Part shown: positions 1 through 64,000 of the stretch, one piece after another
Numbering within the stretch: the stretch's first letter is position 1
Layout: the number at the start of each line of letters is the position of its first letter
From: Cinnamomum chago
Lineage: Eukaryota; Streptophyta; Magnoliopsida; Laurales; Lauraceae
DNA: 64,000 bases
Direction: 5' to 3'
NCBI GenBank assembly: GCA_038049695.1
Contig: CP142451.1
Coordinates: 47,627,001 to 47,691,000, forward strand
Translations under genes and position numbers: made by a program
Notes under the pieces: model-generated
Told to the model about the DNA's origin: nothing
Database searches by the model: none
What the model saw: only the letters and a program-made list of their open reading frames with translations

Positions 1-599
1 CACCTAATTCGGAGCTTGCGGATCATCTCAAAATGACTCCAATAGGCTCCTCGTCGAATTTCAGGTCAATCGGACATCGTTTGACCGAAAGTCAAAGCTC
101 GGCATTTCCCTTGCGGTGAAATCAAAGGCAAGCGTTTGCATGACTCCAAATGGCTTCAAAACTCAAACAAAAGCCTATGGTTGGTCTTAACTACTGATGA
201 GGGAGTCACACGTCGAATTTCAGGTCAATCGGACATCGTTTGACCGAAAGTCAAAGTTCGGCATTTCCCTCGCAGTGAAATCAAAGGCAAGCATTTGCAT
301 GACCCCAAACGGCTTCAAAACTCAAAAGAAAGCCCATGGTTGGTCTTATTTAATGCTCAAGAAGCTTCACCTCAAATTTCAGGTCATTCCGACATCGTTT
401 GACCCTGTTTCAGCTTCTGGTGGAAAATCAGCAGTTCTGCGCTCGGCTTTTCCCGGAAAATCGGAAACATTGCAAACCAATTTGAAAGGATTCTCATCAT
501 GTTTTTCAAAGGGAAATCAAGCCAAAAATGTGGAGAAATGTCATAGAAAACAAACAAAAAAAAAACGGAAGCGAAAAACGACGAAAAACGGCCAGAAAC

Positions 600-790
600 G
601 GGCCCCGGGAAGCAATTTTCCCCCCAGGGTCGCAGAGCCCCGCGACCCTGGGCCATGGTCGCCGGCGACCCTGGCCCATGGTCGCCGGAGAACATGGGGC
701 CGGCGACCCTGGGAGGTCCGGGGCGCCGATTTCACCCCGGGACCCCCCGTTTCGTCCGTTTTCGCCCCGGGACCCCCCGTTTTCGTCAGT
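600..790. repeat. GC-rich palindromic block in U3
   Basis: This block repeats short units around CCATGGTCGCC and its reverse complement. At 650-677 it forms a 28-bp inverted repeat with one asymmetric base pair; the matching site in the 3' LTR (21601-21628) is perfect. It is the most variable part of the LTR between the two copies. It is non-coding, and the open frames crossing it are not conserved. Confidence 0.7.
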
Positions 791-1412
791 TGTTCTGTCC
801 CTGTGATTTTTCCAGATTCAGACTTTTGAGGCTCCAAATTCGCCGATATTCGCCAAGATCACAGGAATCCTTCCAAGAACTTCAAAAACTTCGTTGATCG
901 CCAGCTGAACAACCAAAAAGTGCACTTTCTGCCCGCCCGATCGCGAAATCGACTGGACAGATGCTGCCGGCCCGCTGGTATCAACCAATGTCTGAAACTA
1001 CATGATCATCTGATGTTGATTTACATAAGGATCCATCGATGATCATCGCAAAGGGAATTCCAAGAGACGCAACATGGCCCGCGACTCTTCAGCTACCAAG
1101 GTGGCCACTTAGTGCAATCAATTGGCCCGTTTATGGCAAGTTAATGCGGTCATTAACCCATTATCTTGAACGGCCCAATCAGAAGCCTTCGTTCAGGAGT
1201 TACAAGTCCAAGCAATCATGGCATTCAAGCCATGAAACTCCTAACATAATGGAGATTAAAGGCGATTAAATGCCCATGACTCTCCTCCGGCCAATGAAAT
1301 CCAAGGGTCAGGAGTTACAAAACAAAAAAGCAATTAAACTTGTAACTCCTCCCTTAATGAGCTTTATTACCATAAAGGCTCATAAATCACTCCTAAAGGC
1401 TACCAAAAGGCC

Positions 1413-1420
1413 TATAAATA
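1413..1420 (+). promoter_or_regulatory. Sense TATA box in the 5' LTR
   Basis: TATAAATA lies in the context GGCCTATAAATAGGAG, a near-ideal plant TATA box, with the transcription start expected about 30 bp downstream near 1445. That gives U3 of roughly 2.65 kb and R-U5 of about 0.8 kb. The same box is at 22347-22354 in the 3' LTR, and an equivalent TATAAAA is in the inverted relative near 24775. It is predicted to drive the genomic and gag-pol transcript. Confidence 0.75.
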
Positions 1421-1915
1421 GGAGTCCTCTCCAAGCATTCCAGGGGATCAGAAAAAGAGGGGGACACACACAGAAAGAGCCAGAAAATCATTCAAAAATC
1501 CTTGGAGAAATCTCTACAACCCTGCTCCTTCAAGAAAACTCTGCTGCAACAAGTTCAACAAGGTGATTGAAGCCCCTTGGGGGGCCACCCCCCCTCAAAG
1601 ACCACCTATCCTTCTATCCAACATGGCTAGATGCGGCTTTTCAGCCCGTCTACTCAGCCTTTTACCGGATATAGGACCTTATCTTGGTCCTTATCCTCTA
1701 AAAATCTGAGGTTGGAGCCAAGCCAAGAAATCAAGCACTATGTTCTCATCTGAAGGACGATGGCGGAGCCCATACATGACTCGCGACCATCGATCTGAAC
1801 GAGCCCTCCCACAATCGCATGAGAAGTTAGATTCCTTTTTCTTACTTTTCTGTTGTAAATTGTATTTTTTTAAAGAGACAAAAAACCACAACTCTTGTCT
1901 TTCATTATTGATGAG

Positions 1916-1990
1916 GATTGTAAATCGGCTATAAACGCCACAAATCGGCTATAAACGCCAAAAATCGGCTATAAATGCCAAAAAATCGCC
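1916..1990 (+). repeat. GGCTATAAACGCC short tandem repeats in U5
   Basis: Three copies of an 18- to 20-bp unit (AATCGGCTATAAACGCCA) are followed by a degenerate fourth. Each has a GGC...GCC inverted core. The same motif recurs in the minisatellites after pol (13955-14575 and 57715-58110) and as GCCGTGAAAGGC units in the inverted LTR at 24150-24285, so it is a family-wide feature. Confidence 0.75.
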
Positions 1991-2247
1991 TTTTACGGCA
2001 AAATCAAAAAACTGTCTCTTTTATTAAAATATGTATGCAATGGAAAACTAGAAAAAAGTTTCATTTCCCTTTTTACTTGTGAAGGTGGATCTCCGGATCA
2101 CCATTTCTAAATTCCAAGTATAAAAGAGAAATTGGCATACCCGTACAAAAAAACTGATGCCCGCTTTTCCTTTTTCCCTCCACCATACCCCGTCAGCCCC
2201 GGGGCGGAGGCAGCTTTGGAAAAAGACAAAAGCCGGGACCATCAAGC

Positions 2248-2267
2248 TGGCACACCCGGTGGGACTC
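2248..2267 (+). other. Primer binding site of Tat-A
   Basis: Three bases after the LTR end (CATCA) comes TGGCACACCCGGTGGGACTC, which starts with TGG as expected for pairing with a tRNA 3' CCA end. Its complement looks like the T arm and acceptor 3' strand of a tRNA. The same PBS with a 3-bp spacer is found reversed at about 23894-23913. I cannot name the tRNA with confidence. Confidence 0.8.
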
Positions 2268-2462
2268 GTTCATTTGATGAACATGTGCTTAGATTCCTTT
2301 TGGCTCCTTTTTAGTTGGTGGCCTATGTTGGATCTTGCATCTAAAAAAAAACACATGAGATGGGATTCTTGGAAATTTCTTCTTTTGAGTTTATTTCCAG
2401 TCTTTCTTGTTTCTAAAAAAAATTTTCTCAAAAAAAATCAAAAACAAAATCTGATTTAAAAA

Positions 2463-3095
2463 AAAAAATTTCAGATTTTTCTCTTTTGGGTTTAAGTTGA
2501 GAAACTTTGGTTTTTTCCTTTTCGGACTTCGGGATCGCAGAAATGTTGAACCCATTTTCGGAATGGAACACCATTCGCTCTCTTCTATGAATCCATAAAA
2601 AAAAATCAAAAACAAAATCTGATTTACAAATTTTTTTCAGATTTTCCTCTTTTGGGTTTAAGTTAAGAAACTTTGGTTTCTTCCTTTTCGGACTTCGGGA
2701 TCGCAGAAATGTTGAACCCATTTTCGGAATGGAACACCATTCGCTCTCTTCTATGAATCCATAAAAAAAAAAAAACAAAATCTGATTTACAAAAAATTTT
2801 CAGATTTTCCTCTTTTGGGTTTAAGTTGAGAAACTTTGGTTTTTTCCTTTTCGGACTTCGGGATCGCAGAAATGTTGAACCCATTTTCGGAATGGAACAC
2901 CATTCGCTCTCTTCTATGAATCCATAAAAAAAAAAAAAAAAAACTGATTTACAAATTTTTTTCAGATTTTCCTCTTTTGGGTTTGAGTTGAGAAACTTTG
3001 GTTTCTTCCTTTTCGGACTTCGGGATCGCAGAAATGTTGAACCCATTTTCGGAATGGAACACCATTCACTCTCTTCTATGAATCCATAATAAAAA
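2463..3095 (+). repeat. Leader tandem repeats, four ~165-bp copies
   Basis: Four head-to-tail copies with a period near 165 bp lie between PBS and gag. Each contains TCGCAGAAATGTTGAACCC and ends in ATGAATCCATAAAA plus an A-tract whose length differs between copies. Apparent minus-strand frames here are artefacts of the repetition. The region belongs to the untranslated leader. Reversed relatives occur at 23190-23700. Confidence 0.85.
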
Positions 3096-3360
3096 AAAAA
3101 TCTTTCAAAAAAAAAAGCCACTAAGGTTGCACCAATTGCGTTCTTTGACCAAAGTGGATCTAAGAAAAGCCTTGTCCAGAGTGTGGAGACAGCTAGACTG
3201 TTCTAGGCAAGGGTCCTCCAAACGGGTTCATTAAGTAATCCTACCCTTACCTGGGGGCTGATCTATCAACTGAGGTTTCATAAGATCGAATTGGAGATCT
3301 ATGTGAACTCTTAAAAAAAAAAAAAAAATCTTCAAAAAAAAAAAGAAAAAAAAAACTTCT

Positions 3361-3640
3361 GTCATTTTTGGATTCATATTTGAGAAATCCTGGTTCCTTC
3401 CTTTTCGGACTTCGAGATCGCAGAAATGTTGAACTCATTTTCGGATTGGAATACCATTTGCTCTCTTCTATAAAGTCCAATCTTGACACTTTCAAAAAAA
3501 AAACTTCCGTCACTTTTGGATTCATATTTGAGAAATCCTGGTTCCTTCCTTTTCGGACTTTCGAGCTCGCAGAAATGTTGAGCTCATTTTCGGATTGGAA
3601 TACCATTTGCTCTCTCCTATGAATCCAATCTTGACCTTTC
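3361..3640 (+). repeat. Leader repeats, two diverged ~150-bp copies
   Basis: Two further copies of the leader repeat, at about 3361 and 3510, share the TCGCAGAAATGTTGA core but differ clearly from the four upstream copies. The stretch between the two groups (3120-3340) is unique leader sequence, and 3640-4042 continues as leader. A pyrimidine-rich TTGTTTCAG at about 4013-4021, just before the gag start, could be a splice acceptor, but no donor is obvious. Confidence 0.75.
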
Positions 3641-4042
3641 AAAAATCCCATCTCGTGTCCTTTCCAAGGATGCGATTTGCAACATTTGTGCCTAGCGGTG
3701 CTAGTACGCCCTTTCGGGTCTACTGTATTCGCAACCGACACATTTGTATCTCAACCTTATATCATTTTACCTTGAGTGAGCTTTGCTTCTCGGTAATTTG
3801 AATTAAGGTTCACAATTGCTTCTAGCAGTCACTGGGACGCTCATTCTGAGCTGACCCTACCTGCGTTCAGAACAATTGTGCCTTCTATGGCTTTTCTGCC
3901 TTCCTCATATTGCTTGGGCTGGGCCATGTCCCCTCGGGCGACTTGAAAAGGCGAAACCATAGTATTTTCCATTTATGATCACCATATTCTTGTGATTACT
4001 AATGGATATGGTCTTGTTTCAGAAGTTTTCCAAAAACTAACA

Positions 4043-7000
4043 ATGGCAGCTTCATTAACCATCACCTTTGATGAGAACAAGTACCAGCTCATGCTCCAAG
4101 ACAAACAAACCAAGCGCACTTACAAGCGCCCTGCCAGCTGCCGAAGCGTCATTTCCCTCGGCAACTCAGAAGACACCGGGTCAAACTCTACTCCCCGGAC
4201 CATTGTCTTCGGGTCATTGGGACCATTCCCACTACCCGCAGAAGAAACCGCACCTGCCAAGAAGCAGAGAACCGCCCCTCAACGTATCACTACAGTGATA
4301 CCAAGGGCGATCATCAAGAAACCTGAGGCCCGTAGTGCTCCTGCAAAGCCTCAACCAGCAAGAAACCAGGTCTGCTCAAAGACTTGGTCTCCAAGGCCTT
4401 CACCCAAACAGCGAAGGTCACAAACATCAGCAAAGCCAGCATACCTGGCCCCTCTCAAGGAGAACCGGTTCTACCCTCTTGCTTACATGAAAGAGGAGAA
4501 GCCTACCCTCCGCCAAACAAAACCAACTCAGCACGAGCCGGCTTGCTCATACAAGCCCAAAATCAAATCGTGCATCGTAAGGCCTCCGCAAGAACCTGTC
4601 AAGGCCTTCACACCTGCGAGTCGACCCTTCCTCTCAACGGGAGCCGAACTCGCAAAATTCAAAGCTTCGCTGCGACAGGCAAAGGACCGCGTCCAGATCC
4701 TGTCCCTGCCCATCTTCAAAGAAGACAAGCTTGGCTGCTGCGCACCAGGGACTACTTCCTTCATTGCTAGGGCACAGTCAGAGCTAACCAAAGCTCAAAT
4801 CGCTCGTCGTATGCGTCGCCGAACGGCATATCGACAAAAGAGACTAGAGAAGCAAAGAACCCAGGATTCTGCACTTCAAGTCTCCCAAAAATGGGTCGAA
4901 AAAGAAAGACCCGACCAACTTGTTGCTGTTCATATGGTTGGCAAAACCAGGAAACGCCAGAAGTCAGCAACTAAAATCCATGTCAGACGACCGGTGACTC
5001 GCAGCGTCTCCCGGACACGAAAACATAAAGAAAACTCTCCCGCTCCTTCAAGCCAAGGACATCAGAGTGACCACTCTTCGAGCTCTTCATCTAAAAGAAT
5101 GAGCTCCAGCTCAGTCACCAAGACTGTATCCTCTTTCGACTCTCGAAGAATGAACGTCTTGGTAACAAATGCTGAGCAACCTCCGCCGCATGATGACGTA
5201 ACCGCACGCATCCAGCAGCTGGAGCAAGGGCAGCAGAGGATAGAGACTCTAATAGAGAACCTAATTCTCAATCTTCAGCGTCCACAAAACAATGAAGCTC
5301 CTCCGAGCCATCAAGGCGACGAGGAAAATGCGGAAAACAGTGAGTCACGCGCCCTTACCAAAAAGGACGTTGACGATATCCTCGCCAAAGCAAAAGAAGA
5401 GGATACACTAAAGGAGCATGGGATCAAGCCACCATATCCCTTGTGGATGGACTCGGTCCCGTTCCCTACAAAATTCAAGCAACCTACTCTCCAAACATAT
5501 ACGGGGAAAGGTTCAGCCAGACAACACGTCATCCATTTCAAAATCCTGACGGGAGCTATTGCGGATCAAGATGCCCTCAAAATCCGCCTCTTTGCAAGGA
5601 CCCTAAAAGGTACGGCCTTTGATTGGTACTCCACTCTGCCTGAGGACTCCATTCAAAATTGGGCCATGTTGGAGACACGCTTCCTAACCCACTTCAAAGG
5701 TGAGGATCATCCTGTTACTATGGCTCAGCTCTGCAGCATAAAACAGGGAGAGAATGAGTCAACATATGACTTTATTCACAAGTGGAAGGCAATGGCATAC
5801 AAATGCTCCGATGTACTGCCACAAGCATCACTGGTCGACATCTGCCGAAACAACATGAGAGCAAGAATCCGCTCCATGATCATCGGCAACAAATCAAAGA
5901 ACCTGGGAGAACTCCTGGAAGCATCTATGGAAGCTGAAACGGTGATCAAAGACCTCAACAGTCAGAAGTCATCAAAGAAAGAGCCGACTGCCATTGCAAC
6001 CTCAAAACCAAAGAAAAAGGAGGTTCTCAATGTGCAAACCAAGTCAGCTCCTCAGCAGCCAAAGAAAGCTGAAAACAAAGCTGCAGGTAAAAAGCCTGAA
6101 CTCTCTGATGCCTTCAAAGAACGAGTAGAAAAGAAATACCCGTTCGATGAAGATGTTGAAGAAATCTTTGGGGCACTCCTAGCAAACGGCAAACTTACAT
6201 TGCCTGACCCCAAAAGACCAGGAGATGTTGGCAAAACCAACGATCCTCGGTACTGCCCATACCATCAGATGGTCTCGCATCCTCTCAATCAATGTTTTGT
6301 TGTGAGAGAGAAGATAAATGAGATGTGGAAAAACGGAGTCATTACCTTCGACAAGAACTATGGGTCTGCCTCCGTCAACATGGTGTCGTGTGGACAAAAA
6401 CAAAAATCACCAAAAGAGAAGATCACTACTTCCTTCAAGGTGATAAAGATGACCCAAACGTCCCGAGAGTTGGTTCCATATCCAACATCAGACGGACAGC
6501 CCATATGGGTACACCCCGATATCCTAGAAGATGAAAATTGGGAGGTCGTCAAAACAAAGCCAACCGCTCAACAGCGAAGGCAAGCCAGGAGACAACTCCG
6601 CAAGCTCAAACAGCAGGAGAAAGCTCCGAAAAAGCAAGAAGTCGCTGAAAAGGCAGAAACCTCCTCTACCGCTTCACTGGGGGCAACAGAAGAGTCCTCT
6701 CCTAAGGCTTCAAAGGCGGCAAGGAAATTCACTCTTGGTGATTTCATGCCACCACATCTCAAAGATGAAACTACGCAGGGGGCATCATACTCTTGCAACT
6801 CAGTGGTCGGATTCTCCATGGATGGATATGAGTCCAGTGACACCGCCAGTGACATCGATGAGTGGGAAGAATCCCTCGAAACAGGAGAATATCTCTCCGA
6901 CGAGGAATGGATCCCTGAATCTCATCTTATGCCAGTAATCTGGTATAACCCATTACAGCCGCAAGGATCCTGGTCTGATGATGAAGAAGACCAAGAGGCT

Positions 7001-10000
7001 GTCCAAGAAAATACTCCAGTGGAACCCAACCATGTTGAACCACAAGGAGCAAACGAAGAAGAAGATTTGGCTCCCGTGCCTGATCTCGATGAATACGCAA
7101 GGATCTTGCAGCACCTTGCTATAGAGCAAGAACAAGGTCGCATCAATCAGCTTTGTCACAACCCAGCAATGGAAGTTCCTGAAAATCTACAGGAATCTCC
7201 TCCGGTAACCCCGGAAAACGAAGAAAGCTGTTGGATCGACGATCCTCTTACATCTGAGGACGAATCTGATTCCCAACAGTTCATCTTGGAGGCATCTTCC
7301 GTCAAAGTTACTTGCAATGCAATAACTCAGGATGATAATTCCTCACCTTCTCAGGCTTCGTCTCCTGGAACAGTGACATCGGAACTCAAACCTCTTCCGA
7401 CCGATCACCTTGAAGAAATTCCAGCCGGTGAAATCTTCTTCGGAGAAAATCCGGTCAATTGGTCCCAAATGCCCGATCTCATCGGTGATGTCTGGACCAA
7501 CAAAATATTCGACAAAGAAGGAAAGTTGCTGGATGCTGTTCAGGACTTGCTCCCGGAAAATGCTCCATGCAACACAATTACTGAAGATGGCAATGCTGAC
7601 ACAGAGAAATCTTCAGCAAATGAGAAGGAACAACCCCTCGATCTCGAGGGTGATCTTCTAAACAAAGACCCTTCTCCAGAAGCTCTTGAAGTTGGTAGAG
7701 GTACCCGTTCTGGCCGGGATTACCATAAAAACTACAACCAACCTTCTGCTTCTTATGTAAACCCTTCAGGAAAACAAGTTGTAAACGCCCCTAGTGGCAA
7801 GAATAATGAAAATGCAGGCCCCAAGGAGGCTTTCAAGTACGACTTGATTCAGCACTTCAAACACATACCTGCACGTCTGCACATCCTAGACTTGTTACGA
7901 ATGTCACCACAGACTCGTGATAGTCTCATTTCAGAACTACAAATGCTGGATGCGGATGTCGACAAACATGCCCCACAAGTCCTACAAATTGAAATGGACT
8001 ATAGGGTCGAAAAATCAAAAACTCCCTCAAAAGGAGAAAAGAAGAAAACTGAGGGATCCTGCATCGAATGCCTCTCGGTTAAAAAAGCAACAAGTGCAAC
8101 CATCGCCTTCACCAAGGAAGACCTCCTACTAGGCGAGACAAAGCACAACCGGCCCCTGTACTTCACCGGGTACATCAAAGAGGTGCCAGTACGCAAAATC
8201 CAGATCGATCCAGGTTCTGCACTCAACCTCATCTCCACTTCGGCACTCGAAGAACTGGGCATTCCGCCTAGCAAGCTGAGCCACACGTCTGTGTCCATCT
8301 TTGGATATGATGGCAGCGCTCAAAGGCCGATCGGCAAAATCAGGTTCAAGTTGCAAATCGGTGATCTTATCTCCGAGGTCACTGTCTATGCGATAAAGAC
8401 CCCTTCATGCTACAACATCCTTCTCGGACGCCCCTGGATACACGAGAATGGTGTTGTCCCTTCGACTTTACATCAGTGCATCAAGTTCGTTGGCAATGAC
8501 GGCTTGATACATCGAGTGTTTGCAGACAAAAAGCCCTTCAAAGGGAAAGAAGTCTATTTCGCAGATGCTCAGATGTACAAAGATGAAAAAGAAGAAAGGG
8601 AGGAAGAAACAGCATCCTTTGCCGAAAATCTCCAGAAAGACAAAGGCAAGGCTCCTCAGCAATCACCGGAAGAAAATAAACCCTCTATCAAAACCGAAGA
8701 GAATAATCAATCTCCCTTCATGGTCTCCCTCAAGTCTTCAAAGCCTCTGGTGATCACCACCAAAGCAAAGAAGACAAAACAGAGGGTTGGGGGCAAGTTT
8801 GCTGTCTCCTTCGTGTCTATCTTGCAAGACACGGATTCGGACTCAGAGCCAGAAGACGATACATCGTCAAGCCAAGCTGATGATCAACAAGTTCAGCCCG
8901 CTCTCACTCCGATGGAGACAACCGTTGACATAGAAGATCCGGCATCTGCTTCCTTCGTTGTTCCAGCAACATCAGCAGAAGAAAAGACAATCTTCTTCCA
9001 TAAATCGGGAGTTTCTTCATCAAATTCTTCGCTTGAACCTTTCAAAAATGAAGGTATGCCTCAACTATCCCTGTATAGTCCAATGGCGCAAGCTATCATG
9101 AAGAAAATGGGCTACGACGCTCAGAACCCAACCGGTTTGGGAGATGGCCGTGGTATTATCACGCCATTGGAACCAACCCTGACCAAAAGTCAACTGGAAG
9201 GTTGGAAACCCCACCGCCACATAGAAAAGTCTTCATATGGGCTGGGGTATGATCCTGACGCCCCCTTGAGACAGTTGACACAAAGGCTGCAAAATCATCT
9301 TGCCAACCAAGCCTCAACATCTCATATTAATGAAGACATCGATCTCCCTGGATATCTCTTTGAAGAGTTGGTCGTCAAGGATCCAGGAAGTTCATCCAAT
9401 TGGTACGATTTCTTTGATGATGAAGAGGAATTGTCCGATGATACAGACACACGGTTCTCTGACCCAGAAGAACCACTGTCTCCAAAGGAAGTGCCCTACT
9501 TCGACCTAGTTTCAACAGGTGATTGGGACCATCTCATAGCAAATCTTGAGAAAAGTACCAATCAAGAAGACCCATGGACAAAAGCAGAGCCGTGGTCTGT
9601 AGATACCTTTGGAACTCCAGAAGGCTTTGTTGGGTTGGAAGCCTCCGAAAATATTGTGGAGGAACCACCTTCAAATCTTCCAACAGAAGATTCTGTTCAA
9701 AAGATAGACTTGGGAAAACCTGATAACTCACGTCCTGTATTCATAAGCAAGAATATAAAGGATGATGAGTTACCCGAGTATATCGCGTTTCTTCATGAGT
9801 TCGTTGATTGTTTTGCATGGTCTTACGCTGAGATGCCTGGCTTAGACCCCAAAATAGCAATCCATAAACTCAATCTTCAAAAAGATATCAAGCCTGTCAA
9901 ACAAGGCCAAAGAAGGTTCCGTCCTGACGTGATGGACAAAATTGAACAAGAAGTTCAAAAACTCAAAAGCATTGGCTTCATCCGTGAGGAACAACATCCT

Positions 10001-13000
10001 GAATGGTTGGCCAACATCGTCCCCGTGACAAAGAAAAATGGGCAAATCAGGGTCTGCATTGATTACAGAGACCTGAACAATGCATGCCCAAAAGATGAAT
10101 TCCCGCTCCCTATACCGGAGGTGATGATCGACAATACCTGTGGGTTCGAGCGAATGACATTCATGGATGGCTTCTCTGGCTACAATCAGATAAAGATGCA
10201 TCTTGAAGATGGAAAACACACAGCATTTCGGACCCCGTTTGGCGTGTATTGCTACACTGTCATGCCATTCGGTCTGAAGAATGCCGGCGCTACATATCAG
10301 AGGGCTATGATGAAGATATTCCAAGATATGCAGCACAAGACGGTCGAATGTTATGTCGATGATCTCGCCGTCAAAAGCAAAAGAAAAGAAGACCATCTCA
10401 AAGATTTTCGGGAAGTCTTCCTCCGACTTCGCAAACACAAACTGCGAATGAATCCCCTCAAATGCTTCTTCGGTGTTTCATCGGGTAAGTTTCTTGGGTT
10501 CATAGTACGGAAAGCTGGCATAGAGCTTGACCCCACCAAAGTCAAGGCTATCCTAGAAATGCCATCTCCAAGAACCCTAAGACAATTAAAAGGGCTCCAA
10601 GGAAGATTGGCATACATTCGGCGGTTCATCTCCAACCTATCAGGGAAGTGCCGTCCATTCTCTCGGTTAATGAAGAAAGGTGTCGATTTTGTCTGGGATG
10701 CTGAATGTGAAGCCGCGTTCCAGGGCATCAAGTCATACCTGACTAAACCTCCAGTGTTGGCTGCCCCCACAACTGGAAAACCATTCCTCTTGTACACAAG
10801 AGCCCTTGACTGTTCTTTAGGCGCTCTACTCGCACAAAAGAATGACCAGGGAAAAGAAGCTGCTCTATATTACCTTAGTCGCATGTTGGTAGGTGCAGAG
10901 CATCGCTACTCTCCAGTCGAAAAAGAATGCTTGGCAGTGATGTTCGCCGTACAAAAACTGCGTCACTATCTGCTATCCAACACAGTGTACCTGATTTCGA
11001 GGATCAACCTCCTAAAGGTCCTTGTCACAAAAGCAGGTTCTCTCAATGCCCGACTGGCAAAATGGTCCATCCTCCTGTCACAATTTGATATTAGGTATGT
11101 ACCACAAAAAGCAATCAAAGGCCAAGCTCTAGCAGACTTCCTCGCGGAGCATCCATTGCCTAAAGATTCTCCACTCAGGGATGACCTCCCAGACGAATCA
11201 GTCTACAGTGTGGAGACTTCCTTATCGAACGCTTCCTGGCACATGTAGTTCGATGGCGCAACCAGGACAAATGAAAAGGGAAATCAAATATCGGGAATTG
11301 GCATTCTCTTTGTTAATCCCGACAAATACATGATTCCACACGCATTCTCGCTACTGGAACCATGTTCAAACAATGCAGCTGAGTACCAAGCCCTAATCAT
11401 AGGATTGGAACTCGCCCTTGAATCCGGCATCACTACGCTGGAAGCTTTTGGAGACTCTCAACTGATCGTCAACCAGATGAATCAGAAATTTGAAGTCAGG
11501 AAGCCCGATCTGTTGCCTTACTACAACAAAGCACAATCGCTTCGACAAAAGTTCGACATCTGTCATATCACCCACATCCTCAGAGGTGGAAACATTCGTG
11601 CAGATGCCCTGGCTGGACTTGCTGCGTCTATGGCAATCCAAGAAGGGGAAAACATGCAAATTACAGTGTGTCAAAAAAGGATTCTCCCTCCTCTCAACAC
11701 ACATCAAGCAGTTGTTGAATGCCACCAAGTGGTTGGAAGTCGGATTTCCGTCCTTAAACCTCTGATCGGCGACTGGAGGGATCCGTTCATTGATTACATA
11801 ATGTTCGGAATCCTACCTGAAGATCCAAAAGAACGGGTAAGCATCCAAAGACGAGCCCCAAACTTTCATTTGGATATTCCTGCAAAAATGCTGTATAGAA
11901 AATCCTACAATGGAGTACTTCTACGCTGCTTGTCACAACAAGAGGCTGAGGGAACACTCAAAGAAGTACATGCTGGTCTTTGTGGAGCCCATCAGGCTGG
12001 GCCTAAGCTCTACGATCAGATAAAAAGGTTAGGTTATTATTGGCCTACCATGGTGGCTGATGCAATGCAATTTGCTAAGCGCTGCCAACAATGCCAAGTT
12101 CATGGAGATTATGTCCACATGCCTCCGGAATGGCTACATCCTACAGCAATCTCATGGCCTTTTGAAGCCTGGGGTATGGACATCATAGGTCCTATCTCCC
12201 CTCCATCGAGCAAAGGTCATCGCTTCATCTTCGCCGCTACGGATTATTTCTCCAAGTGGTCAGAAGCATTCGCGTTTAGTGAAATGAAGACGTCATCAGT
12301 CCTTCACTTCTTGCGCACCAACATCATTTGTCGCTTCGGCATACCTAAAAGATTCGTCCATGATAACGGACCACAGTTCCGCGATCACCGATTCTACAGG
12401 TTCTGCGACAAATACAAAATCCAAAGTTGTCCTTCAACTCCGTACAATCCGGCAGCGAATGGACTAGCAGAGGCCTTCAACAAGACGCTCTGCAAAATCC
12501 TCAAGAAAATGGTCTCTAGTCACAAAAGAGAATGGGGCGACAAACTGCCTGAAGCTTTGTGGGCCTATCGAACCACCGTTCGAGGACCAACCCATAGCAC
12601 ACCATTCTCCTTGGTCTATGGATGCGAAGCTGTTGTCCCTTTGGATGTTCAAATTCCTTCCTTAAGGGTATCTCTACAAAATGACATGACGCAAGAAAGC
12701 AATGTCAAATTGAGACTCCAAGAGCTGGATAACCTCGATGAGAGACGGCTCGAAGCTCTACAAAGCATTGAACTCTACCAAGCACGCATGGCAGGATCTT
12801 TTGACAAGAAGGTCAGGCAACGCGCCTACAAAAAGGGAGACTTGGTTCTTACAGTAAAAAGACCAATGGTTTTTGCCAACAAATCCAAAGGCAAATTTGA
12901 ACCAAAATGGGAGGGACCTTTCGTCATCGACAAAGTCTTCTCCAACGGCGCATACGCTCTTCTAAACATGGAGGGTGACAGATGTATGCTGCCCATCAAT

Positions 13001-13030
13001 GGGAAGTTCTTGAAGCGGTATTACCCTTGA
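4043..13030 (+). pseudogene. Tat-A gag-pol polyprotein, one in-frame TAG
   Basis: A single frame of about 2995 residues carries all retrotransposon functions. I chose the ATG at 4043 (context ACAATGGC) because the frame upstream of it lacks ATG. In order: a basic, Ser-rich N-terminus with a short coiled coil; gag core (residues ~460-635); a Cys/His knuckle CPYHx6HPLNQC (~737-752); a long acidic linker; aspartic protease with DPGS (~1389); a G-patch-like motif (~1680-1705); reverse transcriptase with YVDD (2104-2107); a degenerate first RNase H; a second RNase H with D-E-D-D residues; an HHCC/DDE integrase (~2640-2820); and a GPF-type C-terminus. There is no chromodomain. The two RNase H domains place it in the Tat clade. 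TAG at 11246-11248 directly precedes FDGA of the second RNase H; the related copy at about 55136 has a Tyr codon there, so this is most likely a nonsense mutation in an otherwise intact frame. Confidence 0.93.
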
Positions 13031-13409
13031 AGGCTTCTTCCATCGGGTCAGAGCGACGCCTGCACGGCCAAAGCCTATTCCTAGGTATCTGCTCGTCAAA
13101 CCCACTCCTTTTGGAATTTTCATCCTCTTGTTGAAATTTCTAAAAAAAAAACCCCTCAAAACAATGTTTCTTTCATCGTTTCATTGTTAAAAAAAAAAAA
13201 AAGAAGCAAATCCAAAAATCCAAGTTTAGGAGCTTCTTCCCAAACTTGACCAAAATTTTCGATCCTTGAAACCAAAATTCATGGTTTGAAACAAAATCAG
13301 GACCTAGGGATTTCAGCCCTAGTCCACCTCGACTTTTACCACCAAAATGGTTTTGAGTCAAAATTTACGACCCTCGTGTCTTTAAACAAAAAAAAATGGT
13401 TTTTCAAAA
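13031..13409. other. Spacer after gag-pol
   Basis: This non-coding spacer holds A-rich runs near 13141-13200 and otherwise unique sequence. The equivalent spacer after Tat-B pol (56909-57265) is clearly homologous, for example the shared TCGTCAAACCCACTCC. I see no gene in it. Confidence 0.7.
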
Positions 13410-13940
13410 ACCGCAGGGAAGCGACGTTCAGTCGATACTTGCAAAACCCAAAATCGGAAGGATGCGAACCCCATTCGATACTTCCAAAATCCCAAAATTT
13501 CAAAAATCGTGGAGACGCAACGTTCCAGTTGATATCCACGACCCAAATTTTAAAACAAACAAAAAAAAAAAACAAAACAAAGGTTCGAAAAAACCTCAAA
13601 CTTCAAAAATCGTGGGGAAGCGACATTCCATCGATACCCACAAAATAAAATTTTTGAAGACAAAAGCAGGGAAGCGACGCTTAGTCGATACTTGCACCCA
13701 AATCCGCGAGGAGGCGACATTCCATCGATACTCGCAACCGAATGAGGAAGGAGGCGACATTCCATCGATACTTGCAATACCATTCAGCAGGGAAGCGACG
13801 CTTAGTCGATACTTGCACCCAAATCCGCGAGGAGGCGACATTCCATCGATACTCGCAACCGAATGAGCAAGGAGGCGACATTCCATCGATACTTGCAATA
13901 CCATTCAGCGGGGAGGCGACTTTTTAGTCGATACTTGCAT
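13410..13940 (+). repeat. GCGAC...TCGATAC minisatellite with 121-bp duplication
   Basis: Units of roughly 30-45 bp built on GAAGCGAC(A/G)TTC..TCGATACTTGCA repeat about a dozen times. Inside the block a 121-bp higher-order unit occurs twice in tandem (13666-13786 and 13787-13907), with the start of a third. Tat-B carries the homologous block at 57265-57710 with fewer units. It lies between the convergent ends of gag-pol and the antisense gene. Confidence 0.85.
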
Positions 13941-13954
13941 TTTTGAAAACCAAA

Positions 13955-14575
13955 AACCTGGCTTTCACGCCAAAAAACCCGGCTTCCATGCCAAAAATCC
14001 GGCTTTCATGCCAAAAAATCAAAAATCCGGCTTTCATGCCAAAAAATCAAAAATCCGGCTTTCATGCCAAAAATCAAAATTCGGCTTCCATGCCAACAAA
14101 ACAAAATTCGGTTTTCAAAAAATCCGGCTTTCATGCCACCCCAAAAATTGGCTTTCATGCCACCTCAAAATCGGCTTTCATGCCACCCCAAAAATTGGCT
14201 TTCATGCCACCTCAAAATCGGCTTTCATGCCACCCCAAAAAATTGGCTTTCATGCCACCTCAAAATCGGCTTTCATGCCACCTCAAAATTCGGCTTTCAT
14301 GCCATCTCAAAAAAATTGGCTCTCATGCCATCCCAAAATTTGGCTTTCACGCCACCAAAATCGGCTTTCATGCCACCTCAAAAAAAATTGGCTCTCATGC
14401 CATCCCAAAATTTGGCTTTCACGCCACCAAAATCGGCTTCCACGCCACCTCAAAATTTCGGCTTCCATGCCATCCAAAATTTTGGCTCTCATGCCATAAA
14501 CCCAAATCAGGCTATAGATGCCACCCAAAAATTGGCTTTCATGCCGCAAGCAAAAACTGGCTCCCATGCCAAAAC
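13955..14575 (+). repeat. GGCTTTCATGCC minisatellite, about 25 units
   Basis: About 25 units of 20-25 bp share the core GGC(T/C)(T/C)(T/C)CA(T/C)GCC followed by A/C-rich spacers such as ACCTCAAAAT. The outer GGC and GCC can pair in every unit. Open frames in several phases result from the periodicity and are not genes. Tat-B has a shorter version at 57715-58110 with GGCTATAAATGCC variants, linking it to the U5 repeats of the LTR. Confidence 0.88.
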
Positions 14576-14579
14576 AATC

Positions 14580-14826
14580 ATTTGTCAAAAGATTTCTCAC
14601 AAAATGACAAACTTTTGATCACATCCCATTTAGCAATCACTTTAATCACAATATTTGAGTGAGCGTAGGGAAAACAAAAAAAAAAAAAAAAAAAAAAAAC
14701 AAAAAAAAAGTACCAAAAATACATGTGGTACCAAAAAAAAAAGAAAAGAAAAGTGTTCACAAGCACTACAAAAATGTATACCAAAAAAAAATACATGTGG
14801 TATATAAAAAGAGAGAAAGAGGGGTC
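14580..14826. other. A-rich tail between minisatellite and antisense gene
   Basis: This A-rich sequence has two copies of TACATGTGGTA (about 14720 and 14792) and long A-runs. Read on the minus strand it directly follows the antisense stop codon, so it probably forms that gene's 3' UTR. I found no convincing polyadenylation signal by eye. Confidence 0.55.
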
Positions 14827-15767
14827 TCAGCCAAAAATGCCCTCCAGCCAAGCTTTCAGTTCCTCAAGCAAACTCTTGGCTTCATCCGTTAGAGTCTCCA
14901 AGGCACGCTTCTTCAAGAAACTGCCATGAGTAGCTGGAGAAGGCTCTATCCCTTCTGCTACACCAGGAAGACTATCCCGTGCAGTCTGCCATCGTTCATT
15001 CTCTTTAGCCTTCCTATTGAGAATCTGACTAGACTCTGCAACTTGGCGAATCAAAGCACTCTCCCTGTCACGAGCCTCTGTTATGGCAGTCCACATACTG
15101 GCGACTTGGGCTTTTAAGTGTTCGAGATGCTTCCTTGCCTCCTCAACTTCCCCATCAAGGATGCTAAGGTCATGCTGCAGCCTGATGATGTCTAACTCTG
15201 CTCGGTTCCTCTCCCGAACCAGCTGTTTCCTGCCCTGTGCAGTCTCTTTCAATTCCGATTGAGCCTTCTCAGCCGGGATCAGGAACATCTCTTGGAAGAA
15301 CTGGTCATCAGGATAGCTGATGGTCTCAAACCATCCGTCGCCTAATGCAATGATCTTATCAACGATCGCCCGGGCGCCCGTAACATCCAGACCAATATCT
15401 TCCTCAGCATCTTTGAGAATCTCTTTCACATGCGGAATCTTGCTACGTGCAACATCCAAGTGTCCAGAAAGGAGGGTCTCAATCCAAGAACTCAAAACCC
15501 GCATCACCACCTTCTTCGCATACTGAAGAGATGGGCCAGATGAAGACTCACCCTTCTCTGTCGATTGGCTGCCCAAGTCATGTCCCATCGGAAGAGTAAC
15601 AATAGAACACTTTCCAATCGGGGCCGCTGGAGAAGGAATCTCAACATGAGGTCTAGCCTCTGCCGCGTCAGAATTGGCTGGAGAAGTCCCAATTACTGGG
15701 TCAACTTCTGGCATCCCTGGCTCTGGCTCTGAAGGAAGCGATGGACTCTCTTCTGTCACTTCAAAAT
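14827..15767 (-). CDS. Exon 5 of antisense gene: C-terminal coiled coil
   Basis: This last exon follows acceptor TTTGGCAG and encodes about 313 residues ending in LEELKAWLEGIFG and TGA (14829-14827). After a Pro/Ser/Glu-rich lead, the stretch from KKVVMRVLSSWIETLLSG onward is mostly helical, with heptad-like Leu, Ile and Val spacing through QLVRERNRAELDIIRLQHDL and VEEARKHLEHLKAQV. It looks like a dimerisation coiled coil. The Tat-B version (59300-58381) has diverged a lot in sequence but keeps the same helical layout and length. Confidence 0.82.
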
Positions 15768-18700
15768 CTGCCAAACACAAAAAGGTATGAATATGATCTT
15801 GTCAAAAAAAAAAATCAATGTCAAGATTATCACTATGAAATACCTTCTTCCATGATGGGCGGATTACTTTCTATCTCCATTTGCTCATCCGAAGCATCGT
15901 CGAAAGCCATATCCATAGATGGCTCGAAGTCGGAACCCTCTGGCAAGTCAGCTAACAAGAAAACAAAAATATGTGTCAGCAAATTCAAAAAAAAAAAAAA
16001 AAAAAAAAAATCATCATCCTCATACCAGGTGGAGATTCTGAGTCCTCCCCAGAGTCCCTCAACTTTTCTTCAGATGCCGCAACTGGATCCATCACCGCCT
16101 CATCGGCAGGAACCTCGGGCATCACTAAGTTTTCATCTTCTGCAAAAGAAAGAAAACAACAGATCAAAAAAAAAATCCCTCATAAAAGGAAAGAAGCGAA
16201 AATAGAGAAGAAGGAAAATCATACCAACATCAGCGGACTCTTCTTCACGACTCCTCTTCTCTGGAGGTTCATCAGCATCTCCTGATACCTCCTCAGCAAT
16301 GGTAGGAGGGACTTCCAGATCAGGAAAGTCTTCGTGGCGTCTCTCTGTGCGACGCTGTCCTCTCCTCCTCTTTTTTCTACGAGCCGGTCTACTCGAAGTA
16401 CCTGCCTCACTGTCAAAGTCAGGACTTCCACTTGGCTCCTCACTGGACGACCCGCTCCTACCAGTGGACCCCATGGAAGCCTTCATTCGCTCTGCTTGCA
16501 TCCAAGTGTCGATCTCGGCTTCCTCCTCCTCGAGCTGTCTCAAGACCTCAGCAGGTATCTCTTGTGCGGCTCCGGATCTAATGACATCCTGTTCCTCGAG
16601 AAAGCCTATCCTATGCTTCTCTCCAGAAAGGAAGAACAAAACTTCCCCTCGACGGACGCCATCTGATCTACCAAGACCCTTCCCAGGAGATTGCTTGACA
16701 TTCAGCTCCTTCTTGGAAAGCCCTCGGTACACAGCAAAGCTCTCCACGAACCACTTCATGAAGCCAGCAGTTCGGAAAATGGGCAACTCAGGATAGGAAA
16801 TCATGGCAGTAGTGTCCTCCGCACTATAGAAAGCCCATACATTTCTCCCGTCCTGCAAACCTCCAAAACGCTTCACCATGCTCGAAGGCGCTCCAACAAC
16901 GCCTTGAGAGAAGCCTAACTGCAACGCAAAACGCGAAGGGACATACGGCTGGATATCAACAAAAAGATGTCTGCGGTACACCATCGTGCCAACACGTATG
17001 TTTAAAAGCCACCTCTTCTCTGCGTTGGTCAAAGAATAGTGTCTTCCCGATCCCGCCCTGGTAGAATCTCGGGAGACACCAAAATCAAAAGCCTTCTTCC
17101 GCAAATCTGGAGAAAGCTTTACTGAAGATTGCCCAATCTCGACATCCCTGAATCGTCGGATTCTCAAGCGGGCAGACAAAAGTGAATCGGAAACGGCTTT
17201 TCCCCTAGCTAACCGAATCATAAAAGGGTCATCATCCTGAGCAGCGCCCAAACGGTGGAAGCCGGGACAGTGGTACACATACCACGAATAAAAAATATGG
17301 GCTGAAAATACCCTATTCATAGGAAGCCCAAGCCGAACCAGAAAAGCAGCAGCCTGCAGTTCGGTGCACAAATAGGAGTAAAGAGCAGGCACCAAAGCCA
17401 ACTGCTCTCCGAACGCCATCTGACAAGCCGGAAATATACAATGCGGCCTGATGTGTGTTCCGTCTCCTCCAGCAAAAACAGCCTCACCCAGCCAATAAGT
17501 GAGGTACGCAGCAACGTCTCTCCGCAGCGCAATGTCGGAGCAAACGGCGTCTGTACTTGTGAGAAAGTTCTTCAAATTCTCTCGCATGGCAGAAATCTTC
17601 TTCCCCGGATTCTTAGTCTTGGCTTCCTGGGTCATACTCTCAGAAGATTCTTCGTCGCCAAAAAAGTTTGGAGACAAAGAGCTGAAACTCCTCCAACTGC
17701 TACACCGGACTTTCAAGCCATCCTTCTCCCTCAAAAAATCGTAGAAGGCGACGAGCTGAAAGTACAAAAGCCTGAACTCCTCAGACTGCTCCTCAAGGAC
17801 GCTGTCAATCGGCATAAATTCCTCATAGAGTTTGCCGAGGATGGGTAACCCGGTAATGGCACTCAGCTCCTTCAAAGAAAAATCAATCTCACCATTCGTA
17901 ACAATGAAGGTGTTGGTTTGTGGAAGGAAGGACTCCAGCATGGCCATAAAAGCCTCATCGGAGAAAAATACGGTTTGCCTAAAAGCGCGAACCGCATCAA
18001 AAATCTCGGCCTCCTTCAGAATGGCACCGCCGATCTGCAGGATGTGATCAGTCCACGACTCCCAGCCCGAGTCAACACTGAAACGGCCACGAAGTCGAAA
18101 AGGCTTCACCCAATTGCTGCCATCGCCCCTGAAAATGCCAAGGCCCACCGGTCTCAAATCAACCGATGGATGATCAGATCCTTGGTAGCCGCTGGCCGGC
18201 ATCAACATGTCCAGACGGACAGGCGACTTCTCTGCATAACCAGAAGGACCGCCAACAAAAACCCCGGTCTTGACCACAGTGGTCCTCTTCACCCAGCTTG
18301 GAGGATCTTCTCTCTTAGAGCAAGTGGGAGAAAGACTCATGATCGAAATAGTACGATCAAAAGGCGACCGGGTAGAAATGGTTCTCTCCTCACCATCGGC
18401 TGTGTAAGAGAACTGAAAGCATCTCCTTTGATATGACGAGTCATCAGGAGCTGCATCACCAAAGAAAAAGGTAGGCTTGGGCACAACGCTCTGATCGTCC
18501 ATGACCCAAGGATGATTGCTTGCCATAATCTTATAAAACTCCTCATCCTTGAGACCGATCAGTCGCTGTCTCATCTCATCTCGGTTGAGCGAGTCACACT
18601 CTTCCAAGTTTCTCTCCACATACTGGACCTTCTCCCAAGCCTGCTGTATAGCAGCATTGGAAGATCTGGCAGATCGACGAGGTGTATCGGTAAAGGGCTT

Positions 18701-19752
18701 CTTACCCTTGTTCGTTCTGGAGGAACTACCTGCAAAGATTGAAAAAAAAAATCAATCAACAGAATGACAGAATTTTGCTAAAAAAAAAATCCTAGCGAAA
18801 TTTTGGCATGACTCCGGGGCAATTCCGAAGAAAAGGGAATCACCCCGAAAAGAAAGGAAGCCTGAAGATGAGCTCAACATCGCTGCGAGCTCATGATCAA
18901 TGAAGGATTCTCAAAGAAGACTCGAACTCAAACATTGCTGCGAGATCAAGACAGTCTTCTCAAATTTCCGCAAGAATCGGAAAAGAGCTCAACATTGCTG
19001 CGAGCTTCAAATCCCAAAACTTGCAAAAAAAAAAAAAAAAAAAAAAAGCTCCTCGAAACCCCCGCAAGACTAAAGAAAGAGCTCAACATTGCTGCGAGCT
19101 TCAAATCTCAAGACTTGCAAAAGATTTCCAGGTGTGCATCATCATCATGCTCCCAATTCAATTTACCAAAAATCATGCATAAAAGAAAATCATCATGCAC
19201 TAGATGCTAGGAAAACCTTGACAAAATTTGACCAATTCCAACCCAACTTGGTCAAAATCAAACTTTGTCTAAGTCAAAATTCATGTTGACTTAACATAGA
19301 AACTCTAGCCTTCTATCTTGATGCATCAAACAAAAAAAAAATGCATAAACATCTTGAAATGCATGAAACCTCATTATCCTGATGATACAAAAAGGGGAGA
19401 AAGGAAAGTTTTTTTTTTAAAAGAAAAAAAAAAAAAAAAGAAAAGAAAAAAAATTATGGGCTGGCCCACAGGCCGAAGCCCACAGGCCGTGGCCCATGGG
19501 CCACATGGCCGTACGGCCCAAAGCTGTACGGACATGTCCGTACAGCAGCAAAAAAAAAAAGGAGAAAAGAAAAAAAAAAAGAAAAAGAAAAAAAAAAAAA
19601 AGAAAAAGAAAAGAAAAGGGCGTGTAAAAAAAAAAGAAAAAAAGAACACGTGCAAAAAAAAAAAAAAAAAAAAAAAGAGAAGAAAAAAATGATGAAACTT
19701 TCTTTACATGGAATTTTTTGTAAAAAGAAATAAAAAACTTACTTGAAGCCAT
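14827..19752 (-). CDS. Antisense plant mobile domain gene, five exons, intact
   Basis: This five-exon gene runs against the retrotransposon between integrase and the 3' LTR. Exons on the minus strand are 19752-19743, 18729-16225, 16139-16026, 15951-15844 and 15767-14827. All four introns are GT-AG and phase 1 (1013, 85, 74 and 76 nt). The joined frame is open for 1225 codons from ATG to TGA. The N-terminal 840 residues carry a plant mobile domain of the kind found in MAIN-like proteins and in several transposons; the C-terminus is acidic and then coiled coil. Cellular relatives act in gene silencing and development, but this protein's role is unknown. The start codon and first donor lie in the 3' LTR, and intron 1 spans the LTR boundary. 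A decayed homologue occupies the same place in Tat-B (58381-64000), so the gene belongs to the element family. Splicing is predicted, not demonstrated. Confidence 0.85.
15844..16139 (-). CDS. Exons 3 and 4 of antisense gene: acidic linker
   Basis: Exon 3 is 16139-16026 (114 nt) after acceptor TTCTTTTGCAG; exon 4 is 15951-15844 (108 nt) after acceptor TTCTTGTTAG. Donors are CCTG|GTATGA and GAAG|GTATTT. Both are phase 1 on each side and multiples of three, so either could be skipped without changing the frame. They encode acidic linker rich in Glu, Asp, Ser and Pro. Tat-B keeps both, but its exon 3 donor reads CT instead of GT at 59572-59571. Confidence 0.8.
16225..18729 (-). CDS. Exon 2 of antisense gene: plant mobile domain
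   Basis: This 2505-nt exon opens after acceptor TTTGCAG and closes at donor TTG|GTATGA. Its first codons add a Ser run to exon 1, then a short basic segment. Recognisable mobile-domain blocks are WESWTDHIL, FSLKELSAITGLPILGKLYE, YLTYWLGEAVFAGGDGTHIR, FPACQMAFGEQLALVPALYS and VYHCPGFHRLG. The 3' part becomes charged and holds RRKKRRRGQRR, a plausible nuclear localisation signal, before Glu/Asp-rich sequence. The assignment rests on resemblance to the family known as plant mobile domain (PF10536). Confidence 0.85.
18871..19102 (+). repeat. Four inverted copies of the leader repeat core
   Basis: GCTCAACATTGCTGCGAG or close variants occur at 18872, 18927, 18986 and 19081, each followed by related sequence such as CTTCAAATC. 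The core is the reverse complement of the leader core TCGCAGAAATGTTGA, with 14 of 15 bases matching in the best pair. The array sits in intron 1 of the antisense gene, so it is in the same orientation relative to that gene as the leader repeats are to gag-pol. Confidence 0.75.
19491..19546. repeat. Three successive perfect palindromes
   Basis: Within 56 bp lie the palindromes GGCCCATGGGCC (19491-19502), GGCCGTACGGCC (19508-19519) and a 24-bp one at 19523-19546 whose arms are GCTGTACGGACA and its complement. They sit between long A-rich tracts just before the polypurine tract, in intron 1 of the antisense gene. Single- or double-stranded folding is likely; function is unknown. Confidence 0.8.
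19654..19689 (+). other. Polypurine tract of Tat-A
   Basis: An uninterrupted purine run ending in AGAGAAGAAAAAAA directly abuts TGATGAAAC, taken as the first bases of the 3' LTR. Its position matches the plus-strand primer of LTR elements. An alternative purine run at 19389-19408 is not followed by TG. Confidence 0.75.
19743..19752 (-). CDS. Exon 1 of antisense gene, inside the LTR
   Basis: ATGGCTTCAA is followed by a consensus donor GTAAGT (19742-19737). Joined to exon 2 at 18729 it starts the protein MASSSSSRTNKGKK in the frame of the large exon. In exon 2 no early ATG is available (the codon that is ATG in Tat-B near 63988 is ACG here), so this tiny exon supplies a plausible start. Confidence 0.72.
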
Positions 19753-19872
19753 GGATGGAGAAGAAAAAGAACTTGAAGACTCTTGAAGAAGGAGAACTCT
19801 TGATCTTGGAGCAACTCTTGAAGACTTTTGCAAAAAAAAAGCAATAGGAGCAAGAGATCCCACCTCAATTGC

Positions 19873-19879
19873 TTTTATA
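19873..19879 (-). promoter_or_regulatory. Antisense TATA box in the 3' LTR
   Basis: On the minus strand CTATAAAAGC lies about 125 bp upstream of the antisense ATG at 19752, predicting a transcription start near 19845 and a 5' UTR of roughly 90 nt. It is in U3 and points into the element from the 3' LTR. The same site in the 5' LTR, before the window, would point outward into flanking host DNA. Confidence 0.65.
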
Positions 19880-21600
19880 GAAGAGAGCAAACCAAAAGAG
19901 GAAACAAGAGAAAAGCAAGGAGATAAGTGCTAAAAATTAGCAACCTTCCCAAAAGAAAAGGAAACTTGGATCCTTTGAGAAATTCTCTCCCAAAGAAAGA
20001 TATTTTGAGAGAATATCTCCCAAAATCAAGAAAACTTGAGAAAATCTCTCAAAGTAAAGATATTTTTAGATATTCTCCACCCAAAAGAGATATCTTTAGA
20101 TATTCTTTACGAAAATGACACCATATGAGATCTAAGCCATTCCCAAAAGCTTAAGGTCCCATGGGTTAGCCCATATGAGCCAGGTTTGACCACCTAGGCA
20201 CTAAAAGTGGCTTTTAGTCAAAATTCCTCTTACCAAGAGCATACAAAAAAAATGGTTCCATGCCTCTCTTTTGAGTTGATTGGACCATACAAAAATTCCA
20301 AGCCTCATGAGCTTCCAAGATCCAAAACCATCTCACCTCATGAGCCAAATTGAGCCAAACCTTGAAATTGACATTTCACCAAAAATCAAACCGGTCCCCT
20401 AACATTCCACATACAGCTTGTTAGGTCACAAGACCAAAATCAAAAACCAAAACCTGACCCCCCAACATTCCACATACAGTTTGTTGGGTCACACGGTCAA
20501 AACCAAAATCCGACCCCCTAACTTGCCACATACAGCCTGTTAGGACTCAAGGTCAAAACAAAAATCCAAATCCGCATCCCCGATGTCATCTTCAATACTT
20601 TGCCTCAAAATGGTGCATGATTCTTATCACTACCATAAAATCCCCTGGAAGCTCAAAAGGCTACTCCATCAAAGAAAAAAAAAATGCTCAAAGACTCTTG
20701 GTCAAGACAGAAGCTCTTCTTCAAGATTCTCTTCTTCAAGACACCAAAAAATAGGCAGGGGCCACTTCAAGCATCAGATCTTGTCAGAATCAAACAAAAA
20801 CTGCAAGGTCATTCAAAACAACCAAAAGAGAGGTACACATGAAGTTTCGGGCCATTCCGACATCATTTGGCCTAACTTCACTTCTCCAACAGCTAAGCAA
20901 CAGCTCCCGGCGGCGGACCACCCCGGGACCATGGCACCTAATTCGGAGCTTGCGGATCATCTCAAAATGACTCCAATAGGCTCCTCGTCGAATTTCAGGT
21001 CAATCGGACATCGTTTGACCGAAAGTCAAAGCTCGGCATTTCCCTTGCGGTGAAATCAAAGGCAAGCGTTTGCATGACTCCAAATGGCTTCAAAACTCAA
21101 ACGAAAGCCTATGGTTGGTCTTAACTACTGATGAGGGAGTCACACGTCGAATTTCAGGTCAATCGGACATCGTTTGACCGAAAGTCAAAGTTCGGCATTT
21201 CCCTCGCAGTGAAATCAAAGGCAAGCATTTGCATGACCCCAAACGGCTTCAAAACTCAAAAGAAAGCCCATGGTTGGTCTTATTTAATGCTCAAGAAGCT
21301 TCACCTCAAATTTCAGGTCATTCCGACATCGTTTGACCCTGTTTCAGCTTCTGGCGGAAAATCAGCAGTTCTGCGCTCGGCTTTTCCCGGAAAATCGGAA
21401 ACTTTGCAAACCAATTTGCAAGGATTCTCATCATGTTTTTCAGAGGTAAATCAATCCAAAAATGTGGAGAAATGTCATAGAAAACAAACAAAAAAAATGG
21501 AAGCGAAAAACGACGAAAAACGGCCAGAAACGGGCCCCGGGAAGCAATTTTCCCCCCAGGGTCGCAGAGCCCTGCGACCCTGGGCCAGGCCTGCGACCCT

Positions 21601-21628
21601 GGGCCATGGTCGCCGGCGACCATGGCCC
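21601..21628. repeat. 28-bp perfect palindrome in U3
   Basis: The arms are GGGCCATGGTCGCC and its exact complement with no spacer. The equivalent in the 5' LTR (650-677) has one changed base. Reversed, more degenerate relatives are at about 30664-30715 in the inverted LTR, so the motif is family-wide. Confidence 0.85.
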
Positions 21629-23179
21629 ATGGTCGCCGTAGACCATGGGGCCGGCGACCCTGGGAGGTCCGGGGCGCCGATTTCGCCCCGGGACCCCCCG
21701 TTTCGTCCGTTTTCGCGAGACGAGTTGTTCTATCCCTGTGATTTTTCCAGATTCAGACTTTTGAGGCTCCAAATTCGCCGATATTCGCCAAGATCACAGG
21801 AATCCTTCCAAGAACTTCAAAAACTTCGTTGATCGCCAGCTGAACAACCAAAAAGTGCACTTTCTGCCCGCCCGATCGCGAAATCGACTGGACAGATGCT
21901 GCCGGCCCGCTGGTATCAACCAATGTCTGAAACTACATGATCATCTGATGTTGATTTACATAAGGATCCATCGATGATCATCGCAAAGGGAATTCCAAGA
22001 GACGCAACATGGCCCGCGACTCTTCAGCTACCAAGGTGGCCACTTAGTGCAATCAATTGGCCCGTTTATGGCAAGTTAATGCGGTCATTAACCCATTATC
22101 TTGAACGGCCCAATCAGAAGCCTCCGTTCAGGAGTTACAAGTCCAAGCAATCATGGCATTCAAGCCATGAAACTCCTAACATAATGGAGATTAAAGGCGA
22201 TTAAATGCCCATGACTCTCCTCCGGCCAATGAAATCCAAGGGTCAGGAGTTACAAAACAAAAAGCAATTAAACTTGTAACTCCTCCCTTAATGAGCTTTA
22301 TTACCATAAAGGCTCATAAATCACTCCTAAAGGCTACCAAAAGGCCTATAAATAGGAGTCCTCTCCAAGCATTCCAGGGGATCAGAAAAAGAGGGGGACA
22401 CACACAGAAAGAGCCAGAAAATCATTCAAAAATCCTTGGAGAAATCTCTACAACCCTGCTCCTTCAAGAAAACTCTGCTGCAACAAGTTCAACAAGGTGA
22501 TTGAAGCCCCTTGGGGGGCCACCCCCCCTCAAAGACCACCTATCCTTCTATCCAACATGGCTAGATGCGGCTTTTCAGCCCGTCTACTCAGCCTTTTACC
22601 GGATATAGGACCTTATCTTGGTCCTTATCCTTTAAAAATCTGAGGTTGGAGCCAAGCCAAGAAATCAAGCACTATGTTCTCATCTGAAGGACGATGGCGG
22701 AGCCCATACATGACTCGCGACCATCGATCTGAACAAGCCCTCCCACAATCGCATGAGAAGTTAGATTCCTTTTTCTTACTTTTCTGTTGTAAATTGTATT
22801 TTTTTTAAAGAGAGAAAAAACCACAACTCTTGTCTTTCATTATTGATGAGAATTGTAAATCGGCTATAAACGCCACAAATCGGCTATAAACGCCAAAAAT
22901 CGGCTATAAATGCCAAAAAATCGCCTTTTACGGCAAAATAAAAAAACTGTCTCTTTTATTAAAATATGTATGCAATGGAAAACTAGAAAAAAGTTTCATT
23001 TCCCTTTTTACTTGTGAAGGTGGATCTCCGGATCACCATTTCTAAACTCCAAGTATAAAAGAGAAATTGGCATACCCGTACAAAAAAACTGATGCCCGCT
23101 TTTCCTTTTTCCCTCCACCATACCCCGTCAGCCCCGGGGCGGAGGCAGCTTTGGAAAAAGACAAAAGCCGGGACCATCA

Positions 23180-23916
23180 GAAGGTCTAGATTGAATTCAT
23201 CAAAGAGTGCAAGTGGTGTTCCAATCCAAACATAGGCTCAAACATTTCTGCGAGCGCTAAATCCGAAAAGGTGAGAACCAAGATTTCTCAAATCTGAATT
23301 CAAAATGACGGAGGGTTTTTTTGTTTTTTTTTATGATCAAGACTGAATTCATCAAGGAGAGCAAATTGTGTTCCAATCCGAATAAAAGGCTCAAACATTT
23401 CTACGAGCACTAAATCCGAAAAGGAGAGAACCAAGATTTCTCAAATCTGAACTCAAATGTGACGAAAGTTTTTTTTAAAGGGTTTTTTTTAAAGATTTTT
23501 TTAAGATTCTTTTTTTGAAGTTTTTTTTTAAAAAGTACACATGGTCTCCAATTCGGTCTTATGAAACCTTAGTAGATAGATCAGCACCCAGGTAAGGGTA
23601 AGATTACTTAATGAATCCGTTTGGAGGACCCTTGCTCGAACAGTCTAGCGGCCTCCACACTCTGCGAGCACTAAACCCGAAAAAGGAAGAAACCAAAGTT
23701 TCTCAAATCTGAATCTAAAAAAGAGAATCAGATTTCCTTTTTTTTGTTTTTTGAAATGAGAAAGAATGGAAACAAATTGAAAGGTAGAAATTTCCAAAAA
23801 TCCCATCTCAGGTTGTTTTTGGATGCAAGATCCAACATAGGCCACCAACTAGAAAGGAGCCTAAGAATTCAAGCATTGCGTTCTCAAATGAACGAGTCCC
23901 ACCGGGTGTGCCAACT
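23180..23916 (-). mobile_element. Inverted Tat leader and PBS (element A')
   Basis: Read on the minus strand this is the leader of a Tat element related to Tat-A: the PBS (TGGCACACCCGGTGGGAC) at about 23913-23896, then leader repeats down to 23180 with the core reversed as CTCAAACATTTCTGCGAG. The leader stops abruptly where the Tat-A 3' LTR ends, so Tat-A most likely inserted into it. Confidence 0.82.
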
Positions 23917-24147
23917 TGATGGGGGCTCCGACCTTTCGTCCTCTCCTTCCCACCCCTGGGGCTGCCGGGAGTATGGCGGAGGAGGAAAAGTGAGTCATCA
24001 ACATTTTTGTACGGGTATGCCAGATTTTCTATTCTACTTGGAATTTGAAATGGTGATCCAAAGATTCACCTTCACAAGTAGAAAGGAAATCAATTCTTCT
24101 TTCTAACTCTCCATTGTACTTATATTTTAAGAAAGAGATACAATTTT

Positions 24148-24290
24148 TTAAATGCCGTGAGAGGCGATTTCATTTTGTTTGCCGTGAAAGGCGATTTTTG
24201 TGCCGTAGAAGGCAATTTTGTGCCGTATGAGGCGGTTTGTGCCGTAGAAGGCGATTTTGTGCCGTGAAAGGCGATTTACAAATCTTATCA
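24148..24290 (+). repeat. GCCGTGAAAGGCGATTT short tandem repeats
   Basis: About seven units of 17-19 bp with GCCGT(G/A)(A/G)AAGGC cores occupy the site equivalent to the U5 repeats of Tat-A (1916-1990), in reverse. Sequence has changed but the GCC...GGC pairing is retained. Confidence 0.75.
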
Positions 24291-25223
24291 ATAATGAAAG
24301 ACAAGAAATGTGATTTTTTTGTCTCTTTACAAATAATACAAAATACAAAGAAAAGTAAGAAAAAGGTATCTGACTTCTCAGGAGATTGTGGGGACTCATT
24401 CAGATCGACGGTCACAAGTCATGTATGGACTTCGCCATCGTCCTTCGGATGAGAACGCTTGATGATTTGATTCTTTGGCTTGGCTTGGACCTCAGTTTTT
24501 TAGAGGATAAAGACCAAGGAGAGGTCCTATATCCAATGAAAATTCGAGTAAACGGGCTGAAGAGCCACGTTTAGGCCATGTTGGATAGAATGAGAGAGGA
24601 GACCTTGAGGGGTGGGGGGGGGGGGGGGGGTGGCCCCCCAAGGGACTTATCACCTTGTGGTGTCTCTTCCGCAATAGAGTAGCAGAGTTTCTTTAAAAAT
24701 TCTTCGGGATTTTTCTTGAAATTTTCTGGGCGAATTCCAGGTCCTTTTTTCTTGGAATGACCCCCCTTTTATAGGCTTTTGGTGGCCATAAGGTGGGTTT
24801 ATGAACATTGATGGCATTGATGCTCCATGATGAGAGGAGTTACAGGTTTTAATTTTTTGATTTTGTAACTCCTTTTTCTTGGCTTGTGATTGGCCGATGG
24901 AGAATGATGGGCATTTAATCGCCCTTAATCTCCATGATGAGGGGAGTTTCATGGTTTTAATGCCATGATTACATGAATTTGTAACTCCCATTTGCTTGAT
25001 TCTGATTGGGCCGTCCAAAATAATGGGTTAATGACCACATTAAGTTGTCATAAAATGGGTCAATTAACGACATTAAGCGGTCGCCAGGGCATTTGAAGAG
25101 TCGCGGGCCGCGCTGCGTCTTTTGGAAGTCTTCTTGTGATGATCGCCGATGGATCCACATGTTGTTTGATGTCGGATGGCGATGCAACTTCAGACATTGG
25201 TTGATACCAGCGGGCCGGTGACA

Positions 25224-25231
25224 TCTGTCTT
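25224..25231. repeat. Left target site duplication of hAT element
   Basis: TCTGTCTT here is repeated exactly at 30419-30426. With one copy and the insert removed, the flanks join into a continuous reversed LTR that aligns with about 21875-21905 of Tat-A. Eight base pairs is the duplication length of hAT transposons. Confidence 0.9.
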
Positions 25232-25250
25232 CTTGGTTCAAAATCTCAGT

Positions 25251-25315
25251 CGCGGTATCGGCTGGGCCGAAAAATCGATATGATATCGGTATCGGTCGCG
25301 GATATCGGTCTGTCG
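25251..25315. repeat. Left subterminal GATATCGG repeats of hAT
   Basis: Several direct and inverted copies of GGTATCGG and GATATCGG lie within 65 bp of the left end. They match the cluster at 30260-30405 and are likely binding sites for the transposase. Confidence 0.75.
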
Positions 25316-25874
25316 CGGTCATTGCGGTATGAACTTTTTTTAATCCAAAAAGATTTGCAAAAATATCCAAAAAATCCAGAATATTAGAAAATGCTGGAAA
25401 ACAATATTCGTTTCCATTAAAAACAACAATAAATCAAAATCTCGGTCACCTTAAGTTATGAGTCCTATTTGTGCCGCAGTTCATTGTCTTTTCCAGTATT
25501 TCATTTAATGCAAACATTATTTATGCACATGATTAATTTATTAGTGTAAAATATAAGAAAATAAAGATAACATATCAATCATCATTTAATACTAACTTAA
25601 TCATCAAATAAAGTTGTGAAATTCAAGACCCTGAAGATTAGTGACTGAGATAGATAAATCATTAAATCATAAAGCACTCGGGCATCAAAATGTTCATGGT
25701 TTACCTGAAATTAGAGGGGACTAGTGGAGAGTACTAGTAGAGACTAAAGAGAGACTGATGAGTATGAGTGTATGACAGATTGACAGCCTAATACCAAGTG
25801 GAGTGTCGCCCTGGCTCGATATCATCATCATCATCATCATTTCTTCGGTATTGGCTAAAAAGATATGATCCATA

Positions 25875-28800
25875 CTATTGTGTAGCACTAGCACTACCAT
25901 ACCCATAACCATATTCAGATTGTTCTTGATAAGATGATGAACTATCTTGATCCCCTGTGGATTGAGATGGCTGATTGTAATCAAATGGCATGAAATAGTC
26001 ATGAGGGGCATAAATAGTTCGTTGAGAAACTGGTGGGGGAAGCCTCCCTTGCTCAATTAACATTTGTTCGATAGAAATAATCGGTGTTGGTGAAGGGGGT
26101 ACCCAATTAGGGTCATATGAATAGCCTTCATGCTGTCCATACATGGCACCTTGTTGGCCAACATAACCCCCATGTTGTCCATTCATGACACCTTGGCCAA
26201 CATAACTCTCGTGATGACCATGAGTAGCGGCGTCGGCGCTACTACTACTCCCTGCCTCAGTCTGTCCAACATGTCTGACATAGCCACGATGAGGATCTAA
26301 CTCAGTAGCATTAGGAAAATGCTCAACTATCTCATAAGTGACAGACTAATCATCTCTATAATGACCCTCATCCCTAGGAGAGTCAGGTGGAATTCCTGCT
26401 GATGATGAAGAAGTAGAAATACTTGACTTACTATCTTTATCCACCTCCTTTCCCCTTGGCTCACTCGTATTAGGGGCACGCCCCTGCTGCATTGTCAAGT
26501 GTATTTCTTCTATCCTTTCTGCAGCCCTCACTGGCTCAGGCCTATCCCCAGTCAATTCCTCCATCAACTGCTCAAATTTTGGGTCTTGGTCTAACACCGG
26601 TTCTTCTTGTTCCTCCAGCCATTGACCTAACACAGTATCCTCTTCTGAAAAGATATAGTCCAAATTAATTGGAAAGAAATAATCCCGGTGATCCTCAAAC
26701 TGTCTTCTCCTTCTATTTCTACTCCGGAGCTTGAGGTTGTAGTGAATGTAGACCAATTTATTTAGCTTTTGCATTGTCAATCTATTTCTTGGTCTTGTGT
26801 GGATAAATGAGAATGTGCTCCAGTTTCTTTCACAATTGGAAGACGATGTAGTTTGACTAAGGACTTCAATAGCAATCGTCCTTAGTGCAGGAGCACTCTC
26901 TCCATAATTCAACCACCATTCAGCGAAAAAAAAAAAAATAGAAATGATATTAGAGTCAATAAAAAAAAGTCTTTAAATAATATAGAGATGACATTACAAT
27001 CAATACCAGGATAGGTCTGTGTCACAGCTCTCCGCGCAGTCGTCGTTCCAAAGCTTCCAGCCCGTACATTGTATATGTCAATATGAAGACATTAACGTAG
27101 AAAAATAAATTAGAGAAATTACAATGTTATATACTTTTTTCCTTAATTATCCTACATTCCTACCTGATTAGTAGCCCAAATTGCTTCATCTGTACTCTCT
27201 GCCAATCTTTCAATTACATTTTTTAGTCCCAAACGGATTTCATCAGATATGTGTCCATCCATAAATTGGGGATTAAAGAAGTATCTTGTAACAGTAAAAC
27301 CAATGAATTTGAGTCATTGATAAATTAATATAGTGAGGACTGAGGAGAGAATGGAGAGTTGAATACAACAATTCAAGAATTAAAGGATATTCTTCACTTA
27401 CCGGCAATGTGTAAATCATGTTTCAATTGTCATCCCCATCGATCGTCGATGATCTTCCAAAACTTTTTGTAATATTTACAATCTGCTTGCATAGCCAGCT
27501 TTGATCTCTCCATGGCCTCATGTAAGAAGCCCATTGTTGGCTTATCATCGCCATCAACCAATCGAAGAACCTTTATTAGGGATAAAAAACATTCAAAACA
27601 CCCTTCACATGAGGCCAAAACTTGTTGGACTCAATTATTTTACATACTTCAACCGTAATGGGACTTGGCCTCTTTCCCCATTTTGAATTCATGAAATCAT
27701 GTGATTTTATCAATCGGAGAAGTCCTTCTCTATACTTGTAAACACTTTCGATAACAATGAAGTGGGTGGCAAATCTAGTGATGCCAGGCCATAGTAATTC
27801 ATGGTTGTCTGTATGCGTTTTCATCATGGAAATGAGTCTATATGATTGATAAAAGAAATTGGTGATCTTCTTTATCTTACCAATCACTTGTTTCATGACT
27901 TTTCCTTTTACAATATCTTCAAGCATTAAATCCAAGCAATGTGCTGCACATGGAGACCAGAAAATCCTTGACCTTTGTTTCATAAGCATCATTCCTGCAG
28001 CCTTCATGTTTGCAGCATTGTCGGTAACAACCTGAACTACACAATCTGCCCCAACTTCTTCAATCACCTCATTCAATAACTTATTAATATATTGTGCATC
28101 TTGAATGTAATCAGTTGCATCAACAATTTGATAAACACCGTGCCCATAGACGAGTAGACTAGAAAATTCAAGAGATGACGATGTGTGATGGTCGTCCACC
28201 CACCCATCGCACATTAGTGTGCAACCTCTTTCCTTCCATGCCCATTTGAAAGTTTGCACCCAAGCCTGCAACTCTTCATACTCTTTCTCAACATAGGCAT
28301 GCCCAATCTCATAAGGGGTAGGTGCCTTTATACCTGGACCATGTTCTGCATCTGCATCTAACATGGTGGTGAAATAAGGAGATGATGCCTTGTTGGGAGG
28401 AATGCCTCCATCCAAAAAAAACTTCCCAGCGGCTCTCACTAGATGTTCTCTTGCTTTACCAAACTTGCCCTTTAATGCTTTCATAATGCTGGGCTGCTTT
28501 GATGTTGGTTTTCTATAAGCATATGGGTCAGTTGGCCCCACTTGCGGATGTGCATGTGTAGGAGGTCTTTCAATCTCCTCAATGTCTGGATCTCAACGGG
28601 GTTGTTTTTTACTAAATGCCCGACGCAAACTTGCTCCCCCAGGTCCGGATGACCCACCCTGCTCATATTGGCTACCCCTAGAGGCTGCTTCATATTGCAT
28701 TCTTCTTCTCTCTTCCTCCTCCTGAAGTGACCTAACACTTTCTCTCCTAGCCGTCCTCATTTTCGGGTCTTCATCGTCATCATCGGAGGAGGAGCCGAAT

Positions 28801-29074
28801 ACTTCTTCTCTACATGCATCAAATTCCTCAGTTCTTCTTCTTTGTTGTACAACTTTTTTTTTTTTGCTGATGCATTTAGGAGCTCCTTAATTTCAGCAGT
28901 CACATTTGGTGGCACTTTATGACATTTTATCACCTGTCCTGTTACATGCCCCAAATGTTGTTTCAATCGAGTAATCCCGCCATTGAGCACTTTTCAACAA
29001 TAATTACATTTCACTCTACTTTTGCTTCCAACTGCTTCAACATGGTTCCATGCCGGATCTATTTCACGCACCAT
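25875..29074 (-). pseudogene. hAT transposase, decayed (BED, DUF659, hATC)
   Basis: The likely start is ATG at 29074. In order: a BED zinc finger (CNYC, then LNGGITRLKQHLGH) broken by TGA at 28996-28994; a frame change near the A-run at about 28855; another stop near 28593; the DUF659 region (28541-27576) with CDGWVDD, VVTDNAANMKAAG and WSPCAAHCLDLMLEDI; a one-base frameshift near 27580; small exons separated by plausible introns (27410-27010); and the hATC dimerisation region (26912-26400) with SSSNCERNWSTFSFIHTRPR. The C-terminus (about 26186-25875) is Gly/Tyr/Gln-rich after a stop at 26348-26346. A transposase would bind the ends and excise and reinsert the element; this copy cannot make one. 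Confidence 0.88.
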
Positions 29075-29125
29075 CTTGTTCCTATAAAATAAGAAATTCA
29101 TGCAATAGTAATACACTAATACTAT

Positions 29126-30005
29126 AACAACAATTATTTTTAGGAAAAGTCAAGATTTAATAAAATCATTTTCAAAAATCCTAAATATATAGATATAGCA
29201 TAGATATATACACATCATACAATGATCATGAATCATTAAAAGAACATATTTATGATAAAATCCCCAAAAAATGATATATTATAATTCAAATATTAAAAAA
29301 TCTGAAAAAAAAAATAATTAAAATAAAAATCTAAATCATGTTTATGACTATGAGTAGATGTAGATCTATCATCTACACACTATATTAATAAGCCTTTGGT
29401 ATCGCAAATATTCTAACAAGTAACAACAATTAATTTTTGGATTTTTTTTTTTACTAAAATCATTTTCAAAATCCTAAATATATAGATCTAACATGAAAGT
29501 ATGTAGATCAATCATTTACACATCATACAATGATCATGAATCATTAAAACAACAAATTTATGATGAAATCCCCCAAAAATGAGATATAATAATTCAAATA
29601 TTAAAAAAATCTGAAAGTAAAATAATTAAAATAAAAATTTAAATCATGTTTATGACTATGAGTAGATGTAGATCTATCATCTACATACTATTAATAAGCC
29701 ATTAAGCCTTTGGTATCACAAATATCCTAACAAGTAACAACAATTATTTTTTGGAAAACAAAAATTTATAAAATCATTTTCAAAATCCTAAATATATAGA
29801 TTTAACATAAAAGTATGTAGATCAATTATTTACACACCATACAATGATCATGAATCATTAAAAGAACATATTTATGATGAAATCCCTAAAAAATGATATA
29901 TTATAATTCAAATATTAAAAAATACGAAAATAAAAAAAATTGAAAAAAAGTTCAAAATCATGTGTATGAGTAGATCTAGCATGAAAGTATGTAGATCTAA
30001 CTTCT
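29126..30005. repeat. Three ~300-bp tandem repeats inside hAT
   Basis: Three AT-rich copies start at about 29128, 29423 and 29736. Each runs from AACAACAATTA through CAATGATCATGAATCATTAAAA to GAGTAGATGTAGATCTA. They lie upstream of the transposase start, probably in the promoter or first intron. Nothing coding is apparent. Confidence 0.8.
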
Positions 30006-30259
30006 AAATGAAGAAAACAACACAAGTGACAAACCTCTATGCTTCATCTATAAAAAAAAAAAAACACATAATAAAATGCTTTAAGTTGATTTTCTCTTAC
30101 CTTAGATAATATTTTCTTCAAAAAATAGAAGTGAGATTTGAAAATATGCAAGAGAGATGGTGGCTGCTGTTATGGGTAGTAAGGAGTTGAGAAGAGAGGA
30201 GAAGAAGATGAAGATGGGGGAAAAAATAAAAAAATTAGGGTTTTCACCATTTTTGACAT

Positions 30260-30405
30260 ATCTCGGCCGATATTTATCGTTACAACCGAGATGAACGGGC
30301 AAGATTTTGACGATTTTTTTCGATACCGATATCTCAGTCAGATATCGGTTCGGTATCGGCCGATACCGGTTCATATTGGCCGATATGAACCGGTACCGGC
30401 CGATT
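30260..30405. repeat. Right subterminal GATATCGG repeats of hAT
   Basis: CGATACCGATATC, GATATCGGTTCGGTATCGG and CCGGTACCGGCC-type motifs crowd the right end, mirroring the left end. Confidence 0.75.
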
Positions 30406-30418
30406 TTTTTTATCCATG

Positions 30419-30426
30419 TCTGTCTT
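30419..30426. repeat. Right target site duplication of hAT element
   Basis: TCTGTCTT, identical to 25224-25231. Confidence 0.9.
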
Positions 30427-31724
30427 GTTGATTTCTCGATCGGTCGGACAGAAAGTGCATTTTCTTGGTCAGCTGGTTGGCGATCTTGGAGCGATCAATG
30501 ATGATTTCATGCTCCTGACGGCGGATCCGAGATGTTGATGGAGATCAGTCGATTTCGAGCATAAAAAATCAGATTTTCAGGAAACCACAGGGGTTGGAAC
30601 TCCCGAAATGTGAAAAGGGCGGAAAACGGGCCACCCGACGACAAATTCGGTGACCCGGATTTCCATGGTCGTCGGGCGACCATGGGTCCTTGGGCTGGGG
30701 TCGGCGGCGACCATGGGGATTGTTCCCCTTTTGGTCGTCGTTTCTCGACCGTTTTTTTGTCTTTTTTTATGTCCTTTGCTCCTGCATTTTTCTTGACATT
30801 TCTCCTCATTTATTGGCTAAATTCTCCTGAAGAAAACCTGACGAGAAGCTATGCAAATCGGAGCACAAAGTTTCCTAACTTTTGGAAAAGCCGAAGACTT
30901 TGTGGCCGATTTTCCATCAAGAGTCGAAACTAGGTCAAACGATGTCGGAATAACTTGAAATTTGAGGTGAAGCCTCCTGAGTAGTAGATAGGACCAGCCA
31001 TGGGCTTTTGTTTGAGTTTTGAAGCCGTTTGGGGTCCTGTCGCCAGTAGGCTTGATTTTGTCGCGAGGAAGATGCCACGCTTTGATGTGTTGTCAATCGT
31101 TGTCCCATTGACTTGAAATTTGATAGGGAGCCTATTGGAGTCATTTTGGGACGATCTGTTGGCTCTGATTTGGATGTCGTGGTCTCAGGGTGCTCCACCG
31201 CCTGTAGCCTTGATTTTGTTTCGGAGCGTCAAAGTCAGGTCAAACGTTATCAGAATGACCTGAAATTTGACGTGCAACCCTTTTTGAAACATGTTGAAGC
31301 CGCCCATGTGCTGTTTTTGATGAGTTATGACCTCGGTGGTTCTAGCCGCCGAGAGGCTTGATTTTGCTGTTCAAGGGTTGATGGAGGGTCAAAGTTGTCG
31401 GTTTGACTTGAAATTTGACATGAAACCCTTTGGATGTATTTTGAGACCATCCGTAGGCTTTGATCGAAGTTTTGATGTCTTCGACACCGTCACTGCCTGG
31501 AGCGCCTGTTTAGCTGCCAAAGGAGTGAAGTTGGGTCAAATGATGTTGGAATGACCCGAAACTTCATGTGAACCCCTCTTTTGACTGTCTTGAAGGATCT
31601 TGCAGTTTTTGTTTGATTCTGACAAGATCTGATGCTTGAAGCAGCATTGCCTATTTTGTTGTAGGAAGCGGCTTATGTAGCTTCTAGATGTTGAAGAGGG
31701 AGAGTGATTTTTTTTTGTGTCAAC

Positions 31725-33410
31725 AGGTATGCTTCAACTATTCCTGTATAGTCCAATGGCACAAGCTATCATGAAGAAAATGGTCTATGACGCTCAGAAT
31801 TTGATTGGTTTGGGAGGTGGCCGTGGTATTCTCACACCATTAGAACCCACCCTGACCAAAAGTCAACTGGAGGATTGGAAACTCCATCATCATATAGACA
31901 AGTCTTCATACGGGCTGGGATATGATCCTAACACTCCCATGAGATAGATGACACAAAGGCTGCAAAGTCGTTTTGCCGATTAAGCCTCAACATCTCGTAT
32001 CCATGAAGACATTGATCTCCCTAGATATCTCGTTGAGGAGTCACCCGTCAAGGATCCAGGAAGCTCTTCCAATTGGTATGATTTCTCTAACGATGAAGAG
32101 GAATTGTCCGATGACATAGACGCACGGTTTTCTGACCCAGAAGAACCATCGTCTCCAAAAGAAGTACCCTACTTCGACCCAGTTTCAACAGGTGATTGGG
32201 TTCATCTCATTGCAAGTCTTGAGAAGAGTACCGATCAAGAAGACCCATGGACAAAAGCAAAGCCTTGGTTTGTAAATGCCTTTGGAACTCCAGAAGGTCC
32301 TGTTGAGCTGGAAGCCTCTGAAAACAATGTGGAGGAACTACTTCCAAACCTTCCAACAGAAGATCATGTTCAAAAGATAGACTTGGGGACACCTGATAAC
32401 CCACGCCCTGTATTCATAAGTAATAATATAAAGGATGATGAGTTACCCGAGTATATCGCTTTTCTTCGTGAGTTCGTTGATTGTTTTGCATGGTCTTACG
32501 CTGAAATGCCTGGCTTAGACCCCAAAATAGCAGTCCACAAACTCAATCTGCAAAAAGACATCAAGCCCGTCAAACAGGGCCAAAGAAGGTTCCGTCTTGA
32601 TGTGATGGACAAAATTGAACAAGAAGTTCAGAAACTCAAAAGCGTTGGCTTCATTAGTGAGGAACAACATCTTGAATGGTTGGCCAACATCGTCCCCGTG
32701 ACAAAGAAAAATGGGCAGATCAAGGTCTGTATTGACTATAGAGACCTGAATAATGCATGCCCTAAAGATGCATTTCCGCTCCCCATACCAGAGGTGATGA
32801 TCGACAACACCTACAGATTCGAGCGAATGACATTCATGGATCGATTCTCTGGCTATAATCAGATAAAGATGCATCCTGAAGATGAAAGACACACATCATT
32901 TCGTACTCCGTTTGCCGTGTATTGCTACACAATCATGCCATTTGGTCTGAAAAATGCTGGTGCAACATATCGGAGGGCTATGATGAAAATATTCCAAGAT
33001 ATGCAGCACAAGATAGTCGAATGTTATGTCGACGACCTCGCCGTCAAAAGCAAAAGAAAAGAAGACCATCTCAAAGATCTGCAAGAAATCTTCCTTCGAC
33101 TTCGCAAACACAAACTGCGCATGAATCCGATAAAATGCTTCTTCGGTGTCTCATCGGGTAAGTTTCTCGGATTCATAGTTCGGAAAGGCGAGACAGAACT
33201 TGACCCCACCAAAGTCAAGGCTATCCTAGAAATGCCATCTCCAAGAACCCTAAGAGAACTAAAAGGGCTTCAAGGGAGGTTGGCATACATTCGACGATTC
33301 ATCTCCAATTTGTTAGGGAAGCGTCGTCTCTTCTCTCACCTAATGAAGAAAGGTGTGGACTTTGTTTAGGATGCTGAATGTGAGGCCGTATTTCAAGATA
33401 TCAAGACATA
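31725..33410 (+). pseudogene. Tat pol fragment: G-patch to reverse transcriptase
   Basis: This fragment is homologous to Tat-A 9055-10735. It begins mid-frame at the G-patch-like motif and runs through reverse transcriptase (YVDD near 33026) to the start of RNase H. In-frame stops occur near 31945, 31981 and 33367. Both edges are abrupt: on the left it abuts the reversed LTR, on the right it joins gag sequence at 33410/33411. It is not contiguous with the Tat-B copy that follows, because the same pol region recurs at 53225 onward. Confidence 0.87.
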
Positions 33411-36147
33411 TTCGCTCCATGATTATCGGTAACAAATCAAAGAACCTGGGAGAACTCCTAGAAGCATATATGGAAGTTGAAACGGTGATCAAAGACCTCA
33501 ACAGTCAGCAGTCATCAAAGAAAGTGTCGACTACCATTACGACCTCAAAGCCAAAGAAAAATGAGGTTCTTAATGTGCAAACCAAGTTAGCTCCTCAATA
33601 GCCAATAAAGTTGAAAATAAAGCTGCAGGTAAGAAACCTGAACTCTCTAATGCCTTCAAAGAACGAGTAGAGAAGAAATACCCGTTCGATGAAGATGTTG
33701 AAGAAATTTTTGAGGCTCTCGTAGCAAATGGTAAACTCACCTTACTTGAGCCCAAAAGACTGGGAGATGTTGGCAGAACCAATGATCCCAGGTATTGTCC
33801 ATACCACCAGATGGTCTCGCATCATCTCAATCAATGCTTCATTGTGAGAGAAAAGATCAACGAGATGTGGAAAAACAGAGTCATTACCTTTGACAAAAAA
33901 CTATGGGTCTGCCTCCGTCAACATGGTGTCATGTGGACAAACTTCAAAGTCACCAAAGGAGAAGACCACTACTTCCTTCAAGGTGATAAAAATGACCCTG
34001 ATGTCCCAAGAGTTGGTTCCTTATCCAACATCAGATGGACAACCTATATGGGTGTATCCCGATCTCCTTGAAGATGAAAATTGGGAGATCGTCAAAACAA
34101 AGCCGACCGCTCAATAGCGAAGGCAAGCCAAGAGATAACTTTGCAAGCTTAAACAACAGGAGAAAGCTCAACCATGCTAGTAATCCGGTATAATCCCTTA
34201 CAGCCCCAAGGATCCTTGTCCGATGATGAGGAAGACCAAGAGACTGTTCAAGAAAATGCTGTTGACTCAGCACCCTTCAACGCTCCAGTGGAACCCAATC
34301 GTGTTGAACCACAAGGGGCAGTTGAAGAAGAAGATTTGGCTCCCATGCCTGATCTTGAAGAGTATGCGAGGGTCTTACAGCGCCTTGCCTTAGAACAACA
34401 GCAAGATCTTCGCAATCAAAATCTGGAACCGGAAGTCCCTGAAGATCAACAGGTACCTCCTCCTTCAACTCCTGAAAATGGAGAAAACTGTTCGATAGAA
34501 GATCCTCTCACATCCGATGATGAGCCCGACTCCCAACAGTCTATTCTGTGTAGTCGGGGATCTCCTATTAGGGCAACTTGCAATGCGACAGTTCAGGATG
34601 ATAGCACCTCTGAAGCATCATCTACCGAAGACACGTACTCTCCGACTACACCTGATAGTATATCTTCCGGAGCTACATTTTCTTAGGTGACTTCCACTGA
34701 GATAACACCTTCTCAGCCTTCGTCCCTTGAAACTGTGACATCACAACTCACAGCCCTTCCGACCAATCATCCTGAAGAAACTTCAGCCGATGAAAACCTG
34801 GTCAATTGGTCCCATATACCTGACCTCATAGGAGACGTTTGGACCGACAAATTACTCAATGAAGGAGAAACATTGCTGGATGTTGTTCAGGACTTGTACC
34901 CGGAAAATGCTCCATGTAACGCAATCACTGAGGATGGTGACTCTGCTGCAGACACATCTTCAGCAAATGAGAAGGATCAACCCTTGGATCCCAAGGATGA
35001 TCTTCTAGATGAAGACCCTTCTCAAGAAGCTCCCGAAGTTGGTAGAGGTACCCGTTCTGGCCGGGATTACCATAAAAATTACAACCGATCTTCTTCTTCT
35101 TATGTAAATCCTTCGGGAAAAGATGTTGTAAACGCCCCAAGTCGCAACAATAATGAACATGCAGGCCCGAAGGAGGCTTTCAAGTACGACTTGATTGAGC
35201 ACTTCAAACACATACCTGCACGACTACATATCCTTGACTTATTACGAATCTCCACAAACTCGTGATAGTCTCATTTCAGAGCTGTAAAGACTGAACACTG
35301 ATGTCGACAAACATGCCCCACAAGTCCTACAAATTGAAATGGACTACAGGGTCAAAAAATCGAATACTCCCTCAAAGGGAGAAAAGAAGAAAACCGAGGG
35401 ATCAGGCATTGAATGCCTCTCGGTACATAAAGCAGCAAGTGCAACCATCGCCTTCGATAAGGATGACCTCCTGCTAGGCGAGACAAAGCACAACCGACCC
35501 CTGTACTTCACAGGGTACACCAAAGGAATGCCGATACATAGAGTCCAAATCGACCCAGGTTCTGCACTCAACCTCATCTCTACTTCGACACTTGAAGAGC
35601 TGGGCATCCTACCTAGCAAGCTGAGACACACGTCTGTATCCATCTTTGGATATAATGGGACCACTCAAAGGCCTATCGGCAAAATCAGGTTCAAGTTGCA
35701 AATCGGTGATCTTATCTCTGAAGTCACTGTGTATGCAATAAGAACCCCTTCATGCTACAACATCCTTCTTGGACGCCCCTGGATACACGAGAATGGTGTC
35801 GTCCCTTCAACTCTACATCAATGCATCAAGTTCGTCGGCAATGATGGCTCGATACATCGAGTGTTTGCAGACAAAAAGCCCTTCAAAGGCAAAGGAGTCC
35901 ATTTTGCCGATGCTCAGATGTACAAAGATGAAGAAGAAGGAAAGGAGGAAGAAACAACGCACTTCGCCAAAAATCTTCAGAAAGATAAAGGCAATGCTCC
36001 TCAGCAATCATCAGGAGAAAACAAACCTTCCTGCAAATCCGAAGAGGGAGATCCATCTCCCTTCGTTGTCTCCCTCAAATCTTCAAAGCCTTTGGTCATA
36101 ACAACCAAAGCAAAGAAGACAAAGCAAAAGTCTGGGGGCAAGTTTTG
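33411..36147 (+). pseudogene. Tat-B gag and protease remnant
   Basis: This is homologous to Tat-A 5870-8800: the end of gag (IIGNKSKNLGELLEA), the Cys/His knuckle, the acidic linker and the aspartic protease with IDPGSALNLIS (about 35548-35580) and LLGRPWIHENG. There are stops and frameshifts near 33600, 34117, 34686 and 35265, and a deletion of linker sequence near 34170. The frame ends where the inverted chromovirus LTR begins at 36148. Confidence 0.88.
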
Positions 36148-36732
36148 TCTCGACCCCGAAACGGATCCCCTGGCCCGCGACGTTGATATTTGGTGTTTTC
36201 CCATGGGTTCCCGCGGTGAGGATTCCCGAAACACGCGGAATCTGTCTCACACGATCAAGTCTGCGGAAGTGTGTAGCAAATCACATCAAGATAAGCACCA
36301 ATAAAATTTCAAGTGCTATAACCAAATAATATCAAGACAGAGTATCATAAGAAAGGAGTTAACACGGCATTCCCATTACAATTCAAGTTATGAGACTAAC
36401 ACAAAAAGTAGTTAAGTTTGGTTACATCCCATAAGAGGCCAACAAAGGCCAATACAATTCTCAAAATAACGAAAGGAACCCATGACAAAAATGGAGCATA
36501 ACTCAAGAACCCGCCCGACGTCTAGTTGACATCGTCGGGTTGCCAATCTTTGACTGGGAATGGCTCAAGAGCCTCCTCCGGATGCTACTCCTCAGAGGCA
36601 ACGTCACCTGCACCTAGGCACCAACATACAAGGATCAAACACGACGGTTTGGCATGTAATCAACTTAGGCATGAGCATGTAATAAATAAATGTTTAAAGA
36701 AACATATAAAGACATTTTTGTTGAATTGTAAA
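36148..36732 (-). repeat. Inverted chromovirus C' LTR, segment 1
   Basis: TGTCTCGACCCCG at 36148 is the reverse of the LTR end GGGGTCGCGACA. The segment matches reversed 49690-50277 of element C and stops at the GTAAA target of the solo LTR. Confidence 0.87.
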
Positions 36733-38503
36733 TGAAAGTCCTTGGGATCCTAACCCTAGAGGGGGGGGTGAATAGGGTGAGCTACAATTATGACCAATTT
36801 AAACAAATTTTAACTTCTTAACATAAACTAGTCACATGTGATGAAAAACAATCAAAATGCGGAAGCTAATAAAACAATCATCACAAAGGCAAGCACCACA
36901 ACACAAAGGTTTATAGTGGTTCGGCCTCAATGCCTACGTCCACTACCGGCTTGTGATCCAATCACCCCACCGGATTTCCACTATTTATGCTTTTTACTAG
37001 GCTAAGCAATAACCCTTACAAAGTTGTTTTTCTAGGCTAAACAACAACCTCTCAATGTGCTTTTATAGGCTAAGCAATAACCTTTACAAGATGCTTTTCT
37101 TAGGCTAAGCAATAACCTTTACACAATGCTTTTCTTAGGCTAAGCAATAACCTTTACAAATAAAGATTTCTCTAAGAAAGTGTCTTCACAAAAGATCACT
37201 CTAAGAGATACAAATTAAGCACAATGTATTTGCCTCTAAACTAGGCGGATATGAAAGTGAATAACTAACTCACACAAACACTAAATGAATGCAAATGTGA
37301 ATGCTCATGATGTGTGTGTGTGTGATAACTTCAATCAAGTTTAAAAAGAAAGCTTAATCAAATATATGCTTAAAGCATTTCAAAGTTTAAAGCTCATGAA
37401 AGATTTGATTGAAGTCTAATGCAAATCACATGTATGAAAATCAACTTGTTAATCACATGAAAATCAAAGTCTCACAAGTTGTATGAAAATGACTAACTTA
37501 GAACATGTGATGCATGTGCAATGTTGTTTTCAAAACCAAATTAATTTTACTAATGTTTAAATGAATGAAAACAACAAGTAATGTTTCAACCAAGAAAATG
37601 AATCATGCTATATAAAGGAAATCAAAGATTTAGGCTAAGCATGATTAAGAAAGTTTAAAAACTACTTGGATGAAAACAAAGTGAAGAATCCAATCTTAAT
37701 TAGATCAAGGATTGAGAGAAGAATGGATTCATCACATCATAGTTATCATGCTCAAAAACATTTACCAATAACTTAAACAAAGCATGTAAACTATGATTAA
37801 GAGAGGTAGAGCTTACTTAGAGATTTAACTTCATTAATCCAAGCTTTAGCTCACCAAATGACTCTTTGGTCTCTCTTAGTTCATCCCCTTTGTCTTGTCT
37901 CAAAGCTCCTCAAAAGAGTCTTCAAAATCTCCAACCTTTGACAAAGGAAAGAACTCATTTTTATAGCAAAAAGTGCCCAACGGCTAGTCCTCGGTCGACC
38001 TGCAAACAGGTCTCGGTCGACCGGGATCACACAACGGTCATATTTCTGACCGTTGGTTCAGCAGGGCAACTTTCTGCCTGCAGTGTTCCCGGTGACCGGG
38101 ACCTCTGGGCCGGTCGACCGGCGACACTGCCGGGATCACCAAAAATTCCAACTTTTGCAATTTTTAAAGATTTTCTTAGTGGAACTTTGGGCCATTCAAT
38201 CAAGCTTTAAAACATGTTTTAAATCATTCTAAGGGTTTTAAAACATGGAACATAAAAAGCCTAAAACATTTTGAAAGATTTAAAACTCATAGGCTAGCTT
38301 GATTTTCTAAAACTCTTTTCAAATCAAATGCATCCAAGATTTAAAAACAAATCATGCATAAATCAAAACTTTTACAACTCTTAAAAAACCATGCATGAAT
38401 AAAACAAGATTTCAAGAATTCTAAAACAATGCATAAGTGCGTAAATCAAATGACGCTAGAATGAAATGCATCCATCAAATTGCAATCTACAAAATCCCTA
38501 ACA
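36733..38503 (+). repeat. Solo LTR E, 1771 bp, TSD GTAAA
   Basis: It starts TGAAAGTCC and ends CCCTAACA, flanked by GTAAA at 36728-36732 and 38504-38508. Removing it and one GTAAA restores a continuous chromovirus LTR. There is no coding sequence and no internal region, so it is a solo LTR; I cannot assign the family. It contains GGTCGACC palindromes near 37990-38125. Confidence 0.85.
36990..37165 (+). repeat. TAGGCTAAGCAATAACC tandem repeats
   Basis: Five imperfect units of 37-39 bp sharing TAGGCTAAGCAATAACCTTTACA lie inside solo LTR E; the last two are nearly identical. Confidence 0.8.
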
Positions 38504-38930
38504 GTAAACAGTTACATGACTAAGGTACATTTCAAAATACGAGCAAAGCTAGCATGAATACTTATAATATCATGAATAGTTACAATCCATAATGAGCCCA
38601 TCCTTTCTCAATCATTTATAATGAATAGAGCAAGCATGCACGACAAACACGATATACATAATATAATCACGACACGATTCCCACATATACGGGCATTCCG
38701 GCCGCGGAACCGGACACGCACGATGTGTAATAAAGTACACGACCAGTCTGCAGACAGTCTACATGTTTAAGGACCCCTAGACAGTGGATCAAACTGAAAG
38801 GGTAGTCCAATCTCAGTGGTGTTCACTTAAATTCATGAATGCACAAAACACGACGAAACACGTCTTAAACCAAAATCAAGCTTGAAGGGGCAAATCACTT
38901 ATCAGAACTAAACAAGACACGACTAGCAAG
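38504..38930 (-). repeat. Inverted chromovirus C' LTR, segment 2
   Basis: This continues the reversed LTR after the solo LTR and ends in GCAAG, the target site of element C. It resumes at 50283. Confidence 0.87.
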
Positions 38931-41249
38931 TGTTAGACCCCGACCCACACTAATTCGATTAGTGTGCGATTAGTGTGTATTTAGTCCTAAGTGGTTTTAG
39001 TTATCATTGGGTTAGAAATAATTAGTTTAGAATTGGATATAGCTTTGAGAATTTTGAGAACGCTTAGTATTAATCAGACATGCTTAGGAAGGCCTGAGTG
39101 TACGTGTAAGCTTGGGAGGATCGTGCTGGTTTTCCCTTTTTAATTGTGATTTTGATTTCATTTGAATGATTTTACTATGTGTTACAACTTTCGTTTTCAG
39201 CCCATTCATGTTTGAAGCCTAAAAACCCAAGTTCTGGCCCAAAAAGTGTAAAGTTGTCTTTTATACACAAATCTGGACACAAATTTCGAAATCTCAAAAC
39301 CATGTCAAAAATATACTTTTTTGGAAACTAGATATTTCGAGGATCATTTTATCCTTCTTCGTCGAGTTCATTCGAGGCCCGCAAGATCATATTTTCATTG
39401 ATGCAATATTTGGCCATTGGGCCCCATTTGCTAAGGTTTTAAGTCAACTCTTTCTCTCTTTTCATTCTCAAACCCTAACCCTAGAGCAGCCAAGAGGAGA
39501 AACCTTTTCTCTCCACTTTATTTTCTTGAATGATCAAGCTAGAAGGCTCCAAATGGAATTCCAAGACCATCATCTTCTTCCTCTCATCCTAAGCTTTCCA
39601 TTGATACAAGTTTCTTGAAGTTTCTAGTTGGGCAAGATCTCCATTTTCTTCCTTCTCTCTTGTTTGGCCTTCTCTAGGTAAGAGCTCCAACCCATCTATA
39701 TTTAATGGAGACTTTTTGGTTCCTAAAGATCTTGTTTTTCATATTGCAAACCCTTTTGTGAAAATGAGTTCCTTGTTTTCAAGATTGAGTGAGTTTTGTT
39801 TGGTGTTCTTGGGTTTTGTAGTCTTTGGATTAGCTTGAGTGGAAGTGGTTGGAGAAAGTTTTTGACATCTTGGACTAAGGCAACTAACCAATCTAGGATG
39901 GATGATAGCATGTGTGCATTTGATTTGCTTTCTCTTCATTCTTCTCATTTCATTGGAAATTTATGTCTTGAATGGAAAATTTGGGGATTTTGTTGTAGAT
40001 TGAAGAATGGGAATGTGATGTCTCAATTTGTGCTATGAAATGTGTGTTTTATCCCTTGGAGATCATGTAGGCTCAAGGAAGTGCAGCTTGAATGAGAAAC
40101 GAGAAAAAGGGAAGAAGAAAATGTGAAAATCTGACTTGAAATGCACTTCCCGTGCAGTTTCGGTCAGCCGCTGGCGGCTAGCCGAAATCCCTATTTCGGC
40201 TATCTGCGAGCTGACCTAGCTCGGCGGTTCCCTTTCCAGAAGCTTGCACTTTGACAGTGGGTTTCGGTCAGCATGATGGTTAGCTAGCGGCTAGCCGAAA
40301 TCCCCATATCGGCTAACCGCTGGCCAACTGAACTCATTACGGCTCCTTTTCCAGAGAGCTAAGTTTCAGACCCGAGTTCCAGCGGTCAGCCTGTCGGTCA
40401 GCTTGCGGCTAGCAACCATATCCCATTCCGGAGCACCGATTCTCTTTTAAATTTCCAACGTTTGGGCTTCGTTTACACAAAGATCTATCAAAGATCCTTA
40501 CATGTGCTTGATAGGCTTTGTGTTCGTACTTTAGTTTTTGATACAATGAATATCATTGTGTGTTCGTTTTGAATGTTTATGTACAAGCTCGTTTTGAAGA
40601 TTTGTTTCAGAGAAAAAGGGGACCACCTCCTAAGCGTGTTATGCATATTAATTATGCCTTTTGCTAGTTGTGTTTGTCGTGTTTTGATAAGTGATTTTCC
40701 CTTTTATCTCGACATGTTTAGACAGTCTTTCGCGTGTTTTGTGCATTCATTAATTTAAGTGAACACCACTGAGCTTGGACTGCCCTTTCAGTTTGATCCA
40801 CTGTCTTGCGGTCCTTAAACATGTGGACTGTCTGCAGACTAGTCAGAGAGTGGCAACCCAACGATGTCAACTAGACGTCGGGCGGGTTCTTGAGTTTCGC
40901 TACATTTTTGTCATTTGGGTTCTTTTATTATTTTGAGAATTGTATTGGCCTTTGTTGGCCTCTTATGAGATGTAACTAAACTTAACTTACTTTTGTGTTA
41001 GTCTCATAACTTGAATTATGATGGGAATGCCATGTTAACTCCTTTCTTTTGATACTATGTCTTGATATTATTTGCCATAGCACTTAAAAATTCATTGGTG
41101 CTTATCTGGATGTGATTTGCTACATGCTTCCGCAAACTTGATCATGTGAGACGGATTCCGAGTGTCTCGGGAATCCTCACCGCGAGAACCTGTGGGAAAA
41201 CAAACAAAACAATCGTCGCGGGCCCGGGGTTCGTTCCGGGGTCGCGACA
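38931..41249 (+). repeat. 5' LTR of chromovirus C, 2319 bp
   Basis: It runs from TGTTAGACCCC to GGGTCGCGACA. It matches the 3' LTR (47555-50277) with modest divergence but lacks about 404 bp present there (about 49463-49870), the break being at about 40839. It contains repeated hairpin-forming AGCCGAAAT...ATTTCGGCT units at 40150-40430. The open frames seen here are in LTR sequence and occur equally in the 3' copy. Confidence 0.92.
40179..40202. repeat. 10-bp-stem hairpin in chromovirus LTR
   Basis: TAGCCGAAAT and ATTTCGGCTA are separated by CCCT, followed by several looser copies to about 40430. The array recurs at about 48770-49040 and, reversed and diverged, at 50630-50900. Confidence 0.8.
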
Positions 41250-41253
41250 GGAC

Positions 41254-41265
41254 CGGTATCAGAGT
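41254..41265 (+). other. Primer binding site of chromovirus C
   Basis: CGGTATCAGAGT lies 4 bp after the LTR. It differs by one base at each end from TGGTATCAGAGC, the usual site for initiator tRNA-Met. Confidence 0.8.
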
Positions 41266-41410
41266 GGGACATGTTTCAGGCACTTAAAAGAAACTAGAAA
41301 GGTCTTAGGAACATGGTGAGGATTCGTGAGTTCGATAGATTCGTTGGTATAAGACCTTAGAAACCCTTATACCATGTTTATTGTGTACTAAAACCTTGTT
41401 TTATAGCATC

Positions 41411-42855
41411 ATGCCTCCAAGGAAATTTTCAAACGATAATGCTTCAGGTAGTAATCAGAACGAGTCAAACACGACCAATACGCCAACCGCTACATAGTTT
41501 CAAGAACTCATGCAAACTATGATAGAACAACAAAGGCAGGCAAATGAGACTCAAGCCAAATTTCAAGAACAACTAGCAAGGAAGGATGAAGAAATGACTC
41601 AAGTCCAGAGACAACTCTTGGAAGTTCTTCAGAACAGGAATCTAACTCCACAGCCTCAGCCTTTGGGTCCACAGATTGTTATCCATAATAGGGATCATGA
41701 CCCTAATGCACTACTTGAGAAGTTCCGGAAGAGAGCACCGAACGAATTTTCGGGCAATGAGGACCCGTTACTTGCAAATGACTGGCTGGCTAATACCGAG
41801 AAAATCTTTGATGTATTTACGTGCACGGGGAGACAGAAGGTCAACCTCACAGCTTCACTATTCTATGGGCTTGCTGATCGCTGGTGGCAAACGGTTAAGG
41901 ACCCATACACGGTAATGGCTAACGAAGATGCGTGGGCAGCATTCAAGACACAGTTTCAGGATAAGTACATTCCCTCCCATGTTAAGAGGCAGAAGGCTAT
42001 TGAATTCCAGCAGCTCAAGCAAGGCAGCATGACTGTGCTAGACTATGTCACCAAGTTTGAGAGATTGGCTAGATATGCTACTGAGTTGATTGACACTGAA
42101 CAGAAGAAGATAACAAAGTTTTTGGAAGGATTGATTCCGATTATCATGAGAGATGCCATAGGAGTAGTTCCACCAGCTACATATGATGAGGCGGTCAAAT
42201 GGGCATACAAGTTTGAAGATACTAACAACCTGATCGTTCAAGATAGGAAGCAGCACTACCAGCAACAGAATCAAAACCAGCACCATAACAAGAAACCGAA
42301 GCAAGAGCACAGTCAAGTGAGATACGGTTGTGGTCATTGTGGCAAGAACCACGAAACTCATGAATGTCGTAAGGCCACAGTTGCCTGTTTCAAATGTGGG
42401 GCTATGAACCATGCAATCAAGGATTGCCCACAACTTCAGAATCAAGGGAACGGAAACCAACAGCAGAGACAAGCAGCTCTTCAGAATAGAGCACCAGTTC
42501 AGAATAAGGTTAGACCACCTCAGTAGCAGCAGCAGGCTAGGCCACCAGCACAGAATCAGAATGCTCGTCCTCCACAACAGAACATACATGGCCAAGGAAG
42601 GCAAGATCAAGCACCGAATAAACTACAGATGCATGGACGTTTATACTATCTCAACCGTGCGGATGCTGAAGCTGCAGGAGACGTGGTGGAAGGTAAACTT
42701 CTTGTTTGTGGGGTAGAAGCTCATATTTTATTTGATCCTGGATCCACACATTCGCTTTCATCTCCTAGTTTTGCTAAGATGATTGATGCACCACATAGTG
42801 AATTGGATTATATTCTGATAGTAACCACACCAGTAGGGAAACAAGTTGTGTGTAG
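41411..42855 (+). pseudogene. Chromovirus C gag and start of protease
   Basis: ATG at 41411 begins MPPRKFSND, a typical chromovirus gag start, but TAG interrupts near 41496 and again at 42524-42526. Between them the frame encodes the gag core (WWQTVKDPYT... TMTVLDY-like region) and two zinc knuckles, CGHCGKNHETHEC and CFKCGAMNHAIKDC. After the second stop come LYYLNRADAEAAGDVVEGK and the protease site LFDPGSTHS. A foreign LTR cuts the frame at 42856. Gag packages the element RNA in virus-like particles in living copies; this one is dead. Confidence 0.9.
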
Positions 42856-44296
42856 TGTTGGAAGTAGGTGGGCCTTCCAGACAGGTTTGAAAAACTTTTG
42901 ACCCACTTGATGCAGGGATCAACTATCTAGAAAGCAACAAACCCAATCCAGGATGCATTCCCTCAAACTCATAATCATGTACAACAACATATACTATCTA
43001 GAAGATAGAAAACAACACCTAAACATGCAACCACGAAATCTACAGCATACAAGGATGTAGATATACCTTTGGAGCCTTGTAGTGCTCTAATGGAGAATTT
43101 GAGTTCTTTCTTTGATGATGAACACCTTCACTAACCAAATCAAGATCTCCAACACCTTTTGATCTTCCACGCTATGACCCGTATTAGATTCTCTTTTCTC
43201 AAGAAGATTGGTGGAATCTCCAAGAGAAAACCTTACTAGTAACTCCAAGGAACTAGAGGAGAAAAAGAAGAGAACTTAGAGAGGAAGAGAAGTTGTACAA
43301 CTCTTGCACAAAGGGGCTGAAATTGCTCTCACTATTATGGACGTCCAAGAGGGGATATTTCCCCTATTTGTAGTCCTCCATTCCACCTCTTTACCTATTT
43401 GAAATAGAAGTTTAACTCCCATTACAAAATAGTAACATTCTCCCTTGCTAATTGCCATAGAAGTCTTACTTCCACAACAATTAGTAGCTTTTTCCTTTCT
43501 AATTAAAATAAAAGTCCTACTTCCATTAATAATTAGTAACTTACCATTATCACTATTAGAAGTCTTACTTCAAATAGAAATAGTAACCTCCCTATTAGAG
43601 TTCAAGTAGAATTAGTATCTTTCTAATAACTTGGGCTAGCGTGGGGACCACTAGGGATTCCTTAGAAAGCTGGCTCCAACTGGGACACGCGACCCCACAT
43701 CTCATGTGAAATCCGGGCCCACAGTTAATTGCAAATAACTCCACTATATAAATGCAATTGTACTCCAGTCTTAAGAATATATTACAATGAAGACCCTAAA
43801 CTTCCTCAGTACCACAAGTAGGCCCCTCCATCTATATCCATGGATCAATTTGACCTGTCCACCAAAATAGATCCATATCTTATTATCCTTGAGCCCCAAT
43901 TAATTATAATGATCATTTGGTACCGATCCAATTAACTCTTAAACGGAATGGTTGCGCACTTACCAATGATAAATCCATTAATTGGCACAAGGGGATATTA
44001 AAGATAGATCCCATCTTGACTGTTAAATGTTCCCACAGCTCTACTACCACGTACCCAAATCACCGAGGTGTTGACCTACAATTGGCCTCACTCATTGGTG
44101 ACTCAAAGCAAATGAATAGATAGAAACTTGAGTTCATTAATGTCTCAAGATTATGAGCCTATTGCTAGGGAATTATGAGAGCAGACCTTAAAGTAAAACA
44201 ATGTATATAAGGTGCTTCTCATGGTTCTTCAATACATCCAATGTACTAGCACTATGATCCAGAATCTTACATTCTGATGATTGAGACAAATCACAC
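42856..44296 (+). repeat. LTR insertion D1, 3'-truncated
   Basis: It begins TGTTGGAAGTAGG and follows solo LTR D2 (61382-63151) closely up to AATCACAC at 44296, lacking the last ~330 bp. It interrupts the protease region of element C, which resumes near 44320 with LLGDINLPANLIVLDMHDF. I see no clear target duplication, consistent with loss of its 3' end by deletion. Confidence 0.83.
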
Positions 44297-44309
44297 TATA
44301 AACCTATTA

Positions 44310-47300
44310 CCCTGGCTGTACAGTTTTGTTGGGAGATATTAATTTACCGGCCAACCTCATTGTTTTGGACATGCATGATTTTGATATCATTTTAGGCACG
44401 GATTGGTTAGAAGCATATCATGCCACCATGGATTGTTTTAGTAAAACCATAACATTCAGATTCCAAGGACCACGGGCATAATTGATATTTCAGAGGAACA
44501 AGAGGAAAACTCAGGCATGGTTTATTTCAGTCTTGAAGGCAAGCAGATTAGTTCAGAGTGGGTGTCAGGCCTTTATTGCGTTTATCACGGAGGATAAATA
44601 GTCCTAAGGGGTGGAGGATATCCCCATCATGTGTGAATTTCTGGATGTTCTTCCAGAAGAAATCCCGGAATTACCATAATTAGAGAAGTTGAGTTCACAA
44701 TTGAACACCTACCAGGGACGGCTTCGATCTCCATTGCGCTATACAGAATGGCTCCAGCAGAAATGGGTGAACTAAAACTCCAGTTGTAGGATTTGTTGAG
44801 CAAAGGCTTCATTAGGCCAAGTGTTTCACCTTGGGGAGCACCAGTGTTGTTTGTGAAAAAGAAGGATGGAAGTCTGAGAATGTGCATTGACTGCAGAAAA
44901 TTGAACCATGCGACCGTGGAGAACAAGTATCCATTGCCAAGGATAGATGAATTATTTGATCAATTGCAAGGAGCAGCCTATTTTTCCAAAATAGACCTGA
45001 GATCAGGGTACCATCAGTTGAGAGTTAGAGACACGGATGTTCAGAAAACGGCTTTTAGAACAAGATATGGGCACTACGAGTTCTTAGTGATGCCCTTTGG
45101 TTTGACAAATGCACCCGCAGTCTTTATGGCTCTTATGAACAAAGTCTTTGTACCCTATTTGGATCACTCTACAGTAGTATTCATTGATGAAGTCCTTGTG
45201 TATTCCAAGAGTAAGAAGGAGCATGAAGAACATTTGAGGACAGCGTTACAGCTTTTGAGGGACAACCAGCTTTATGCAAAACTCAGTAAGTACGAATTCT
45301 GGTTAGAGAAAATTTCTTTTCTAGGCCACATGATCTCCAGAGAAGGTTTAGCAGTTGATCCAGCCAAGATAGAGGCAGTTGCTAATTGGGTGAGACCAAG
45401 CAGTGTGACAGAAATCAGAAGCTTTTTGGGGTTAGCAGGCTATTACAGAAGATTTGTCCAAGGTTTTTCGTCCATTGCAGCACCGTTGACAAAATTGACC
45501 AGGAAGAATGTCCCATTTGTTTGGACCGAACAATGTGAAGCAAGTTTTCAAGAGTTGAAAGGAAGGTTAACCACAGCTCCAATTCTTACATTACCATCGG
45601 GCAGCGGCGGATTTATTGTTTAAACAGATGCTTCGAATGTGGGACTAGGTTGTGTATTGATGCAGGATGGCAAGGTGATTGCTTATGGCTCAAGACAGTT
45701 GAAGGACCATGAAAAGAACTATGCGACTCATGACTTGGAATTGGCGGCAATTGTTTTTGAATTGAAGATGTGGAGACACTATCTCTATGGAGAGAAATTT
45801 GAAGTCCATTCGGATCACCGAAGTTTGCAATATCTGTTCTCACAGAAGGATTTAAATATGAGACAGAGACGGTGGATGGAGTATATCAAGGATTATGACT
45901 TCCCAATCAAGTATCATCCAGGCAAAGTGAATGTTGTGGCTGATGCATTGAGCAGAAAATCAGTGGTCATGGCCAGTTTGAAAGGAATTGTTGTCTTACA
46001 ACAGTTTGAAGAGTTGGGTGTAGAAGTACAAACCCTAAAACTAGGTGCAATATTAGCAAACATGACAATATCAAAACCTACTTTCATCCAGAAGATCAAG
46101 GAAAGTCAGTTGCAAGACCCAGACTTGGCAAAGATAGTAGAACATATCACAGAACGTCCAGATTTCAAGATGGTGAATGGAATACTGTATTTTCGTGACC
46201 GGTTGTGTGTGCCAAATGTGGATGACTTGAAGAGTGAAATAATGAATGAAGCTCACAACACGAGATATTCTATGCATCCGGGTAGCACGAAGATGTACCA
46301 AAATTTGAAGAATAGATTTTGGTGGAATAACATGAAGAGGGAGATAGCAGCTTTTGTGTCTCGTCGTCTGACTTGTCAGTTGATTAAAGCAGAACATCAG
46401 AAGCCCCCAGGTTTGTTACAACCGTTGGAGAATCCGGAGTGGAAATGGGAGCACATCACCATGGATTTCGTTTCCGGTTTGCCGAATACCAAGAAGGGAA
46501 ATAATGCAATTTGGATTATTGTAGATCGTCTGACAAAGTCTGCTCATTTCATTCCGATGAAGACGGGGAACATGATGCACATGGCACCACTTGCAAAGCT
46601 ATTTGTTGATGAGATCGTTAGTAAACATGTTCAACCCATCTCCATTACTTCAGACAGAGACAACATGTTTGTTTCAAAGTTTTGGAAAACTCTTCATGAG
46701 TCTATGGGTACCAAACTCTAGTTCAGCACGTCATATCATCCTCAGACAGATGGTCGTCAGAAAGTACGATACAGACTCTCGAAGCCATGTTGCGTGCTTG
46801 TGTATTGGATTTCAAGGTTTAGTGGGATGAGTGCTTACCGCTTTGTGAATTTGCTTATAATAATGCTACCACTCTAGCATCGGTATGACACCTTTCGAGG
46901 CACTCTATGGTAGAAGATGCAAAACTCCGGTTTGCTAGAAAGAAGTCGGTGAGCGTAGTTTTCATGGACCGGCGATAGTTGGAGAGACAAGTGACAAGGT
47001 CAAACTGATTCAAGAACGTTTGAATATCGCCCGAAGTAGGCAAAAGAGTTATGCAGACACTCGCCGAAGAGAATTGCAGTTTCAAGTGGGTGACAAAGTG
47101 TTCTTGAAAATCTCACCAGTTAGAGGAACTTTGAGATTCGGACAGAAGGGCAAATTATCTAGAAGGTTTATTGGTCCATATGAAATTTTGAGCAAGATTG
47201 GGGATGTCCCTTATAGACTTGCGTTACCGCCGGAACTCTCCGGGGTGCACAATGTATTTCATGTTTCTATGCTCAAGAAATACGTCTCTAGTCCTTCACA

Positions 47301-47493
47301 TATACTACAGCACGAGCCTTTGGAGATTCGAGAAGATGCCTCGTATGTGGAAAAACCGATCAAGATCATTGATACCAAAGAGCAAGAATTGAGAAATCGG
47401 ACTATTCATTGGGTCAAAGTACTTTGGGAAAATCATGAGCCAGAGGAAGCAACATGGGAATTCAGAGATCAAGTGCAGATGAAGTATCCATAG
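44310..47493 (+). pseudogene. Chromovirus C pol: RT, RNase H, integrase, chromodomain
   Basis: After the D1 interruption: the end of protease; a frameshifted linker (44460-44790); reverse transcriptase (44793-45620) whose YVDD-type site reads FIDE, losing the second catalytic Asp; TAA at 45621-45623 just before TDAS of RNase H; RNase H and integrase (45639-46721) with an altered zinc motif (RLTCQ, the first Cys replaced); TAG at 46719-46721; frameshifts to about 47020; then the integrase C-terminus and a chromodomain (SYVEKPIKIIDTKEQELRN... VLWENHEPEEATWE) ending at 47493. The C-terminal chromodomain identifies a chromovirus, probably the Tekay/Del group. It is inactive several times over. 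Confidence 0.92.
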
Positions 47494-47541
47494 CTTTGAC
47501 CAGAGGTAAATGTTTGTTTTATTTGGTGGACCAAATATCCT

Positions 47542-47554
47542 AAGGGGTGGAGGA
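47542..47554 (+). other. Polypurine tract of chromovirus C
   Basis: AAGGGGTGGAGGA directly precedes the 3' LTR start TGTTAG. The inverted copy C' has TAAGCAGTGGAGGA at the same place (52129-52142 reversed). Confidence 0.85.
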
Positions 47555-50277
47555 TGTTAGACCCCAACCCAGACTAATTCGATTAGTGTGTGTTAAGTCC
47601 TAAGTGGTTTTAGTTATCGTTGGGTTAGAAATAATTAGTTTAGTCTTGGAAATAGCTTTGGGAATTTTGAGAACGCTTAGTATTAATCAGACATGCTTAG
47701 GAAGGCCTGAGTGTACGTGTAAGCTTGGGAGGATCGTGTTGGTTTTCCATTTTTAATTGTGATTTTGATTTCATTTGAATGATTTTACTATGTGTTACAA
47801 CTTTCGTTTTCAGCCCATTCATGTTTGAAGCCCAAAAACCCAAGTTCTGGCCCAAAAAGTGTAAAGTTGTCTTTTATACACAAATCTGGACACAAATTTC
47901 GAAATCTCAAAACCATGTCAAAAATATACTTTTTTGGAAGCTAGATATTTCGAGGATCATTTTATCCTTCTTCGTCGAGTTCATTCGAGGCCCGCAAGAT
48001 CATGTTTTCATTGATGCAATATTTGGCCATTGGGCCCCATTTGCTAAGGTTTTAAGTCAACTCTTTCTCTCTTTTCATTCTCAAACCCTAACCCTAGAGC
48101 AACCAAGAGGAGAAACCTTTTCTCTCCACTTTATTTTCTTGAATGATCAAGCTAGAAGGCTCCAAATGGAATTCCAAGACCATCATCTTCTTCCTCTCAT
48201 CCTAAGCTTTCCATTGATACAAGTTTCTTGAAGTTTCTAGTTGGGCAAGATCTCCATTTTCTTCCTTCTCTCTTGTTTGGCCTTCTCTAGGTAAGAGCTC
48301 CAACCCATCTATATTTAATGGAGCCTTTTTGGTTCCTAAAGATCTTGTTTTTCATATTGCAAACCCTTTTGTGAAAATGAGTTCCTTGTTTTCAAGATTG
48401 AGTGAGTTTTGTTTGGTTTTCTTGGGTTTTGTAGTCTTTGGATTAGCTTGAGTGGAAGTGGTTGGAGAAATTTTTTGACATCTTGGACTAAGGCAACTAA
48501 CCAATCTAGGATGGATGATAGCATGTGTGCATTTGATTTGCTTTCTCTTCATTCTTCTCATTTCATTGGAAATGTATGTCTTGAATGGAAAATTTGGGGA
48601 TTTTGTTGTAGATTGAAGAATGGGAATGTGATGTCTCAATTTGTGCTATGAAATGTGTGTTTTATCCCTTGGAGATCATGTAGGCTCAGGGAAGTGCAGC
48701 TTGAATGAGAAACGAGAAAAAGGGAAGAAGAAAATGTGAAAATCTGACTTGAAATGCACTTCCCGTGCAGTTTCGGTCAGCCGCTGGCCAGCTGGCGGCT
48801 AGCCGAAATCCCTATTTCGGCTATCCGCGAGCTGACCGAGCTCGGCGGTTCCCTTTCCAGAAGCTTGCACTTTGACAGTGGGTTTCGGTCAGCATGACGG
48901 TTAGCTAGCGGCTAGCCGAAATCCCCATATCGGCTAACCGCTGGCCAACTGAACTCATTACGGCTCCTTTTCCAGAGAGCTAAGTTTCAGACCCGAGTTC
49001 CAGCGGTCAGCCTGTCGGTCAGCTTGCGGCTAGCAACCATATCCCATTCCGGAGCACCGATTCTCTTTTAAATTTCCAACGTTTGGGCTTCGTTTACACA
49101 AAGATCTATCAAAGATCCTTACATGTGCTTGATAGGCTTTGTGTTCGTACTTTAGTTTTTGATACAATGAATATCATTGTTTGTTCGTTTTGAATGTTTA
49201 TGTACAAGCTCGTTTTGAAGATTTCTTTCAGAAAAAAAAGGGGACCACCTCCTAAGCGTGTTATGCATATTAATTATGCCTTTTGCTAGTCGTGTTTGTC
49301 GTGTTTTGATAAGTGATTTTCCCTTTTATCTCGACATGTTTAGACAGTCTTTCGCGTGTTTTGTGCATTCATTAATTTAAGTGAACACCACTGAGCTTGG
49401 ACTGCCCTTTCAGTTTGATCCACTGTCTTGCGGTCCTTAAACATGTGGACTGTCTGCAGACTGGTCGTGTAATTTATTACACATCGTGCGTGTCCGGTTC
49501 TGCGGCCGGAATCCCCGTATATGTGGGAATCGTGTCGTGATTATATTATGTATATCGTGCTTGTCGTGTGTGCTTGCTCTTTTCATTATAAATGATAGAG
49601 AAATGATGGGCTCATTGTGGTATGTAACTATTCATGATATTATAAGTATTCATGTTAGCTTTGCTCGTATTTTGAAATGTACCTTAGTCATGTAACTGTT
49701 TACAATTTAATAAAATGTCTTTACATGATTCTTTAAACACTTCTTACATGCTCATGCTTAAATTGATTACCTTCCAAACTGTTGTGTTTGACCCTTGTAT
49801 GTTGGTGCCCAAGTGCAGGTGACGTTGCCTTTGAGGAGGAGCGTCTGGAGGAGGCTCTTGAGCCAGCCCTAGTTAGAGAGTGGCAACCCAACGATGTCAA
49901 CTAGACGTCGGGCGGGTTCTTGAGTTTCGCTACATTTTGTCATTTGGGTTCTTTTATTATTTTGAGAATTGTATTGGCCTTTGTTGGCCTCTTATGGGAT
50001 GTAACTAAACTTAACTTCCTTTGTGTTAGTCTCATAACTTGAATTATGATGGGAATGCCATGTTAACTCCTTTCTTTTGATACTATGTCTTGATATTATT
50101 TGCCATAGCACTTAAAAATTTATTGGTGCTTATCTGGATGTGATTTGCTACACGCTTCCGCAAACTTGATCATGTGAGACAGAGTCCGCGTGTCTCAGGA
50201 ATCCTCATCGCGGGAACCTATGGGAAAACAAACAAAACAATCGTCGCGGGCCCGGAGTTCGTTTCGGGGTCGTGACA
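47555..50277 (+). repeat. 3' LTR of chromovirus C, 2723 bp
   Basis: It runs from TGTTAGACCCC to GGGGTCGTGACA and is full length compared with the 5' LTR. It is followed by GCAAG (50278-50282), the same five bases as before the 5' LTR (38926-38930): a perfect target duplication. Confidence 0.93.
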
Positions 50278-50282
50278 GCAAG

Positions 50283-52128
50283 AGGCATAAGTATATATAT
50301 GCAAAACACGCTTAAAAGGTGACCCCCTTTTTATCCTTGAAACCATTGTCAAATGAGTTTATACTTAACTTCAAAACGAGTACACAAAAATACTTGTTGC
50401 ATAAAAACTAAAGTTTGAAAGCAAAGTTTATCAAGCATATGTAAGGACCTTTGGTTGACCCTTGTGTAATTGAAACCCAAATGTTGAAATTGTAAAGAGA
50501 AATGGGTGCCCCCGAAGTTAAAGACATCTCAGGTTTCAATCACACAATGTCAGGCTAAAAGCCCCATAACATATTCTAGTTTTTCATCCTTGCAGAAATC
50601 CTCCTAAAACAACTCATCTTGAAATTTCGGTTAACTCTCGGTCACCTGTCGGTCGACTGAGACAGGGTATGTCGGTTAGCCGACAGCTGACCGACAGATT
50701 TTTCTAGAAAACCCTAGCTCTCGGGAAAAAGGAACCGAACTGATTTCGGTTGGCTGTCAGTCGACCGAGGTGAGAAACGTCAGTTAGCCAACAGCTGACG
50801 GAAAATGTAGGTCTCGGGAAAAGGAGCCGACTGAATTCGGTTGGCTGTCGGTCGACTGAAATGGGAATTTCGGTTAGCCGACAGCTGACCGACACTGCAC
50901 GACCAGTGCATTTCAAGTCAGAGTTTTACATTTCTTCTTCCCTTCTTCTTATTTCTCCTTCAACCTGCACTTCCCTGAGCCTACAAGCTCTCCAAGGGAT
51001 AAAACACACATATTCAAGCACAATTTAAAGCATCTCATTCCCATTCTCCAATCTAAAACAAAATCCCCAAAATTTCCATTCAAGACAAAGATTTCCAATG
51101 AAATGAAGAGAATGAAAAGAAAACAAACCAAATGCACACATGCTAACATCCATCCTAAATTGTTTGCTTGCCTTAGTCCAAGATGTCACAAACCTTCTTC
51201 AAGCACTTCCACTCAAGCTAAGCCAAAGGCTACAAAAACCTCATGAAAACCAATCAAAACTCACTCAAACTTGAAAACAAGAAACCCATTTTCACAAAAG
51301 GGTTTGCAAATATGAAAAACAAGATCTTTAGGAACCAAAAAGGCTTCATTAAAAAGATAGGTTGGAGCTCTTACCTCGAGATGCACAAACAAGAGAGAAG
51401 GAAGAAAATGGAGATCTTGCCCAACTAGAAACTTCAAGAAACTTGTATCAATGGAAAGCTTGGGATGAGAGGAAGAAGATGATGGTCTTGGAATTTCATT
51501 TGGAGTCTTCTAGCTTGTGCATTCAAGAGAAATGGAGTGGAAGGAGAAAGGGCTTTCACTTCTTGGTGCTCTAGGGTTAGGGTTTGGGAATGAAAAGAGG
51601 GAAGGAGAAAGAGTTGACTTAAAAACCCTAGCAAATGGGCCCCAATGAGCCTAAACCTTGCATTGACAAAAACATGATCTTGCGGGCCTTGAATGAATTC
51701 GACGAAGAAGATAAAACGATCCTCGAAATATCTAGTTTCCAAAAAGCAAATTTTTGACATGGTTTTGAGATTTTGAAATTTGTGTCCAGATTTGTGTATA
51801 AAAGACAATCTTACCCTTTTTGGGCCAAAACTTGGGTTTTGGGCTTCAAACACGAATGGGCTGAAAATGAAAGTTGTAACAAATAATAAAATCATCGAAT
51901 GAAACCAAAATCATAATTAAAAACGGAAACCAATACGATCCTCCCAAACTTACACGTGCACTCAGGCCTTCTTGAGCGTGTCTGACTAATACTAAACGTT
52001 CTCAAAATTCCCAAAGCTATCTAGGACTAAAACCAATTATATTCTAACCCAACGGTAACTAAACCCACTTAGGACTAGACACATACTAATCACACACTAA
52101 TCGAATTAGTCTGGGTCGGGGTCTAACA
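50283..52128 (-). repeat. Inverted chromovirus C' LTR, segment 3
   Basis: This is the rest of the reversed C' LTR, ending in GGGGTCTAACA at 52128, i.e. the LTR start on the minus strand. With segments 1 and 2 it makes one LTR of about 2.85 kb that had been broken by solo LTR E and element C. Confidence 0.9.
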
Positions 52129-53223
52129 TCCTCCACTGCTTAGGATATTTGGTCCACCAAATAAAATAGACATTTACCTCTGGTAAAAGATGTGGATACT
52201 TCCTCTGCACTTGATCTCTTAATTCCCATGTGGCTACCTCTGGCTCGTGATTTTCCCAAAGTACCTTGACCCAATGAATAGTTTGATTTCTCAATTCTTG
52301 CTCTTTGGTATCAATGATCTTGATCGGTTTTTCCACATACGAGGCATCTTCTCGAATCTCCAAAGGCTCGTGCTGTAGTATATGTGAAGGACTAGAGACG
52401 TATTTCTTGAGCATAGAAACATGAAATACATTGTGCACCCCGGAGAGTTCCGGCGGTAACGCAAGTCTATAAGGGACATCCCCAATCTTGCTCAAAATTT
52501 CATATGGACCAATAAACCTTCTAGATAATTTGCCCTTCTGTCCGAATCTCAAAGTTCCTCTAACTGGTGAGATTTTCAAGAACACTTTGTCACCCACTTG
52601 AAATTGCAATTCTTTTCGGCTAGTGTTTGCATAACTCTTCTGCCTACTTCGGGCGATCTTCAAACGTTCCTGAATAGTTTGACCTTGTCACTTGTCTCTC
52701 CAACTATCGTCGGTCCATGAAAACTACTCTCACCAACTTCTTCCCAGCAAACCGGAGTTCTGCATCTTCTGCCATAAAGTGCCTTGAAAGGTGCCATGCT
52801 GATGCTAGAGTGGTAGCTATTGTTATAAGCAAATTCACAAAGCGGTAGGCACTCATCCCACTGAACCTTGAAACCCAATACACAAGCACGCAACATGTCT
52901 TCAAGAGTCTGTATCGTCCTTTCTAACTGACCATCTGTTTGAGGATGATATGTTGTGCTGAACTGGAGTTTGGTACCTATGGACTCATGAAGAGTTTTCC
53001 AAAACTTTGAAACAAACCTGTTGTCTCTGTCTGAAGTGATGGAGACGGGCTGACCATGTTTACTAACAATCTCATCAACGAATAGTTTTGCAAGTGGTGC
53101 CATATGCATCATATTCCCTGTCTTCATCGGAATGAAATGAGCAGACTTTGTCAGACGATCTACAATAATCCAAATTGCATTATTTCCCTTCTTGGTATTC
53201 GGCAAACCGGAAACGAAATCCAT
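52106..53223 (-). pseudogene. Chromovirus C' integrase and chromodomain remnant
   Basis: The minus strand encodes the catalytic integrase part from [13 protein letters not shown] (53223) through ITSDRDNRFVSKFW and YHPQTDGQLERTIQ, then a one-base deletion near 52680, then the integrase C-terminus and chromodomain (52663-52140). It is better preserved than the same region of element C. The second frame runs past the polypurine tract and ends at 52106 inside the LTR. Everything upstream (gag to RNase H and the other LTR) is missing: at about 53224 the sequence switches to Tat-B. Confidence 0.9.
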
Positions 53224-53224
53224 G

Positions 53225-56200
53225 GTGATTTCTCTGATGATGAAGAGGATCCAGGAAGCTCTGCCAATTGGTACGATTTCTTTGATGATGAAGAGGATCC
53301 AGGAAGCTCTACCAATTGGTACGATTTCTCTGATGATGAAGAGGAATTATCTGGTGATACAGATATGTGGCATTCTGACCTAGAAGAACCATAGTCTCCA
53401 AAAGAAGTGTCATACTTCGACCCAATTTCAACAGGCGATTGGGACCATCTCATAGCAAGCCTTAGAAGATCACCGATCCTGAAAATCCATGGCCAGAAAC
53501 AAAGCCTTGGTCTGAAATTATCCTTGAAACTCCAGAAGGTTTCGTTGAGTTGGAAGCCTCCGAAAACATTGTGGAGGAACCACCTTCGAACCTTCCAACA
53601 GAAGATCCTGTTCAAAAGATGTGCTTGGGAGAACTAGATGACCCACGTCCTGTATTCATAAGCAAGAATATAAAGGATGATGAGTTACCCGAGTATATCT
53701 CTTTTCTTCGTAAGTTTGTCTATTGTTTTGCATGGTCTTATGCTGAAATGCATGGCTTAGACCCCAAGATAGCAGTCCACAAACTCAATATGCAAAAAGA
53801 TATCAAGCCTCTCAAACAAGGCCAAAGAAGATTCCATCCTGATGTGATGGACAAAATTGAACCGGAAGTTCAGAAACTCAGAAGCGTTGGCTTCATTCGC
53901 GAGGAACAACATCCTGAATGGTTGGCCAACGTTGTCCCAAATGACAAAGAAAAATGGGCAGATAAGGGTCTGTATTGATTATAGAGACCTAAATCGCGCT
54001 TTCCCCAAAGATGAGTTCCCGCTCCCCATACCAGAGGTGATGATTGACAACACGTGTGGGTTTGAGAGAATGACATTCATGGATGGATTCTCTGGCTACA
54101 ATTAGATAAAGATGCATCCTGAAGATGAAAAACACACATCATTGCGGACCCCATTTGGCGTGTGTTGCTACACTGTCATGCCATTTGGTCTGAAAAATGC
54201 TGGTGCCACATATCAGAGAGCTATGATGAAGATATTCCAAGATATGCAGCACAAGACGGTTGAATGTTACGTTGATGACCTCGCCGTCAAAAGTAAAGAA
54301 AAGAAGACCATCTGAAAGACCTTCGGGAAGTCTTCCTCCGACTTCGCAAACACAAACTGCGAATGAATCCCCTGAAATGCTTCTTCAGCGTCTCATCGGG
54401 TAAGCTGGAATAGAACTTGACCCCATCAAAGTCAAGGCTATTCTAGAAATGCCTTCTCCAAGAACCTTAAGAGAACTGAAAGGACTTCAAGGAAGATTGG
54501 CATACGTCAGATGGTTCATCTCCAATCTCTCGGGAAAATGTAGTCATTTCTCTCGATTGATGAAGAAAGGTGTGAACTTTGTTTGGGATACTGAATGTGA
54601 AGCAGCATTTCATGATATCTAGTCATACCTAACCAAACCTCCAGTGCTGGCTGCCCCTACTACTGGAAAACCATTCATCTTGTACATAAGAGCTCTCGAC
54701 CACTCTCTGGGCGCCCTGCTTGCACAAGAGAATGATGAAGGAAAAGAAGTTACTCTATACTACCTTAGCCATATGCTGGTAGGTGCGGAGCATCGCTACT
54801 CTCCAGTTGAGAAAGAATGGCTTGCAGTGATGTTCGCCGTATAAAAGCTACGTCACTACCTTCTTTCGAACACAGTCTACCTGATTTCGAGGATCAATCT
54901 CTTAAAGGTCCTTGTCACAAAAGCAGGTTCTCTCAATGCCCGACTGGCAAAATGGTGCATCCTCCTATCACAATTTGATATCAGGTATGTACCACAAAAG
55001 GCAATCAAAGGCCAAGCTCTAGCAGATTTTCTCGCAGAACATCCGCTGCCTTAAGATTCCCCACTCAGAGATGATCTCCCAGACGAACCTTTCTACAACG
55101 TGGAGACTTTCTCACCAAATGCCTCCTGGGACATGTACTTTGATGGTGCAACCAGGACAAATGAAAAAAAGAAAGGTGATCTCGGGAGTTGGCATCCTCT
55201 TTGTCAGTCTCGACAAATACATGATTCCAAATGCCTTCTCGCTACAGGAACCATGCTCAAACAATGCAGCTGAGTATCAAGCCCTGATTGTAGGATTGGA
55301 ACTCGCCTTAGAATCTAGCATCACCATGCTGGAAGCTTTTGGGGACTCTCAACTAATCGTTAACCAAATGAATCAAAAATTCAAAGTCAGGAAGCCTGAT
55401 CTGTTGCCTTACTACAACAAGGCGCAATCGCTCCGACAAAAGTTTGACATCTGTCACGTCACCCACATCCTCAGAGGTGAAAACATCCGTGCAGATGCCC
55501 TGGCCAGACTCGCCGCATCTATGGCAATCCAAGAAGGGGAAAACATGCAAATTACATTGTGTCAACGAAGGATTCTCCCTCCTATTAACACACACGAAGC
55601 AGCTGCTAAATGCCACCAATTGGCCGGAAGTCGGATCTCCATCCTCAAACCTCCAATCAGTGACTGGAGAGATCCGTTCATTGATTACACCATGTTCGGA
55701 ATCCTCCCTGAAGATCCAAAAGAACGGGTAAGCATTCAAAGACGAGCCCCAAACTTTCATTTGGATATACCTTCAAAAATCCTTTATAGAAAATCCTTCG
55801 ATGGAGTACTTCTGCGCTACTTGTCACAACAAGAGGCCGAGGAAACCCTCAAAAAAGTTCATGTTGGTCTTTGTGGAGCTCATTAGGCTGGTCCCAAGCT
55901 CTACGATCAGATAAAACGGTTAGAATATTATTGGCCTACCATGGTAGCTGACGCCATGTAATTTGCTAAACGCTGCCGCCAATGCCAAGTTCATGGAGAC
56001 TATGTTCATATGCCTCCAGAATGGCTACACCACACAGTAATCTCATGGCCGTTCGAAGCTTGGGGTATGGACATCATAGGTCCCATCTCTCCCCCATCAA
56101 CCAAAGGCCATCGTTTCATCTTCGCCGCTACGGATTATTTCTCCAAGTGGTCAGAAGCGTTTGCGCTCAGCGAAATGAAGACCTCATTAGTCCTTCAATT

Positions 56201-56908
56201 CTTGCGCACCAACATCACTTTTCGCTTCAGCATACCTAAAAGACTCGTCCATGATAACGGGCCACAATTCCGGGATCACCGATTCTACAGGTTCTGCGAC
56301 AAGTACAAAATCCAAAGTCGTCCTTCGACTCCATACAATCCAGCAGCGAACGGACTAGCAGAAGCCTTCAACAAGACACTCTGCAAAATCCTCAAAAAAA
56401 TGGTCTCTAGTCACAAAAGAGACTGGGGCGACTAATTACCTAAAGCTTTGTGGGCTTATCGAAAAACCATTCGAGGGCCAACCCATAGCACACCATTCTC
56501 TTTGGTCTATGGGTGTGAAGTTGTTGTCCCTTTGGGAGTACAAATACCTTCCTTAAGGGTATCTCTGCAAAATGACATGATGCAAGAAAGCAATGTCAAA
56601 TTGAGACTCCAAGAATTGGACAATCTCGATGAAAGATTGCTCGAAGCTCTATAAAGCATTGAGCTGTACCAAGCACGCATGGCAGGATCTTTCGACAACG
56701 CGCCTACAAAAAGGGAGACTTGGTTCTCGCAGTAAAAAATCCAATGGTTTTCGCCCACAAATCCAAAGGCAAACTCGAACCAAAATGGGAGGGACCCTTC
56801 GTCATTGACAAAGTCTTCTCCAACGGCGCATACGCACTTCTAAGCATGGAGGGCGACAGATGTATGCCGCCCATCAACGACAAGTTCTTAAAGCGGTACT
56901 ACCCTTGA
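53225..56908 (+). pseudogene. Tat-B pol remnant: RT, dual RNase H, integrase
   Basis: Homologous to Tat-A 9410-13030. It opens with a 48-bp in-frame duplication (DPGSS(A/T)NWYDF(F/S)DDEE) at 53248-53343. Reverse transcriptase keeps YVDD (about 54269) but has a frameshift near 53940, stop TAG at 54103-54105, a frameshift near 54300 and a deletion near 54405. Further stops lie near 54620, 54841 and 55055. The join between the two RNase H domains reads MYFDGAT, a Tyr codon where Tat-A has TAG. Integrase retains the DDE region but has stops at 55885, 55960, 56433 and 56652. The end FLKRYYP at 56908 matches Tat-A. Confidence 0.9.
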
Positions 56909-57264
56909 AAACTTACGCCACTGGGTCAGAGTAATGCCTGCACGGTCAAACCCTACTTTCAGGTACTTGCTCGTCAAACCCACTCCTTTTGGAATTTTCA
57001 TCCTTATGTTGAAATTTCTAAAAAATTCAACAACATGCTTACTTTCATAGTTTCATTGTTCAAAGAAAAATCCAAAAATCCAAGTTTAGGAGCCTCTTCC
57101 TGGACTTGACCAAATTTTCAATCCTTGAACTCAAAATTCATGGTTTGAAATAAAATCAGGACTCAGGAATTTCCACCCTAGTCCACCCTGACTTTTACAA
57201 CAAAAAACGGTTTTAAGTCAAAATTTAACAACCCTCGTGTCTTTAAACAAAAAAAGGGTTTTTT

Positions 57265-58130
57265 AGAAACCGCGGGGAAGCGACGCTCAGTCGATACTCG
57301 CAAAACCCAAAAATCAGAAGGATGCGAACCTCATTCAATACTTCCAAAATTTCAAAATCGCAAGGAAGCGACACTTTGTCGATACTTGCAAAATTTCAAA
57401 AATCGTGGAGACGCAACATTCCAGTTGATATCTACAAACCCAAAATTCAAACAAAAACCGAGGTCCAAGAAAAAAAACCTCAAATTTAAAAAATCGTGGG
57501 GAAACGACATTCAATCGATACCCACAAAACCAAAATTTTGAAAAAAGACCAAGGAAGCGACGCTTAGTCGATACTTGCACCCAAATTCGCGAGGAGGCGA
57601 CATTCCATCGATACTCGTAACCAAATGAGTGAGGAGGCGGCATTCCATCGATACTTGCAATACCATTCAGTAGTGAGGCGACTTTTAGTCGATACTTGCA
57701 TTTTTGAAAACCAAAAAATCGGCTATAAATGCCAAAAGCCTGGCTCTCATACCAAAAATCGACTATCAATGCCACAAAATCGGCTATAAATGCCACAAAA
57801 ACCTGGCTCCCATGCCAATTCAAAATTTGGTTTTCATGCCAACAAAACAAAACTCTGTTTTCAAAAAACCGGCTCTCATGCCAACAATCGGCTATAAACG
57901 CCAAAAAAAAATCGGCTATAAATGCCACAAAATCGGCTATCAATGCCACAATCCCAGCTATCAATGCCACAAACAAATTTCGGCTTCCATGCCAAAAACA
58001 AACCCCAGCTATCAATGCCACAAACAAAAAATTTGCCTCCCATGCCACAAACAAAACCGGCTTCCATGTCATCTCAAAATTCGGCTTCCATGCCATCTCA
58101 AAATTCGGCTTTCAAGCGAAAACAACCATT
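57265..58130 (+). repeat. Tat-B minisatellites after pol
   Basis: Homologues of both Tat-A blocks: GAAGCGAC...TCGATACTTGC units (57280-57700) and GGC...GCC units (57715-58110), here a mixture of GGCTATAAATGCC, GGCTATCAATGCC and GGCTTCCATGCC. Unit number and order differ from Tat-A, so the arrays evolve quickly while their position is fixed. Between 58130 and 58380 is A-rich sequence homologous to 14580-14826. Confidence 0.85.
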
Positions 58131-58380
58131 TGATAAAAGGTTTTTTCACAAAATCACCAACTTTTGATCAAATTTCCAAACAAACATTCTCATTTAACTA
58201 TTGCTTGAATTTATCACCAAAAGAATTTGAGTGAAAAGAGGGAATACAAAAAAAGAGAAGTGCTAAAAAAAAGTCTACAAGCACTACAAGAGAAAGAGTA
58301 CAAAAAAATATATCTGTGTATACACGGGTACCAAAAGAAAAAGAAGAAAAAGGTTTGTTACAAGAATCAGGAGCTCAGTC

Positions 58381-61300
58381 TCACATGGTCTTCAACCAAA
58401 GACTCAACTCCTCAAGCAGACTCTTGGCCTTAGCCTCTAAAGCTTCCTTCAAGATCTTCCCATAAAATGAGGCAGAATGTCGTGATCCGTCTGCAGCACG
58501 GGGAAGCTCTTCCCAAAGAATCTACCATTGCTCGTACTCTTGAGTCTTCCTCCGGAGATTGCTCTCAGCCTCCTCGACTTGGTGAGTCAGAGTCCCTTCT
58601 CTGGCACGAGCTTCCACAATGGCGGCCCATTTTGCAGCATCTTGTTCCTCCAATAGCTCAAGACGCTGCCTGGTCTCAACGACCTCTCTATCAACCCAGC
58701 GCAGATCTTCTGTCAGCTCAATGATAGCCAACTCGGTAACGTTCCTCTCCCGAACGAATTGCTTCTGAGTCCGCGAGATCTCGTTTAGCTCAGACTTGAC
58801 CTCGCCAGAAGGCTTCAAAAAAATCTCAGTGAAGAAGTCACCACTTGGAAAGCTCTTGGTTTCATTCCACTTGTTCCCTAGAGCTATGACTTCATCAATG
58901 AAAGCCTTCGCACCTGCAATGTCCAGACCGACTTCTTCGCTATCAGCAAGGATGTCATGTACATGCTTGATCATGCCAAAGCCGACTTCTAAATTGCCAG
59001 AAGAAAGAGTTTTGACCGATGAGCTCAAAATGCTCTTCAACACTTTCTTCGCATACTCAAGAGATAGCCCGGATGAAGGGTCGCCCCTCTCCATTGGTCG
59101 ACTACTTGTCTCATGTCCTGTTGGAGGAGTGATCATTAAGCTCTTTCTAATCGGAGACAATGGTGAAGAAATCTGCTCAGAAGATTTCATCTCCGCTGTA
59201 TCGAAACTGGAAGAAGAAGTCCTTACTTCTGGTTCAACTGCAGGCATCCCCTGCTCTGGCACTGAGAAAGACGGAGGAACTTCTTCTGCTACCTCACAAC
59301 CTGCCAGCAAAACAAAACAAAAAAGGGGGTATGAATATGATCTTGTTGAAAAAATCATTACCATCAGGGTTATTACTACATATACCTTCTTTGGCTACTA
59401 GTGGAGTACTCTCTGCCTCCATGAACTCTTCCGAAGCATTGTCAAGAGTTGCATCCATGGATGGTTCAAAATTGTCGGAATCCTGTTGCAAGTCAGCTGA
59501 CAAGAAAACAAGCAACATGTTAGCAAATGACAACACAGACAAAAAAGGAAAGAAAACACGAAGAAGTCATAGCAGGTGCAGATTCTGGAATCACTCCAGA
59601 GTCCCTCGGTTCTTCTTCAGATGCTGCAATCGGATCTGTCACTGCTTCATCAGCTGGAACCTCAGGCATCACCAAATCAACATCTCCCGCTGAAAAAAGG
59701 AGAGAAAAAAAATCAAAAACAAAAGAAAATCTCAATGAAAGAAATGGAAAAAGAAAGAGGAAGAATCATACCTTCACCAGTAGTCTCTTCTTCTCGGCTC
59801 CTCTTTTCTGGAGGCTCATCAACATCCCCTAACGTCTCTTCGGCAATGGTGAGAGGGACTTCTAAATCAGAAGAGTCTTCGTGCCATCTCTTATTACGGC
59901 GCTGCCCTCTCTTCCTCTTGCTTCTATGGGTTGGTTTACTTGAAGTACCCGCCCCATTGTCAAAGTCAGGATCTCAACTTGATTCCTCACTGGATGGTCT
60001 GCTCTTCCCAGTGGACTCCATGGAAGTCTTCGTTAGTTCCGCTTTCATCCAAGCGTCGATCTCGGCCTCCTCCCCCTCTACCTGTTCCAAGACTTCACTA
60101 GGTATCTCTTGTACAGCTCTTGATCTGATGATGTCTTGTTCATTGAGAAAGCCGATCTTGTGCTTCTCTCCGGAAGGAAGGCCAGAACCTCCTCTCGACG
60201 GACTCCATCTGACTTGCGAAGACCCTTCTCAGGAGATTGCTTGACATCAAGCTCCTTCTTGGAAAGCCCCCGGTACACTAAAAAGCTTTCCGTAAATCAT
60301 TTCGTGAAGCCAACAGTCCGGAAAGGGGGCAACTCAGGATAGGAAATCATGGCGGTAGTGTCCTCCGCACTATAAAAGGCCCATGCATTCCTCCCATCCT
60401 GTAAACCTCCAAAGCGTTTCACCATGCTCGAAGGCGCTCCAACAACGCCTTGAGAGAAGCCCAACTGCAGCGCAAAACGCGAGGGAACGTATGGCTGGTA
60501 TCAACAAAAAGATGTCTCCGATACACCATCGTACCAACACGTATGTTAAAAAGCCACTACTTTTCTGCATTGGCCAAGGAGTAATGTCTTCCCGACCCCG
60601 TCCTGGTGGAATCACGGGAGGCACCAAAGTCAAAAACCTTCTTCTACAAACCTGGAGAAAGCTTCATTGAAGATTGCCCAATCTTGACGTCCCTGAACTG
60701 TCTGATCCTCAAACGGGCAGACAAAAAGATTTGGAAATGGCTGCCCCTCTAGCCAACCGAATCATGAAAGGGTCATCATCCTATGCAACTCCCAATCGAT
60801 GGAAGCCGGGACAATGGTAAACATAGCACGAATAGAAAATATGGGCTGAAAATACCCTGTTCATAGGGAGCCCCAGCCGAACCAAGAAAGCAGCAGCGTG
60901 CAGTTCGGTATACAAGTAAGAGTACAGAGCAGGCGCCAAAGCCAACCACTCTCTGAACGCCATCTGACAAGCCGGAAAAACACACTGCGGCCTGATGTGT
61001 GTTCCATCTCCTCCAGCGAAAACAGCCTCACCCAACAAATAAGTGAGGTAAACAGCGAGATCTCTTCGTAGTGTAATGTCAGGATAAATGGCGTCTGTAC
61101 TCCCGAAGAACTTCCTCAAGTCATCTTGCATGACGGAGATCTTCCTCAAACCTGGGTTCTTGGCCCTAGCATCTTGGGGACCATCAGAAGACTCTCCGCC
61201 ATCAAAGAAGTTGGAGTTACAATTCTTCCAACTGCTACACCGGACTTTCGAGCCCTCCTTCTCCTTTAAAAAATCATAGAAGGTGACAAGCTAAAAGTAC

Positions 61301-64000
61301 AGGAGCCTGAACCCTTCAGACTGCTCTTTAAGAACGCTATCGATAGGCATAAACTCCTCATAGAGTTTGCCGAGGACAGGCTGTTGGAAAATAGGTGGGC
61401 CATTCAGATAGGTTTCAAAAACTTTTGACCCACTCGATGCAGGGATCAACTATCTAGAAGGCAACAAACCCAATCCAGGATGTAATCCCTCAAACTCATA
61501 AACCATGTACAACAACATAACCTATCTAGAAGATAGAAAATAGCACATTAACATCCAGCCACGAAATCTACAGCATACAAGGATGTAGATATACCTTTGG
61601 AGCTTTGTTGTGCTCTAATGGAGAAGTTGATCTCTTTCTTTGATGATGAACACCTTCACTAATCAAATTAAGATCTCCAACACCCTTTGATCTTCCACGC
61701 TATGTCCCGTATCAGATTCTCTTTTCTTAGGAAGATGGTGGGATCTCCAAGAGAAAAACCCTAAAGGAAACTAGAAGAGAAACTAGAAGAGGGAGAAGAT
61801 GTGCAACAACTTGCACAAAGAGTGGAATAATGATATGGCCGTGAATCCCTAGGTTGGATTCCATTAAGGGACGTCCAAGCCTCCTCCCTATCTCCTTTTA
61901 TAGCACTAAAGCAACCTCCTCTTTCTAATTGAAATAGAAGTCTTACTTCCATAACAATTAGTTGCTCACTAAATCAAAATTAGAAGTCTTACTTCAAATA
62001 TGATTAGTAACTTCCTCTTTTACTAATTAAAATAGAAGTCTTACTTCCATTAATAATTAGTAACTTACTATTACCACTATTAGAAGTCTCACTTCAAATA
62101 GAAATAGTAACTTTCTATTTCCTTTTAGAGTTCTACTATAATTAGTATCTTTCTAATATCTTGGGCTAGCGTGGGGACCACTAGGGATTCCTTAGAAAGC
62201 TGGCTCTAACTGGGACACACGACCCCACATCTCATGTGCAATCCGGGCCCACAGTTAATTGTAAATAACTCCACTATATAAATGCAATTGCACTCCAGTC
62301 TTAGGAATATATTTCAATGAAGACCCTAAACTTCCCAATTACCACAAGTAGGCCCCTCCATCAGTATCCATGGATCAATTGGAATAAATATGTCTCATCC
62401 AATATTAGATCCACATCTTATTATCCTTGAGCCCCAATTAATTATAGTAATCATTTGGTACCGATCCAATTAACTCTTAATCGGAATGGGTGCGCACTTA
62501 CCAATGATAAATCCATTAATTGGCACAAGGGGATAATGTAGATAGATTCCATCTTGATCATTGGATGTTCCCACACTCCTACTACCATGTACCCAAGACA
62601 CCGAGGTGTTGACCTACAGTTGGCCTCACTCATTGGTGACTCAAAGCAAATGAATAGACAGAAACTTGAGTTCATCAATGTCTCAGGATTGAGAGCCTAT
62701 TGCTAGGGAATTATGAGAGCAATCCTTAAATCGAGACAGTATTTGATAAGGTGCTTCTCATGGTCCTTCAATACATTTAATGTACCAGCACCGTGATCCA
62801 GAATCTTACATTCTGATGATCGAGACAAATCACACATCTCATAGTGATCAAAGTGCTGCAACCTTGTCAGATGAGATGTCCAATCTCATCACTGGTTGTG
62901 AAGATATTTTAAGTATAAGATTTGTGACACATATCTCCCATATGTGGATCTCATCCATATACATATATCACATCTAATATACTAATGGGACCCGGTTCAT
63001 CTCATGAACCATTCTGTCATATATATTGGTCATGTGCATTAAGTAATAAATCACCATTCATCTCATGAAAGGAAAGCATGATTATATTGATAAATAAAGA
63101 AATTAATCAATCTATTCATCATATACTGGTATTGAGACCATAAAACTAACACAGGCAGCCTGGTGATGATGCTTAATTCCTTCAAAGTAAAACCAATCTC
63201 ACCGTTCGTCACAATGAAGGTATTGGTTTGTAGAAGGAATGACTCTAGCATGGCCATGAAGGCCTCATCAGAGAAAACCACGGTCTTCTGAAATGGCTCC
63301 ACCAAACTGCAGGGTGTGATCAGTCCACGATTCCCAGCTCGAATCAGCACTGAAATGGCCATGAAGTCGGAAAGGCTTCACCCAATTGCTGCCGTCACCC
63401 CGAAACATGTCAAGGCCAACCGGTCTCAAACTGACCGACGGATGGTCAGAACCTTGGTAGCCACTGGAGGGCATCAACATGTCCATACGGACATGCGACT
63501 TCTCCGCATATCCGGAAGGGCCGCCAACAAAAACCCCGGTCTTTATCACATTGGCCCTCTTCACCCAGCTTGGAGGATCCTCCCTCTTGGGACACGTGGG
63601 AGAAAGACTCATGATCGATATAGTCCGATCAAAGGTCGACCGGGTAGAAACAGTTCTCTCCTCACCATCTGCCGTGTAAGAGAACTAAAAACATCTCCTT
63701 TGGTACGTCAAGTCGTCAGGGACTACGTCACCAAAGAAAAAAGGTAGGCTTGGGCACAATGCTCTGATCGTCCATGACCCAAGGACAGTTGCTTACCATA
63801 ATCCTGTAAAACTCCTCATCCTTCAGAGCGATCAATAGCTGTCTCATCTCATCGCAGTTGAGGGAGTTGCACTCTTCCAGGTTCTTCTCCACAAACTGGA
63901 CCTTCTCCCAGGCCTGATGTACGGCCACATTAGAAGACCTGGTAGACCGACGAGGTGCATCAGTAACAGGCTCTTTGCCCTTGTTCATTCTGGAGGAACT
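58381..64000 (-). pseudogene. Tat-B antisense plant mobile domain gene, broken
   Basis: This is the homologue of the antisense gene of Tat-A at the same position, exon by exon: last exon about 59300-58381 (AKSLLEELSLWLKTM at the end), small exons near 59490-59385 and 59690-59574, and the mobile-domain exon from 59772 to 61381 and 63157 to 64000. Acceptors and most donors are conserved, but the exon 3 donor is CT (59572-59571). A TAG near 58520 in the last exon, several indels in the large exon (about 60165, 60495, 60735) and the 1770-bp solo LTR D2 inactivate it. Near 63988 the codon corresponding to Thr in Tat-A is ATG. The window ends at the expected exon 2 acceptor. Confidence 0.87.
61382..63151 (+). 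repeat. Solo LTR D2, 1770 bp, TSD CAGGC
   Basis: It starts TGTTGGAAAAT and ends AAACTAACA, flanked by CAGGC at 61377-61381 and 63152-63156. The flanks read on in the antisense gene of Tat-B (PILGKLYEEF region). No internal sequence remains, so it arose by LTR-LTR recombination. It shares family with D1. The LTR contains many AGAAGTCTTACTTC-type repeats (61930-62110). Confidence 0.9.

Follow-up and report, generated by a model that had tools for sequence, protein, structure and literature searches.

What is a spliced gene doing on the antisense strand of a plant retrotransposon, and does it belong to the host or to the element? The question is raised by a window of 64,000 nt from Cinnamomum chago (the whole stretch of DNA analysed here), which covers positions 47627001-47691000 of contig C1 and in which the original prediction placed a host-type gene for a plant mobile domain (PMD) protein between the integrase and the 3′ LTR. 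Its reading of a spliced, intact antisense PMD gene with a nuclear-type basic run has held, and selection has kept this gene, but the host-type origin and the supposed contrast between a broken pol and a clean gene have not. The antisense PMD gene proves to be an accessory gene in its own right, carried by a giant Tat-clade Ty3/gypsy element that is designated family A.

The element, an LTR retrotransposon 23,431 bp long, begins 252 bases ahead of the window and extends to position 23179, with GAAGG on both sides; one copy of this target-site duplication lies at 23180..23184 (plus strand) and the second precedes the 5′ LTR. The 5′ LTR (TGTTGACACC) runs from 252 nt before the window and fills positions 1..2244 (plus), and the 3′ LTR spans 20743..23179 (plus), its left edge being unsure because the initial ~60 nt have no counterpart in the 5′ LTR. 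Across 2416 aligned bases, 14 transitions and 11 transversions separate the pair (K2P 0.0104), so the insertion is young. On the plus strand, open frames and Pfam matches place gag, protease, RT and RNase H at 3947..11248, up to a TAG, and a second RNase H (RVT_3) and the integrase at 11249..13030. RVT_3 is thus found after RT_RNaseH and before rve, the mark of the Tat clade, and a second RNase H between RH and INT is the order of angiosperm Ogre and Retand elements (PMC6317226). The PMD extra ORF is a mark of Ogre, PMD being present in 57% of Ogre elements (PMC6317226), and a further Ogre mark is a primer-binding site complementary to tRNA-Arg; in the window element the candidate primer-binding site is TGGCACACCCGGTGGGACTCG, which follows the 5′ LTR at 2248. 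The intron between gag-prot and RT-INT, a criterion stated for most Ogre elements, is absent from the window element, in which gag to RNase H forms one continuous frame. The single in-frame nonsense codon of gag-pol, noticed in the original prediction, is the TAG at 11246-11248; it occurs in none of the 16 other copies with an alignable pol piece, and the idea of a programmed stop was dropped since the codon is private to the window copy. A weak G-patch match below the cut-off (E 0.087) lies at 9077-9190 (polyprotein aa 1710-1747), and G-patch domains have been reported in plant Gypsy elements (PMC9289625).

On either side, the element is bordered by repeats that belong to an older relative and run the other way. 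Positions 23180-25240 hold what is left, inverted, of an older related LTR with its leader, the insertion target of the window element, and this older LTR has another short repeat, TGCCGTAAAAGGCAATTTTG. Further along lie hAT-type transposase pieces (26349-28592, minus; DUF659 and Dimer_Tnp_hAT), a third, scrambled piece of the same superfamily (31495-36151) in which the order of the RT, protease and gag parts is disturbed and an LTR piece is inverted, and another Ty3/gypsy element (41498-46718) that is broken into several frames and comprises gag with a zinc knuckle, RT, RNase H and an integrase zinc-binding domain.

On the minus strand, the segment 19752..14827 splices in silico into 1225 codons and a stop, matching to the base the frame and the four phase-1 GT-AG introns that had been read from the letters. 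From base composition alone, ~61 stops would be expected in such a frame, and the probability that it is open is ~6e-28. Exon 1 (19743..19752) supplies the start codon in 10 coding nt and is followed by intron 1 of 1013 nt (18730..19742); exon 2 (16225..18729) encodes the N-terminal region, the PMD and a basic run; intron 2 of 85 nt (16140..16224), the acidic exon 3 (16026..16139), intron 3 of 74 nt (15952..16025), the acidic exon 4 (15844..15951) and intron 4 of 76 nt (15768..15843) come next; and exon 5 (14827..15767) encodes the C-terminal module, with a likely coiled coil, and the stop. The exons have 49-53% GC (40% in the ten bases of exon 1), and the introns have 22-35% GC and 46-62% T; low GC and high T are typical of plant introns. 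The proposed PMD was recognised by the Pfam profile PF10536, whose cut-off of 34.9 bits it exceeds with 56.7 bits (E 3e-15), or with 61.4 bits for the PMD region alone, the best stretch being aa 372-664 (16748..17626, minus). The nuclear-type basic motif expected behind it is present in the translation as RPARRKKRRRGQRRTERR at about aa 785-802 (16334..16393, minus), which we take to be nuclear-localisation-like, and after it aa 800-912 form an acidic stretch with 40 D/E and 7 K/R. Weak, sub-threshold Pfam matches to HAUS5 and Csm1_N hint at a coiled coil at aa 1086-1167. A TATA box, TATAAAA, lies about 127 nt upstream of the ATG (19873..19879, minus), outside the LTR and ~860 bases away from the 3′ one. 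It is kept in 17 of the 20 aligned copies with exon 1 (all but L019, L028 and L032) and also occurs in L041, the sole family-B copy of five with a recognisable exon 1. The antisense gene is putatively read from its own TATA promoter, between exon 1 and the 3′ LTR.

Searching the 1.06-Gb genome located exon 5 in at least 127 places with 94-100% identity (127 scored, from 3152 first-look candidates). For family A, the 40 matches ranking highest for exon 5, the window itself aside, were thinned to every second row, which gave 20 fetched places out of 126 rows listed; this choice favours copies with an intact exon 5 because they were taken from the best matches to it; omission of the rearranged L025 and addition of the window gave an alignment of 20 copies. 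In these, the ATG and the exon 1 donor are conserved without exception (20/20 each), as are all donors (GT, 80/80) and nearly all acceptors (AG, 78/80), and the coding length is 3678 in 13 copies. Gaps are concentrated in the introns, with 104 distinct runs in 1248 nt, 83 of them in intron 1, against ten in the 3678 nt of exons, all ten in exon 2 and none in exons 3 and 4. The whole frame is open in eight of the 20 copies and broken in 12, and because the TAG in pol is private to the window copy, the contrast between the two genes carries no weight. The idea that the antisense gene is better kept than pol within family A was likewise dropped, since eight open frames of 20 stand against 5 of 16 pol pieces without a stop or indel, two of the 16 being partial. 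Three of the 20 fetched loci, not counting the rearranged L025, lack pol next to the PMD gene: gag is joined directly to the post-integrase region in L031, L037 holds an inverted piece, and a Copia RT adjoins in L036. Such pol-deleted forms may still use the PMD of other copies.

A related, older element, family B, occupies 53294-64000 of the window and carries a decayed PMD gene (58435..64000, minus), frameshifted and split by about 1.8 kb of other DNA, with the same exon boundaries as family A. Family B was found in at least 148 places in the genome, and copies were drawn from them at even steps down the list regardless of stops (4 of 147). For introns 2, 3 and 4, the donor GT is present in 5/5, 4/5 and 5/5 copies, and the acceptor AG in 5/5 (shifted 3 nt upstream in intron 2), 5/5 and 4/5. 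An avocado gene model, P0002, spans the same three junctions, judged by eye. These data bear on whether the gene is a recently captured host gene, functionless for the element, as in ordinary transduction. Its intron-containing structure is gene-like and would fit such an event, but the at least 127 close copies, the second family with at least 148, the occurrence in avocado, the distance from cellular PMDs and the signs of selection, both described below, make it very improbable.

Selection was assessed, as the original prediction had proposed, from dN/dS among copies. Between the window (family A) and five family-B copies, dN/dS was 0.26, 0.24, 0.24, 0.23 and 0.24 by NG86 and 0.30-0.35 by YN00, compared with 0.28-0.59 and 0.50-0.78 in ten pairs within family B and 0.47 in 190 pairs within family A. 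Low values between families and higher ones within them are the pattern of lineages held under constraint while active and of copies that decay once inserted, although the value within family A is weakly informative because the copies stem from a star-like burst: its polymorphisms comprise 138 nonsynonymous, 9 stop and 77 synonymous singletons against 14 nonsynonymous and 9 synonymous shared ones. Comparison of divergence with polymorphism gave Fisher p values of 3e-9 to 1e-7, in four tests that share one family-A sample. The constraint is specific to the frame: over exon 2, in comparisons of the window with four family-B copies, the true frame gave 0.17-0.19, and the wrong frames of the same strand 0.88-1.51, and the opposite strand, which holds only short frames there, gave 1.03-1.45 except for 0.23-0.27 in the mirror frame, a value that is expected because third positions coincide. 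Taken together, the conserved splice sites, rare exon indels and low dN/dS indicate a real gene on which purifying selection acted when the element was still mobile, and we regard both its reality and its selection as near certain. That a spliced antisense copy has been selected shows that the protein mattered to the element. That the antisense transcript is what matters, pairing with genomic RNA or feeding small RNAs while the protein is secondary, has been proposed for antisense ORFs generally (PMC7264820), and 175 PHAS loci at PMD genes are reported in tea (PMC10673657); purifying selection at the amino-acid level and the frame-specific constraint argue against this explanation, to which we give little credence. 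In pol, dN/dS between family A and the family-B copy of the window was 0.09 and 0.14, tighter than in the PMD gene (0.23-0.26), which is thus constrained, but less than pol.

The origin of the gene was examined with a tree of 35 PMDs. The window PMD and five Lauraceae-type relatives were grouped with 100/100 support at the end of a branch of 4.64 changes per column, beyond which lie the 29 other PMDs, among them MAIN-like and PP7-long-form rows as well as two PMD genes from this genome; the depth of this tree is unsure because of one long row, L004. Together with identities of 21-37% to the 29 other PMDs over 38-278 aligned residues, this long branch leaves the description of the gene as host-type unsupported. 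No close cellular donor gene was found among the 29 PMD rows compared, the coverage of this genome being that of the PMD matches listed. The close protein relatives of the element protein come from avocado, and the two PMD genes of the same genome have their best matches among avocado and Cinnamomum proteins. PMD-A clades (PMD-A1/A2) are described as encoded only by Gypsy elements (Ikeda 2017, PMC5418596); in the corresponding test the window PMD stood apart from the cellular-type rows with 100/100 support, in a tree that lacks a labelled PMD-A and is disturbed by L004. As judged from these sequences, the gene belongs to an old PMD lineage far from cellular PMDs. The MAIN and MAIL1 proteins share PF10536 with it and act in silencing on the side of the host (PMC5418596, PMC7156037), but they fall in a separate clade and are only 21-37% identical over short stretches. 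A role as a host decoy, in which the protein would weaken silencing generally by competing with MAIN, MAIL1 or the PP7L partner of these two, would draw on this shared Pfam family and on the action of MAIN and MAIL1 with PP7L in transposon silencing (PMC7156037); given the separate clade and an identity to two MAIN-like rows that is no higher than 26% across 72-93 residues, we regard it as an unlikely one. Other PMD repeats were seen among the matches listed: at least about 30 near-full-domain places, many broken by one TGA and one TAA, attributable either to an intron or to stops held in common, and several dozen places that are almost identical and match profile positions 5-238; a cluster of PMD genes, L001-L003, is situated on C10. 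One protein filed under Yersinia pestis (P0003, PS029_20785) is 79-80% identical to the retrotransposon protein over most of its length, and the record is probably plant contamination.

The C-terminal part of the protein probably has a history of its own. NG86 synonymous divergence between families A and B is 1.46-1.99 there and 0.47-0.88 elsewhere in the gene, and five avocado proteins are nearer to family B in the C-terminal exon (0.65-0.70, against 0.50-0.55 for family A) but nearer to family A in the N-terminal and PMD parts. An exchange of the tail between lineages appears to be the best account of this pattern.

Between pol and the antisense gene, the element carries a tandem array of a GGCTTTCATGCC-type core (13950..14575, plus). 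The core GGCT[TC][TC]CA[TC]GCC occurs 24 times in 13031-14826 and in none of six other segments of the element, 14-33 times across the 20 fetched loci and four times in the array of family B. In the window array, likeness among units is 0.83 in the 8 nt past GGCT, 0.53 in the following 8 nt and 0.66 in the preceding 8 nt, with means of 0.74, 0.51 and 0.63 over 19 copies, and no such conserved core was seen in the family-B array (0.55, 0.47 and 0.65). A second repeat, the 21-nt unit AATCGGCTATAAAYGCCAMAA, is present three times in each family-A LTR (1923..1983 and 22858..22918, plus) and six times in the family-B array, two of these with mismatches, against 0.00 expected; it was not found in the window's own family-A array, and family-A arrays hold one to four copies of its 13-nt core form. 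The spaced pattern GGC-N6-GCC occurs five times in the PMD gene against 0.9 expected, and the LTR exceeds expectation at several spacings. A pattern built on GCGACATTCCATCGAT was badly drawn, and its lack of matches carries no conclusion. The motif is real as a repeat, and it can be considered a candidate binding site.

What, then, might the protein bind and for what end? The best solved-structure match of the PMD, a weak one, is VANC21, a DNA-binding anti-silencing factor. Sequence searches returned no PMD relative in the PDB, none of 10 PMD proteins had DUF1985 among its Pfam matches even with E values as high as 10, comparison with viral structures yielded no usable hit (best E 0.17, prob 0.06), and a structure predicted for exon 2 as a whole, based on 12 close relatives, was set aside (pLDDT 28). 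VANC proteins bind short motifs that are tandemly repeated in non-coding parts of their own transposons and strip DNA methylation (PMC5735166). The resemblance to VANC of the VANDAL transposons lies in being encoded by the element, in a fold that is tentatively predicted to be related, in variable protein regions and in short repeated motifs in the non-coding DNA of the element (PMC5735166). The systems differ in that VANC belongs to Mu-like DNA transposons and has DUF1985, in contrast to an LTR retrotransposon and a PMD, and in that binding and demethylation are established for VANC whereas the window protein is known from sequence and prediction. A DNA-binding regulator of the element, possibly VANC-like, is the most likely function on this analogy, a tentative assignment that we would put slightly short of an even chance. 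The genomic RNA being the other strand, the introns of the antisense gene would remain unspliced there and survive retrotransposition; the protein would enter the nucleus by means of its basic run and pair with itself through the C-terminal coiled coil; and its PMD would bind the motif repeats of the array at 13950-14575 and the three units of each LTR, leaving the element open to transcription much as VANC does, while the C-terminal exon and the array would change from one family to the next. An alternative, possible but rather doubtful, is a different sort of nuclear accessory protein, which would assist the pre-integration complex or steer integration and leave silencing untouched. It would accord with the basic run, with the faster evolution of the PMD gene than of pol that is usual for accessory genes, and with the nuclear location proposed for gene23 of Grande and the retroviral-accessory-like role proposed for antisense ORFs (PMC7264820), whereas the best solved match, although weak, is to a DNA-binding anti-silencing factor and not to an integration or transport factor. 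Silencing modulation, as first suggested, remains a live reading, with VANC21 as the structural lead. In its full form, the proposal is of a VANC-like system of Tat/Ogre elements in which the PMD protein binds arrayed and LTR GGC-N6/7-GCC motifs and lifts the silencing of its own family, the PMD shares its DNA-binding fold with VANC21, and MAIN and MAIL1 are domesticated or opposed relatives; as a whole we consider this rather unlikely.

PMD-bearing extra ORFs of Ogre/Tat retrotransposons were reportedly described by Steinbauerova 2011, as citing papers have it. PMDs riding in Gypsy/Tat elements are already in print (PMC6317226, PMC5418596), and those ORFs are like the window gene in having PF10536 in a Tat-clade extra ORF; to these the window gene adds five spliced exons that are conserved, a conserved TATA box, selection demonstrated with control frames and the exchange of its C-terminal exon. 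The antisense ORFs of PMC11963269 occupy the same place in the same orientation, and an own promoter and a nuclear protein are reported for Grande and tandem arrays between pol and the 3′ LTR for about half of recent Retand elements (PMC11963269), but the domains named for them are Transposase_28, SMC or none, and neither PF10536 nor "mobile domain" occurs in PMC11963269. Anti-silencing by captured PMDs in MULE DNA transposons has been put forward as speculation (PMC5418596), and the function of PMDs is called unknown (PMC5418596, PMC8616336). No spliced antisense PMD gene of this kind was named in the literature listings surveyed, which also covered PMD in connection with anti-silencing and tandem repeats.

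Giant plant retrotransposons commonly carry PMD extra ORFs, a known kind of passenger gene whose role is unexplained, and the present study gives such a passenger a testable job. If the likeness to VANC is true, sequence-specific anti-silencing, so far described for Mu-like DNA transposons, would extend to the plant transposons that form the largest class, and it would become possible to test where MAIN and MAIL1, the silencing proteins of the host, came from.
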